Positions 1 to 64,000 of a stretch of 64,000 nt of DNA are shown here, in pieces (the first letter of the stretch is position 1; each line of letters starts with the position of its first letter). This DNA is from Bryoerythrophyllum caledonicum (Eukaryota; Streptophyta; Bryopsida; Pottiales; Pottiaceae), in assembly GCA_963971425.1 (NCBI GenBank), contig OZ020520.1, positions 12,957,807-13,021,806 of the forward strand. The letters run 5' to 3'. The notes beneath the pieces are model-generated. The model saw nothing but the letters and a program-made list of their open reading frames with translations. It was not told the DNA's origin and ran no database searches. Both the position numbers and the translations under genes were made by a program.

Positions 1-137
1 GAGACAACTGAAGAGCTTATCCTGAATCATGAAAAAATTCCTCAAATTCTGATTGAATTATCGCTTAAGTCCACCATTTTCAACGGACATAGGGGTCACA
101 TGCGGGTTGTATCCCCCGTGGCCCCTTTCCCGTCGCC

Positions 138-206
138 AAACCCTGACGAAACCTGGACGAAACCCTGATGAAACCTGGACGAAACCCTGACGAAACCCTG
201 ACGAAA
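138..206. repeat. short tandem repeat upstream of the LpxA gene
   Basis: About six degenerate copies of an 11-12 bp unit (GACGAAACCCTG and variants with ACCTGG) run head to tail. The block lies about 180 bp upstream of the first plausible ATG of the next gene, so it is probably in its promoter or 5' region. The first 137 bases show no gene I can support. Confidence 0.8.
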
Positions 207-384
207 AGCTGGGGGTTTCCGAAACCCATCCCGGGGCGTCGCGAATTGCGAACTCCGTCGCCGTAGCCGAGCGCGGATTCCACCACCTCCTCCACCATCT
301 CCTCTGATTTTTCACCAGGGGCGTTGCTTAGGGTGGGGATGGTGCCATTGCAGCGAAAGTAGTGAAAGTGCGGGGGAGAAAGCT

Positions 385-441
385 ATGCAGGTTGTGAAGA
401 ACGTGGTTGCAGACAGCGTCGCGAGAGGGCGCAAGCCGAAG
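385..441 (+). other. probable 5' leader exon of the LpxA gene
   Basis: ATGCAGGTTGTGAAG opens a 19-codon frame ending at a good donor (AAG|GTGAGC). The next acceptor, TTTGCAG at 1036, continues the same frame into the exon that holds the 1205 start codon. It is either a 5'UTR exon or an N-terminal extension. The 595-base intron between them holds nothing else I recognise. Confidence 0.5.
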
Positions 442-1204
442 GTGAGCCAATTGTGGCAATCATTCGAGGTGGGATCCGTTTAGGTGTGATTTCTTTATGA
501 TGGGTGGGTTTAGGTTTGGGCTGGGAGTGGGCAGATTGGCGAGGCATCTTCTTCTCCTGTGCCTTGAGAATCGTAGCAGCAGTGCAGTGGAGGAGGTTTG
601 AAGCGCATTGTGCTTACAGCAGGTCCCCCCCTCCTGCTGCTGCAGTCTCTGTCTGGGTTGCTCAGAAGATGGAGGGTTTTATGCAAGGTAGGACGCGATT
701 TTGATCTGAATCTTCTGTCATCTGAGATTTCCAATCTCGTTGCATTTTACAGAGTGAATCGAGGCTCCTTCTGTGTACTTTTTTTCCCCCATGAATCTCG
801 ATCAGTCAACTTTTTAATCATGGTACATTGAATTACCGAGTAGTTGGATCACGTTATTTGCTACAGTTTGAACATGCGGGATTTTGGACCTACGAGGTGG
901 TTCCAGAGCAGCTGTTGTTCGCGTTTTACGGAGTTTTCGAATACTATTTTCGACGATTGGTTTGGTTTTTATGTATGTTATCGGAAAGTTGTGGTAATTT
1001 GACTCTCTCATTAAGCATGTTTGGATTTTTTTGCAGGTGTCTCAATTGCTGGAGCTGCAATTTAGGATATCAGGGAGCTGGGGTAGCGATGCCCGCGGTG
1101 CATTTAGCAGAAATCACATCTGGCCTCCTTGGGATCGAGATTGCTCCCCTTCTTTACAGGCCTCAGCAGGTTGTCCATCTCAAGTAGAGCGGCTCCAGGA
1201 CATC

Positions 1205-3766
1205 ATGGCCTCCCAAGTATTCTCAAATGGTAGTCTGCTGGGAGGCGTCACCTGCTCTGCCATGCCTGGCTCGCCCTCTGTTCAGCGCTCACTTGTGCCG
1301 ACTTCCTCGAGCAGGAGCTTATTTTCTGTATGGTTTGCCCTCCGTGATATCATTGCAGCTAGAGTTGTCTTCTATTTGAGATGATTCCTCTGTCAAAGTA
1401 TTATTTGTTAAGAGTCAGACAGCTAAAATCCTGATTTCCGTTTTTTCCAGGGCATACCGATGGTACATCAGAGTCTCAAACAACGTCCTTGCAAGAGGGG
1501 GATGGTGTCAAGGGCAGTAGCTGGTGAGTTCCGCAGTCGATTGGGATACCTTGCTTGCGTATTTGTCATTTAGTATCTGATCTGGTTGCAATGAATCATG
1601 TTCTCCTGCAGAGCCAGACTATTCAGAGAAGAGAGATGAAGTGCAGACGGAAAACATGTTGCCCCTGTCGAGAAGTAACAAAGGAGAGGCGGTATCTAGA
1701 ACCATGATGGGCTCTGCGTTGACAAGCGTACTTCCGGAGCGCAAATCAATTCACGAGACAGCGATAGTTCACCCAAATGCCTTCATAGGTGAGGTGAGTA
1801 TTTGCTCTTCTCAAGTTGCCACATCATCAATGTTTTCGGATGGAATCTCGTCAAGGAAGTCAATGATAATATAAAGATGTGCTGCATTTTTTGCATTTTG
1901 ATTACCCGTATTCTGACGATGTTTCTTGTTAAGTTTAGAATCCTAGTCTTGTTAGCTGCCTAATTTGATTTTTTGCAACTTCATGGGCTGACAATCTCAT
2001 CTTGCAGGGCGTTGTTATTAGTGCGTTTTGTACAGTAGGACCCGGCGTTTCAATAGGAGATGGCACCAAATTGCATCCTGGCAGTCACGTATGTGGGAAT
2101 ACGGAGCTTGGAGAAGGCTGTGAAGTTATGAAGTAAGTCTTCACTCGCTCGTGCAATTTCTTGCATTAGATGCTTTGTTTTGGTCGTGCACTGGACGCGC
2201 GCATGTGATGAGTCTTGTATGATCTGCATCTTTTTGAGGAAACGCTGTACCACAGCGGTGCAGTGGTTGGCGCAGACATCTCTGGGCGCACAGTTATTGG
2301 CAACCACAACACTATCGGCTATCATGCTGTTGTTGGGGTCAAGTGCCAGGACATGAAATACAAGGTATAGTTTCTTTCCTATCAATTGAACAGTTCATAC
2401 TTTATAGTCGCTTTACTCAGGTTACCTGCCTATAGTAGCATTCTAGATGTTAAACTCTACTTCAGTGACTGTTCTTATCAGATGCTTTGATGATTCACAA
2501 GATGATGATTCGCTGGAACCACTGAAAGTTGAAAGTGCTTCTACATGAATGTTTGCTACATGTGTTCCAGGACGGAGATGAATGTTATCTTCACATTGGT
2601 AATAATAATGACATTCGAGAGTACGTTAGCATTCACAGATCTGCGAAACCGACTGATTGTACGGTATGTGAATCACTCTACCCCAGTTTAGGCGTAACCA
2701 CTCTTTCAGCTCTGGGTGTCTATAATGACTGGCACTTCCGGCTGATTGTTTTATTAGTGATGCGTGCTCGTTATCCCATGCAGGTTATCGGTAACAATAA
2801 TTTGATAATGGGCTCCTGTCACGTTGCACACGATTGTAAGTTGGGAAATCACAATATTCTAGCCAATGGCACCTTGGTTGGAGGCCATGTCATACTCGAG
2901 GTAAGTCTGCTTTCTTACCAGGATTGATGTATTTAGTAATAATAATCTCGAGTGGTTCCTGTTGTGGAAGCAGATGATTGATAACCTAACTGTGATCAGT
3001 CTTCCGTTGCACACAGCATATGGCTCTCTTCGTTCTGTTTGGTTAGCTCCACAATTGTGAATCAGCGTCCCTCCATTTCAGGATTATATACACACGGGTG
3101 GAGCAGTTGCGATTCATCAACATTGTCACATTGACTCGTATTCCTTCCTCGCCGGCGGCTCCATGGTATGTCACCCATCCATTCTCACAACAAGCTCTTA
3201 AGTTAATGAAAAACCTGAGACTTTCGCCTGAAATATTCTTCGAGAACTGAAACTGAAAGCCCGGATATGGTTGTTCTCTTTGGCAGGTTACTAGAGATGT
3301 CCCAATGTACATGATGGTGTCTGGAGATCGTGCAGAATTGAGGGGGTTGAATCTAGAAGGCATGCGGCGCCTCGGGTTCTCCGATCTAGAGGTACTTCTC
3401 AGTCCACCATCACCTTACACGCAATGAAAGTTTCATCGGCTCTCCTAATCCACCCTACTCAATCTACAGGTTAAAAACATCCGACGGACTTATCAGAAGC
3501 TGTTTATGAACACCGACACCGAGGCAGGCAACCTTGTAGACCGGCTCTCTGATCTGGTTCGCATCTACACATCCCTTGATTTCTTCACCGCCTTACCTAG
3601 TGATTGTCAATTAACATACTTCCTTCTCCCATTCCTCTCTGCGCAGGAAGCAAACGAGGAGCTCGCAAAGGTGCCAGCCGTCGTGGCCATGCTCCGCTCC
3701 GTCCGCGACTGCTTTGGGGAGAATCGGAGAGGAATCTGCGCGTTTCGACATTGGACTAGCGTGTGA
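1205..3766 (+). CDS. LPXA: UDP-N-acetylglucosamine O-acyltransferase (LpxA), organellar, 11 coding exons
   Basis: The product catalyses the first step of lipid A synthesis, transferring a hydroxyacyl chain to UDP-GlcNAc; plant LpxA is known to be mitochondrial. Exons joined in frame: 1205-1327, 1451-1523, 1612-1793, 2008-2132, 2256-2364, 2571-2663, 2784-2900, 3082-3165, 3287-3391, 3470-3556 and 3647-3766. They give 405 aa. The first ~60 residues are Ser/Arg-rich like a transit peptide. Next comes the left-handed beta-helix of hexapeptide repeats (HPNAFIGE, VGPGVSIGDGTKLHPGSH and similar). The segment SCHVAHDCKLGNH carries the catalytic His. The C-terminal helical domain ends in RRGICAFRHW, the plant LpxA signature. 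An exon at 385-441 starting with ATG also joins in frame to 1037, so translation could begin at 385; I prefer 1205 because it begins a convincing presequence. No frame break is seen. Confidence 0.93.
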
Positions 3767-4273
3767 ATGACGTAGGGAAACCTATCTCGCATTCTTAGAT
3801 TCATTATTGTATCCAACCAACAAATCAATTCCAAGCTCTCATTGGTAACGTGCTATTCTCCGGGCACAGCAGCGTCTCCTCTTGCATACTCTGAAAAACA
3901 GATCCTTTCAAAAGGCAACGTCTTATCATCGCACACAAAGAAAATGGATACGGCACGAAACAGACCGAGAAGCGAAGCGGAACGTTCTCGATAACGAAAG
4001 AACCACGGCGAAAGCCTACACCACCATGCAACGCGACATAGCCTTTTGCTCTCCGGATGCAACGTCATCTGTCCATCCAAGCCCTTCATCCACAGACGGC
4101 CACTTCACCTCCTCTCCTTCAGGGGTTTTGTTTTGTTGAACCTCCGATGGTGTGTCACTCGCACCAGAGACAGGTTTTTGCAATCCGGTTACATTTCGCA
4201 ATCTTCGTAGGAGGGGCTCCCAGAAAGAAGTTCGGGAGGAAAACGGTCGTGAATTGAGAGGGGAGGTTGTGGG

Positions 4274-5992
4274 ATGGCGGTGGCCATGGCGGCGTCGCAG
4301 GGCGTGGCGCTGAGCTCCTCGGGGCTGCGGAGTGCCGCCTTCACGGGGGAGAAGTCGGCGGTGTTCGGAGGCGCGGTGGTGGGACAGAAGGCGGCGAGCC
4401 CGCGGAGGAGTAGGGTTTTGGGCGTGCGCGCGAGCTTAGATCACATTCCGAAGCAGTTCCGCAAGGACGGCTTGAAGGAAGGGCTGTCAAAGAACTTCGA
4501 GTCGTGCCCGCCCAGCTTGTACGGGCTGAACCCCTCGCAGATGGACATGTTCATGGTGGAGAACAACCCCTACCAGCGGCAGGCGGAGCGCGTCACCGAG
4601 GCGTCCATTTCTTCCGCGAGCCGATACCAAGACGGTGAGAACATGGGTTTCTCGTGAGGGTTATGAAATTCAGGAAGCGAGTTGATTGTTTTGTGTTGTT
4701 CGTCCTTCGCAATCTTATCCAGAAGGTTGTCGTGAAACTCACGAATCTCGTCTGTTGTTTGTGAGAAAATTTGAGGGGTTTAGTACAGCATCCAGCTTCA
4801 GGGCGCAGTGTTTTCCCAAGTAGTTCAGCCGTTTTTGTAATTTTCCTGCGAGTGCTCAGTTGGTTGCTATGAGGTGATTGTTATGATTGTTCGTCGTCTC
4901 GTAGGATGTGTCATGTATTTTCCCCTTCGCAATCTTATCCAGTTGAGGTGTTCCGGTCCACTGTTCTGAAACCCATGAATCTCGTCTGTTTTGTGAGGAG
5001 CATTGAGAGTTTGAGTACATGATTGAAGAATGACCGCTGCGCATCGCTTTTCTCTTTGATTTGTTGATTGTAATTAGGGTGTGGAGCATTTCGTGTATTT
5101 TCTGCAGTTCAGGGGTTCGCTCTCTGAGTGTTTTTCCCTCGAGTTTTTATGTATTTGGCATATTTGTTAAGGGTTTTGATTTCTTTGTGATGTGTTGTTA
5201 TGATTTGTTTTTGTTTTAGGCACTGGGATGTGGAGCGCGACAGGGCTGGACGGTGCACCCTCGAGGTTGAGCATGAGTGTGAGTATGTACAGGGGAGGAG
5301 GGAGCGCCGGCGGTCGGCCCAAGACTGCTCCTCCCGATCTGCCCTCTCTGCTTCTGGACGCGCGCATCTGCTACCTGGGAATGGCTATCGTGCCCGCGGT
5401 AACGGAGCTCATCATCGCCGAGCTGCTGTGGCTGGACTTCGACAATCCGAGCAAGCCCATATACTTCTACATCAACTCATCTGGGACTCAGAACGAGAAG
5501 AAGGAGAGCATCGGGTTCGAGACCGAGGCATATGCCATCGCGGATACCATGAGGTATGTCAAGTCCAAGGTGTACACCATCAACTGTGGGCAGGCCTTCG
5601 GCCAGGCGGCGATGCTTCTGTCCATTGGTGAGAAGGGTTACCGCGCCTTGCAACCAAGCTCTTCCACCAAGCTGTACTCCCCGAAGGTGAACCAGTCGAG
5701 CGGATCCTCCACGGACATGTGGATCAAGGGTAAGGAGCTGGATGCCAACACCGACTACTACATCGATCTGCTGGCGACAGGAACTGGCAAGTCGAGGGAG
5801 GAGATTGCTCATGACATCCGCAGGCCCAAGTACTTCAGGCCACAAGAGGCTATCGATTACGGCCTTGCGGACAAGATCATCGAGCCCCGAGGAATTGCCA
5901 TGGAGAAACGGAATTATGATGAGATGCTTGCGCAGTCCAAGGCTCAGAGACCTCGTGCTGCAGCAGCTCCGGCTGGAGCAGGAGGCCGCTAG
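4274..5992 (+). CDS. CLPR1: ClpR1, non-catalytic subunit of the plastid Clp protease
   Basis: The product is a structural subunit of the ClpPR protease core in the chloroplast stroma. Two exons (4274-4634 and 5220-5992, donor G|GTGAGA, acceptor TTTTAG|G) give 377 aa. Residues 1-55 are an Ala/Ser/Arg-rich plastid transit peptide ending near VRAS. The following segment, with IPKQFRKDGLKEGL and LYGLNPSQMDMFMVE, is characteristic of plant ClpR1. The Clp fold then runs from DLPSLLLDARICYLG to the C terminus. At the usual serine position the sequence reads NCGQAFGQAAMLLS, and YRALQPSSSTKLY replaces the usual His motif. The catalytic Ser and His are therefore missing, as expected for ClpR rather than ClpP. 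Exon 2 is GC-rich and the 585-base intron is AT-rich. Confidence 0.95.
4706..5025 (+). repeat. diverged duplication inside the ClpR1 intron
   Basis: The block beginning TTCGCAATCTTATCCAG at about 4708 recurs at about 4925. Each copy is followed by similar text (GAATCTCGTCTGTT, then GAG.TTTGAGTACA). The spacing is about 217 bp and the copies are clearly diverged. The duplication is confined to the intron. Confidence 0.65.
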
Positions 5993-6097
5993 ATAGGTAA
6001 CTCTTCTGTGTCATGTTTAGTTCATTTGAACAGGAAAGAGTAGCTCAAAACTTGTTCTCGCCATGTAACCTTAGTTAATTGTAATACAACAAATCTC

Positions 6098-6640
6098 AGA
6101 TGTCATCCATCTTGATGTTCATGATGTATACTATGCTTTAAGTTTGTGTTTTTGTTTACGATGGTGAAGCAGGTTCATCTCAAGGTTTGTTGCATTTTCA
6201 GCGTCAGTCCTCTGATGTGATGTCATCCGTCTTGATGGTCGTGAAGATTATTGCTCGGGGTTTGTGTTCTTGTTTACTAGGTCTGTTTGAAGATTTTGTT
6301 GCGTTTTTCACAGTCAATCGCCTTTTGTGAAGGCTTGTAAGTTTTCAGACGTTATCTATCTTGATGGTTAGTTAGATCACTGCTTCAGGTTTGTGTTTAT
6401 TCTCCCTAGGGTGAAGCAGGTCTCTCTGAGAAGTGTTTTTCGCATTTTCAGAGTCAGTACTCTAGTGCGAAGGCCTGTAAGTTTTTTTTATGTTATCTGT
6501 CTTGATGTTCATGATATGCACTGTGAAGATCATTGCTCCAGGTTCGTGTTGGTTCTTTGTTTACCATGGTGAAGCACGTCATGTTGGATTTTCAGAGGTT
6601 CGATCTTCTCTTGTGAAAGCTTGTATTCTTCATCCTGCTC
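6098..6640 (+). repeat. degenerate ~120-140 bp tandem repeat downstream of ClpR1
   Basis: Four diverged copies begin with variants of TGTCATCCATCTTGATG at about 6101, 6221, 6352 and 6492. Each continues with versions of TTTGTGTTTTTGTTTAC, GGTGAAGCAGGT and CATTTTCAG.GTCAGT. The rest of the 5993-7424 intergenic interval holds no gene I can support. Its last ~100 bp is probably the 5'UTR of the next gene. Confidence 0.7.
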
Positions 6641-7424
6641 TTGTTGATGATTGACGTTTTCTGAGTCCCTCAACTATGGAAAAGGAGGTAAATGGACGGA
6701 TCAGTCCGTACATCGTTCACTGGTGTCAACGATGCAGCTTAAACACGTTGCCCAAGGTTTGGAACGGTGCCAATCATCAAGTCCATCATCGCGGTTTTAC
6801 TTTTTATATTTAATATCGCGTCCCGTGCTTCTGATCCGTAGAAAAGTTGCTGGCACTCAATCACGGGAGGTTGCTTCTCAACGTCTTCAATTGCCGTAGA
6901 CCTGACTTCTTCTACATGCATCACGCCACTGCGAGATCCCTGTCAAGATGCCCTCCAAGATATTTATCATGTGGATAGTATAGGATGGTACAGATTCTGC
7001 TAGATGCTTTTCTCGCAGGCATCCGTGAAGAATCTGTTAGTCGCAAACCCAATATATCGTGGTGAGTTTCACCAGTCGAAAAGGCAATTCACGTGCCGTG
7101 ACCCTCACAGCCCGCGAGGGACGCCAACTGAGGAGCGGAAACAGTTGCTGAGTTACTTACTTCATCTTTTTCTACACCTGTTCCGTGATTCATGATTCTC
7201 TGCAACAGTGCCAGCCTGTGGAACCTTCCCTCGTCTCCGTTGCCTATCCGCGCGTCTATTCTCGGAGCACCTCGTCCTGAAAGTTGGCGAATGATTAGGA
7301 TGCTGTAGATCAACCATTGGAGGAGTACGAGGAGCAGACTATTGTTTGTGGGTCTGCAACCGGAGAGTGCATGTTAGTGGGGAGGTGGCAGTTAGGGCTC
7401 ACTTGTGGGATTTCGCGGTGCAAC

Positions 7425-10400
7425 ATGACGGTGGATGGCGATGGCGGAGTGGCGACCCAGCGCGTTGTGGAGGTCATCAATGTGTGGTCCGGCCCCCGGT
7501 CGCTCAGCACCAGCCTCATGTACTCCTTTGCGCAGGTTCTCCTCCTTCTTTCTTTACCTTAAGGTCCGATCACCCTGAATTGTTTGATCGCTGAAGTCGC
7601 GCTTGCTTTGATCCTGATTCTGTGGCTTCTTTTTCGTCTTTGGTTTGGTAGCGGGATGACGCAGAGGTGGTGGATGAGCCGCTCTACGCAAACTATTTGC
7701 GCCAACGACCTAATGTGTGCCACCCTTCTCAGGACGAGGTGCTCCAGCAAATGGTGAGCCAAAGATCATCGGACCTTGCTTGCTTGAGAGGGTTTCCGTT
7801 TGCTCATGTGTTTCCATGAATTGCAGGAGAACGATGGCGACAAGGTCGTGCGAGAGATCATTCACGGGCCTTGCAAGAGGAAGTACCGCTATGCTAAGGT
7901 AGCGTGATAGTGTAACTGTGGGTTTGATGATAGCAATGAATCCTTCACTTCTGATACGCCTAGGTTGAATCTCTGGCAGCACATGGCAAAGCAACGAACT
8001 CCGGGCTTGACCTCAGATGTGCTTCGTGGACGCCACGTTCTGCTCATTCGCAACCCTCTGGAGTTTCTGGTGAGTGTGTGTTCCTACCATCTGGTGAATT
8101 CTAAAGACAAAGAGTGATCAGGTTGGAAATCGCCTCTGAATTCGTGTGTTTGCAGCCCTCGTTTGACAAGGTGCTTCAAGAAGAGATTCCTGAACTGGAG
8201 ATGGTGCACCTAGCATCGCTCTACATGGAGCTTCGTTCCGTAGGTCAAACGCCACCTATCATTGATGCCACGGACATCAGGAACAATCCAGAGGTACTAC
8301 ACTCTCTAGCTTTGCTTCTTGTAATTTATTTCCTCACTTCTTCTCGATCATTATTATGTCATGTTCACACGAAGTAGAACCAGAAGAGATGGTTGTAGTG
8401 CTGGTCTTCCATTCCCTGGTGTGTTTTTGTAATTGGGCCTTCATTGTGTCTCCTTTGGTTTGATTGATTTAGCTTAGGATTGTGAAAGGAGCTGATTTTT
8501 TGCCGGTTGCTGAGCAGGGAATGCTTCGGAGTCTCTGTTCTGCACTTGATATTCCTTTCCAACCATCAATGTTGCGGTATGGATCTCTTTGGTGCGCCAA
8601 GGTTTAGGTGCATTTGCAATGTTTTTCAGCCCTAATGTATTAATGCTGCCATGCTGAGGTTTTTGAGCATGAAATTTCCTTGATAGGCACAACAGACAAA
8701 TGATTGCTTTTCAGATTCTCAATCCCTTGAACGAAAGGCTTGAAGAAAAGCATCAGATTTCTTTAGTATGGGTTTTATATTTAGAATTCCTCTCGTGTTC
8801 AGTACTGGAATCAATATTGCTTGGCAGGTGGAAAGCGGGGCCAAGACCTGAAGATGGTGTATGGGCACGATGGTGGTATTCTTCCGTTCACAAATCAACT
8901 AGATTCACCCCATCTCCACCATTTGCAACCAAGGTTTGAGCCGTGTTATCGTCCTTGAATTCTGTTTACAACACTAAATGAGGATCATTTTTGTTGACGA
9001 GGGCATCGTATGAAAAACACATGAATATCACTCCAGCTTTGCTAATTACAATATATGCTCACAACAGCCCTTTCCCAAAAGGCTTTACAAGTTACTGGAG
9101 CAGAATCAACCATTCTACGACTTTCTGAAGCGGGAGGCTTTACGTCCCATCCCAGCACCTGCTGCACCCCCGCCATTGCCTTGCCCAGACAACAACGAAC
9201 TGCTTGTTTCGGTGAATGGACGGCTCATGCCACGCAATGCAGCCAGGGTCAGTGATTATCACACATCTACTTGCTTATTCTTAAATATCATGGACACTTG
9301 GGTAACTGCCTTTGTAGAGGTTGGTCAATGTAAATCGGATACTTGACACTGTCTGTATGCAACAGGTATCTGTGTTCGACTCAATTGTGCAAGGGGGCGA
9401 TGGAGTGTGGGAGGGACTTCGGATCTACAAGGGGAAAGTGTTCAAGCTAGATGAGCACCTAGATAGGTACATTCTCGGTACTGACATGGGAGACTTTTCC
9501 TACGTCTGACAATATTTGTTCTAGGAAGATCTGATGTGTGTTATGGAAACTGCAGACTTTTTGACTCGGCCAAAGCAATGGCTTTTGCCAATGTTCCTAG
9601 TCGCAGTGAGGTATGTCAGACAACCGTATTTTGAAGTGATATTCTATTTGTATGTTTACACCAAATCAAATTTGTTAGGTGAAAATATTGTCTGTATTGA
9701 GGAATTCAATCATAGATTTGTGGCTTGTTGGTATGGTGGTTTTTTCTTAAACTCCTCTTTGATAGCTTGTTTGTGTTGGCATATTCATTTCTGTCATCAG
9801 GTGAAGCGGGCTGTGTTTGCCACTCTCATAGCAAATGACATGAAAGACAATGCGCATGTCCGACTGACACTTACACGAGGAGAAAAGGTATACATGGTGC
9901 CAATGTGTTATATTGCTAAAGCCTCACGTTGTTGTTGGGAAATGAATGCATGTGCCCTTGGCTTTATTGAAGCAAGTTTCGGTTGCTCTGAGCGCTTTCC
10001 GGTAACAGTGTTGGTGAATTGTGATACCTCTGCAGACAACCTCTGGAATGAGTCCGGCTTTTAATGTCTACGGATGCAACTTAATTGGTTGGTGCTCTCT
10101 CGCTCTTCATAGAATTTCCTTTCTTTTCTTATTTTCTACTGTCTGTATCGCATGACATGAATTCAATCTTGTCAATTTGCAGTACTTGCGGAGTGGAAGC
10201 CGCCCGTTTACAACAACGCGGACGGCATACGTCTCATCACAGCGTCAACTCGCCGTAACTCTCCCAATGTAAATATATTCTTTGCCAATAATGATTGGTT
10301 TCTTCAATTTATCTATTCTATTAGAACAACGATGATGATTCCCGATTCACCCAATATTAACAGATGCGGAGGGTTTTACTGTTTGCAGTGCCTGGACTCC

Positions 10401-11808
10401 AAGATCCACCACAATAATCTCATCAACAACATATTGGCCAAGGTTAGAACACCCTGATTGTAGTTTAAGCGTGTCCTTCTTGCCCTGCATAGTGTGTTTT
10501 ATGATTCTGTGATGCCTGCAGCCGCATTAGATTGGTTTGGCTCCCAGAAACCTGTTGACAAACTCGTATTTTTCATATTCTTACATCCACCTATCATTGC
10601 GCTGATGTATGTACCGCGTTCATCTCATTTACTCTTGTCTCGTGTTTAGATTTCGGGATATTGTTGTTCACATGTTGAGGCTTGTCCATCCAGGTGGAAG
10701 GAAATTTGGCTGGCGCAGGAGATGCTTTGATGCTCGATTGTGACGGTTTTGTTTCTGAGACGAATGCCACAAATGTTGTGAGTCTTTCATGCTCTATCAC
10801 CTTTTCATGCTTTGTTCGTCGGTTTCTGATTCATGAGTAAATTCAGGATGGAAGTTGCCTTCTGCTATTTGTCAGTCTGGAAGTCCTCACCAAATCCAGA
10901 AAATATAGCATTTTGTTGTTCATATTCGTTTAATTGTGTTTTTTAATACCCTTCTCTGTCGCTTAGTTTGTTGAAAATCTGGGTTGCAGTTCATGGTGAA
11001 GAAAGGACGGGTCCTGACTCCTCATGCCGACTATTGCCTTCCCGGCATCACACGTGCTACAGTGAGTATTTCCTGATCAAACATCGCTTCCTGAAGTGGG
11101 TGTGCAATTCTGAGCTTGTTGAAGTAGATTACTCCCTGGTTTAGGAAGTATCTCAACCTCCATGCTAGTGCAAAACACATTATTCAAAAAAGCATGTGTT
11201 TCATAGGTGATTGATCTCGTTCGAAAGGAGGAATTTCCAATGGAGGAGCGAAGAGTCAGTCTTACGGAGTTCCACACAGCCGATGAGGTACGATAACTGA
11301 TTGGAAATACAGTGCAACTTTTTCCTGCTTTTTGAGACAAACCTAGTGTTGAACTTTATTTTACACGTCTATCTTCATTAAATTAGTAGTGACCAATGTA
11401 AGTTTTCGTAGTTACAGTCGCCCGTTTATATCTCTCTTTTTGCCCTCTGATTTGCGATATTCAGAGACGCGTATCTCATAACATCCTTATGATGTTTCTT
11501 TGTTGGCAAAAATTTCAGGTGTTCACCACCGGTACAATGGGAGAGCTGACGCCTGTAAGTGGGGCAGAAATCATCCATTCCATCTCTCTGAGATTCTCTA
11601 AGAATGCATTCTAGATTGAAACAATTTCAGTAATTTTCTGTTGCGGTATCTTCTTACAAGAGATCATTGATTTCTGTGTGGTTCTCAGGTGCTGGAGATT
11701 GATGGTCGGCAGATTGGAGTCGGCAAGGTGGGTCCTGTGACAAAACAGCTCCAGGCTGCGTACTCCAAGCTGGCTGAATCCGAAGGTGAACTCATCCCAT
11801 TGCAGTGA
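7425..11808 (+). CDS. sulfotransferase-like / class IV aminotransferase fusion (BCAT-like protein), 19 exons
   Basis: This is the orthologue of the Arabidopsis branched-chain-aminotransferase-like proteins At3g05190 and At5g27410, whose reaction is not established. Nineteen exons join without a frame break: 7425-7535, 7652-7753, 7827-7898, 7980-8069, 8156-8293, 8518-8576, 8828-8933, 9068-9247, 9366-9466, 9556-9610, 9801-9887, 10036-10087, 10183-10268, 10389-10442, 10694-10777, 10990-11061, 11207-11287, 11519-11554 and 11689-11808. They give 561 aa. Residues 15-230 form a sulfotransferase-like P-loop domain ([20 protein letters not shown], then LLIRNP). The fold type IV PLP domain begins near [12 protein letters not shown]. 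It contains [19 protein letters not shown], the likely PLP lysine in [18 protein letters not shown], and [10 protein letters not shown] near the C terminus. The start ATG sits a few residues before the conserved VEVINVWS, matching the plant homologues. No transit peptide is obvious. Confidence 0.93.
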
Positions 11809-13480
11809 CATAAGACTTCTGCTAACAACTGTTGCAAGTCAAGTGCAGCTTCTGGAATCTGAAGATCTTCGTGTGTGGATTGCAATACTTCCAGTATCTG
11901 AAATGGATATTTAGTGAGGCTTGACGTTGATAACGGTCAAGAGTGCACGCATGTTCATATTCCTAGCTACGGGTTATACTTGGCATTGTGTGAAAACCGA
12001 TTTGGTTATTCTCCCGACACTCGAGATGTTGTGAGTGTCGATTAGCATTTGAAAGGCTCACCCGTTTGGTTTGGTTTTCATCTTGAAAACCAGTGAGTGT
12101 TGATTGTGCAAGTTTACTCGATGTAATTTTAGTATCTGGAAAGTGTTCTGTACGTTGATAAATAAAAATGACAGCAGAATTCTTCTTGGTTTTCATCTTG
12201 AGAACTGTGAGAGTTCGACCTGTAAAGTTGACATATGTAATTGCAGTTATTTGTCTCTCTTTCTCTCGCTCGCGCCTGAAAACCATACCATACCAAAGTG
12301 ATGAGAATCAACTCACAAATTCTTTCAGAAACTAAATTCCATAGTTTCAACGGCAATCACATGCGTAAGTCCTTTCACCTTGGGACCAATCTCTACTGTT
12401 AATTGCTTTAGTAGCAGATGGGACACCGCATCAGCCATTGTCACTACGGCTACCCTGCGCTTGCACCCTGCACTGCCTGTTTGCACAGAGCGGAACATGC
12501 TGCTCCTCTCCTTTGAAGGAGTACATTCCATCCCTAGAGAAATCACTGTAGCCAAAGTTGTGTCACAGGTTGAAGAAAGCGAGCTCTGCATCTTGTTACC
12601 GTTAAAATCTAATACCAACTTTCAAATTTGAATCCTCTCCAGGTCCAGAACGTTGGCAAAACCCTGAGAACATTTCCCGGGATCCGAACCGGGGAGAAAA
12701 CGCTCCGCAGGACGAAAACCTACAGAAATAAAACCTAAAAAGAGTACTGACGATGGTCAATAAAAGCAGAGTTAACAAACAGAACGCTCCTGACCGAATA
12801 CCTCAAAAGCTGCAGTACTTTGTTCAGCGCAATGTCATAAGACACAGTGCCCTTGACAATCAAGAGAGACGAAAAGTCCGACACCTTCCTACCCCACCGT
12901 GTAAATAGCATGAAAATAAAGTTTCCCCAGAACTCAGCATTCCACAGAACCGCCAGAGATCATGTGCAAAACACACACACCACTCTCTATATTCAAACGA
13001 GCAACAATACCAGAGCTACAGAAAATGTAAAAGGTTCAATGGAGAAACTTCGTGAATGTGAAGCATCATGTGATATATGCAACATATGAAGAACGGTGAA
13101 CGTCTGTGAACACCGACTATCCATCCCAATCGTAGAAGTGACAGGGATGAATCCAATGCATTGAATCATTATACGAAAAGCAGGGCACAGCATGAAAATC
13201 TGTGCTCTCCCACCATCATATCCAAAATCTCATGTAGGGTCACATACCTCCATAGTTCTATAGCTCTAGGTCCTTACCTCCTTAACCTGGAAACAAAACT
13301 CTCAAAACTATCCGAAACTGCCATCTCCTGAGCTCGAAATTCAATGCAAGTCTTCCTTGCACCTAAGCAACATAATACAACCTCTAGGTGCCGTTAAGTA
13401 GATGACCTTACTAAGGCTTCAAGGTCTGCCTGTGCAGAAGCCTGACCCCGGAAGGAAGGAAGGAAAAATGCAACACAACA
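11809..13480. other. convergent intergenic region, no gene seen
   Basis: This is the space between two convergent genes and should hold both 3'UTRs. A diverged duplication of about 116 bp spacing is visible: TTTTCATCTTGAAAACCAGTG near 12074 and TTTTCATCTTGAGAACTGTG near 12190. No coding exon could be supported. Confidence 0.6.
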
Positions 13481-15676
13481 TCAAAGGTAGAGCTGAATCA
13501 GCTCATCACTTACAGCTGACGGAGTCAAAATTCCTAAATCTGTAAAGAGAAGGGTGAGGTATTGGGGTGGGGTGTAGTCCCTCGCAGAATTCTCCACATT
13601 TACCGTCTGAGGTATTGGGACTAAGAAGTCCACGTGACGCGGGGAGGGCGACATGTCTCTCTGATCAAGTGGATAAAGCCTTGCAAACTGCACAGACACC
13701 CAAATCATCAGTGCTGTTTCAACATTCAGCTACTAATAACAGGAATTTAATCTGCTTGCACAGAATGAATATATCTGCTGAAAGCTTATGGTTTTCTAGT
13801 CTTAAATACATCTAGACTAGTACCGACAGCAACAGGCACCAACAAAGGAGAGATTAATCTTACCTTATAGCTTTCTGCCGCAACGTATACAGGTTTCTTC
13901 AAGCTATAAGCAACTAACGCAGTCTGGTAAGTGCCAAGCATGTTGATGATACCGCCACTCTCCACAACTCCATCCGCCCCCACCAACACCATATCGATTG
14001 TTTCCATCATGTATGCTACACCTGAGTCCAGGATCAATGTCACAGGTATACCTGCCGGCACAAGCTCCTTGGCCATCTCTGCCCCAGTGTTGTCCGGTCT
14101 ACCCTCTGCAGTGACATGACCATGTATTATTATCAACAGCAGAAATCAAAGAACGTCGGCATAATGCCATGCTAGAATGTGTTTACGCCTACCTGTGCAG
14201 ATGACGTTGAAATCTTTACCCTCTGAGGCGGCAAGCTTCAGCAACGCTAGAACGACTCTTGAGTAGCCATGGGTCAATATGGTGGTTCCATCAGCGATGA
14301 AATCCTTGCCCAGCTCTGCGATAGTTCTTCGTGCCTGTCACAAGAAAACCTCGCTCTCAGCTCAACTTGAAACCGGCTTGTGTGGTTTATAAAGGACCAG
14401 GATGCTTGCTACCTTCTGTGAAATCTCGCCGAACCGCTCTCCTCGCTCAATCAAGCGAGCCTTCCCAGCTTCTATATCTTCGTACTCTATAGCTGAAGTG
14501 CGCGTCACGTAGCGCATGAACAGGTCACAGCCTGCAGACAAGGATATAGAACTCTCATCTGACGCCTGACAACCCATGCACCCACCCCCCACATACATGA
14601 TCATGCCCCTTGTAAGCACCAACAATCTCAACATGATCCAACCCCAAACCGTGCACTCATCAGGTAGAAGACATTACCCTCATAGGAATGATTTCCATGC
14701 TAACAAAATAATTTCCACAGCTACAACTTTGAGGGAGAAGCTGCAATTCGTATTAACTTTTCTCATTCTGCAAATGACTCATTATTAAAATGAACTCTAG
14801 GTCAGGATTAGGGTGTTATACCTTAAGTATCAAAACAAGGGACACCCTAAACTGTAAAGAATTTGAAGGCTGGTGGCTCCCCTTCATCCTCTAATCCCAT
14901 AAGCAATGTCCTCCTTAGAACAAGAGAGCATTGGTGACACAAGATCATGGCTTCACCTTTAGAACATCGGACGCCGTCTTGAGTTCCACTTCCAGGCCCA
15001 TCATGGTGGACGCCTCGCTGCGCTTGATGACAGCAGTCAACGCTTTGATGGCGGCCACAGCTTCGGCGAGTTCGGGGCTCTTGCGCCACGAATCGAACTC
15101 GTGGATGACGCTGAACGGCTGCTGCTCCCGCACGACCTCTCGCGGGGGCGCCCATGATCGCACGGGATGATGCAGCACTGGTCGCGTGTAGTCCTCGGAC
15201 GACTCCCCGTACAAGCTTGCACTCTCAGCCTGCAAGCGAAGCAAAGCGCACCGTGGAGTGAGTGGGGAATGAGGTTTTGGAATGAGAGGCGGTGACTACC
15301 TGTCGCAACCACTCGAAGGTGACGCTACTCGGAGGAAATTCTCGCCCTGATTCTTGGGACGTCTTCCGGTCATCGTGAAACGGGTTGCAGTAGCTGCTCT
15401 TTTTGTGGCCGCTGCTGCTCCCGAACCCTAATTTTCCATGCACATCGCGTTGGTATTAGCTCTGGCAGTGTTCATAATGTAACTGGAATCAATCAAGTGT
15501 TCTTGGCCATGATGGTTGTACAAAAGGCTTGAGTCATCGCTTGCGGTACTACCTGGTGTCGGTTTCAGGTAACTACGCTCGGTTTCCATGGAGATTCCCA
15601 GGTTGTCTTCATCGCTCTCCCGCAGGCTGAACTCTTGGTGGGAGGAGTCATACCGCAGGGACGGAGAGCTATACAT
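13481..15676 (-). CDS. translation initiation factor eIF2B subunit alpha, 7 exons
   Basis: This is the regulatory alpha subunit of eIF2B, the cytosolic GDP/GTP exchange factor for eIF2. Minus-strand exons 15676-15553, 15427-15300, 15229-14957, 14565-14413, 14334-14193, 14105-13864 and 13687-13481 join in frame to 422 aa. The N-terminal ~100 residues are Ser-rich and poorly conserved. The conserved part starts at FSVIHEFDSWRKSPELAEAV. It continues through EASTMMGLEVELKTASD, AGCDLFMRYVTRTSA, EGRPDNTGAEMAKEL and FARLYPLDQRD to the plant-typical end SDELIQLYL. A GTG lies two codons upstream of the chosen ATG, but ATG at 15676 is the natural start. The N-terminal exon 1/exon 2 join is inferred from matching phase and splice sites and is the least certain part. 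Confidence 0.93.
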
Positions 15677-16772
15677 CTTCACAGAAACCGCTCGGGTATC
15701 TCCGATTGCCCATCAAAAGCTAGCAGTAGCTAGTGAAAAAGCTCCACAGCCTGCGAGGATAACCATACCACCAAGGCATATGAAACTGGGCTTGCCAATC
15801 GCAATGCTAAACCCTAAGGAACAAAACCACCGGGTTCAGTTCCTAGTACACCGAAACAATGATCTACGCATCGTGAAGAACTCGTATGTTCTGTGAGCTG
15901 AATTCTAGTTCAACCCAGCCATGGCGGTAACTACTCAACCTACAGAGAATCAAATACTCCAACCACCAACAAGCCGGGAAAACAACAACCAACACGGAAG
16001 GAAAAACCACTACAACCCACAGTCCTGATCGATCCCAGAGCTCCTCACTCTTCAGCTCATCACATTGCCAAACGCAATTCAATGGAAACCATCACGCACA
16101 GCTTGTTGACAATCCATGAAAATCATCACCACTACACCCCCTCCCTAATACACCAACTCCACTTCACCGACACCCCACCGCCGGCCCAAGATCATCCTCC
16201 TCAACCACAGCTTGAGCTCACCGCGAAATCAACCTCCTTCCCCAAACCAGGAAACCTCCGACCCAGCCTCACCCCATCTCCTCCAAACCTGCCAAAAAAC
16301 ACCAACAGATGAACACATCCAACCCCAACCATCACAAACGATCTCGTCGACTCCAACCACCTATCCACATAGTACCGAACCTCCAACTCACCACTCACCC
16401 AGCTGCCCTGGAATTCAGTCCTCCACTGCTGCAGTCCTCCGAACCCAGCTCCCGAAACGAGGGCCGCGTTCTCCACGACGAGGTGGCTCAAGCTAGTGGA
16501 GTTGGAGTGATGGCATCTGGACGACGGAAGGTGTGACGCTCCATGTCCATGGCTGTCTGCGCTTGACGCAGCGTCAACTCAGTGTTCATCATGGATCAAT
16601 CCGAGGAGAGAGACGAAGTTCCCGGCGTTGGGAACGTCATCAGTGTGTCCCTGTGTCGGGTCGTTCCCGGGGTGGGAACGCGGAGGGGACCGGGGGAACA
16701 AAATCTATGTAAGATTGAGTGCATCACTGCTGACTTTGAGTCTCTACTCATGTCTAAGCTTAGACAACTTAA
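15677..16772. other. upstream region of eIF2B-alpha, no gene seen
   Basis: The + strand is C-rich and CA/CCA-biased between about 16080 and 16480, giving long spurious Pro/Ser/Thr/His-rich frames with no family resemblance. The stretch probably contains the eIF2B-alpha promoter and 5'UTR. I see no supportable gene. Confidence 0.5.
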
Positions 16773-17695
16773 CCCCTAAGGGACCAAACGTCCCCCCGGG
16801 GTCATTTTGGATTTTGGGCATGTACCTACAATTCGAAAAAAAATCCTTTATAATTGAATTTTTTTATCAAGGTAGGATCTGATAAGAGCTTCGTGGAGAT
16901 ATTTATTTATTTATTTTTGGATTTGTGGTTTGAAAGTCAGTACCACTTAAGCCAAAAGTGGGGACTCCGGGCATCTCCAAAAATTTTGAAAAAAGTTTCT
17001 ACTGACATCGAGATTTTTCACACATATGAAGAATATTTCCTTCTTTGGAAATTTTCAAAAAAAATTCTTGTCTTTAGTGTAAACAAGCATTTTATTCCAA
17101 GTCAAACATTTTCACACGTTGTTGGGCAATGGGGGATAAAAACTTCATCTTTTCTACTTAAAACCTAGAGATCTTCATGTTTTTCACTTTTTATTTTTAC
17201 AACAACAATATGTGGTGAAAACCTTTTTATTGACCGTTTGGATTATCATTTGAATACATACGTAGTTCACAAAAAATAAAACGTGAAATGACAATTTTTG
17301 AACCTCCACTCCTTGCACACTTGTTTTGAATATGCTACCCCCCTTTTTTACCTCTAAAAATTGGTGTGTTGGGTAACAACATCATACTTAAGACAATGGT
17401 AAAAGATTTAGACCTTGTACAATGCAAAAATTGATACAAAGTGAAGTCAAAGTCTGTTGATCTACTTAACGTAGGGAAGAAAATGAACCATTGTTTTGAC
17501 TTTATACACTAAAATCTATCAATCCGTGCGGTGGATTGCAACCAAAATTATGTGGCATGTTTACATAGAAGTCTATTTTAAGATCTTACGGTTGAAAATC
17601 CGAAATTCACTTTAAAATGTGATTTTCATGTCTCTTTTTGGCAGTGGCAGTTTTGGACTGGTTTAAGAGCGAAAGTGGTCGTGGTCCTTTAGGGG
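16773..17695 (-). mobile_element. TTAA-flanked MITE, copy 1
   Basis: CCCCTAAGGGACC at the left and GGTCCTTTAGGGG at the right form an inverted terminal repeat. TTAA lies on both sides (16769-16772 and 17696-17699). The TTAA target and CCC-start termini are those of piggyBac-superfamily elements. The 923-bp body is AT-rich, noncoding, and shares long segments, in reverse orientation, with the copies at 30767, 48759 and 50456. Confidence 0.85.
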
Positions 17696-17707
17696 TTAAC
17701 CCCTTAA

Positions 17708-17720
17708 CCCTTTAACGCCC
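17708..17720 (+). repeat. left 13-bp terminal inverted repeat of the piggyBac element
   Basis: CCCTTTAACGCCC directly follows TTAA (17704-17707). Its perfect inverted partner is at 30750-30762. Confidence 0.88.
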
Positions 17721-18685
17721 GGGACTGTTTCTGGAGAAAAGCAAAAATTCAGTGATTTTCTTGGACGGATGTCTCTGTAGATGTAATGTGAATGAATTTA
17801 CATAAAGTAACCGTACAAAATAAAAGTCAAACGGATAAACTACAGCCTTGTAGATTCTTAGAATCATCCAACGGTGCATTCGGATTATTATAGTATGTAT
17901 ACAGACCGTATATTACACGTGCAACTTTTCTAATTCAAGAGTAGGCAATTTTGATCAGCCACAACATATTAGTTAAATTTTGGATTTTTCTTGTCAATCG
18001 ATTCAACTTAGGAGGCACTCATGAGCAACCAACACAAATTTCAACATTTCCAAAAGGACATTATTTGAATTCGCAATGAATTTTTTAAGTCCATATACAA
18101 TATTTTTGTACATTGAGTGACTCATACAAACATCAACAATTCATATACACATTTAACATAATTCTTATTATAAAGTGGATACATAGATCACTTGCATAGA
18201 TAATTATCTCTACCAAAAAAAAATCCAATAATACAAAACCAAGGTGTGGAAATACGGGATTGTATACAATCTAGCGAAGATTCTACAAAGTATTGTCCAG
18301 GCACCTTATCTTTAGCCCTCATTGTCCTTGATTGGAGCTCAAACAGATTCTTTCTAGGATACATCCATCCACCTTTGAGCCATAAACAAGAAGTCATCTA
18401 CATACAAATCCATCTTTCAATTCCCTAGCATGGGAACACGCTCTCAACCTTCATGTCCTTTGGTGAACGACCCGTTCTCAAAATCAGCCTCAACTTGCCA
18501 CAATCATGTGAAAACAAAACAGTTACTGAGACTCACCTTCCCAATTAGTTGAAAACAAAACGGTTGAACATGTTCACGACCAAATGTGCACGAGACTAAA
18601 CTTGACTTATTCAAAAATACAAACTATTGGATGGCAAAAGTAAGGAGTCTGATAATTAGTTCAAATAACACTGGCATGAAGAAGG
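17721..18685. other. left subterminal noncoding part of the piggyBac element
   Basis: This is AT-rich sequence between the left terminus and the 18.7 kb tandem repeat. I see no coding frame with family resemblance. Confidence 0.5.
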
Positions 18686-19145
18686 AAGAAACTAGCATGA
18701 ACATGATGATGAACTGACATCAACATGAACTAACATAACACTAGCACGAAGAAGGGAGAAACTAACATGAACATGATGATGAACTGTCCATAAGCATGAT
18801 CTAGCATGAATATAATGAAGAATAGTCCATGAACATGAGCATGAACTAACATGAAGATTAGTAAGAAGAATGTCTATGAGCATGAACTAACATGAACATT
18901 AGTATGAAGAATGGAGTAACTAGCATGAACATGAATACTAGTATGAAGAATGTCCATGAGCATGAACTAACATGAACATTAGTATGAAGAATGGAGAAAC
19001 TAGCATGAACATGAATACTAGTATGAAGAATGTCCATGAGCATGAACTAACATGAACGTTAGTATGAAGAATGGAGAAACTAGCATGAATATAATGATGA
19101 ATAGTCCATGAATATGACCATAAACTAACATGAACATGAATTGCT
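18686..19145 (+). repeat. tandem repeat array inside the piggyBac element (80-bp period)
   Basis: The unit beginning CATGAACTAACATGAACATT recurs at 18881, 18961 and 19041, an exact 80-bp period. Degenerate shorter subunits containing CTAGCATGAACATGATGATG extend it on the left to about 18690. Sub-units of roughly 27 bp built on CATGAACAT suggest a higher-order repeat. It lies downstream (3') of the transposase on its coding strand. Confidence 0.85.
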
Positions 19146-19591
19146 CAAACATGATGTTGGGAAGCACTCCCCACTACGGGAAACATGCAATATATTCTAA
19201 TACACAAATCAGGCTTATTCTCCGTAGAATTTAAAAAACACGCCCAAAAAAATCAACATATGATGTTGCACAAATCAAAATCAAAATTAAAAATGAACAT
19301 CCACAAACTTGCGCAAAATGAATGGGCCATTGCCTGCTCGTGGGTTGCTATGTTCAACATTTGGCCAAAAACATGAGACTTCCAAAGCCTTCTTCAGAAG
19401 AAGGCCCAAAAAATATCCCATGAAGGACTCCCCGTTGTTGACCTTCAATTCGGGCATACTTCTTCTTTGCAATAAGAGCTCTTACTTTTTGTCAACACCA
19501 AGAGTTTATGAAATGTGAGAGCACCATCAATGATAATAGTACCAAATACAAGCAAGAAAATCATAAAAACTTGAAATAAAGGAATTTCTAG

Positions 19592-22543
19592 TTACCTCCA
19601 TCGTTTCAACATCCTTTGGAACCCGTGCATTCCCAACATTTGCTTCCATTCTACACATCCACGACAATAGTTGCTATACATGAAATGACAAGAAACACTT
19701 CCGAGGGCATACAACCATCCCTGAACAATGCTCACACAACCACATTGTTCGGTTACGACATCCTTCGTGAGGGCATGACACATTCTCCGTTGTTCTCCCC
19801 TCTAGCTGAAGTGTAGGAGTCGCTCATTCTCAGGCAAGATGCCATGGCCTTGTGCATGCCTCAAGTGATTAGGGCGTCTTTGTCTTCGTGCACCCAACAC
19901 TAGGGTTGGTGCAGCAACATTCTCCAAGCCAGCCAAGTCTACATCCTCATGGTTTGGTTCCACCTCACCATCATCCAGTGGCATTCCAATCAGTGGTGTG
20001 AAACCAATTGAATCTCGAGACAACTAGATCTCAATGTTCAATCCAGATGATGCACCACCACAACTTCCAGCTTGGTAATTTGATGTCCCAGGCCTTCTCT
20101 CCATTGTCTCCGTTTCAGTGCACACACTTGTTATGGAATTCACCTGCTCACCAAAGCCTTCTTTGAGAGGAAACTCCATGAGATCATGGGCAACCACCAA
20201 CATGAAATTCATGTGTGACAACGGATTGGTATTGCTTGCAATACACGATTGTCTGTGGCGCACGTATGCATTTGTGAAACATGCATCCAAACCAAAAAAG
20301 TAAAGCCTATGCCACCATTTCTTGGTGGCAATATTTGTGGTGAACGAAGTTCGCAATTGATCTTGCGTGTCCACACCCCTCATGAACTTTGAATACAACA
20401 TTTGAATAGGGGATGTGGGGATCCTAACCCTCTGGCCTCCAGTATGTCTATCAACAAAAATACCTTTCTTGCGGATTGGGTCAACTGCTGTTGATAGAAA
20501 GTTGACTCCTTACGTGTCTTGCCAATGAATGGCTCAGATACGGCGTTCCTTGTGCACTCTGATGTGCAAGTCACCTCTCGCACCCTTGCTTGAAAGATAC
20601 AAGGAAGACGGATATCCGATACGTCCTTGTCTTATCGTGCCCACTGCATAGAATCCACGGCTCAGCAGATCCTTGAACAACATCAGTGAACTGAAGAAGT
20701 TATCCATCACAACGGTGTAGTTGTGATGCTCCCATCGTTGAGTCAAACGCGTTACAACACCAGCCCCACTTCCACATGCATGAACCGGGAGATTCGCAAT
20801 GGCTTCGTTTGTTGCACCGATGTAGACTTCAAGGCTGAAAATGTACTTGGTTACCGAGCAAGCCATACACCACAACTTGATACCATGGGTTATTGGTTTT
20901 GATGGCATGTACTGCTTAAAAGAGCAAAATCTTCCATTGTAACCAACCATACACTCGTCAACGCACAAGTAAGGTGACGCATTCATGTACTTGTAGAAAT
21001 TTGATATTAAAGAGTCAAGCAACCACCGCACTTGCACAATTGGGTCATACCTTGGATCAAACTTGTCGTGCACAATTGCACTCTTCGGTACCACGTGAAA
21101 TGACTGCAATATGTACAAAAATATGTTCCGAGGCATAGTTTTTGCCACCACCTCGCAATGCAATGATTCCGCACCTATAGACCAGTAGTCCCGAATACTG
21201 GGTTGTTCTCTTATAGCCATGAAAGCACAAATTCCTGTGAACTTTCGAAACTCCGTACGTGTGATGCGTGGCTGCTTTGCTAGACCTCCAACTGTGCCAG
21301 GGTAGCGAGGATGCTTCAATGCGGCATAGTTGTTGGACTCTCGCACAATTTTCTGTAATATCTTGTCGCACCATAACTCAAGGAACAAATCAATAGGACA
21401 AGGGATCTTTCCACCATAGTCTATCTGCGACCCTGGGAGTGGACCACTAAAAGGCTTTCTTTCATACATTGACCAAGTTTTAGCATGCCAATTGCCCTCA
21501 GCATAACGAGACTGAAAGGAGGACTCCTCTTCGGTAAGTGGTCCAAAAGGATACTCACCAATTTCTCCAAGTAATGCTCCAGAGGTGTCTTGAGGGTCAT
21601 GATCACTCTCTCCCGATGAGAGTTCTGCTCCATCAACTTCCCCACCACCTCCACTAACAAGCAAGGCTTCATCAACCTCTAGAATGGAAATGTCTAGGAT
21701 CCAGTCTGGATCACTAAGGTCAGAAGATCCATCCACCATGCCAACATGAATGTAAGGTCCTCCATCTCCATGCATTGGAAACTCCTGATGTCCACTCTTG
21801 GAAAACGAACTTGGCCCCACATTCACGTCACCACAATTCCATGTTGATCCAGAAGCAGTTCCACACCTTCCTCGTTTGGACACAATTCCATCATGTTTCT
21901 CGCTTCTCGCTCCAAGTAGATCACCAATTCCAAAAGGCACTACTGGTGCATTGAAAAATACACCTTCCAATGCACTCTCTTCGGTTTCGATAATTGTTGG
22001 AGGAACCCAAGGACAACAATCTAAAGCAGGAACCATTTGAATTTCTAAATCTAATCCAAAGTCAATTTGAAAGCATGGCTCTCCATCACGTCCATCTAGA
22101 ACAAGTTCTTTCACAAAACCAAATACATATTGACATGGGTTGGACACATATTCACCACCCCAATCTAAGTCTAAAACTCGCACAACAACTTTTTGAAGAA
22201 ATTTCCTACCTTCATCATCCAGATCACTGAGTTCGTCGGGAGAATCGGTCAAACTTGCATCCTGGGTGTCCATGTTCGGGTCAATACATCGAGGGACTTT
22301 ATCCAATTTGGAATACAATGTCGTGTCTAGACTTGGCTCATGGACAATGTCATCGTTATCTTCTGCATGATTTAGGTCACGTCTTCCTAAGCTTTGCATG
22401 CTTGAGTCAACAGAGCTAGTCATCACAACCATGAGAGATTGAAGCCGTTGATTACGTGGCTGAATCACCCTTCCTCCAAGTCCTTCAATATCAATATGAA
22501 GGTATGTCAGTATAACTGCATGATGTCTACAATTGACTTTCAT
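19592..22543 (-). pseudogene. piggyBac-type transposase (DDE_Tnp_1_7), decayed, main exon
   Basis: One minus-strand frame stays open for almost 3 kb apart from four nonsense codons: TGA at 20534-20536, TAA about 24 bases further on, TAG at 20024-20026 and TAG at 19802-19804. No frameshift was found. An acidic Ser/Asp-rich N-terminal ~300 codons lead into the transposase core. The three catalytic Asp are recognisable: VDECMVGYNGR, VVMDNFFSSL and FMRGVDTQDQL. Between the last two lie HWQDT(stop)GVNFLST and PIQMLYSKFMRGVD, which are typical piggyBac motifs. The C-terminal Cys/His stretch (RMCHALT, EQCGCV, VSCHFMYSN) resembles the family's zinc-binding tail. Two stops fall between the second and third Asp, so the enzyme should be dead. 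The frame is joined to upstream small exons. The family call is firm. Confidence 0.88.
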
Positions 22544-22614
22544 GACAAATTACATGACAAATCATCAAAGTCTAAATAAGTAAGACTATTATACTGAATG
22601 AATGATTTCAAATT

Positions 22615-25009
22615 ACCTTGTATATCATCCAATGGTGAAACTGATCCAACTGAAATCTGAGCATGCTTTACAGCATGTAAGCACCTCTTCAGACACCCAG
22701 TGCTTGGTTCGTGGGAGGAGGATGACCGGAGGAATGGTGGAGGGAATTGCCTCGGGACCTCTAGAGGGCCATTATGCAAGGTTGGTTTGTCAATATCAAG
22801 AAGAACCTCCTCAAGGTCTAAGAAACCAGCCTCTTCATGTGAATTGAGCCTTCCAGGGAAAAGAATAGAATTTCGATTAGCACATTTCTTCTTCAGAGAC
22901 TTTGAGATGGGTAGTCCTGCACAAAATACATCAAACATAACATTCTAAGATTATCATAGTAAAGAATACTTATGAACCGGAAATCCTAAATGACACTACA
23001 TTCTAAGCACACATAATTATTCTTGCAATGTATAACCAGAAATAACATGTCTGTGCGGAATATGACAAGCTACAATACCGGTAATACCCGATGAGCCTGT
23101 TTTTTGTCCTGCATCCCTAGTGCGTTTTCTTCCTGCATCCAAGATAGAACCTGAAACGAAACTCATAGAATAAAGTGAATTAAAGCAGTGTCAAGTGCAA
23201 AGCATGTTTGAGAAATACTTTAAACATTGGCAAATCATGAAGCTTGGAGTGGAAAACAAACCTGTTGCAAATAGATGTGCATCGTCCAGTGGTGGAGATG
23301 GCTCATTAATGTTGCACCTTGTCCACAAAGAGAACGAAATAACATTATAAACTACTCATATCATAATATAATGTTGCAGCTCAATCATATACTATGCACC
23401 TTAAATGTACTATGCTACTTTCACGCACACTTTGTGAAACTGGGGCTGCTGCCTGGCAATAAATAATCAACAAGTAAAGGAAGTAGGAAAATGGTAGTCG
23501 TATGAACCTGAAGCAAGGCCAACTCGAAATTGATCAGAGAATGAAACCTGATCAAGAGGACAACCTAGACAAGTTCAAATCAAGACATAAAGCCAAGAGT
23601 GTTGAAGGCCAACGTCACTTCCTAAGCACATGAAAGTATTGAAGGAACATTTGACAATAAACAGTTCAAACTCACAATAATTTCAAGTACTCAAAACCCA
23701 AGCCATTGACAATCAATAGAACATACAAAACATAGCAATAAAAGCCCATGGAAAATCACAGCGAATTTTGGAAAAAACATACCAATCGGCTTCATAGTTA
23801 AGTTTGGTCCAGAAGGTAGCAACGTTGCCACTTCACAGCCTATAGACATCACGTGAAAGGAGAGAGTCATCCTATGAAACACTATCACATGCTGATATGT
23901 GCTAAAACACCTAAACATCTCCTAAGAGAAATTGGAATCAAATTCACCAAAAAGGATGGAACAAACATAAACTTACACCCATTTACGTGGACAATATCAG
24001 CTGTCCCATCGGATTTGGCAACAATGGCACCATAGCATGTCACTGAAGTATAATAGAAGAAACAATTAGCATTTAATGTACGTATGAGCGCTTTGCTTGG
24101 GGACTAGACAAAAGTACAACTTGAATCTACAAATGTTATTTGACATGAGAGCATGAAAGCATTATTAGAAGATACCTGAGAATTGACATGCACATGATAA
24201 TTAAGATATATTATTGTTAATAAAAACGTACTCATGATAATACTCTATATAGTAGGTGCATAAAGGATGGTATTAGGTTTGTTATAGATGTACTTGGTGA
24301 GTCCACGTTGAGGACGCCATGGTGAACACCAACAACCGCTTCAATGTACTCCCCACCTACTTCAAGTCGGTTCAATGACAAAGCAAACTGACTTCAAAAC
24401 TGAGTATGAGAATCCTACTTGCAACTCCATAAATAGAACAAAAGTATACTCATGATGCATGGACAAATGAAAAAGATAAAAACAACAAATTTGACATGCA
24501 ATTATGAAACTAGAAACCAGGTCAACAACAAAATGGGAAAACGAATGGCAGAACATCATACGTGGTGAATGATACTTGGTGAATGCACGTTTCAGTTTAG
24601 ATACTTTTGACTTATCACTGTGCAGTATGTTGATGGACTCCTGGTATTTCGATGTTGCTCTTGCATTGTCAGGACATATTGGTGGCACTATACAAAGACT
24701 TACAGGCTGAAGAACTTCAAAGCTTAATATTTCAGGACCACTCCGTTCATGAAGATGACGATTCATCCTAACCTCAAGGGCAATACTATCAACCAAATGC
24801 TCAACATGACTGAGAAAACTAGAAGAAAGTTTTGCATCACTAGTAGTTGGTGAGGACAAAATGGAATTGCGACTAATCAAAGCTTTCTTTCGCACATAAG
24901 ACCGCACTGGTTTGTTCGTAATTGGACTGATACAAATAGGGATGTTGCTAGCAGCTGCAATTTTTTTTTTTGTCTCAACTTTGACGTCCATAATCACCGG
25001 ATTGCCCAC
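22615..25009 (-). pseudogene. probable 5' exons of the piggyBac transposase gene
   Basis: Several short minus-strand open segments end in splice-like sites and join in phase to the transposase exon. One runs about 22923-22615 (GLPISKSLKKKCANRN to LDDIQG), whose donor joins IDIE|GLGGRVIQPR at about 22487. One at about 23150-23070 (SILDAGRKRTRDAG) links in phase to GLPISK. Others lie at about 23320-23262 (CNINEPSPPLDDAH), 23840-23784 (GCEVATLLPSGPN) and 24030-23977 (CYGAIVAKSDGTADI). The longest runs from an ATG near 25009 to about 24562. None matches a domain I know. The chain implies a long, intron-rich N-terminal region, unusual for piggyBac, but exon calls away from 22.5 kb are inference. 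Confidence 0.45.
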
Positions 25010-26034
25010 AAAGGGGGATGTCCAATTTGATTGTTGTTGGCACCTTGCATGTCATGCACAACATTGGTAGCGCTCTATTCAACTTGGATGGACGCCCATG
25101 CTGGATCAACAGGGCCTTCCATTAGAACGCAATTTGTGCATGAATACAAGAACATCAAATAACAAATGAGATAATACCACTGACATGGAATTTGTGAGAC
25201 AAGCATGCCAATAAGATCAACAAGAAAGAGGATGATCTGTACCAAGAAGCGAAATTAGCCAATCACAAAAAAATCAGTTAATGAAGAAGGAAAACGTACC
25301 AGATGAGAGAGTGGCAGGAGTTGAACAATTTCCACCAGAGCACTCCATCTTATTCTGTGCCAGGGTTCACCACGTCTCTGAGAACAAGAGTGAGAGGAGA
25401 GCCAAGTTCCAAAAATTTGCCTTCAACCCTACAATAGCTCAAAGAGATCGCAAAGAAACTTGCTTCACAAAGCAAGAAAAATAGAAAGCAGAGTTCAACG
25501 CCAAAGAACTCCACTAAGATGTTGTGAAACCCTTGAAAACCTTCTAGAATTGGAATACGTACTAGGAGATAAGATATGTGAAGCAAACCAGATGTTATCG
25601 ACAATTTATGTCCCTCGATGCCTTGCTCAGTTGTCCAATCGTAGAAAAATCTTATTTCCAAATGCAAATGGTGGCTGCGGTAATGGAAAGACATGCCTGC
25701 AATAATGCCCAGAAGTTATTAAACATATAACATGGCGGCTGCATTCAAGGCAACCGTTATAAAAAATCTAACATGGCAATTGCATTCAAGGCAGCCGGCT
25801 TTTGACATTGAGTGAGGTTGCATGGTGCCTAGTGCCGCCAATACCACCGTTTGAATGGAATAGCCATAATATAAACTAACATTATTCCCCACACAACCTA
25901 CTGTTGAAACTCTACTGCTGGTCCATCAAATGAGCTGCACAGGTCATTAGTCTCCTTAGTTTCAACAACAATGATTGGTTAATATTCATGAGTCGGTGGT
26001 TGCAACATACTTGTGAGAATGATGGCTGGATCCT
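25010..26034. other. piggyBac element interior, no recognised gene
   Basis: No frame in this stretch resembles a protein family. It separates the transposase 5' exons from the captured gene fragments. Confidence 0.4.
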
Positions 26035-26411
26035 ACTTGGAATGCTTCAGAACACTCCAGAGAATGCACCGGGAGGCTGGATCCAGTCCAGTGCTCGGCT
26101 CATCCATAAACACCACCTGCAGGAAATTGGTCATCAATCAACCTTTATTCTTTCTATGTGTTGCGTCAATTCAAAGAAAGACCGACATACTCATTATACA
26201 CAAGGAAAACGACGCTCTTTACTGTGATTAATATTAGAGTGTTTTTCATCAAAGCTGACAAATACAAGCAATAGGCTTACTTGTGGGTTGCCAATCAAGA
26301 AGATTGCACAGCCAGCCTTCATTTCATGCCACCTGAGTACCTCCCAAACTGATGATCAGCCACTCCATTGTCCCATAGATTCACGCTTCTCATGGCGCTT
26401 TCAACAGCCTG
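26035..26411 (-). pseudogene. ABCA-family transporter fragment (signature and Walker B region)
   Basis: A minus-strand exon (about 26411-26281) reads AVESAMRSVNLWDNGVADHQ, followed by FGRYSGGMK. This is the ABC signature region of plant ABCA half or full transporters. The next codon is TGA where the family has Arg, followed by a frame slip. A second exon (about 26118-26035) reads [16 protein letters not shown], the Walker B and D-loop. Acceptor and donor sites bound both pieces. No transmembrane domain or Walker A is recognisable here, so this is a small captured and decayed piece of the nucleotide-binding domain. Confidence 0.8.
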
Positions 26412-26811
26412 TAGGACATAACAATCAACCAGCATGAAGTCATTACAAGTTCCTTTGATCACTTTCAAGAGGAGATCATGAGTATTACTGTTACAATATT
26501 TGTAGCTTTGGTGGTATTTAGGAGTTTGGTTGGCCGTTACTCCACTCACATTGGTAAGTTCTGTATCTTTCAAGTTCTTCAAGCGACCATGAACAGAAGA
26601 AGCTTCCGGCTGATCAATTGCCCCCAGAAGTAAACTGTATGTAGAGAAAAATACCAACTTTTATCATAAACTCTTGTCATTTCCCCATATCTGCATACTC
26701 CTAATATAGAACATCATCACATGCACTCTGGCAACTGTTCCGAGATTCCAACTTAGGGTCAGCCTCAATGCACATGAATTAATCCTAGTTGGATACGCTT
26801 ACCTGTCCAAC

Positions 26812-27616
26812 CTAGTAGTACATTGTGGTCTGCGCATCTTGTTTCATGGCACTTCCTATGGAGGAGAAAAGCCCAGCTGCTTGCGTTGGCAGCATGTCAC
26901 CAAACATAGAAATCCCTGCAGCGCCTTTGTCTTTGAACCGGCCTACTTGCGCCTCAGCGAGCACCTTGCTGAACGTTCCCTCTCCGAACTTGCTTCCCAC
27001 TTGTGAAACACACCAAAACATCAAATCATGTTCGAAATGGTCAACGAAATCTTCACAAGACAAATATCTTAAAGAATGATTACAACGTACTAAACATTAT
27101 AATTTACTAATTATCATTGTCTCTCTGAGGGTGGATTATACTGAAAAGAATAAACGGGGAAAACGTAATATTCAGAGAGAATATTTGTGTAAAATCTTGT
27201 TCATGATATGCTTCTGCATATTCTTGGCTCTATAAGAAAGAAAGTAATTAGGAGCTACGTTTCAAATACACAAGTTGCCATGTATAAATTAGAATCAACC
27301 TTGGCCATTGACATGCAGGTGTCTTTTCACCTCATTTCGGGTTAGACTTGGTACTGGTTTATTGTGAAATATCTGTGCATACATAAGACCCTAAAACTAC
27401 ATCCATACACACAAAGGAAACACTTACCCCCATGAGTTGTTGGAGCAGCTTGGCAGATCCTTGAGAATTTTGAGACTGTGAGTTAGCGAAGGAAAACGCA
27501 GATGCATCGTCACTGTGCAATGATGCCCTCCAAGCCGCATCGTTACCTCTTGTGACGGGGTTCGTCGAGACTTGAGTGGAGATGCTTTTGTAACTGAGAA
27601 CAAAGGGGCACTGCAA
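26812..27616 (-). other. unidentified open segments between the ABCA and DHAR fragments
   Basis: Two minus-strand segments (27616-27424, containing NDAAWRASLHSDDASAFSF, and 27063-26812, containing GRFKDKGAAGISMFGDMLP) have exon-like composition and plausible splice borders. I do not recognise them. They may be the N-terminal part of the captured ABCA gene or yet another captured gene. Confidence 0.35.
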
Positions 27617-27969
27617 TTCAAGCGCGAAGAAATATTATTAGAAAGAGTCTCCGCAAAGTTATTCGGGCATAAGAGGAACCCTTAAGCGTTACACCTAAAA
27701 TAAATGATGAGGTTTTAAACTTAGAGATCTTTTCTAATGACTTTACATGTCATATGGAGATATTACAGAGCATGAAAAATGCATCACTTGAAGTATGCAA
27801 GTTGATTGTGCAGTAAGGCAACAACTGGTTATGTTTATTATCTGAAATATACTCTTCCAAATCCAGACAAAAAAGAAGCCAAGGATAGTATAATTGATAT
27901 ACCCAAAAGCAGTACCTGATAGAAAGGTAAGTGAAACGCAGGACTGTTGCAGACATGTTGAGTGTGTGT

Positions 27970-28685
27970 GTCTTCCTTGCTCGAATCGTCTGCGTTCTTG
28001 CTCTTCAGGTACTTCGTGAAAGCTTGGAAAATGTTCAAGCCTCTGTCAATCCAAGGAATCAGTGAGAATAACGGGCTACTACTCATGTAGATACAAATTA
28101 GAATGATATTGTGGCTTACACTTGTTTCAATTCTTGGGGAGTGGCCAGAGAGACCTCGGGGTACTTCGTTTCAAGGTGCTCAGCAATTTTGTCCGAGTCT
28201 TGGATCTAGTCTTCCCCGTCCCGAAGCACAAGCACCAAGCCTTTGGGATTTTTCTGCATGAACCTGCAAATGATTTCCCCCAAAACTGAAACCATTTCCA
28301 TCACATGGTAAAACCACCACATGAAACGATGCAGAATACAGAATACACCAGTCAGGCTTGTTTTCTCCCTCTTCAATGTACGTAGCCGCGTACAGCAGAT
28401 TCTTCTCTGCACACAACAAACGCAACATGTGAGCATAATGTAGACTTTGGCAGAAAAATGGAGGTCCAGCCCAACATAAATACCTTCTAACTCCATGTAA
28501 ATCCGCTGCAAGAATGGGCCTGCAACCTCAAAATGGGTCACCGCAGAGAAACTCACCTCAATAGAAAGGAAAAGGAAAACAACAACAACAACCACCACCA
28601 CTTGAATAAGTTGGAACTCACAATCGCCTCGCTCCTTGCTGGGGCTGCCGGATTTTTGTGGAACATCGGTATGAAGACATTTCAG
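27970..28685 (-). pseudogene. dehydroascorbate reductase (DHAR, GST superfamily) gene fragment with introns
   Basis: Five minus-strand exons splice in phase: 28685-28622, 28519-28484, 28406-28349, 28263-28120 and 28042 to about 27975. The joined frame has SPSKERGDC then PFLQRIYMELEEKNLLYAA. That is the GDCPF glutathione-thiol site region of DHAR, with the catalytic Cys followed by Pro-Phe. ENKPDWFMQKNPKG, SDKIAEHLETKYPEVSLATP and IFQAFTKYLKSKNADDS follow. The first codons and the whole C-terminal helical domain are absent. A TAG interrupts GED(stop)IQDSDK, where Trp is expected. Because introns are retained, the fragment was captured as genomic DNA, not as a retrocopy. Confidence 0.85.
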
Positions 28686-28930
28686 CTGGATCAGGGAGCC
28701 AAAAAGCATAGCACAACTTTGATAATACCGTCGCTCTTGCTCCCATAAATATGACTCATTTCTGCAGTAGCACATAAATCAGAGCTCATGAGATCTCAAT
28801 CTCTACTAAAAACAACAAACCCTGAAATTCCAAAAATCTAAAAACCCCTACATATGCAAGCTCAACCTGAAATGAAGGTGAAAAGACAAAAAGCATAGCA
28901 CAGGAAGATTGTCAAAAATTTGCCAACGTC

Positions 28931-29580
28931 ATGTTGCAATGTTTAAGCTTTTCCTCGTCATTTGCTGGACCAATGGACCTAAGTGTGTTAAGCACGGCAT
29001 CAAAATTTTCACCCCTCTTGACGATATCTGATCTCAAGACAGGCACAGAGGATGATCCTCCAATAACGTCCAAGAAGCAAAAACATCAAAACCTGGATAA
29101 GGTTGTACCTGTAAAGCTGTTGCCACGCATGCCACCGTGGCTGTTACAGAATGCTCAAAGAGTCTACAAAGCTCTTGCGAGTATCATCAGGCTTGTAGGT
29201 CGAGCAGCTGGCTCTGGTAAATCTCAATCTTTTGTGCTAAATACCTATATAATAAATGCATTTTACTAAAGGTTGAAAAGCTTTGAGTCTGTAGATAGTC
29301 ATGGGGAACCTGCTTTGATGCGTGTGGTGGAGATCCTCTTGGAATCTTTACAACAAGCAGCGAATGAGCTCCATGAGCAAGCATCTCATAGCTCGGACGG
29401 TGGCTCTAGACAACCACAACGTGCATCTGCCGCATCAGTTTGCGTTCTCAGTGAGCTTGTGTATAGTACCTCAGAGGTATGGACTGATGAACTCGTCAGT
29501 CTCTTTGGTGGTCGATCATCCAAAGATCATTATGAGAAATGGCAGTTCGAGAATGAGACTGAAGTAATTCACTACAGAAT
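28931..29580 (+). pseudogene. possible TTI1-like HEAT-repeat protein fragment
   Basis: Plus-strand frames 28931-29217 and 29271-29580 are bridged by a plausible 53-base intron (GGCTCTG|GTAAAT to CTAAAG|GTTG). They read QRVYKALASIIRLVGRAAGSG and SAASVCVLSELVYSTSEVWT. This recalls the plant TTI1 (TELO2-interacting protein 1) segments around its ILRLVG and CILNE motifs. The fragment has no start and runs into low-complexity sequence. It points opposite to the DHAR and ABCA pieces. The family call is tentative. Confidence 0.4.
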
Positions 29581-30749
29581 AGAGAAACTCCAAACCAATC
29601 ACGCAACAACCACTCACAAAGGCTTCCACACATCCGCCTCACCTCAAACAAACCACACAAACAGCCACAATACTCCCTTTCTTCATCTCCAACAAGATAC
29701 TGCCGAAACTATTCAGCGCAACCCTATCCAAACTGGCCCCTCTCCATAAGAGCATCAAAGAGAGCATCAAACCTTTGACCATCCCAGCAATCAACCCCAA
29801 CATATTGACCTGCACACTGAGAATACTTCCGCCGAAATGCTTAGATCGATGCCTCCATGCTCAGCGCCTTCAACTCCACAGTATTCCACGCACGACGTCG
29901 CCCTAATCCGCCACAGCTCCTCCGACGGAGGCTTCTGCCACTTTTGAGGGTGGATGTGCATGATCTTGACTCGTGCCTTGAACCGCAACGCTCCGACAAT
30001 GGCATCGATCATGTTCATCGCATTGAACACCACCACCTCACCGCAATAGCGTCGACATGATCGAATGTAAGCGTCGACACGATCAAGTGTCTACTCTTGT
30101 TTGCTCAATCGCACCGGAGCCAGCCCGTCAATATTGTCGAAGAACATATTGAAGAGTGCATTGGCTAAACATCTCTTCACCACGCTGCCAGCTCCCGCCG
30201 CAATGCTCTTCACCACGCGAGATAGGGTTTGGCTATGGTGTATACACAGCGCCAACAAGCACTTTTAAATTTTGAGCTTCTCGTTCGGAATCAACCCTAA
30301 TTGCAAGCACGATCCAAGAGCAAAGCCACCATCGAAGAGCGCATGGGGTAAGCAAATCGGACTCACCCACCAAAGGAACCGCTCAAACCCCCCAACCTTT
30401 CGACACCCTGGAAGAGAAGACGATTACAACAACAAAACGTTGCGAACCTCACATTGATAAAATACACGCTCGCATGACTCGCGCAAACTGGATGACTTCT
30501 GTATGCCAGACTGTCTTTTCTTTTGTTGTCTCTCCAGCACATCTTTTTGCGTATGAGTTTAGAAACGGCCAAATACGGACCGTAATTCGTGGCCACAAGG
30601 CGCACCAATTGTCCAATGCCCACCATTTTTGGTTGTGAGCATTCACAAATACATTAGCTAGATCTGAACCTCATATTGGAGATTTCAATTCCTGCGGATT
30701 TCATGCTATAGCCTATATTCTACCTTGAGCGTCCCATTTCGAGCTTCGT

Positions 30750-30762
30750 GGGCGTTAAAGGG
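30750..30762 (-). repeat. right 13-bp terminal inverted repeat of the piggyBac element
   Basis: GGGCGTTAAAGGG directly precedes TTAA (30763-30766). All 13 bases are complementary to the left end. Confidence 0.88.
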
Positions 30763-30766
30763 TTAA

Positions 30767-31672
30767 AGCCTGTAACAACTTCACACCAAAAACACTTCAA
30801 AATTGTTGATTCTAGTGCGATGAGCAAGGAAGGAAATAAAACCTTATGTTTATCCTTTTGACCGTAGGATCTCCATGAAGGCTTACTAAGTAACATACTC
30901 ACCAAGTTTCATACACTTTGACCGCACGGATTGAAAGATTGTAGTGTTTGAAGTCAAGAAAAGGGTTCATTTTCTTCCTTGTGTTGAGTGGATCAGCAGA
31001 CTTTGACTTCACTTGGTATTAGATTTTTGCACTACACAAGGTCTATATCTTTTACCATTGTGTTGAGCATGATGTTGGTTCCCGATACAACAATTTTTAG
31101 AGGTAGAGAAGGGGTGTAGCATATTCAATACAAGTATGCAAGGAGTGGAGGTTCAAAAATTGTCAACTCATAATTTATTTTTGTGAGAATTTAATATGTT
31201 TTAGAATGATAATCTAAATGGTCAATTAGAAGGTTTACAGCACATATTGCTATAGAAAAAAAATAAAATGAAAAATATAAAGATCTCTAGGTTTTATGAA
31301 AAAAATATGAAGTTTTTTTCCCCGCTTGCTTGAAATGTGTACAGGATGTGTTAAAATGTTTTTTTACACTAAAGACAAGAATTTTTTTTGACATCTTCAT
31401 AGAACGTAATATTCTCTGCATGTATGGAAAATCTCAATGTCAATAGAGACTTCTAGCAAAATTTTGGAGCTGCCTGGAGTCCCGATTTCTAACTTTGAGT
31501 GGTACTAACTTTCAAACCATGAATCCAAAAATAATAATAATAATATCTCCATGGAGCTCTTATTGGGGAAAATTTATTATAAGAGTTTAAAGAAAAAAAA
31601 ATTGTTTTTGAATTGTAGGAACCTGCCCAAAATCCAAAATATACGCCCGACGTACACTTGGGCTCTCAGGGG
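30767..31672 (+). mobile_element. TTAA-flanked MITE, copy 2
   Basis: Its body matches the copies at 48759 and 50456 in the same orientation, starting CACACCAAAAACACTTCAAA near 30782. The right end GGGG is followed by TTAA at 31673-31676. The left end is degenerate (AGCCTGTAAC instead of CCCCTAAGG) and abuts the 13-kb piggyBac element at a shared TTAA. Noncoding. Confidence 0.75.
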
Positions 31673-31676
31673 TTAA

Positions 31677-32213
31677 AACCGGCTGGCGATCCAATACTGC
31701 TCCCTTTTATACCCCTCCTAGATTCTAAGAAGAGAATGTAGCCCATCTTTACATGACTTATGCAATGACGAATGAGTTCGTAAGTGTTGTGATGATCGGC
31801 CACAAGTCTAGGAAGGGTATAGAAAGGGAGCAGTATTGAGTCGCCACTCGGTTTTGGATTATCCTACCTTGTCTGGAGGTGGATTGGCTTCGTTCATGGA
31901 GTTTGTAAAGCATCTCTGCATATTTGCCATGGGCTCCTAATACACTTAGTTATAAGCAAATATGGTGTCGGTTGATGGATGTGGTAAAACTTAGTAGAGG
32001 TTAAAAGTTAGTAGTGGGTTTAATCCTTGAACGTCAGTTGAGAACCATATCTATAGGCATGTGTTTTTTCTCTATAGAATATTAAAAAATAATGTGTTGA
32101 AGTTCAGTAAGACATATACCTTTTGATTAAAGGTTCTTCAACCAATATCTTTTTTTTGTAAGTGATTTCAATCTCTGAACCTTATCAAGTTCAAATATGA
32201 CACCATATGTATG
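31677..32213. other. intergenic, no gene seen
   Basis: AT-rich sequence between MITE copy 2 and the LTR. Nothing identifiable. Confidence 0.5.
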
Positions 32214-32586
32214 TGTCACGGACATACCTTAAAAGACACGTTAGAAAGTCTTAGAAGACTCTAGAAGATTCTAGAAGACTATAGAAGGCTCTATAAAACG
32301 TTAGAAGACTCTAGGAGACTCTAGGAAGTTGTTAGAGAAGCTTCGTAGTTTTTAAGAAGTTACTGGAGAAGCTTCTTAGATTGTGTGGAAATCCCTTGAG
32401 AAGCTTCCATAAGGGCTTTACGCCAACAGTATAAATAGGAGTCGAGGCTGAAGATGTCTTCAGTCTCGACAACTCACTCTAGTGGTCTAGTCAAGGCCTT
32501 CTTGTACCTTGTTCTAGTTTTTGATCTAATAACAAGTTAACTCTCTCTCTTGACTTCAATCCTTGTTCTGAGTTTGGTCCCTGACA
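32214..32586 (+). mobile_element. LTR retrotransposon long terminal repeat (5' LTR)
   Basis: A 373-bp block opens TGTCACGG and closes CCCTGACA, giving the TG...CA ends of an LTR. It contains an array of AGAAG(A/C)CTCTAGAAG-like short repeats (32240-32340) that look like enhancer elements. A TATA box (AGTATAAATAGGAG, about 32428) is followed by a pyrimidine-rich leader. An internal region with an ORF start follows at 32862. The matching 3' LTR is not seen in this window. Confidence 0.65.
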
Positions 32587-32861
32587 GTTTGTCGAGACTG
32601 TCTTCATCTTCAATATCAGAGTTAGACTTTTCTTGGAGAGTGTGGATCACCCCTCTTTTTGCAAAGTGCATTAACGCATTAGGAGTTGCAGATTGCTCTC
32701 TTCTAAATTGATATTTCTTTCTTAACAATATTAAAGCTTTATTTTTTATGAAAGAGTGGATCACCCCTCTCCTTAAAAGTATTAAGGCGTTTTAGAGGTT
32801 GCAGATTACCCTCCTCTAGACCAATACTGTGTTTCTTTAGATTCATTTTTTTTCTTTCAGA

Positions 32862-32957
32862 ATGATTGGAGGTCAAGATATCAGTATGAATGAAACTTCT
32901 AAGTCCAAGTTAGACGCAATCATGAACGCTCTCGTAGCTTTATCAACTAGAACTACC
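32862..32957 (+). CDS. retroelement ORF start (gag-like), truncated by the bacterial junction
   Basis: ATG at 32862 opens about 31 codons with plant-like AT-rich composition (SKLDAIMNALVALSTR). At about 32957 the text switches, without stop or gap, to GC-rich bacterial coding sequence in the same frame. The short N-terminal helix is compatible with a gag start but has no diagnostic motif. Confidence 0.4.
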
Positions 32958-33461
32958 GCCAAGGACGACGAGATCTGGGTCTACTTGCCCGCGCTGAAGA
33001 AGCCGCGTCGCCTTGCCAGTAACAACAAGAAGAGCAGTTTCGTTGGCACTGACCTGTCCTATGGCGACATCGTCGGCCACAAGCCGCAAGATTGGAACCA
33101 CAAGCTGCTTCGTCAAGAATCGCTCGACGGGTCACTGACATATGTCGTCGAGTCACTGCCTGCCGTTGCCGCGGTCGCATCCGACTCAGGGTATTCGAAG
33201 CGGGTGAGCTGGGTCGCCAAGGACAGCTTCGTCGCGGTCAAAACCGACTTTTTTGACACGGCTGGGGCGTTGTTGAAGACGGCGACGAGTTCAGAGCTCA
33301 AGCTCGTCGATGCGAACAAACAGAAGTGGCAGCCGATGTTGGTGCAAGTCAAGAATTACCAGACAGGACACAGCACGGCGGTAAGGATGGAGAAGTTCGA
33401 GGCAAACACCAAAGTCGGTGACGAATATTTCTCGGTCCGATACCTGGAAAAGGAAGAGTAG
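32958..33461 (+). CDS. bacterial outer-membrane lipoprotein-sorting (LolA-like) protein, 5'-truncated
   Basis: From AKDDEIWVYLPALKKPRRL the frame matches the LolA-like family found beside RND/MMPL exporters in Proteobacteria. Diagnostic text includes RRLASNNKKSSFVGTDLSYGD and the C-terminal TAVRMEKFEANTKVGDEYFS. Signal peptide and roughly the first third are missing, replaced by retroelement sequence at the junction. It ends TAG at 33461, five bases before the next ATG, in a bacterial operon arrangement. Codon use is GC-rich, unlike the flanking plant DNA. Confidence 0.8.
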   Translation, partial: AKDDEIWVYLPALKKPRRLASNNKKSSFVGTDLSYGDIVGHKPQDWNHKLLRQESLDGSLTYVVESLPAVAAVASDSGYSKRVSWVAKDSFVAVKTDFFDTAGALLKTATSSELKLVDANKQKWQPMLVQVKNYQTGHSTAVRMEKFEANTKVGDEYFSVRYLEKEE

Positions 33462-33465
33462 AGCG

Positions 33466-34704
33466 ATGCGCTCTGTCTGCGCCGCGGCCGCCGCTGCGGC
33501 CGCCGTGCTCATCGGCAGCTCTCCGACAGTGAGCTTGGCTCAGGGCACGCCATTTGGTGAATGCCGCGCAGGGTACTGGTCGTCCAACCGGAACCTTGAC
33601 GACGAAGATGGCGCGCCGAAGGCAACTTGCTTCGTCAATTGGAAGCCAACGCTATCCCAGGGGGTGCGCCTGGGTTTCAACGCGCAAGCGGGATGGCAAG
33701 ACACGAGGGATGCCAACAGCTCAAGTGCACGGGTCCGCGAGGGCTTCGTCGAGTGGGAAACAGGCGCGTGGACGGCCCGCTTTGGCCGGCAAATCATTGC
33801 TTGGGGACGCTCCGATCGGGTGAACCCAACAGACAGCCTGTCGCCGCGCGATTTCACGTCGCTCGTCGCCGAGGACGAGGAGCAACGTCGCGGCATCGAC
33901 TCGATGTTGCTGCGCTACCAACTGGACGATGCGCTCTCACTCACTGGCATTGTGGCCAAGTTTGAGCCGCATCGAACGCCGCAGGGAACGCTGCCACCCA
34001 ACCTGATCCGAGACTCAAGGCCCGATCGATCAGAGTGGGGAGCCAAGCTCGATCACACAGGCAACGGTTTGGACTGGTCGCTGTCGTACTTCGACGGGTA
34101 CGACCGATACTCGCGTTATTGGGCGCAGCCTCTGTCTCCCACGTCTGTTGTTTTTCGTGGCGCACACGAGCGGGCTCGGACCTTCGGGGCTGACTTCGCG
34201 ACCGCAGCAGGCGCATGGACGCTACGAGGTGAATTTTCATACTCGCAGCTGGCGCTTGACTGCACTGGTTTTTGCGCCCTGCCAAAACGCAGAGTCGCAC
34301 GCGCAGTGCTCGGCGTGGATCGCGGCTTTTGGGAGACAGCCAATGTCAATGCCCAAGTCTTCGCCGTCAAGCGCAGTTACCGCGAACCAACCTCAGCCTC
34401 GGGGCTGCAGCAAGCGATCGCACTCGGCTTGGATCGGCTGAACTCGGAGTTCTCAGACTTGGAATGGGGTGCAACGCTGCGGGTCTCGGACACGCTGATG
34501 AACGAGCGTTTGAGGCTTGAAGTCTCTGGCATTGCTGACTTCACCAATCGCAGCGGTGTGGTGCGCCCGCGTGCAACCTATGCCTTCAGTGACGCGTCAA
34601 GGCTTGCCGTGGGACTCGACTACTTCAGAGGTCAGGCGCAATCATTTTTTGGTGTGCGCAAGACCAACCGGGTTTCTTTCGTTGAACTGGTCTTTGTGTA
34701 CTGA
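33466..34704 (+). CDS. bacterial outer-membrane beta-barrel protein (DUF1302-like)
   Basis: The 412-aa protein starts at ATG 33466, four bases after the preceding stop and just behind a purine-rich GGAAAAGGAAGAG ribosome-binding site. It has an Ala-rich signal peptide ending near VSLAQG. The mature part alternates aromatic and polar residues like a porin and contains FGRQIIAWGRSDRVNPTD, characteristic of the DUF1302 family. It ends in an aromatic C-terminal residue (VELVFVY) typical of Bam-assembled barrels. These proteins usually sit next to the LolA-like gene and an RND exporter. Intron-free and intact. Confidence 0.85.
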   Translation: MRSVCAAAAAAAAVLIGSSPTVSLAQGTPFGECRAGYWSSNRNLDDEDGAPKATCFVNWKPTLSQGVRLGFNAQAGWQDTRDANSSSARVREGFVEWETGAWTARFGRQIIAWGRSDRVNPTDSLSPRDFTSLVAEDEEQRRGIDSMLLRYQLDDALSLTGIVAKFEPHRTPQGTLPPNLIRDSRPDRSEWGAKLDHTGNGLDWSLSYFDGYDRYSRYWAQPLSPTSVVFRGAHERARTFGADFATAAGAWTLRGEFSYSQLALDCTGFCALPKRRVARAVLGVDRGFWETANVNAQVFAVKRSYREPTSASGLQQAIALGLDRLNSEFSDLEWGATLRVSDTLMNERLRLEVSGIADFTNRSGVVRPRATYAFSDASRLAVGLDYFRGQAQSFFGVRKTNRVSFVELVFVY

Positions 34705-34879
34705 ACGTCGTGCAACTGTAAGAACAGCACAGATCCAACGTTGTTCCTGATGCTGGGCATGCATCGCGTCGGATGTTTTTCCCCTGCTGCGTGAGGGAGA
34801 ACGCGCAGACGCTTGACTCTGCAGCTGCTACAGGTTTTCCAATCCATCATCGACGTGGCGCGATCCTGTGGAAGGCGAA

Positions 34880-35650
34880 ATGACATTGGATACTGCAGAG
34901 CTGTTGAAGACCACCCGCATTTTGGATTTTCAAGCGCCGAATATTCAGGCCCTGATCGCGCAAAGAGGTTGGAACGAGTTGGCGCGACAGGATGCTGCCA
35001 AGGCAATCTACGAGTTCTGCCGAGACGAAATCTTGTTCGGCTACAACTCCGACGCTGACGACATGCCGGCCTCAGATGTTCTTGCGGAAGGATTGGGTCA
35101 CTGCAACACCAAGACGAACCTGCTGATGGCGCTTTACCGCGCGGTTGGAATCCCTTGCCGACTTGAAGGCTTCACAATTCACAAGGAACTACAGAAGGGG
35201 GCGCTGACAAAATTTGTCTACTTCATGGCACCGAGCGAAATCGTTCATACCTGGACTGAGGCTTGGCTCGACGATCGCTGGGTTTCGCTTGAAGGTTTGA
35301 TTTTGGATGCGCGCTATCTGAAAAGCGTTCAGCAGCGCTTTGCGAGCTGCAATCATCCGTTTCTCGGCTACGCGCTCGCAACAAAGAATTTGCAGCGGCC
35401 CGCCACTGGTTGGACCGGTGGCGACACATTCATCCAGAGCGAAGGCATTGCAAGAGCATTTGGCCACTTCAACACGCCGGACGATTTTTACGCCGAGCAT
35501 CGCACCAATCTGTCAGGAGTGCGCGGGTTTCTGTACCGCAAGATCTTCTATAAGCAGCTCAATGCGAATATTGAAAGCATCCGTCAAGGAGAGCCGGTAA
35601 AGGGTCCCGTGCACGCCTGCCGTCATTCGGAGCGCCGAGGTAATGCGTGA
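34880..35650 (+). CDS. bacterial transglutaminase-like (papain-fold) protein
   Basis: 256 aa from ATG 34880, preceded by GGAAGGCGAA as a ribosome-binding site. The transglutaminase core motifs are present: EGLGHCNTKTNLLMALYRA with the catalytic Cys, then EIVHTWTEAWLDDRWVSLEG with the catalytic His and the following acidic position. No signal peptide. It is separated from the barrel gene by 175 bp, so it may have its own promoter. The substrate is unknown. GC-rich and intron-free. Confidence 0.85.
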   Translation: MTLDTAELLKTTRILDFQAPNIQALIAQRGWNELARQDAAKAIYEFCRDEILFGYNSDADDMPASDVLAEGLGHCNTKTNLLMALYRAVGIPCRLEGFTIHKELQKGALTKFVYFMAPSEIVHTWTEAWLDDRWVSLEGLILDARYLKSVQQRFASCNHPFLGYALATKNLQRPATGWTGGDTFIQSEGIARAFGHFNTPDDFYAEHRTNLSGVRGFLYRKIFYKQLNANIESIRQGEPVKGPVHACRHSERRGNA

Positions 35651-35763
35651 CCAGTCTGATGGACTCGACGTGAATCTGGCAGTCAACGATCGCACGGTCG
35701 TTCGGTGGCGAGTTTGAGGAAGATTGCAATGAGTCCCGACCTCGCAGGCCCGATTCAGTGTGC

Positions 35764-36310
35764 GGGACCTTCCCCCTGCTGGCCGAGGGGCACCTGGACA
35801 TCCATGCGCTGAAGAGCGTGTCCGGGGTAAAGCGCTAGCCCCACAGGTGCGCAGGACAGCAGGGCCGCAGCGCAGCGTCTGGTGCAAGAACACCGGTACA
35901 GCCAGCGCCGCGCTTGCGCCCTTGTGGGGCTAAGCAGAGACGCATTGCGCAACCCCGCCAGTGACCAGCCCGCAGGAGCAAGCCTTGAGAGAAGCATCAA
36001 GACCATGGCGCTGCAGCGCCGCCGCTTCGGCTACCGGCGTGTGCACGACCTGCTGCGTGTGATTCACCCCGGGTTGAACCACAAGCGGGTGTACCGCTTG
36101 TGCAAGGACGAGAACCTGGCCGTGAGCAAGCGCCGCAAGGGGCGCAGGCCACTGAACGAGCGGGTGCCGTTGTTTGCCGCAGTGCAACTGAACCAAACCT
36201 GGAGCATCGACTTGGTCAGCGACAGCCTGTCCAGCGGTCGGCGCGCCGACCGTGGCCGACGACTTCAGCCAGGAGTGCGTCAGCATCGTGGTTAACTTCG
36301 GTAGTCCGCC
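35764..36310 (+). pseudogene. IS3-family transposase (OrfA end plus OrfB N-terminal part), broken
   Basis: Near 35790, HLDIHALKSVSGVKR then a stop resembles the end of an IS3 OrfA. The ORF from 35882 (YSQRRACALVGLSRDALR, RRRFGYRRVHDLLR, NHKRVYRLCKDENLAV) is OrfB of the IS407/IS3 group. At about 36235 the frame slips; the other frame continues with TVADDFSQECVSIVV and ends soon after. The DDE catalytic core is mostly absent. This is a bacterial IS remnant. Confidence 0.85.
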
Positions 36311-36364
36311 CTGAACAATTAGTACGTCGTGAATAACCTGTTGTCAACGGGCAGACAGTGCCAG

Positions 36365-36625
36365 TTATGAAGGCGACGCCGGCGTGACGAGCATCAACGC
36401 CAACATGAGATGGCCGACGAGGGCGCAGTAGAGCAGTCGCAGGTGCGCCCGGATCATCCTCAAGTTGTGCCCTGCGCCGCACAGCACCGCGCATCGCGTC
36501 GCCAGGGCGCCCTTCAGCCAGTTCCGGGCCAGCCGCCCATCAGTTTTCATGTGGTCGATCATGGGTTCGACCACCTGGCGCCGCTTGAGCAACTTCATCA
36601 ACTCTTGAGCAGTGCAGCAATGTAG
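36365..36625 (-). pseudogene. IS5-family transposase C-terminal fragment
   Basis: The minus-strand frame contains LLKRRQVVEPMIDHMKTDGR and CAVLCGAGHNLRMIRAHLR. This is the C-terminal E-motif region of IS5-family transposases with the conserved catalytic Glu-containing helix. The rest of the gene is missing. It sits between two IS3 remnants. Confidence 0.8.
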
Positions 36626-36713
36626 CGGCGGTGTGGCACGAGCTGCGCGCTCAAGGCTCAACGGCACCAAAAGGACTGTACGTACAGCCATGGCGCATGC
36701 GCACACAGTTTCG

Positions 36714-37592
36714 TCATCGGCGGCCACGACAAGTCGACCCGGCCGAGTGGCCGCCACACCGTCGGCGCAGTGCGCCTATCTGTCGCCCGCGATCGATTGC
36801 TTCGATGGCATGGTCGTCAGCTGGTCGATCGGCACCCGCCCGAACGCCGAGCTCGTCAATACTATGTTGGGCGCCGCCATCGACAAGTGACCGAGCTACT
36901 GGAGACTCGTTGCTAATCAGGTGATCCCGAGTTCCTAAATATGGGCTTTCCGCAGGTTCATCACGGCGCATGAATATTTCACGGACGGCACTATCTCGCG
37001 AGACTGCCCCCATCTCGAAGGCGGCCAGCGCGTGCAGAGAACGGTCATTGACGGCTATCACGAGGGCTAGCACGAGCTGCCCGCGGATCAGGGCCGGTGG
37101 CCCGACCCTGTGGACGTCCACGCCAACCCGCTTCATCAGCCGCTCGACCGGTAAAGTTGACACGGCCAGCAGCCGGGCAACGCCCCGTGTTGCGCAGTAT
37201 CGCAGCGCCTGTAGCAGCAGGCGTTCGGCGAGGTGCTCGCGGCGGGGGTGTCCACCGCACGGGCTGTCGGCATCCATGGCCGCGAAGCGGGACAGCTCCC
37301 AGGTGTCGGCGCTGCACTGCGCCTCCCGACTATTGAGCAGCTGTGGAAAGACCTCGCATAGCAGATAGCTGCCTATCGTGGGCAGTAAGCGCCCGCACCC
37401 GACGATGGCTCCGTCGTTGCGGCAGGCGATGACGTGCACGGTCTCCGGCTTGTCGAACTGGTCCCGCTCGCAACCCACTTTGGAAGGCAGCTCCCAGCCC
37501 AACCGGCCCACGAAAACCTTGTGGCGGTAAGCGGCCAGCGCGTCGTAGAGATGGGCCGGGAGATCACGAGCCGCGCCACAGACGAACCTCAT
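36714..37592 (-). CDS. LuxI-family acyl-homoserine-lactone synthase (bacterial)
   Basis: This family makes the N-acyl-homoserine-lactone quorum signal from SAM and acyl-ACP. The frame starts at ATG 37592 and is 292 aa, but homology covers only about the first 200. The conserved residues are all present in order: YRHKVFVGRLGWELP (Arg, Phe, Trp), then DQFD, GCGRLLPT and WELSRFA (Glu, Arg). The tail after about residue 200 (from roughly 36985) reads into the reverse complement of the IS3 fragment, so the natural C terminus has been replaced. No cognate LuxR gene is visible nearby. Composition and IS neighbours point to Proteobacteria, probably Burkholderiales. Confidence 0.85.
   Translation of the reverse strand: MRFVCGAARDLPAHLYDALAAYRHKVFVGRLGWELPSKVGCERDQFDKPETVHVIACRNDGAIVGCGRLLPTIGSYLLCEVFPQLLNSREAQCSADTWELSRFAAMDADSPCGGHPRREHLAERLLLQALRYCATRGVARLLAVSTLPVERLMKRVGVDVHRVGPPALIRGQLVLALVIAVNDRSLHALAAFEMGAVSRDSAVREIFMRRDEPAESPYLGTRDHLISNESPVARSLVDGGAQHSIDELGVRAGADRPADDHAIEAIDRGRQIGALRRRCGGHSAGSTCRGRR
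36755..36890 (+). pseudogene. second IS3-family OrfB fragment
   Basis: The plus-strand frame reads YLSPAIDCFDGMVVSWSIG and TRPNAELVNTMLGAAI, an internal segment of an IS3 OrfB with its second catalytic Asp. It ends at TGA 36888-36890 and lacks both ends. It overlaps, antisense, the readthrough tail of the LuxI-type gene. Confidence 0.8.
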
Positions 37593-37724
37593 TTGCGAAT
37601 CCTTAGACCTTAGGTTCGGTGTACGCAGTCTGTGCGGAGTTCCTGTTGCGCGGCAGGCGTTCGATCACATAGCAAACTTTGCCGTCGATGGTGTCGTCGC
37701 TTCACAAATTAAGGCGTACTTCTT

Positions 37725-38019
37725 GAGCTGATCCCGCAGAGTCGACGTAAATGATCGGGTTTATTTCGTTTACTGCCGCGCTGTTGTACGAGCGGTTGAC
37801 CTAAATGTCGAATTCGCCATTGCCCGGGACATTGATGTCCACATAGTGCAGCTGCAGCGATCCGTTGAACTGGTCGATGTGCTCATTGAAGCTCTGGTGG
37901 ACATAACTCCGGTTCGGGTCAAATCCGAGCCCCTCGTAGAAGTCGGGAATGACTTCCTGAGAATTTGCTGTGACGGTGAGGCTCGTCGGAGCCACGCCGA
38001 CTATCAGGAGTCGTTTCAC
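37725..38019 (-). pseudogene. Rhs/YD-repeat protein N-terminal fragment
   Basis: The minus-strand frame reads NEHIDQFNGSLQLHYVDINV, PGNGEFDI, then TAG and VNRSYNSAAVNEIN. This is the conserved opening of Rhs-type polymorphic surface proteins (HIDPFSG, PGNGG.D, V.RSYNS). Lys is usual where the stop stands. Only about 90 codons remain and no toxin domain is present. Confidence 0.7.
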
Positions 38020-39596
38020 TTTTTGATCACCAATGTGGATGCAGTCGGCCGGTGGTAACCGGTGCCGTGACAGATATCAAGCAACTTGCCTAGCGGTGGG
38101 TCGTTTCCTCGAAATTAGCCTATTTGCTTTGCAACTTGGTTGTATGTGCGCAGTCATCGCTAAATAAAGGTCGGCAGGACGTATAGATAATTGGGTAATC
38201 TTCCCTATTTGACAATGCCGTTGCCTTGGCCGTAACCGTCAAACTGTGCTCCTTGGGACAAGCAGTAGCTGTGCGTATAACTGAGGTGCCTCGAAGTCGC
38301 TTTAGCCATTAGTTTTATTTCGACCTGTTCCTTTGCTAGGAGGTCAGTCGGAAAGAAGACGGAGCCCTAAATTGGACATGGCCAGGTCGGAGCAAAGGTG
38401 CCACGTACATAAATGGCATTTTCTGTTCCGTCAGATACGATTTCAATCTCCTTCACTTCAACGTCCCAGTGCAGGCGGAGAAGGCCGCAGCGGCGGAAAT
38501 GCTGAGTAACACTGAAAGCGCGGAAATAATCTTCTTGAGTGGTTGGCACATCGATAAGATGATCTTGGCTCGTTAGCGCACCTGTAGCATTAACTCGCCG
38601 ATTAGTGGCTCGTGACTTATTAGCCAGATCCGAGAACTTGCTCCTCGCACCCCTGAAACCTCTCCCAATAGGCTGGATGAATCGTCGTGGCTTTCAAAGG
38701 CGAGTTTTAGAATCAAGCGGGGCTACGTCAGCTACAGGCATCGCCAACCTCCATCAAAGTAGACGCGACCTTAGAAACTTAACTACGGGGTTGCAACCCC
38801 CATTAGAGGGTAAGTGACCGGATACCCGCTATCTGGGGACCACAGTCACTGCGTAATGCGAGGCGCATGCAGCTGAGCCCGTGTCTTTGCTGCACGTCCC
38901 GTCCACGTATAGTAGCTGTCAGTTTCCCCTCAAGCTATCAGCTTGGAATTTTCGTGTGGTCACTGTCTTGCACATGGCTTTCATCGGAGCACCCGCTCAC
39001 ATGATTTGCGGGAGTTGAGAGGGCAGGCAGTCCGCGCCCTTTCCTCGGTTTCATTTGTCGCAAGGGTGCCTCTAGACAAGTCCATCCGGGATTTGCCATG
39101 AAAGATGTCTAGTGGCCCATCGCGTGAAGAGGATCGCAACGGCCAGGCCCGTCGTGCTGTTGCAGACGAGGCGCATCGTGCACGACAAGGTTGCGGCCCT
39201 CGAAGCCGGGCTGCGCCGCCTACCGGCTATCTAGGCTTGTAGGCTTGCAACGACGCGTCCGCGGTCGGAGGTGGCCCGCGCGTCGTCGCTCCGCGGGCCT
39301 GAAACCTGCGCTGTCCGATGCAATGGGGTCGCTTCCGAGATACCGGGTACCCGATCGGCTACCTGCTTTCGCCAGCGTGTGACCGCATTGCCCTCACATA
39401 CTGGCTTCTCGTCAAACGGACATATCGTTCGTTATCGGCAGCATGATTTCGACAGGGCACGATCAATGAAGAACCGCTGCATTCACGACTCACAAAGGTC
39501 GGGCCGCACGAAGGCGTGAACGCGCAGTCGCTGACCTTCTCGCTTGTCGTCGTGTCAACGCCTCGCAACTTCGCGATGCCTGCCTCATCCGAGCCG
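38020..39596. other. bacterial-looking sequence without recognised gene
   Basis: GC-moderate sequence with many stops. Short frames (for example 38367-38549 on the - strand) do not match any family I know. It reads like decayed intergenic or mosaic bacterial DNA. Confidence 0.4.
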
Positions 39597-39599
39597 CGG

Positions 39600-39806
39600 G
39601 CTACCGCAATCACCTGCCCTACCTGCCGGGACCTATGCCGTGCCCGATGCCGCGGACGAGGCAGGCGACGCGGTCGTACTGGTGTGCTACGACAAACGCA
39701 CCTCTGCACCGATAGGCACGGCGCGCATTCATGTCGCTGACAGAGGATCGCGGCTTCCGATCCAGGCTTGCGTCGACCTTCCCGAACGGATGGTCCAGGC
39801 CGGTGT
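39600..39806 (+). pseudogene. GNAT / autoinducer-synthase-like fragment running into the gap
   Basis: The frame reads VLVCYDKRTSAPIGTARIHV and continues to DLPERMVQAG before the N run. It resembles the first half of bacterial N-acyl-amino-acid synthase or LuxI-like acetyltransferases, where G.ARI.. precedes an FPE(R)-like segment. The upstream part needs a frame change, so it is broken as well as truncated by the gap. Confidence 0.4.
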
Positions 39807-40006
39807 NNNNNNNNNNNNNNNNNNNNNNNNNNNNNNNNNNNNNNNNNNNNNNNNNNNNNNNNNNNNNNNNNNNNNNNNNNNNNNNNNNNNNNNNNNNNNN
39901 NNNNNNNNNNNNNNNNNNNNNNNNNNNNNNNNNNNNNNNNNNNNNNNNNNNNNNNNNNNNNNNNNNNNNNNNNNNNNNNNNNNNNNNNNNNNNNNNNNNN
40001 NNNNNN
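39807..40006. other. assembly gap of exactly 200 N
   Basis: 200 consecutive undetermined bases. GC-rich bacterial sequence lies to the left and plant-type sequence resumes shortly to the right, so this is a scaffold join of unknown true size. Confidence 0.99.
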
Positions 40007-40335
40007 CATCGACCTGATCAGACGGCTGTCGCGCGCCCCGCGCGATCAAATCGCGGCCGTCCGATCGGTCCGTTGGCCGTCCGATCAGGTGGACGGCCGA
40101 GGTGCCGTTCAATCGCTCTGACGGCAGCGACCGATCGGACGGCCTATCGCAATTTGACGGCTGCGATCTGGCCGCGTGGCACATTGTCGAATCCGACGGT
40201 CCAGATAATTACCAAGGCCTTCCGTAAATGCATTTTACCCCCCCCCCCGCCCGGACGGTGCGTCCGACGTGACGTCAGGACGTCCTCGTCATAGGACGTC
40301 TTAGGACGCTCTCAGACCCCCATGGACGTCGGATT
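40007..40335. repeat. GC-rich low-complexity sequence (CCGATCGGACGGC and GGACGTC motifs)
   Basis: Irregular repeats of GACGGC, CCGATC and CGTCCGATC are followed by a poly-C run (about 40239-40249) and several GGACGTC units. No coding sense. Its origin (plant or bacterial) is unclear because it borders the gap. Confidence 0.55.
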
Positions 40336-40600
40336 GGTAACCCTAATTTCAACCCAAAATCAACCAAGGTTTTGGTGAAAGATCAAAATGTCTCAATCTA
40401 CACTCTTATTAACATTAACTTAATGTTGTATTTGCACATACTAGAATGATATAGAATCGGTGTCGTTAATTGCAACGTCATCGAGAAGTTGGATGATAGG
40501 AACGGATGGTTCATGATCTAGAATAATCTTGGAAGTCTGAATCCGCAATCGAACGATCAGCTTAAGCCTGAAATGCCGAGCAGACAACTTTGAAGCGCGA

Positions 40601-41008
40601 CTAACTGCAATCGTCGATGGAAGTAGAGAAGTCGGAGGTACCGGCGCCTTCTAAGCCCATCCACTCCTCTAACTCATCAAGAAAGTTGTCATTAGGGTCA
40701 ACGAATGACCGTTCCGAGTTGTGGTTGGAGGAAGAATGAGAGGGAGGTGCCGGGGCGGCCAAGTTGGCCACGAGGGCCTCGTACGCCGAGTTGATGAGTT
40801 GGAAGTGCGTGGAGCAGTGGTCGCCGCAGCAGACATCCGGATCGTATTGCAGTGCCAGCCGGCGGTACGCCTTCTTGATCTCCGCTTTACTTGCCCCCTA
40901 CGCCACGCCCAACAACGTGTGGGCGCTCTCTCCCGATGCTCTCACGCACGCCGTGCTTCCTGTGCCATGACTACATCGCTGTCTCGGAAACGTCAAGCCG
41001 AAGCTCAT
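40601..41008 (-). pseudogene. chloroplast J-domain protein (DnaJ, J8-like), nonsense-mutated
   Basis: An intronless 136-codon minus-strand frame runs from ATG 41008 to TAG 40601. It has a short transit-like N terminus (up to CVRASGESAHTLLGV) and one in-frame TAG at 40898-40900 (codon 37). The J-domain follows: GASKAEIKKAYRRLALQYDP, DVCCGDHC, FQLINSAYEAL. The J signature HPD has become DPD, which would abolish Hsp70 stimulation. The acidic tail LEEWMGLEGAGTSDFS matches the WEEWMGWEGAGT-type end of plant J8-like plastid proteins. It is either a decayed retrocopy or a decayed single-exon gene. It lies about 600 bp right of the gap. Confidence 0.85.
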
Positions 41009-41149
41009 GCCACCGCTGCGTACTTTGAATAAGGTTCAGATTGATTGAAATGACTATAAGGCTAGTTACCTATGTGGCCACGTTCGTGGTTCAACTATTA
41101 GGATAGCACTGTGCAGTGACCCACCATGCGACTTGGGCCCCACTTCAGT

Positions 41150-41500
41150 ATAAGGCTTGTTCGGGAGATAGCCTCTAAAACCTTTCACTTTACTTTTACT
41201 TTATATTAGAGTTTCTTTTGCTACATAGTTTCTTTTACTTTATTTTACTTTAGATTAGACTATCTTATATTTTATAGTTTCTTTTACCTTTCTTTTACTT
41301 TAGACTATGGTATATATATGAGTAGAGGTTGAGGCTCAAGAGTTCTTGTGTATCTTTGAGCTCTAACTCACCTCTCTTGGTGTCGTTCATCTATTGGTCT
41401 TGTTAATTCAAGTTCTTGTGGGTTTTCCTCTTGAACCTTTCTAGTTTCAAACTTCTTGTAGAGTATCCTCGTATCCTTGACAACGCCTCGTATCAATCTA
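41150..41500 (+). promoter_or_regulatory. LTR-like leader with TATA box upstream of the LARP gene
   Basis: Repeats of TTTACTTTA and TAGTTTCTTTTAC (41190-41300) precede a TATA box (GGTATATATATGAG, about 41308-41321). A pyrimidine-rich leader with repeated GTTCTTGTG then runs almost to the ATG at 41529. The layout resembles the LTR at 32.2 kb, but clear TG...CA borders were not found, so this may be an ordinary promoter or a degraded LTR. Confidence 0.4.
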
Positions 41501-41528
41501 AAGGTGATCACAAGATCTACAAGCACTA

Positions 41529-42968
41529 ATGGAGCGAAGGGATCAGTCGACCGCGCAAGGCGTGAACCGTAAAGCGCATTATGGTGAACATGGTTCGCAG
41601 AAGGCTAGTTTGGTTACTTATAATTCCTCTGTGGATGTTGCGCCGTTGAAAGAGGGACCTGAGAGCACCGTGTCATCGGCTCCAAAGACTGGGAGCAATT
41701 CTTCTTACGGCGCAAACCATGTGCTAGGGGACAACTGCGATATCAATGACAGGAATCCGGGCCATTATAGGAGTGGCCAAGGCAACATTGGTTTTGGTCC
41801 TCTGGATGAGACTCGGGAGCAGGTTTGGTCGAGCAACCACGGATGGAACAACCAGCGAGGGATTTGGATGGACAATGGTCTTGCTGTGGGTCTACGAACT
41901 GGTTACCACATGCACTATGCCAACACAAACATATTCATCAACACCAACAATAATATGGCGGAGTTTGGAAATGCCACAGCATATGTGTACTATGTGCCAA
42001 CGTTATTGTGTTTCCCGGTTGGAGCAGTTCGAGGCCTAGATCCAAGTCCAGGCCCACTAGCTTTGCGCACTATGCTCGTTAAACAAATCGAATACTACTT
42101 CAGCATCGACAATCTTTGCAAAGACATTTTTTTGCGTTCAAAGATGGACAATAATGGTTTCATATCTGTCAATGTTATTGCCGATTTTAATAGGGTGCGT
42201 CTACTGACAGAAGACATTGCCCTCATCTTGGATGCACTTCAGGATTCTAGTTTGATTGAAGTGCAGGGTGATAAGTTGCGCAAACGCCACGACTGGGCCA
42301 CCTGGCTACTTAAACCTTATGTTTCGCCTCACCATCCCACTCGCGCTGCAGTAAACGCAGTGGAACGTGGAAAAGAGGAAGCATCTCAACAGGTCTTGCC
42401 GGCACCTGCAAGCAAGAATGTTGATGAAAGTGCAAGCAAGAATGCCGATGAAAGTGCAAACAAGAATGCCGATGAAAGCAAGAATAGAGTTGAAAGCTTG
42501 GGGAGTGCAGTAAATGAGGCTGTGGCTCTAGCAAGTTCTTTGGAAAGTGGAGCCGGGAGTCAATTAGCTACTTCCGAAGATTCTTCTGCGGCTCCTGGAG
42601 TTACCAAGTCGCCTGCTGTTGAAAGTGTTGGAGGAGTCGGTTATTCTCCTCCGAGTGTTGGTCTCACTTCTTTCATGGATGTTGGTGATGCTGGAGCTCG
42701 CAATGGTGTGCCCACCACTGTAGCAATTTCTCTTGGAGTAGCATCAACCGATCTGAATAAGAGTGATGTTAAACCGCAATTGAAGGCGGGGCCAACAGGC
42801 TCCAAGTTAGTGCTTGAAAGTCGGATAACAAACTCAGGATCAAAGGTCGATGCGGAGACTATAGAACACGCTGGGGATTGGCTAATATATACTAGCAAGC
42901 GACGACGACGAAGGTGGGGCAAGTTGGCGTATAGCTCATGTACAAAGGTTGCGCAAGTTGGCGTATAG
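41529..42968 (+). CDS. LARP1-type La-motif RNA-binding protein, intronless
   Basis: 479 aa in a single open frame. The La motif lies at about residues 180-258: ALRTMLVKQIEYYFSIDNLC, KDIFLRSKMDNNGFISVNVI, then LRKRHDWATWL. These are the aromatic and Asp residues of LARP1-class proteins that bind 3' RNA ends and control translation. An Asn/Gly/Ser-rich N terminus and a Ser/Ala-rich C terminus flank it. Tandem ASKN(V/A)DES repeats occur at about residues 294-318. The C-terminal DM15 box of full-length LARP1 is absent. Single-exon structure and an LTR-like leader suggest a retrocopy that has kept its frame. Plant LARP1 homologues normally have introns. Confidence 0.85.
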   Translation: MERRDQSTAQGVNRKAHYGEHGSQKASLVTYNSSVDVAPLKEGPESTVSSAPKTGSNSSYGANHVLGDNCDINDRNPGHYRSGQGNIGFGPLDETREQVWSSNHGWNNQRGIWMDNGLAVGLRTGYHMHYANTNIFINTNNNMAEFGNATAYVYYVPTLLCFPVGAVRGLDPSPGPLALRTMLVKQIEYYFSIDNLCKDIFLRSKMDNNGFISVNVIADFNRVRLLTEDIALILDALQDSSLIEVQGDKLRKRHDWATWLLKPYVSPHHPTRAAVNAVERGKEEASQQVLPAPASKNVDESASKNADESANKNADESKNRVESLGSAVNEAVALASSLESGAGSQLATSEDSSAAPGVTKSPAVESVGGVGYSPPSVGLTSFMDVGDAGARNGVPTTVAISLGVASTDLNKSDVKPQLKAGPTGSKLVLESRITNSGSKVDAETIEHAGDWLIYTSKRRRRRWGKLAYSSCTKVAQVGV

Positions 42969-43091
42969 CTCATATCAAAGAGATTATGATCGTTATCCCT
43001 CAGAAGACAAAGACAATACACTAATTAGAAATGATTACCGCGTAGCTTTGGGCTTATTTGGTTGATGCTAGACTGATCAAGCGAGTTCGAG

Positions 43092-43520
43092 ATGGTGGCG
43101 ATGGCGACAGCACGGCAAGTCTCTTCGATACAAATATGTTCTACAAGGACGCCGACAACCCCTCTCATGACACCACCATCCTGCTCCTACACGGCTTCCC
43201 ACCTCCTAACATATGTTCCTCCATGTTGTGGCAGCGAACTTCCTGGGCTTCAGCTACACGCAGTCCTCGTCGTCACCAACTTTGCCTGCGCCTTCGACCA
43301 ATTGGCGAGCACCATCATGGGATACAGAGCTACTACCTGGACATCATGGGCTATGCGGCGTCTGTGGAGCTTTGAATAATGGAGGCGCACTCGGACTAAG
43401 GTGCCCTCAAGAAGCACGCACACATGCATGGGTCCATGGGGGGGCGGGCGAGAACTATATGAGCGGCTGCAAGAGTTTCTCCGCATGTTTCAAGTTGTCC
43501 GACTGAACCCATCTGGTTAC
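43092..43520 (+). pseudogene. alpha/beta-hydrolase fragment, frameshifted
   Basis: MFYKDADNPSHDTTILLLHG, followed by FP, is the start of an alpha/beta hydrolase with the HGFP oxyanion-hole motif. Homology then jumps frames: LHVVAANFLGFSYTQS, then FACAFDQLASTIMGY, then YYLDIMGYAASVEL. This follows the order of epoxide-hydrolase or dehalogenase-like proteins. At least two indels break it. No introns are evident. Confidence 0.65.
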
Positions 43521-43599
43521 CCGGGCCGGAATCCGGGATCCCAGGGACCGGTTGGGGGTCCTCCTACAACCCTATTGCCTCCATGTGCGCGTGCTTAAG

Positions 43600-44669
43600 G
43601 AGGGGCCGAGGAGGTATTAGCACTTCAGTGACATGGTAAAAACCACACTTTTCTCAAGTATGTGGAAAAATTCATCCCATGAGCAAAAAAGATTGTAATG
43701 TGAATGCCTCCTTAGCCCCTCGTAAATTTTAATGTATTTATAATGTATATTTTATAAATATTTAATGTATATTTTATAACTATTTAATGTATATTTGTAT
43801 ATTGAATGAATATGTAATGAATTTTGAATAAATTTTTGCCTACGGGCTTTACTTTCATGGGATTACTTGGGGTATCGATTGAAACCTGAAACACACTCGG
43901 TATATTTATATGTTTAATATATGTTCAATATATATATTGAATGTGTATTTGAATATTCAAATGAATAATCTAATGTATATTTCCTTATTTATTGTATGTT
44001 TATTGTATCTTTATGTTTTTTTTCCTATTCCAATATTCTTTTCTTTCCTCACTTTCTTTCTAAATCCTTATATTCATAACCATGTACTTGTTTTGCTTTC
44101 ATAGGGACATTCTACTTCAAGTCCAATTTTTTAGAATTCCTTTTTGTTCCATATCTTCATTGTATTTTTTCCAATTTCTCTCTTGCAAATTGATGTTTTT
44201 CTAAATGCACTCAAAATCTTCTTTACTTTGATGCTTGAAATGTACACATAATCATTTTCTAGGTTTCATACACTAAATGTCCACAAGTAAAAAACCTCAT
44301 GAATCATGACTTGTGATTTTTAGTGTGCAATGATTCACCACAAGTTAGGATACAGATTTATGTCATATATGCAATGTGTATTGGAAGAGTATCTTAAGTT
44401 AAAATACGTTGTCTTGTGTCTGCACTACAAACAGTACCCCAAACAGCTACGCTCTGTGCCCTTGCTTAACAAGGATAAAAACCATACTTCATGTTTCTTA
44501 CAATGTGTGGGTCAAAGTTTAGAAAATGTTTTGAGTGTCTTAAGTTTTTGCAATAGTTAACTTGAAAATCCTTGAAATCTCAAATCTAAACCATAGAGAA
44601 AACATGGTCTCCGACCGAAATTGGAATTTAATTTGCGTTGAAGGTGACGTGCACCATGTCAGTGGCAGC
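43600..44669. other. AT-rich intergenic with ATGTATATTT repeats
   Basis: Between 43730 and 43830 the motif TAATGTATATTTTATAA recurs three times at 27-30 bp spacing. The rest is AT-rich without a gene. Confidence 0.6.
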
Positions 44670-47071
44670 CTATTGGAGCGCAGCCAGATCCTCAGCGCTT
44701 GTCACGAGCGCCGCCACTCGTTTCTCCGCCTTCTCCACAACAAGCTCCCACTCGTCCTGCAACTCCGGCAGCTGCTTTCGCATCAGCTCCACAGCCAGGC
44801 ACGTCGCCCACACCTCCTTCGAAACCTTCACTCCAGGCTTGGCCTTGTGCAGCTCCTTCACAGTGGTGGAGAACAGGGCAGCAATGGCAGAGTTGAGAAG
44901 AAACAAACCGTCGAACTGCTGGTGCTGCAGAATGGAGCGCAACCGTGCATGCGAGTCACGAGACGAGAGCCCTGCTTCTTCCTTGCTACCCTCCATCTCC
45001 GGCTCCATCCTACGTTCCAGACGTCGTCGTCTGAATGTTGGTGCTGGCGGTGCGCAGGCACTAGCTGCTGAACACTGCATACGCCTTGTAGGTCCCAATG
45101 CATACACGTCGTCGTGAGTGAAGCGCTGCTGGCTCTCTGAGTCGATGGCAACCCAGCTCGTGTGCGTCGACGACAGGTTGTATTTGAGTGCGAGCTCCAG
45201 AATCTTGTGCTTCGTGAGCTCGGAGACGAGGTTGGTGCTCAACGGAAGGTCTGTGTACTTCTTGCCCTCTTCAGTCGTGACGTGCACACCGTTGAGTCCC
45301 TTCTCGCTGGCGTCTCGTCCCAAAGCGTGGATGCATGAGGAGCCCTCCTCCAAATCCCGCACCAGGGCGCGCGCTGCCAGCGCGTGAAGCATCGTCTCGC
45401 CAGGATCTTGAAGGGAGCCCACCTTTACTATGAGCTCCACTGGTCCGTCTGGGGTGAGGACTTGCAGATTGAGCTCCTTGGGAACCGGGGTTGTTGGCAA
45501 AAGGATTGCGTACATTGTGAACCTTGCACCTCGGTAGAGCGCTGGCGCCTTAAACGGAGCTTTCTGGATTGGAATGACGACGTTGGGGAGCGGAACGGTA
45601 GGAGGAGGAGAAGCCACCTGCGGAGAAGTGATGGTCGGTTTGGGAGCTGGCGCCACCGGCTCGGGTTCGGGCACCACCTCGGACTCGACCATTTCGAAAT
45701 CCTCTTGGCTCGCATCCGTCCACTGCACGGTCAGATCAGTGACAGGCGGCATCAGCGCCGCTTTCAGCATATTCACCACTTTCGTCTCCATTCGCTCTCC
45801 CTCCACGACGTGCTGGGCGTACCCGCCGCCGGCCCTGGCGACCGATTCAATGAGGTGATGGGAGACAGAGGCGCCCACACCCAACGAGAAGACTCTCACG
45901 AAGGAGCTGCTCTTTTCGCCCTCCTCCACGGCCTCTCTCACGACCTCCACCAGGGTGTCTACGTCCCAAATCCTCCCGTCCGTGAGCAGGAAGATCTGCG
46001 TTGGCACGTCGCGACGGCGGCGTTGGAGGGCCTCCTGGAATGCGCGTATGAGATGCTCTTCTTCAGCGAATCTGCGTCGTATGGCGCCGACGTGGGGAAG
46101 AGCGCCTCGTGAGTACACCCGAATCCAATCACGTTGAAGCAGTGGTTCTCAACAGGGATGGATCGCAGGAAAAGCTCCAGCACCTCGCCTGCCTGCTTGA
46201 TCTGGGAGCCGTTCAATGAGCCCGACCTGTCAACTAGAAAAATGAGCTCTGAGTTTCGCAGAGCTTTGAGCTCAAACCATGGCGCAAACGTCAACGAAAT
46301 TGCGTGCGTTCCATCTCTCGGGTGGCGTTCCACTGATGTACGCGGCGCGTCCAGTCCCTGCGACTCCACAACAACAACAAGGTCCTTGTCGAGAAATGCA
46401 TCTGCCGTCAAGCGCACCCTCGCTCGATTCGGCTCAGAACGATCGTCACTCCCACTGCCAAGATGAACCTGAATGGTGTGGGAAGGCGACTGAATCGAAG
46501 TGATCGGCTTCGACATGGCGCAGCAAATGCTCACCAACAGCTTGGAAGCCGAGGAGTCCACATTAGACGCGCTCACGGGGGTGGCGCCGTAACGAGGCGC
46601 GACGGCGGTGGGCAGCACAAACCGCACCAGCTGATTCTCATCCGCGTCCTGCTTGATCTCCGAGACGAGAGTTATGCGAATGACGATTTTGTGCTCCGGT
46701 GGGATGTTTCCGATGGACGCCTGGAACACGTCCGGGCGCTCCTGCTCCAGCAGACTCGCCACCTTCCCGGCCTGCACGGCCTCGTCGTACTCCTGCCGCG
46801 CCGCGCCTCGCTCCTCCACCCGGCCAACGACCTTCCTGCCGTCCACCTCCGCCTCGAATCCCGACACCGCCACGCCCTCGTGCAAAGGGAAGGCGTACAC
46901 TGCTTCAATGGCGGCGTCCTTGCGCGGGTTCAGAAACGTCTGTGTCAAGGTATACTCTGCGACTGCGTCCCGGATCAGACCTTCCACCGACACATCCTCC
47001 AGTGGCGCCCTGAATTCATCACTACTCCCAGTTCCAATGACAATGAAATATATGCAACTCATCTTGAACAA
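44670..47071 (-). pseudogene. VIT and von Willebrand factor A domain protein, frameshifted
   Basis: The upstream frame (47071-about 46060) holds a VIT domain (APLEDVSVEGLIRDAVAEYT, NIPPEHKIVIRITLVSEIKQ) and the start of a vWA domain with its MIDAS motif in FLVDRSGSLNGSQIKQ. At about 46050-46090, after SLKKSISYA, the frame shifts and the usual D.GGT segment of vWA is lost. The second frame then continues from EALQRRRRDVPTQIFLLTDG to a C terminus at 44670. Together about 800 codons look like one intron-free vWA5A-type gene broken by a single deletion. The first residues (MFKMSCIYFIVIG) look non-native: an acceptor-like GAATTCAG precedes the conserved part, so a 5' exon may be missing. A sequencing indel could mimic the frameshift. 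Confidence 0.8.
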
Positions 47072-48758
47072 ATTGACTGTGAGACAACCAACATATTCTA
47101 CCTCAGCACGACATACAACAGCAGCTCTTTAATACTGATCAATCGGAAACGCAGGTGAAAAATCAACAGTTGTCTGTTCATTGCACGTTAGGAGGGGAAG
47201 GTGAAAATAGGAAGGTGGAAGATCAACAGTTGTCTATTCAATACACGTTGGAATGGGATGGTAGTCGCGGAAGACACCAAAAACTGAACTTGCCGTTGTT
47301 GTGCTTTATTCAACAGGTTCTGACGAATGCTCTTCGCTAATATTATCTGCAAAAACCCGAGTCCGAGGAGGAATTAATGCTAGTTTGCAGGTGGATTGTT
47401 ATCATGAATGAATAGCATGGGAGACAATAAACGTTTAGCTTAACCCTTAAACGCCGAAGCAGCCAGAAATTGGCTTCTCAGCTGACATTGTTGGATGAGA
47501 ATCAACGAAAACAACTGTATTTCATCCATTTATTATTTTAGAGTTCCTTGTGTGTACAAGCGTTAGATGACGATGAAACTGGCCTCCTTGAGGTAATCAT
47601 GTTTTATCTAAGAAAGAAAATGCTTGTGACATGGATTTCTATACAGTGAAATTGAGAAACTTCTAGCTTTAGCTCTAGGTCTAAATTCAAGCCATCAAAA
47701 TGATATTTTGAGTCCAACTAATGAAATGAAGCTAATGATGTCTAGTTTCCATACCATTTTGAAAATTTTAAAAAATACATAAAATTGAATAAGTTATTGC
47801 AATTTGAACTTGGACCTATAACCATGGTTCCAATTTTAGCCAAACAATACATAATTCTATAATATTTTAAATACATAATTCCAAAATATTTTAAATATAT
47901 TGAAAGATTTTATTTTAAAATACAATACTTGTTTTTGCATCCTTTTTTTACAATCACAATTCTATGTTTTAAATTAATGGTTACTTAACTAACACCAAAT
48001 GTGAACACGTCAATATTTAACCACCGCCAAAATTACAATTATTGACAACTAGTGTTTTGATTGACATTTGATGTTGTTACATTAGTAGAATATTTTCATT
48101 TAGAGTTCAAATTTGGAATTAGTATTGCAATATCAATATTAGTGTACTGTAATTGATTGCATGTCAACAAAGATTGCAAATCACTTAGGTGTAAGTTCAT
48201 TTACGAGGTAAGTTGAAGGTTAATGCAAATTTGCATAATTTTGGATATCCCATTGATGCGCGCCACAAAGTGTTGGAAAGTTGTCATTTGGAGTTGTACA
48301 ATTTGGTCTAGGATGTTTAACACCCCTAAAGGATTGGGCCTTATGCTTTAACAAAACCACGACAAAATTGTCACTTTGACATGAGATATTATTAGACTAA
48401 TTGAAACACCCATATAGTATTTTCAACAATAGGATCTTTAAGCTAACTACTACAAGAAGACATGCAAAAACTTTTGCAAAATTTGACCGTGCGGTCTGTA
48501 AGATACTTGCAATTGAATAGTACAAATCTATTTTTTTCATTGTGCCCGCACAAGGCCAACATATGTGACTCAAGATAACGGCATATCTTCTACTTCACAT
48601 TGCATAAACCCAATGGATCTATGTTCTACCTTTTGGTAGGTCATCGCATGCCAAAAATCACATGTAATGGAGGTGTTTTACGATAAGAAAAATGGACGTG
48701 CAATGACTAATGGTATTGAAAGTGGCCCTTTACTTAGGAAAGACATTTTATTTCTTAA
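47072..48758. other. AT-rich noncoding region; one-sided piggyBac-like terminus at 47444
   Basis: TTAA followed by CCCTTAAACGCCG (47444-47456) differs at only two positions from the 13-bp terminus of the 13-kb element, but I found no matching right end. Another TTAA-associated CCCCTAAAGG at about 48325 may be the left end of an old MITE that ends at 50112. No coding sequence. Confidence 0.45.
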
Positions 48759-49702
48759 CCCCTAAGGTACTGTGAGAGTTTTACACCAAAAACACTTCAA
48801 AATTAATGGATTCTAGTGCAATGAATAAAGAAGGTAACAAAACTTTGACTTTTAGTTCTGACAGTAGGATCTCAATAAAGGCTTATTAAGTAATACATGA
48901 ATAAAATTTCATAAACTTTGACCGCACGGATTGAAAGATTATAGTGTTTGAAGTCAAGCAAATGGTTCATTTTCTTCCCTGCGTTTAGTGGATCAGCAAA
49001 CTTTGACTTCGATTGGTGTCAAAATTTTCACTACACAAGGTCTAAATCTATTACCATCTTGTTAAGCATGATGTTAGCTCCTTACACACCAATTTTTAGA
49101 GGTAGAGGCAGGGTGTAGCATATTCAAAACAAGTGTGCAAGGAGTAGAGGCTCAAAAATTGTTAATTCACACTTTAATTTTTTTTTAACTTAATATATTT
49201 TTGATTGATATTCCGAATGGTTAATAAGAAGGTTTACATTACATATTGTTGTGGAAAAAATAAAAAGTGAAAAATATGAAGATCTCTAGGTTTTATGTGG
49301 AAAAGAAGAAGTTTTTTTGGTACCTTGCCCGACAATGAGTGACAATGTGTGAAAATGTTTGACTTGGGTTGGTATGCTATTTTTCACTAAAGACAAGAAC
49401 TTTTTTTTGACAATATGAAGGGAAATAATATTACTTGCGAGTACTCAAAATCTCACTTTCAATAGAGTGTCCTATCAATAGTTTTAGGAGGTGCCGGAGG
49501 TGCCCGCCCTCCCCATTTACAGTTCAAAACCCTATAACTTTTTCATCAAATGTCCAATTTAGGAAAAAAATTGTTTTCCCACTAAGGTCTTGGTAATGTC
49601 TTTCTATAGTTAAAATTTCAAAGAAGAATGTTGGAAATTGACAGCATAGGAACCTGACCGAACTTTCAAAAAGCCCATTTTTGACACTTGGTACCTTAGG
49701 GG
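48759..49702 (+). mobile_element. TTAA-flanked MITE, copy 3 (complete)
   Basis: The left end CCCCTAAGGTAC and right end GTACCTTAGGGG are a perfect 12-bp inverted repeat. They are bounded by TTAA at 48755-48758 and 49703-49706. The 944-bp noncoding body is nearly identical to copy 4 outside the latter's insertions, so the two are recent relatives. Confidence 0.9.
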
Positions 49703-50112
49703 TTAAATAGAAAAATGATTGTTGGATCTAAAATCCAAACGATAAACAGATCTCTTAAGATTTATTCTAACAATTGAAAAAACATTATATGTTTTTATGT
49801 GAAAATTATGGAGGTTGCCAAGAACTTTCAATTCACTACTATCCGCCTCTAAATTGTCAACCCTACAATAGCACTATTCATCTCTTCAGTACCTCGCCGA
49901 GCTGCCAAAAAAATGGAGTTTTTGATGTTTGAAGCACGATGAATTTGTCTCTATAAGTCCAAAAATAGAAAGAAACAAATTCCTTGGAGATATAATCCTT
50001 ATTCCTATTCTCACTAAAAAAAATTCAAGAAGTTATCTCCAAACATGGATCTCCTGGAACCTGCCCTAAATCAAATTGTACCCCACACATACAAATGGTT
50101 CTCTAGGGGTTA
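49703..50112. other. right part of an older related MITE
   Basis: The end of this stretch (GGAACCTGCCCTAAATC followed by GGTTCTCTAGGGG and TTAA) matches the right end of copy 2. Copy 3 may have inserted into this older element. Confidence 0.5.
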
Positions 50113-50587
50113 AGAAGCCTCCAAAGTGAATGGGAGGGTGAGGGTCTCCCTTTACACCCATGAGTTCAAATTATGGGTTAAATTATATGAAAGAGATCAT
50201 ATGGCTATGATGGTGGCAACAAACTTAGAGAACTTGGTGAAGTTCAACTTGATTTCCATCCTCAAAGGCACTAGTGAACTTCAAACAACTTGAGTCTTAA
50301 ACATACTTTCTACTTTGTAGTCCGAGTTTGGACAATTGAGAAGTTGCGTCTATTGCAATGTGAATGAGGATTGTGGACCTTTGCATCACTCTCATTAGGT
50401 TCAAATACAATACTCAAAGCAAAGGGCTCAAGGAGGCGGCTGGCATCCCTCCTAGCCCCTAAGGTACCAAGGCAGTTTTACACCAAAAACACTTCAAAAT
50501 TAATGGATTCTAGTGCAATGAATAAAGAAGGTAACAAAAACTTTTATTTTTAGTTCTAACCGTAGGATCTCAATAAAGGCTTATTAA

Positions 50588-51462
50588 TCATACTACTAAA
50601 ATCATAATCCACGCAGTGAACCACGTAACGATCAACCACGCAGTGAACCGTGCAGTGAACTATAGAAACACTGCAGTCAACCGCGCAGTTAATTGCACAG
50701 CCAACCGCGTAGTGAATCAAGTTTTTTTTTTTTTTTTTTTGTAAAATATAAACTACATTGAAATGATTGGACTATTGCGTTGCAAAGCAAGCGCCAATTG
50801 CTAATTATTGTGTGGTTTATTGCACAGTTTTGAAATTTAGGGTCTTGAGTTTCTTGGTGTGTGAAATTTGCATTTGTGTGTTGCAATTTGTGCTCTTGAT
50901 TACAAATTTGACGTTAAAAATATTTTTTGAGTTAAGCACTTAAAGATTGAATTGTAAATTATGAGTTGTAAACTTGGAGTACAAAAGTTGTGAAGTTGGA
51001 GTTGTGATCCTGGAGGTTGGCATACAAAGTTGGAGTTGCAAAATTGCATATTTGAGTTGTGGAGATTGAAATTACAAGTTTTGAGGTGAGATTGCAAGTT
51101 TTGAGATTGTAATTGCAAATTGAGTTTGTGGGTGTGTGAAATTGAGATTGTAATTGCAAGTTGAGTTTGTGGGTGTGTGAAATTTGCATTTGTGTGTTGC
51201 AATTTGTGCTTATCCAAAACAAATTTGAAACTCTTTACTACAAATTTGACGTTCAAAACATTTTGAAATTCCATGTTAAAATGCAAAAAATCTAAAACCT
51301 AATTTTTTTTTCTATTACATTATTAAAACCCATGCATAGGTCTCAAAGACATATTTTTATTTTATGTAGATTGTTGTTACCTTTTTTTTAAATATTTTGT
51401 AATACAAAAACTACATTAAAATGGTTGAACTAATGCGTTGCAAAGCAAGCGCCAACTGCTAG
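50588..51462 (+). mobile_element. small non-autonomous Helitron nested in MITE copy 4
   Basis: It begins TCATACTACTAAAATC after an A and ends CCAACTGCTAG before a T. These are the 5'-TC, 3'-CTRR and A|T insertion rules of Helitrons. A GC-rich hairpin (GCGTTGC AAA GCAAGCGC) sits just before the CTAG end. The interior has CACGCAGTGAACC repeats and long AT-rich text, with no Rep/helicase. A second near-identical terminus occurs at 50779-50804. Confidence 0.75.
50779..50804 (+). repeat. internal second Helitron 3' terminus
   Basis: GCGTTGCAAAGCAAGCGCC followed by AATTGCTAA repeats the hairpin and CTRR end of the 51462 terminus almost exactly, and is itself followed by T. The shorter possible element would be 50588-50804 (217 bp). 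Confidence 0.65.
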
Positions 51463-51466
51463 TTAA

Positions 51467-51681
51467 CCCCTAAAGGACCAGAGTCTCCTTTGGGGGGATT
51501 CCTTGATTTTTGGGCAAGTTCCTAAAATTTAAAAAAAATTCAATTTTCTTTGAATTTTTTAATCTAGATTGCCTTTGATAAGAGCTTCGTGGACATATTT
51601 TTATTTTATTTTTTGGATTTGTGGTTTGAAAGTTAGTACCACTTATAGTTTTTGAGGGAAATTGTCAAGGAACTTTAGGGG
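51467..51681 (-). mobile_element. 215-bp internally deleted MITE nested in copy 4
   Basis: CCCCTAAAGGACC and GGAACTTTAGGGG ends are flanked by TTAA (51463-51466, 51682-51685). Its body (GATAAGAGCTTCGTGGA, TTTTTGGATTTGTGGTTTG) matches the start of MITE copy 1. It is therefore a deletion derivative of that subfamily. Confidence 0.85.
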
Positions 51682-52714
51682 TTAAGTAATACATGTATAA
51701 AATTTCATAAACTTTGACCGCACGGATTGAAAGATTATAGTGTTTGAAGTCAAGCAAATGGTTCATTTTCTTCCCTGCGTTTAGTGGATCAGCAAACTTT
51801 GACTTCAATTGGTGTCAAAAATTTTCACTACACAAGGTCTAAATCTATTACCATCTTGTTAAGCATGATGTTAGCTCCTTACACACCAATTTTTAGAGGT
51901 AGAGGCAGGGTGTAGCATATTCAAAACAAGTGTGCAAGGAGTAGAGGCTCAAAAATTGTTAATTCACACTTTAATTTTTTTTTAACTTAATATATTTTTG
52001 ATTGATATTCCGAATGGTTAATAAGAAGGTTTACATTACATATTGTTGTGGAAAAAATAAAAAGTGAAAAATATGAAGATCTCTAGGTTTTATGTGGAAA
52101 AGAAGAAGTTTTTTTGGTACCTTGCCCGACAATGAGTGACAATGTGTGAAAATGTTTGACTTGGGTTGGTATGCTATTTTTCACTAAAGACAAGAACTTT
52201 TTTTGACAATATGAAGGGAAATAATATTACTTGCGAGTACTCAAAATCTCACTTTCAATAGAGCGTCCTATCAAAAGTTTTTGGAGGTGCCGGAGGTCCC
52301 GCCCTCCCCATTTGAAATTAAAAACCCTATAACTTTTTCATCAAATGTCCAATTTAGGAAAAAATTGTTTTCCCACTAAGGTCTTGGTAATGCCCTTCTA
52401 TGACAAGAATTTCAAAGATGAATGTTTGAAATTGACAGCATAGGAACCTGACCAAATTTTCAAAAAGCCCGTTTTTGACACTTGGTCCTTTAGAGGCTAG
52501 ACGAGCTATGGCGAGGACCCTCTACATAGGGGTATATGTATATTCAAATAATTAAATACATATATTCCGATGTATTTGTCATATACATGTATCTAGATAC
52601 ACTAATTCACGTTGTTGCTAATGGCGCATTTATTGCTTATTGTAGCTTCTCTATGCATAACTCATTTATGAATTAAGGCATATTTGGAATATAGAATACA
52701 ACTGAATACATGTA

Positions 52715-54249
52715 CATTCTAACCTTGATAATATCACACTTGTTAATAGAACACCTTGATATTGTCACCCAAAACCTTGAAACGGATTTTCGTAGTGTAA
52801 AACTCCCTTGTTAATATCACTATCACCCTTGATAATATCACATTTTTTTTTCAAAATTTGTAGTGTAAGTGTGACAATATAAAAAATGGATGGATGAATA
52901 AGCATAGATGATGTCCTATCTCGTCGGAATGTTGTACTGTATGTACAAGTGAGGGTGATTTGTGGATGAAAAATGTGGGCAAATCATAGATATTGGTGAG
53001 GACGAGAGTTCTGGGAAGTGCAAGGGTTTCGAGCTCGAACCAGCATGACTCTGGAGAATATGAGGGTTTCCTTGCGGCGACCGTTTTCCCGAGAGTTTCC
53101 TTGCGGTGGCATTGTCCCGAGGATATCTGCAAGCTGTGCCGGATTGTAAAGGTGGGGTCGTGATAAGTCCGCAAGTTGGGTCGCAGGTTGTTGGAGTGTG
53201 GAGGATGCGATCAAGTCGTTGGGTCGCAGGTCGCAAGTTGTTGGGTTGAATCATCATCTCAATCATGGCTTCTGGCAACGCGTAGCAATCAGAGTAAATC
53301 TCAATGTCGTTCTTGGACCTCCAGATGTCTTTCTTCAGAGAATCCAGAACCTTCTTTCGTCCGGTTTCCGAGGTGCCTTTGTTGTAAAGCCCCTAGATCA
53401 CTGCGAACCGATTGTTGGTTTTCCGAAACAAAGCAGCGACCCATTTGCTGCAGCGACCTACTGCACACCCCCAACGACTTGAGTTACAATTCAGCTCATG
53501 TGGGAGTAGCGACTTTTTCCTGGTACTACAACGGCCCCTGAATTTGTAAATTGCTAACAAATTGTTACTAGGTGTAGGAATCATGTGTGATCTTTAGGGT
53601 GGTACAGTACTGCACTGGTGGATTGATTAGCTCGGGTTGTGATTGTGGATTGCTATGAAGGCCTTTGAGGTAGAAATGGGCCTGAGCGGTGGGTCACCAT
53701 GAAGAATTATATGCGTTGTTGGCTTAGGCTCTGATCCGGAATTTCCTACAGAGTTTTAACAAACAAAAATTCAGATGAAGAAGAAGCCGCTCCTTCCAGA
53801 GTGTACCATATTTTTATAATTGAGACTTGCTGGAGGAGCGAGTGCTAAACCTGAGACCTAACATAATTTATGTACGTTACACCTCATCACCTGCTATGTC
53901 TCAATGATTATTTCACATGAGGTGAGATAAATAATTTATGTTAGGTCTCAATGAATTTACTAGCTTGTTATGTCCTAACATGGATGTCTCTAACTAAAAG
54001 TGATTCATTTCTTTGGTTTTTGTGAGTTATGGCATCTATTGGTGATTTATTCAAGTTGGAAAACCAAGTGTATGATAGTTTGTTGTTTTATTTAATTTTC
54101 TAACTTTTTTTTGGATTTTTTTGGGATTTTTTTTATAATATCACATTTTGCCTGAAATTGCCAAATGTGATATTATCAAAATTGTCACACCTTGATAATA
54201 TCACACTTTTGGGTGAAATGGAAGGTGTGATATTAACAAGGTTAGACTG
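52715..54249 (+). mobile_element. pogo/mariner-like element, non-autonomous
   Basis: The ends CATTCTAACCTTGATAATAT and, inverted on the right, CAGTCTAACCTTGTTAATAT are flanked by TA (52713-52714, 54250-54251). The CAGT.TAACCTTG-type terminus plus TA duplication is characteristic of the pogo/Tigger branch of Tc1/mariner. Length is 1,535 bp. Subterminal palindromes of the ATAATATCACA motif occur at both ends (54134-54180 is nearly perfect). I recognise no transposase in the central GC-richer part (52950-53550). Confidence 0.75.
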
Positions 54250-54521
54250 TACCTGTTTTGGATTACAAATACATGTCTTCCGTATATGATAACCTTGGGC
54301 GGCGCGACCAGAACAGCGTATTCCACATCGCACATCGCAAGTGAACCACGGGGTGGGAACAGTGGGAACAGTGGGGAACAGGGCCTGGAGCCATGTAGCC
54401 TGAAGCTACAGTTCGCAGAGAAATGAAGGGCGGTTGTAGATAGTACGAGTTAACGCCACGCGGTGGTTTCACAGCAACAAACCATACAGTATCCCTGACA
54501 GAACTCAAGTTTACCATAGTA

Positions 54522-54873
54522 AGGTAAGCCCCAGTAAAACCGAAAAGTTAAGGAATGTGCATGTATGGAGAGAGGAGATAATTATACTATTATTTTTCAG
54601 TGATAGCCAATAGAATTACAATTCCAACCCAAGTGATTTCATATTTTTCTGATGAAAACAAAATTAGTTATGAATTTTCAAACTGTACAGTCATGTTTAG
54701 TGGGTGGCCAACAGTAGGTACCCCCCATAACCAACGACCGAAAGTAAGGGTCTTGACTAATAACAAACCTCCATTTGGAGGTGAGTTAGTGGTAATGGGA
54801 TGGAAGAGGGTTGGATAAACCCCAATTTTAGAGGCGTTGGCTATGGGTTTTTGTTGGTTATGGGGGCTTACCT
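54522..54873. mobile_element. 352-bp TA-flanked MITE
   Basis: AGGTAAGCCCC at the left and GGGGGCTTACCT at the right form an inverted repeat that extends imperfectly further inwards. TA lies on both sides (54520-54521, 54874-54875). Noncoding. A second internal copy of the terminus (GGTACCCCCCATAACCAAC, about 54717) gives a nested inverted repeat with the right end. Confidence 0.65.
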
Positions 54874-55519
54874 TAATCCAACAAAGGAGGCAACTACGAT
54901 CACTTCCGCGGATGCATCCAGCGGGCCGCCGCGCACTGGTCACGGCAGCCGGCGTCTCCTAGCGCCGGAGCGTAGTACGCGTGACGGAGGCCTTCATGAT
55001 AAGTCATAAAATAACGACGCGGATCCAGTGACATGGATGCAGTGTGGTGGCCGGCAAATGACCTCTACAGTAGTGATCTGGAATTACAACAACTCCACCT
55101 CGCAGCTTATCATTGGTCTTCGCGCCTTCGATCTGGAGCCCGCTTCGCGCTTCGCGGCAGGCCGGCAGATCTGGTCAAAATCATGGCTCATGTGAACGTT
55201 GGGTGCTTCAACCACCGAATTTCTATACTTGGCACTTTGGCTCCGCGACTTAATTATGCCCAGCCTGGGCTTAACGTTGCCGCAGACGTTGTGGTTGAGC
55301 GTGTTTGAGGTTAGGATCAGGTTCCTCGTTTCTAGATCTTGTGCTAGTATGAATTGAAGGGCTTTTCGTTTCAGCAATTCAGCGACAGATCTTTAGCTTA
55401 CAGTGGGGTCTTAGAGAACATGAGTCGGTGTGCTTTGAGCCGAGTAGGATTGTCCTGACTCATCAGGGAATCCAGTAGCTTTTAGTGTGTTTTATGTGTG
55501 TTTTGAGCCGGGAGTTGGG

Positions 55520-58500
55520 ATGGGTAAGGAGGAGCTGAGGATGGGCCTCCGGAAGGGGAAGAAGAAGGATGGCTCCAGTTGGGTCATGTTCGCTGGCGGT
55601 GCTATTGCTGTTGCAGCCGGTGCGGCATTCGGTCGGAGGAAGATCTTGGAGGATGAGAAGAGTAAGGCAGTAACAGCAGCAGCCTCCGAATCTCGCCTCA
55701 CGGTCAAAGCCGGTATAATCTTTTCACCAAGTGTCTTGTTTAGGTTTTCTTGATAGCCACAATCCTTTACATTTCAGATATTCGTAAATTGTCGTCTTCT
55801 CCATCCCAGGCACGTTTCTTTCGCACTAGCTAGAGAATCTTTGCTTGTGCAGATGATGAGAATGGTTCAACCGAAGTCGAACCGATTCGACCGATCCCGA
55901 ATGGGACTCTGCAATGGAGCAATTCCCAGCTTGCCTTGCCATCAACAACAGAAGCCACTTTTCAGTTTCGGAGCTTCAAACCCAAGCGTCCGGCCTCCAC
56001 CGACCCTTCCCCACCAGTGACCAAGTTCATACGCCAGTCTAGCTCGGCCACTCCAGAGTCTTCCACCGAGTCCGAAGTCTCTCAAGCTAACCTCCAGATA
56101 TCGCAATCTGCCCAACGTCGAAGCGAGGTTGTGAGCAGGTTGCGACAGCAGATCAGAAGCAGAGACGCAGTCATCTGTGAAATGCAGGTAATTGGCAAAA
56201 TCCATCATCTTTCTATCATTCGAAGTCCCGTTTCATTGAGCATGCATTGCAAATCTGAGCTGGCCTTTTGTGACAAGATGTTGTGATGAAATGCAGAGCC
56301 AGCTTGCGGATCAGGACCAGATGATTGCTATGCACCGCAATCATTGTGTTGATCTTCAAGAGTGCGTGCAAGAGATTAGCACCAAGCTTTACGAAGCCAA
56401 GCTTGAGATTCAGAGGTTGCAGCGAGAGCTCATGAAGCAGAACTCTAAACCAGTTGTCGACTTGGATGAAGAGTACATCGATTATGCTATTTCCGAGATC
56501 AAACGACAATGGGTGCATCCTGTGAGTACTCACTCACCGACTGAGCCTCCTGCTTATAATCTTGGAAGTTCTTTAGTGTACGTCCTATTAACATGTGTTG
56601 TCGAATGCAGGAGGATGTTGAAGACATCATCATGGGAGCGCGGAAGCTCAATGAAGAAGTGGAGCATATGCGAATGGAGAGAGAAGCCAATGAGAAAGCA
56701 GCCAAGTCTAAGGCACGGCAGTGTGACTTGCTGTCTAGGCGGCTGTCCGCTGTAACCACTGAGCTGGAGGAGGCCAAGTCTGTCGCTGATGGGAAGCAAC
56801 GGTTGCTAGATGCCAAGGAACAAGAGTATTTGAAGCTGACCAACGTTGTTCAGGATTTGCAGCGCAGGCTTGATATAGAGGTAAATCAAATCCCGTTCAT
56901 TGCCTCCAAATGAAGGTCGTGTACTTTGTCCCCACTTTTGAGTGCAACTCCCTACCTCGGAGTTTTTGCACTCTCAATTCCGCTGACATGGAGACTAGAC
57001 TGTGTGTGGTTACTTATGGCTTTGTTTTTGGCATCAGGCCAGGGACAATGAATGGCTACTTATGGCTTTGTTTGCGGTATCAGGCAAGGGGCAAGGAAAG
57101 CCAGGAAAGGAGTATGTCATCTATTATGAATCGTGACAATCAGTTGGGTCATAATGTATTCCGACCTACTCGTGAAGAAGTACCGTCCACCTTTGCGTAT
57201 AATTACTCTGGAGGGTGCGTTCCATTTTCCTGTCTGCACTGGGCTCAAATCTACCAATAACATTATCTGCAGCCGCATTGTTTTTGCCTCATGAATCTGG
57301 TTTTGTGGGCCTTGGAAACGTAGTGCTTTTCGGAATAGCTTCAGTTCACATTTTTTTAACAAGGGAGCTTCGTTTGAAAACTCACGGAATAGAGAGCTAA
57401 GCTTTGCAGGAATGGGAGGAAGCTGCATGGACCTGTACCTGTAAGATACGAAAATTATTATGGAGAAAGCGCCAGTAGAGGGGAACCACGGTGCCTGTTT
57501 GGTGGAACTTACACGAAGAAGCGTGAAGCGCCTGGCAACCAACAAGAGGAAGAGCTTGGAAACGATGTCATGGTCGATGAGAGCCTGGTCCGGAAATTCG
57601 GTTATGACTTAGACCAACTCGCATGTGCACTGTCTGTGACATCGAACGTGGTAAGCAAGGACATCATGCTTCACGTAGAATGGTGCCATCTACCATTGGT
57701 GGTAAATCCTTTGAACTCACGTTCTTTTTGTGGATGCAGGTATTAGAGAAAGCACAGCACGCGAATGTAGAGCAGCATGATATAGAGCAAGTCACGCGGG
57801 AGCTCACCAGGCATCAGGCAAGGCTTGCAGACCTCAAGTCTCGGATGTCCAACATCACTGAGGACGATGGCTTCAACGGAGACTCAGGGTCATCCTTCGT
57901 GCATGACCTTGAACGGAAACTCTCTTGCCAGGTTTGTGAAGGAGTTTGAATTCGCGATCGAAGCCTTTCTCCATTATTATGGTTATTCCACGAAGAGATA
58001 TTCTACTTCAGTTACTGCACGCTTTTTTTTTAATCAAGAATGCTTTGTGATGGTGCAGGAGAAGATAGCCAAGGAGACGTTGTCGGTCATCCAGCAGCTC
58101 GCATCCTCAAAGCACCTTACATCACCCGTCCAGGTACGTAAAATCTTTCCTTCAAATGCCTCATGGAGTGTCTCGCAGGACAATTCTGCAATGGAGCATG
58201 CCCTGTCACAAACAACTCCTTTCTATCATGGCCAGTTCTTTTATAATATAAAGATAGATAAATTTTTCAGGGTGTTTGGATTTACAATCTATGTAGTGCC
58301 ACCATAGATGTGCAAATCAAGGTCTCACTCAACTGCTCAAAACATAACTTGTTGCCCATTCTCTCTGAATGTCGTGGAAACTCAACTATGATCTTTCATG
58401 CGACTTACAATCTAATAATGTAAGTAGTTGCACACATATAAGCCAGTTATTTGCATAGATGAACGCTCCTGCTAACTAGTTGTTTGACGTGCGAAAGGTT

Positions 58501-59468
58501 TGGAGAACGGTACAAGAGACACCACGAAGGCCTTCCTCACGCAACATTCACCAAGTCGGCTCTGCAAACGAGAGTTCCAGGTACTGAATCGCAGCAACTG
58601 CTAGTGTGACATGTTTTGATTGTTTTCGTCAATTATAACTAGACCTGTGATTTCCATGACTCACTTCCCCAATGGATGATTCACTCTGTCTAGGAACGGT
58701 CTTCATGAAGAAGTGTCACCACACTTTTGGGAACGCCAGGGCCTCCCAGGCTCAGCTTTCCGAAACCTCACGGAAAGACAGACCTCGACGCCTGTGGACC
58801 TCCCCTACGAGTTCCAGCTTGGAGCTCTAGAGTCCGCTCCAGCGTCTGCTTCCAGACCACCTCGTTCACGGCGACAGTCTCCCCAGTGTGTGGAGAAGCA
58901 ATTATCTCCAGACTCCACAAGTGGATTCTCCTTTGGCCATTACACAGAGGACCGCATGAGCAGTCCGGAGCCGGAGTCCAAGTTCCCTTCCTTCAACCCC
59001 AGCCCTGAGCCCTGCAGTTTGAGTAAGAGGGTGAGGCCCAATTACAGTGAGTCTGATGGTTGTAGTCCATCGCCAGGGTTTCCGTCCTTGGTCACCTCTC
59101 CCGACCTCGCCCAGTTCGGCAGCCCATGGTTCAAGTCCGAACCAAGCTCCAGGTTACCGAGGCCTTTGTTCACGTCACCTGCACCAGCCTTGGATAATAC
59201 CAAGAGTCAGGATATTGGTGTGTCGCCCTTTGCTGCAAGAATGGCACGGCTGAAGGTGGAACCAGAGGGAGATTCTGTTGGAGAGAGACGGTTATACAGC
59301 AAGGATGTGGAGGCTCTGTGCCAAAGGATAGCCAATCTGGATGCTCTGGAAGGTGTCAGGGACTCCACAGGAAGCTGGAACCCGAGTCATAATGCGCCTA
59401 CAGTGGCGATGGTGCCGTCGAGCGTGCTCAGAAGGTCCAATGAGTCCTCCAGTCGACACCGCTTCTAG
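55520..59468 (+). CDS. membrane-anchored coiled-coil protein of unknown function, 10 exons
   Basis: Exons 55520-55712, 55853-56187, 56297-56521, 56611-56880, 57038-57111, 57410-57650, 57740-57931, 58059-58133, 58498-58580 and 58694-59468 join in frame to 820 aa. Residues ~19-38 (SSWVMFAGGAIAVAAGAAFG) are a hydrophobic anchor after a basic N terminus, suggesting a tail outside an organelle or ER membrane. A Ser/Pro-rich stretch follows. Coiled coil covers about residues 140-355 (SRLRQQIRSRDAVICEMQSQ, LEIQRLQRELMKQ, LEEAKSVADGKQRLLDAKEQ). A second coiled coil occupies the middle of the protein (EQVTRELTRHQARLADLKSR). The C-terminal 250 residues are Ser/Pro-rich and probably disordered. I do not recognise the family. 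The start ATG is the first in the frame. Exon 5 lies in a duplicated exon border. Confidence 0.8.
57011..57103 (+). repeat. 46-bp tandem duplication spanning a splice acceptor
   Basis: TACTTATGGCTTTGTTTTTG to GGCATCAGGCCAGGG (57011-57044) is repeated as TACTTATGGCTTTGTTTGCG to GGTATCAGGCAAGGG from 57057. Each copy carries a usable CAG acceptor. Only the first acceptor (exon from 57038) keeps the reading frame through the next exon. The second leads to a stop in either downstream frame I tried. Confidence 0.75.
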
Positions 59469-60187
59469 AGCTGTGGCAACTTGTATGTATCATAGCGGGC
59501 AAGTGTGCATTTCATACCACCGTTGGAATGGAGATCGATTCCGAGGTCTGTGTAGGATATAGCGTACAGTGTGGCTCTTGGATTTGTACAGTGTATATAT
59601 ATCCTTCGGAGGGACATGTGCAGATGAGTGCACAGCTTTTAGATACAGTACACCTCGACGCTGTCATTTTTTTGAAACGCGGTACAGATAGTTTATATAT
59701 TCTTTCAATAACGTTTTGCCGTTAAGGAACAACATCATGCTGATCTTGTGCCTTACCATAAACAATAAAGTGTCATCTTTTTCTGATTTTCACTCCCACC
59801 CTTCCTATCACCATTCCATATCAAGATAGGTAGAGCTCTAACCAATGGTACGATCGGCAGTATATTTAACTCAGCCATGGATGCAAAGAATTGGTTTATT
59901 GATTTCTATTCGAAAATGATAATCTAAACGTGGTCATGAATACCGAGGGCACGCTAATAGTTACCTACATAGCGGTCGCTTGCAAAAAAAAAAACATCTT
60001 GACGCACAAAATATTGACGCACAAGATATTGACATCGTCAAAAGGTTTCCGGGAGATTGTACCTTTTGCAGCAGTTGTACACAAAGAATAATATTGTAGG
60101 AGCAGAGAGAATTACCCTCTAAATTCACATCGACAAGCCGGCAAAATGTGTACAGAGCATGTGAAGGCACGTGGACAGAAGTCGAGA
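59469..60187. other. 3' intergenic, no gene seen
   Basis: This convergent interval between the coiled-coil gene and the S66 gene should contain both 3'UTRs. Nothing else is recognisable. Confidence 0.5.
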
Positions 60188-62124
60188 TTATAAGCGGCTC
60201 CTTTTTGGGATGTCCTGACTAACACTCAACGTACATGCCCTCATATCAATGTCCACATATGCGCCCAGAGGAACGGTCCTGTTGTCCTCTATGTGACCTA
60301 TCGGCAGACCGGATAGAACAGGAAGATCAGGCGGCAAGCGCATTTGTTCGAGCCAAAACCACTTCTCTATGTCTTCTTTGGAGCCTGTCCAGACGTGAAA
60401 AACAGGTGGTAAATAAGTAAACATATCCATTAAGGTCAGTCATGTTCCCTAGTCTTCGACTCGGTCTCTAGGGAAATCTACACTTTGATCAAAGTGAAGA
60501 TGCTGATCTACGCAATTCACAATTCTTGCACTGAAAGCAAGCCACATAAACTAAGTCGGCAACTAACTCACCTTCTTTTACGTGACTTGTCTGTAACGCA
60601 CCACCGAAATCACCAAGAATGAGAGCTTCTAGTCTGTGAAGAATACCCACGTTTCCAGACACGGATTCGAAGTGGATGCACATTCGGTCCAGTCGGTAAG
60701 GCGCCTCATTCACTGTATATTTTCAAGGATTTGGCTTCCGTTAGATATGTCAGCGAGGTTAGATCAGGAAACATGATACAAAGAGAGACCTCAAGCGGAA
60801 TGCCTGAAAAAAATCTGCACAGCATAAATGTCTTGGCAAACTTTATTGACAGGTTGACCATGCTTTGAATGTGTTGTATCAATGAGTTCAATAAATAACT
60901 TTGCAAATAATAATGGTGAGAGGAAGTGCACCATCTTCAAGGAGAAGAACGCAGCGCTCCGCGTCATCCTGCCACTGGGTTCCAAGAAGGCTAGTGTAAA
61001 CACTTAGATTCCCACCGATGAGACGGCCACGTACAACGCCATTTGTATTCTCGGCACGTCCCATTTGCAAGCATCGCCCCTGAAACAAGTACAACAAAGA
61101 AGTGAGGGATCTTGAACCCAATATCCAACGTTTAGGTGCTAGAATCGATGTAACAATGTGCACATTATTGTTTTCTGGTTGAAGATTGATATTTGAGAGC
61201 TGGAGCACCTTGATAGGCGGACAAGCAGATTCAAGAGTGGGAGCGAACAAAGCCGAACGCAATGACTCCCGGCTCAATTCCGTCCCCCCTACGAACAGCG
61301 ACACTGCAGGCATTGGTGCATGGAAACTGACGTATCCTGGAACAGCTGCTCGCATCAAACTGCAAACAACAACTCATCTTTAATCATGAACAGAATGTCA
61401 TAGAAAAAACCAAGCTTTCATACCTCAAAAGAAGTGTGAAGTTCATCTCAACATTGACACGAATTTTCAGGGTCGTAGCCATGACATATTCTACTGGCCC
61501 TTCATGTCACCTGAAGAACACCGCCAACATGCAAACCATGCACAAAAACCATGACAGACGCAATCTACATACATGGCATTCAGTACCTGTGCAGAGCGGT
61601 GATGTCCGAGAATCCGAAGAAACGCTTGGTTGGAAGGTTATGAGCACCGAGTCTGCACAGCGGCAGGAGCTCCATCAATCTCGTGCAACCATATCCACCA
61701 TCGGCGCACACAACTGCTGCAATTCCGGGATCATCAAACACTTCAACCAGAGCATTGGCTCGCACTTCATCCGACCCCGCCAAGTAGCCTTGCTTCAACC
61801 ACACCTGCCAGTGCACCACCGGCACCAATCCCCTGATCCTCAACAAAAAAAAAAACACCCACAAGTGAGCCAGATCTCTCCCAAAACCCTCTAAAACCCT
61901 AACCCCTAACCCTAAAATCCCAAGGAATATAATTTACATGTGGGTATGTATAATAAAGGTTTGCGATTATGAAAATTGTATTACCCAAGCACAGGAGAGG
62001 AGAATTACCAGGATCTGAGCACAGCGATGCCGGCTTCGAGGAGAGGAGCGGAAACTGGGCTGGCTGGGGCCACGATGGCCACTCGGTCGCCTGCCTTCAC
62101 CGCGGGAGCCACGATGAGCTCCAT
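60188..62124 (-). CDS. LD-carboxypeptidase (peptidase family S66), 6 exons
   Basis: In bacteria this family removes the terminal D-Ala from murein tetrapeptides (LdcA) or cleaves microcin C7 (MccF). Minus-strand exons 62124-62009, 61832-61587, 61359-61209, 61079-60932, 60712-60572 and 60384-60188 join in frame to 332 aa, a normal S66 length. The N-terminal motif is GDRVAIVAPASPV. The nucleophile Ser lies in FFGFSDITALH after VVCADGGYGCTRLMELLP. RGRLIGGNLSVYTSLLGT and LLLEDVNEAPYRLDR carry the substrate and catalytic Glu regions. The catalytic His is in SGLPIGHIEDNRTVPLG. No transit peptide is evident before residue 10, so a cytosolic location is likely unless an upstream exon exists. The Ser-Glu-His triad is complete and plant-type introns show it is a genuine nuclear gene. 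Confidence 0.93.
61880..61916. repeat. telomere-repeat-like CCCTAA cluster in the first S66 intron
   Basis: AAAACCCTCTAAAACCCTAA then CCCCTAACCCTAAAATCCC contains several copies of the plant telo-box AAACCCTAA. Such boxes near the 5' end of plant genes often act in transcription. Here the cluster lies in intron 1. Confidence 0.6.
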
Positions 62125-62461
62125 TGCTATCTCGTTTGGTCGATTCAGTCGTGCACCATAGCCTGCGCTGTGTAATTACACACAGCCCGTGAATCTGTTC
62201 AGTGTAATCTGACTGTAAAGACAAGTTGATTATTGTCAGCTACGATTCTCTGCGTCCTCTGGCATCCAACAGCGCTCCAGTAAAGCTGCAGCACTGCACT
62301 TCTGCTGCACCTGTTCCATAACCACTGCGTGGTAATAAGTTAACACTGGAATCGTTTCCACCTTTCCCCTAAACATGTCTAGAAAAAAATGATGGCAGGC
62401 GCTGCAATCCTACTCTAACTCGAATTCTCTAAACCCAAACACGCACTTTTGTATTGCCAAA
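62125..62461. other. upstream region of the S66 gene
   Basis: Probable promoter and 5'UTR. No second gene or clear element seen. Confidence 0.4.
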
Positions 62462-62464
62462 GTG

Positions 62465-62636
62465 GGTGTTCGATTGTTGGTTTGCTGCTTTGTTCGCTTG
62501 TTGGTTTGTTTGTTTGTTGGTTTGCTGCTTTGTTCGCTTGTTTGTTTGTTTGTTGGTTTGTTTGCTTGTTTGTTTGATGGTTTGTTCGCATGTTTGTTTG
62601 TTTGTTGGTTTGTTTGCTTGTTTGTTCGTCTCTACA
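62465..62636 (+). repeat. TTTG-based microsatellite
   Basis: Long imperfect runs of (TTTG)n with GTTGGTTTG and GCTGCTTTGTTCGC interruptions. A larger unit (GTTGGTTTGCTGCTTTGTTC, about 62476 and 62516) is tandemly duplicated. Confidence 0.9.
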
Positions 62637-62781
62637 GAGCAGGGCATGTAAAAGTCTTTGTTTCACTGCTAATGAACAAAATGTGCACTATTCTTATGTT
62701 GCATTTAAATTGTAAAATATTAACTTAAAGGGCATCAGCTATAAACTGACAAGCAAGGCAGATCTGGGTGCTACGTGGCAG

Positions 62782-62864
62782 CCGACCATAGCTCAGTTGG
62801 TAGAGCGGAGGACTGTAGAGTTGCAGATATCCTTAGGTCACTGGTTCGAATCCGGTTGGTCGGA
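62782..62864 (+). tRNA. tRNA-Tyr (anticodon GUA) with a ~10-nt intron
   Basis: The acceptor stem CCGACCA pairs with TGGTCGG, with discriminator A at 62864. The D arm is GCTCAGTTGGTAGAGC, the anticodon stem GAGGA/TCCTT encloses loop CTGTAGA, and the T arm is CTGGTTCGAATCCGG. The intron AGTTGCAGAT follows G37, the standard position for plant tRNA-Tyr. Without it the tRNA is 73 nt plus CCA. The A and B boxes of the Pol III promoter are intact. Confidence 0.97.
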
Positions 62865-62867
62865 ATC

Positions 62868-62873
62868 TTTTTT
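62868..62873 (+). terminator. Pol III terminator of tRNA-Tyr
   Basis: A run of six T lies four bases after the tRNA end. Confidence 0.85.
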
Positions 62874-63227
62874 CACTTTTATTTATTTATTTTACTAATT
62901 TTCTTTTTAGATCCTATGAATTCAAATATTTTGAGAGAAAAATAGGAACCACTCTTATGGATACAATTATGTTTAATTCAACATGATTCTTGAGAGTCTC
63001 TAAAATTTAGTAGGCTATTGCAATGGACACTTCTATCCTCATAGACATTTAGAGGCCAATGAAATTTGTCTACAATGTTATACTTTTTGTAATGATTCTA
63101 TTTACTTGTTAGATATGCCTTTGAGCTTAACAACAATCAGTTTGTTTTATTATCTCTTATACATTTTTTAGTAGACTGCAATCATATATCATGAATCTCA
63201 TCATCCTTTACATAAATTGGCTCTTAA

Positions 63228-63519
63228 CTCTTTAGCGCCAATGAGCATCAAAGGGCTTGGAAGAATCCATGATTGTAATAGATCATGCACAACATCATCT
63301 ACATGTCGGATACATTTTACTGTTGACCCCACATCATAGAAATCATAGTAGCTTGCCAATGTTTGCACCAATGCGTATTGGGAATTGTTCCATTTGAAGC
63401 AAATGAACTACTGTAGACATGATGCTACAAAAAGAAGTGCATCTAACTTATACACAAAGAGCTGTAACCAAAAAAACAACAAGAATCGGCCCAAAAACGA
63501 CCAGCTCGGTGTTGAAGGG
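63228..63519. mobile_element. candidate 292-bp TTAA-flanked MITE
   Basis: TTAA (63224-63227) precedes CTCTTTAGCGCC, and GGTGTTGAAGGG precedes TTAA (63520-63523). The ends are an imperfect inverted repeat that also resembles CCCTTTAACGCCC of the 13-kb element. Noncoding and AT-rich. Confidence 0.5.
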
Positions 63520-63763
63520 TTAATTCTAGCTAATTTGTATGCACTCATTAACAATAGCGCGTAATCTAACACAATGTATGTAACCCTTCTAGACCACATT
63601 GTTTAAAAGTCAAATAGGTTAAGATGACATTCGGTTAGAATTACCATACAGGAAAAGACCATGTTTCTAGGGCCTCTTTTGGTATAAAGCTCATAAAAAC
63701 CGTCTATGGTATATTCTGGCGTAGATGTTGACAACCTTGTATTAGCAATACACAAATGTTGTC

Positions 63764-63820
63764 AACAACCCTAGGTTTAGGTTTTTAGGTCTTAGGGTTT
63801 GTCAACAACCCTAAACCCCA
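63764..63820. repeat. interstitial telomere-like sequence
   Basis: CCCTAGGTTTAGG, TTAGGGTTT and CCCTAAACCCC occur in both orientations around GTCAACAAC, forming an inverted repeat. This is the plant TTTAGGG motif, too short and broken to be a true telomere tract. The rest of 62874-64000 has no gene I can support. Confidence 0.65.
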
Positions 63821-64000
63821 CCTTACCAGATGGGAACAAACAAGCACCATATCTGCACAACAAACTCACGTTTCTTAAAAAAAAAATGTAAGGCTATGTG
63901 TTTAATCAATGTAAATATTTCTGTATTTCCTCTCTGCACTAGACAGAGTGACTTCCTAAAAGTGGCTGAATACTGTTGCTCTGGAAAATAGGGAAATCTC

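What the first reader, a model, noticed from the sequence alone, without database searches (positions are those of the whole stretch)
17708..30762. Giant 13-kb piggyBac element with captured host genes (a 'Pack-piggyBac')
Seen: perfect 13-bp inverted termini with TTAA on both sides at 13,055 bp distance, a piggyBac transposase inside, and intron-bearing fragments of at least two unrelated plant genes (DHAR, ABCA), possibly a third (TTI1-like). Known: piggyBac has 13-bp termini and TTAA targets and is usually a few kb; gene capture in plants is described for MULEs, Helitrons and CACTA elements. Inference: this is a gene-capturing piggyBac lineage in a bryophyte-type genome, which I do not recall being described.
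Basis: partly seen in the sequence, partly recalled or inferred. Interest (0 to 1): 0.9.

Follow-up and report, generated by a model that had tools for sequence, protein, structure and literature searches.

The report
Gene-capturing piggyBac transposon family
A jumping gene of the piggyBac kind in a green-lineage genome has picked up pieces of unrelated host genes, seven so far, and spread them around the genome, a habit known for other plant jumping genes but not, as far as we could find, for piggyBac.

Summary
In detail: window 17,708-30,762 is one 13,055-bp piggyBac insertion. The 13-bp termini are perfect, TTAA stands on both sides, and the joined flanks restore an interrupted MITE. In the window's own unnamed 437-Mb genome, 11 of 25 listed matches cover nearly all of the left 701 bp at 90% identity or more. 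At least seven copies have both ends located. The gene pieces are captures from identified host loci: COG1 (94-96% identical), DHAR (94%) and TTI1 (96%). They keep introns, and the donor genes continue past the captured stretches. An ABCA piece is older. Other copies carry MATE, GyrB or ThrRS pieces. Pre-capture states survive: seven copies have an uninterrupted TTI1 site, C10a has COG1 without DHAR, and C10b has ThrRS without GyrB. Of eight junctions with both partners known, five show 3-4 bp microhomology, two have 2-6 bp of unmatched bases and one is blunt. One template-copied filler also occurs. This favours repair-coupled capture. The window's transposase is broken. The Pack-TYPE passages I read name MULE, CACTA, hAT, PIF and Mariner; my searches found no piggyBac case. 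Host species, expression and function remain unknown.

The parts
17704..17707 (.). left TTAA target-site copy
   Evidence: direct reading
17708..17720 (+). left 13-bp terminal inverted repeat CCCTTTAACGCCC
   Evidence: perfect pair; 33 exact TTAA+terminus sites in the genome, reversed-pattern control 0
17708..18404 (+). left end region shared by the family
   Evidence: 11 of 25 listed genome matches, this copy included, cover nearly all of the 701-bp query at 90-100% identity
18665..19137 (.). 39-41/80-bp tandem repeat array inside the left part
19677..22549 (-). transposase: DDE core 20024-22549 and C-terminal Cys-rich end near 19677-19823; broken by in-frame stops and frame changes
   Evidence: DDE_Tnp_1_7; piggyBat 9c0f E 6.6e-15 and piggyBac-type 6x67 E 2.8e-14; breaks; Cys-rich end recognised by eye
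25302..25349 (-). possible first exon of the transposase gene (ATG, then a GT donor)
   Evidence: inference from sequence only
26012..26682 (-). captured ABCA transporter fragment (nucleotide-binding domain exons, introns kept, in-frame stops)
   Evidence: ABCA3 7w01 E 1.2e-18 on joined exons with X at stops; borders; also in the C1, C2, C8 and two C4 copies, ending at 26682 in three of them
26679..27973 (-). captured COG1 fragment, first part
   Evidence: 96.0% identical to C14:2496903-2498199; donor gene carries PF08700 E 6.9e-15 upstream
27971..28652 (-). captured DHAR fragment inserted into the COG1 piece (introns kept; in-frame stop in the third exon)
   Evidence: 94.0% identical to C12:4378516-4379203; DHAR 5d9w E 7.1e-21; C10a copy lacks it
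28650..28814 (-). captured COG1 fragment, second part
   Evidence: 94.5% identical to C14:2496725-2496889
28807..28867 (+). inner edge of the family's right end
   Evidence: present in the C2, C4a, C10b, C7, C15, C4b and C8 copies
28868..28898 (+). 31-bp filler; its 3' part repeats 28697-28715 (95% over 19 bases)
28899..29565 (+). captured TTI1 fragment (exons and a short intron)
   Evidence: 96% identical (640 of 667) to C14:2856839-2857505; donor PF21547 TTI1 E 6.1e-25
29566..30762 (+). right end region shared by the family
   Evidence: 80-94% identity to other copies
30750..30762 (-). right 13-bp terminal inverted repeat
30763..30766 (.). right TTAA target-site copy
16769..17699 (-). neighbouring TTAA-CCCCTAAGG MITE (not part of the element)
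17696..17703 (+). first 8 bp of the interrupted second MITE (not part of the element)
   Evidence: joined flanks align end to end with two other MITE copies
30767..31676 (+). rest of the interrupted second MITE (not part of the element)

Best explanation
This is one member of a multi-copy piggyBac family that has acquired host gene fragments one after another and transposed them. Shown: a TTAA-targeting unit with its own (now broken) transposase; fragments of ABCA, COG1, DHAR and TTI1 with introns, so copied from DNA; donor loci for three of the four; relatives with the same ends but other cargo (MATE, GyrB, ThrRS; donors found for the last two); and surviving pre-capture states. These give the order ABCA, then COG1, then TTI1 (its filler copies part of the COG1 piece), then DHAR inside COG1; in a sister branch GyrB went inside ThrRS. 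Inferred: pieces were copied in during repair of a double-strand break in the element (after excision, or a break at rest), when the repair strand copied an ectopic gene before rejoining at microhomology or with a few filler bases. Later transposition, with transposase supplied in trans for the non-autonomous copies, spread the captured pieces.
For: Boundaries: perfect termini, TTAA on both sides, joined flanks equal an intact MITE. Copies: 11 of 25 left-end matches at 90% or more over nearly all 701 bp. C10:10376808-10380428 (C10a) has perfect termini and TTAA at both ends and keeps COG1 and TTI1 pieces without the transposase. C4:7502203-7506770 (C4a) carries GyrB and ThrRS. C1 at about 64.451-64.464 Mb is a second copy of about 12.8 kb. 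Donors: COG1 96.0/94.5%, DHAR 94.0%, TTI1 96%, GyrB 96%, ThrRS 93%. Pre-capture: of 14 right-end matches, 7 have the two sides of the TTI1 site exactly adjacent, 1 has 15 bp between the matched parts, 3 carry TTI1 sequence, 3 do not cover the site. C10a has uninterrupted COG1 including 13 bp lost in the window. C10b has an uninterrupted 701-bp ThrRS stretch (94.9%) where C4a has GyrB. Microhomology of 3-4 bp at 5 of 8 junctions with both partners known; random joins of window sequence reach 3 bp in 5.4%.
Against: The repair step rests on eight junctions: one is blunt and the two C4a ones show no microhomology but 2 and about 6 unmatched bases. The ABCA and MATE pieces have only distant exon matches as possible donors. 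Several copies have decayed or nested ends, and the transposase shows near-neutral substitution between copies (dN/dS about 0.85 and 1.05, stop codons dropped), so present activity is not shown. No reads, transcripts or alleles could be examined.
Confidence: 0.9

Rival explanations
1. A different gene-capturing element (Helitron, Pack-MULE or similar) carrying the fragments jumped into an ordinary piggyBac.
For: Helitrons and Pack-MULEs are the classic gene carriers (PMC6431247 and PMC13317346, passages); the cargo lies together on one side of the transposase.
Against: Three fragments have separate donors and separate borders. The TTI1 site shows no target-site duplication and no matching inverted ends, and the DHAR site shows a 13-bp loss. 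By eye the TTI1 insert lacks the TC...CTRR ends that I recall for Helitrons. Different copies hold different genes between the same piggyBac ends.
Confidence: 0.04
2. Capture by joint mobilisation of two neighbouring insertions of the same family that flank host DNA, as proposed for Pack-CACTA and other Pack-TYPE elements.
For: It is the published model for Pack-TYPE elements (PMC8903248, passages).
Against: No internal copy of the terminus within 3 mismatches in the window element. The donors lie on other chromosomes (C12, C14), and pieces sit inside earlier material at microhomologies or with filler, which that model does not predict.
Confidence: 0.12
3. The two 13-mers are unrelated and the region is ordinary flanking DNA or an assembly chimera.
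For: The window has a 200-N gap and a bacterial-like block a few kb away, so misassembly nearby is possible.
Against: Joined flanks restore a MITE and simulated sequences give no such pair; the same joined fragments recur in copies on other chromosomes.
Confidence: 0.01

Closest known systems
Pack-TYPE transposons (Pack-CACTA, Pack-hAT, Pack-PIF, Pack-Mariner; PMC8903248, passages read)
   Same: TIR-bounded DNA elements carrying host gene fragments, with the cargo duplicated to new sites
   Different: The word piggyBac does not occur in that paper's main text. The window copy still holds transposase sequence, and its junctions suggest repair-type capture rather than joint mobilisation of neighbours.
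Pack-MULEs (PMC13317346, passages)
   Same: Elements carrying and multiplying host gene fragments
   Different: Different transposase, termini and target-site duplication (recalled). That 2026 review has 0 occurrences of piggyBac in its main text.
Helitrons (PMC6431247, passages)
   Same: Capture of several gene fragments in one element
   Different: Rolling-circle elements; no TIR/TTAA cut-and-paste anatomy
Teratorn (PMC6431247, passages)
   Same: piggyBac-type transposase with large foreign cargo
   Different: 41-182 kb herpesvirus fusions in fish with 18-bp TIRs; mainly viral cargo
Coral piggyBac MITEs, CMITE (PMC2872659, one passage)
   Same: piggyBac-type ends with unexplained interiors for which the authors suggest transduplication as one possibility
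   Different: No donor sequence was found there; here five donors are located

Membership tests
piggyBac superfamily | TTAA target duplicated on insertion | tested here: met
   TTAA on both sides and MITE empty site; TTAA on both sides of the C10a and C4a copies
piggyBac superfamily | short TIR beginning CC[C/T]T | tested here: met
   CCCTTTAACGCCC; the motif is called a hallmark in PMC2872659 (passage)
piggyBac superfamily | DDE_Tnp_1_7 transposase | tested here: met
   E 1.7e-57; piggyBat and piggyBac-type chains in the PDB
piggyBac superfamily | C-terminal Cys-rich domain | tested here: inconclusive
   Cys-rich C-terminal stretch read by eye in the window and C2 copies; no profile tested; the feature itself is recalled
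piggyBac superfamily | seamless excision | not testable with these tools
   needs alleles or an assay
Pack-TYPE transposon | host gene fragments between the TIRs | tested here: met
Pack-TYPE transposon | cargo moved to new sites with the element | tested here: met
   C10a, C1, C7 and C3 copies
Pack-TYPE transposon | non-autonomous (no functional transposase) | tested here: inconclusive
   C10a, C4a and C3 lack the transposase region; the window, C2 and C8 copies hold it and the window's is broken
Helitron | no TIR, no target duplication, TC...CTRR ends (recalled) | tested here: not met
   TIR and TTAA present; TTI1 insert ends printed

The most novel reading that the evidence does not exclude
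A whole piggyBac lineage, not one odd element, acts as a serial gene-shuffling machine in this genome: break repair copies host exons into it, even piece inside piece (DHAR in COG1, GyrB in ThrRS), and transposition then spreads the composites, some of which may be transcribed as new chimeric genes or act as small-RNA sources against the donors.
Probability: 0.35. Interest if true: 0.9.

Novelty: new variant of a known kind. Interest (0 to 1): 0.78.

Why it matters
It would add piggyBac, a superfamily widely used in gene delivery, to the gene-capturing transposons of the green lineage. Donors, empty sites and intermediate states are all preserved in one genome, so it also gives an unusually readable record of how a cut-and-paste element acquires host DNA. 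The capture mechanism can then be tested by counting junction types across the family.

Tried and rejected
Nested Helitron or MULE: no suitable ends or target duplications at the cargo borders that I read. Internal terminus copies: none. First impression that the captured DHAR had lost its catalytic cysteine: withdrawn, because at the donor that codon appears split by an intron (my reading). TTI1 by Pfam or PDB on the fragment alone: no hit, solved through the donor. COG1 by PDB: no meaningful hit, solved by Pfam on the upstream donor exon. Protein search with the whole transposase ORF: 2 weak hits; with the DDE region: 9 hits, best by E-value 62% identical, no organism names. First impression that the C10b interior holds no captured gene (by eye): wrong, it holds a 701-bp ThrRS piece. 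C15 (11.1 kb read) matches none of the five donor loci held. The 653-bp insert in C10a and the 1,561-bp replacement in C1 were not identified. The host was not identified. A literature query on capture mechanism timed out. A transposase count in the genome did not complete (family query).
Full report
1. The observation. The 13-mers at 17708-17720 and 30750-30762 are perfect inverted copies with TTAA on both outer sides. In 200 sequences simulated from the window's dinucleotide content no such pair appeared, and no further copy with up to 3 mismatches lies between them. The strongest boundary evidence is independent of the termini. The flanks are two members of a 0.9-kb TTAA-bounded MITE family present elsewhere in the window. 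Taking out 17708-30766 and joining the flanks at one TTAA gives a complete 922-bp MITE, which aligns end to end with the copies at 16769-17699 and 48757-49706. The 13,055-bp unit therefore went in as one insertion, or grew inside one.

2. The transposase. An ORF on the minus strand matches Pfam DDE_Tnp_1_7 (E 1.7e-57, then 1.7e-7 in the next piece), and piggyBat and piggyBac-type chains in the PDB. It is broken by in-frame stops and frame changes. The core ORF of the copy at C2:12.90-12.92 Mb is open for 544 codons. Against that ORF, dN and dS are nearly equal (window 0.075/0.088 over 537 codons, 5 codons with stops dropped; C8 copy 0.076/0.072 over 504 codons, 2 dropped; codons with gaps also left out), so these copies have mostly drifted. 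Of nine database relatives of the DDE region, the best eight are 49-63% identical and the ninth 35%; none bears an organism name.

3. Copies. The genome (437,360,962 bp, 894 contigs, unnamed) has 33 exact TTAA+terminus sites, two of them the window's, against 0 for the reversed pattern. Several of the others belong to sibling families with different interiors. The left 701 bp finds 25 matches; 11 of them (the window included) cover nearly all of it at 90-100% identity. Both ends were located for at least seven copies. W is the window. C10a is C10:10376808-10380428 (3,621 bp with both TTAA), with perfect termini. C4a is C4:7502203-7506770 (4,568 bp), with one terminus 1 mismatch off. C3 is C3:37347464-37349937, with degraded termini. 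C2 is about 24.3 kb with nested DNA and has a degraded right end. C15 is about 23 kb, with a right end 1 mismatch off. C1 is about 12.8 kb, with a right end 1 mismatch off; its left end is known only from the search listing. C4b (left 16.254 Mb by listing, right 16.290 Mb read) would be an eighth, about 36 kb with nested DNA.

4. The captured pieces. A DNA search of the genome with window 25700-29800 returned 51 matches. Besides family copies they include three stretches that match single cargo blocks. COG1: window 26679-27973 plus 28650-28814 matches C14:2496725-2498199, in one run without the DHAR block. DHAR: 27971-28652 matches C12:4378516-4379203. TTI1: 28899-29565 matches C14:2856839-2857505. 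Identities are 96.0 and 94.5%, 94.0%, and 640 of 667 bases. At each of these loci the gene continues past the captured stretch. DHAR has further C-terminal exons and GST N and C domains. TTI1 has downstream exons with PF21547 at E 6.1e-25. The third gene has an upstream exon with the Vps51/EXO84/COG1 domain at E 6.9e-15; that it is COG1 rather than another Vps51-type protein rests on my recall of plant COG1. Introns are kept, so the pieces were copied from DNA. The ABCA piece (26012-26682) is shared with the C1, C2, C8 and two C4 copies. Its possible donors match only in short exon-sized stretches at 70-86%, so I take it as an older capture.

5. Other cargo. The C2 and C8 copies carry ABCA plus a MATE-transporter piece (HvAACT1, E 6.3e-17; TIGR00797, E 2.1e-7; no Pfam hit). 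That block is shared at 81-93% by several further loci and has no close donor among 53 listed matches. C4a carries GyrB (TIGR01059, E 4.8e-18) and cytosolic-type ThrRS (TIGR00418, E 4.2e-18; PDB 4hwt, E 3.8e-14) pieces. Their donors are at C9:19634286-19635348 (96%) and C11:4406351-4407447 (93%); that these genes run on beyond the captured stretch is my reading of the translations, not a profile test. The C7:24.32 Mb copy shares both, the C3 copy keeps ThrRS only, and C10b holds 701 bp of the ThrRS locus at 94.9%. C15, as far as read, matches none of the five donors. Seven host genes are therefore represented. Six lie on the transposase strand and TTI1 on the other, too few to call a bias.

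6. Order of events. At the TTI1 site, of 14 right-end matches, 7 have the two sides exactly adjacent (C2, C4a, C10b, C7:24.32 Mb, C15, C4b, C8). One (C7:29.88 Mb) has 15 bp between the matched parts, 3 carry TTI1 sequence (W, C1, C10a) and 3 do not cover the site. Three empty junctions were read directly. C10a has TTI1 with the same filler, and COG1 without DHAR, including 13 bp of COG1 that the window lost when DHAR came in. The filler before TTI1 contains a near copy (95% over 19 bases) of 28697-28715, which lies in the COG1 piece. ABCA is in copies that lack COG1. Hence ABCA, then COG1, then TTI1, then DHAR. In the sister branch C4a keeps 26 bp of the ThrRS locus, then GyrB, then more ThrRS, while C10b has the ThrRS stretch unbroken: GyrB replaced about 640 bp inside the ThrRS piece.

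7. Mechanism. In the window the junction overlaps are ATTT (ABCA/COG1), TCT (COG1/DHAR), GGA (DHAR/COG1), TAAA (COG1/right end), CACA (filler template/TTI1) and 0 (TTI1/right end); the right-end/filler junction has no known donor. The two GyrB junctions of C4a show no overlap but 2 and about 6 unmatched bases (my reading). That is 5 of 8 with 3 bp or more. With 5.4% for random joins (300,000 joins of window sequence) the chance of 5 or more in 8 is about 2e-5 by my arithmetic; itself gives 2.6e-6 for 5 of 6, the window junctions alone. No target duplications were seen at the cargo borders that I read. This is what break repair with template switching or end joining would leave. It differs from the joint mobilisation of neighbouring insertions proposed for other Pack-TYPE elements (PMC8903248, passages), for which I would expect internal termini. 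I hold the capture itself at about 0.95. The repair mechanism I hold at 0.6, lowered from 0.65 on checking because the C4a junctions lack microhomology.

8. Novelty. PMC8903248 (passages) names MULE, CACTA, hAT, PIF and Mariner and has no occurrence of piggyBac. The 2026 review PMC13317346 (passages) has none either. 'Pack-piggyBac' is in 0 papers of the held library, and the other answered searches listed no case (listings). I opened passages of the four papers that hold piggyBac and transduplication, and of the one holding piggyBac and gene capture: the coral paper raises transduplication as a possible origin of piggyBac MITE interiors without a donor (PMC2872659); the others do not report piggyBac capture in the passages shown (PMC8232201, PMC2528002, PMC6710886, PMC10004981). 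On piggyBac in plants: a 2008 paper says only five other superfamilies were described in plants to date (PMC2528002), a 2023 review lists PiggyBac MITEs in angiosperms (PMC10004981), and the fern Ceratopteris repeat table lists PiggyBac (PMC6890710). Most subscription papers and bioRxiv preprints outside the library were not searched.

9. Limits. A bacterial-like block a few kb away warns that the assembly may not be clean everywhere.

Noticed in passing
window 32841-37664 (GC 57-62%): Bacterial-type genes in a plant-type contig: LolA-like, DUF1302, transglutaminase, an IS3 transposase fragment and a LuxI-type autoinducer synthase. The three LuxI relatives found in genome contigs, by short matches only, are beta-proteobacterial or Burkholderiales MAGs. 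Either horizontal transfer or an assembly chimera; a 200-N gap follows at 39807-40006.
   Followed up: partly
window 16769-17699, 17696-31676 (interrupted), 48757-49706, 51463-52499: A 0.9-kb TTAA-bounded MITE family with termini CCCCTAAGG..., 75-96% alike in the window, itself piggyBac-like but with different ends.
   Followed up: partly
L040 (C12:22432700-22434200): Another terminus of the same type borders a MITE sequence as the window's right end does (aligned to window 30749-31249), suggesting a second insertion into the same MITE position.
   Followed up: no
L012, L013, L015, L022, L025 and L010, L020, L021: Sibling families share the terminus and some tens of bp of the left or right end but have other interiors; whether they also carry genes was not checked.
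   Followed up: no
L009 3562-4213: About 650 bp of GC-rich sequence sits inside the TTI1 piece of the C10a copy and looks coding in places; a possible eighth capture (no Pfam hit).
   Followed up: partly
C1:64452770-64454330 (between L062 and L053 matches): In the C1 copy 1,561 bp of other DNA stands where the window has 28074-29389; not identified.
   Followed up: no
L030 5596-6450 (C4): A roughly 0.85-kb element with TTAA and terminus CCCTTTAGCGCCC at both ends, near the C4a copy.
   Followed up: no
L048/L037 and L074 2960-3138: C10b also shares 186 bp at 79% with the region downstream of the captured ThrRS stretch, probably an unrelated repeat.
   Followed up: no
window 5204-5992, 41508-42968, 44670-47128, 62782-62864: Clp protease subunit ORF, La-domain ORF, VIT/VWA ORFs at about 60% GC, and a tRNA.
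   Followed up: no
window 31675-31855: Imperfect palindrome directly after the interrupted MITE (self-complementary match 68.6%).
   Followed up: no
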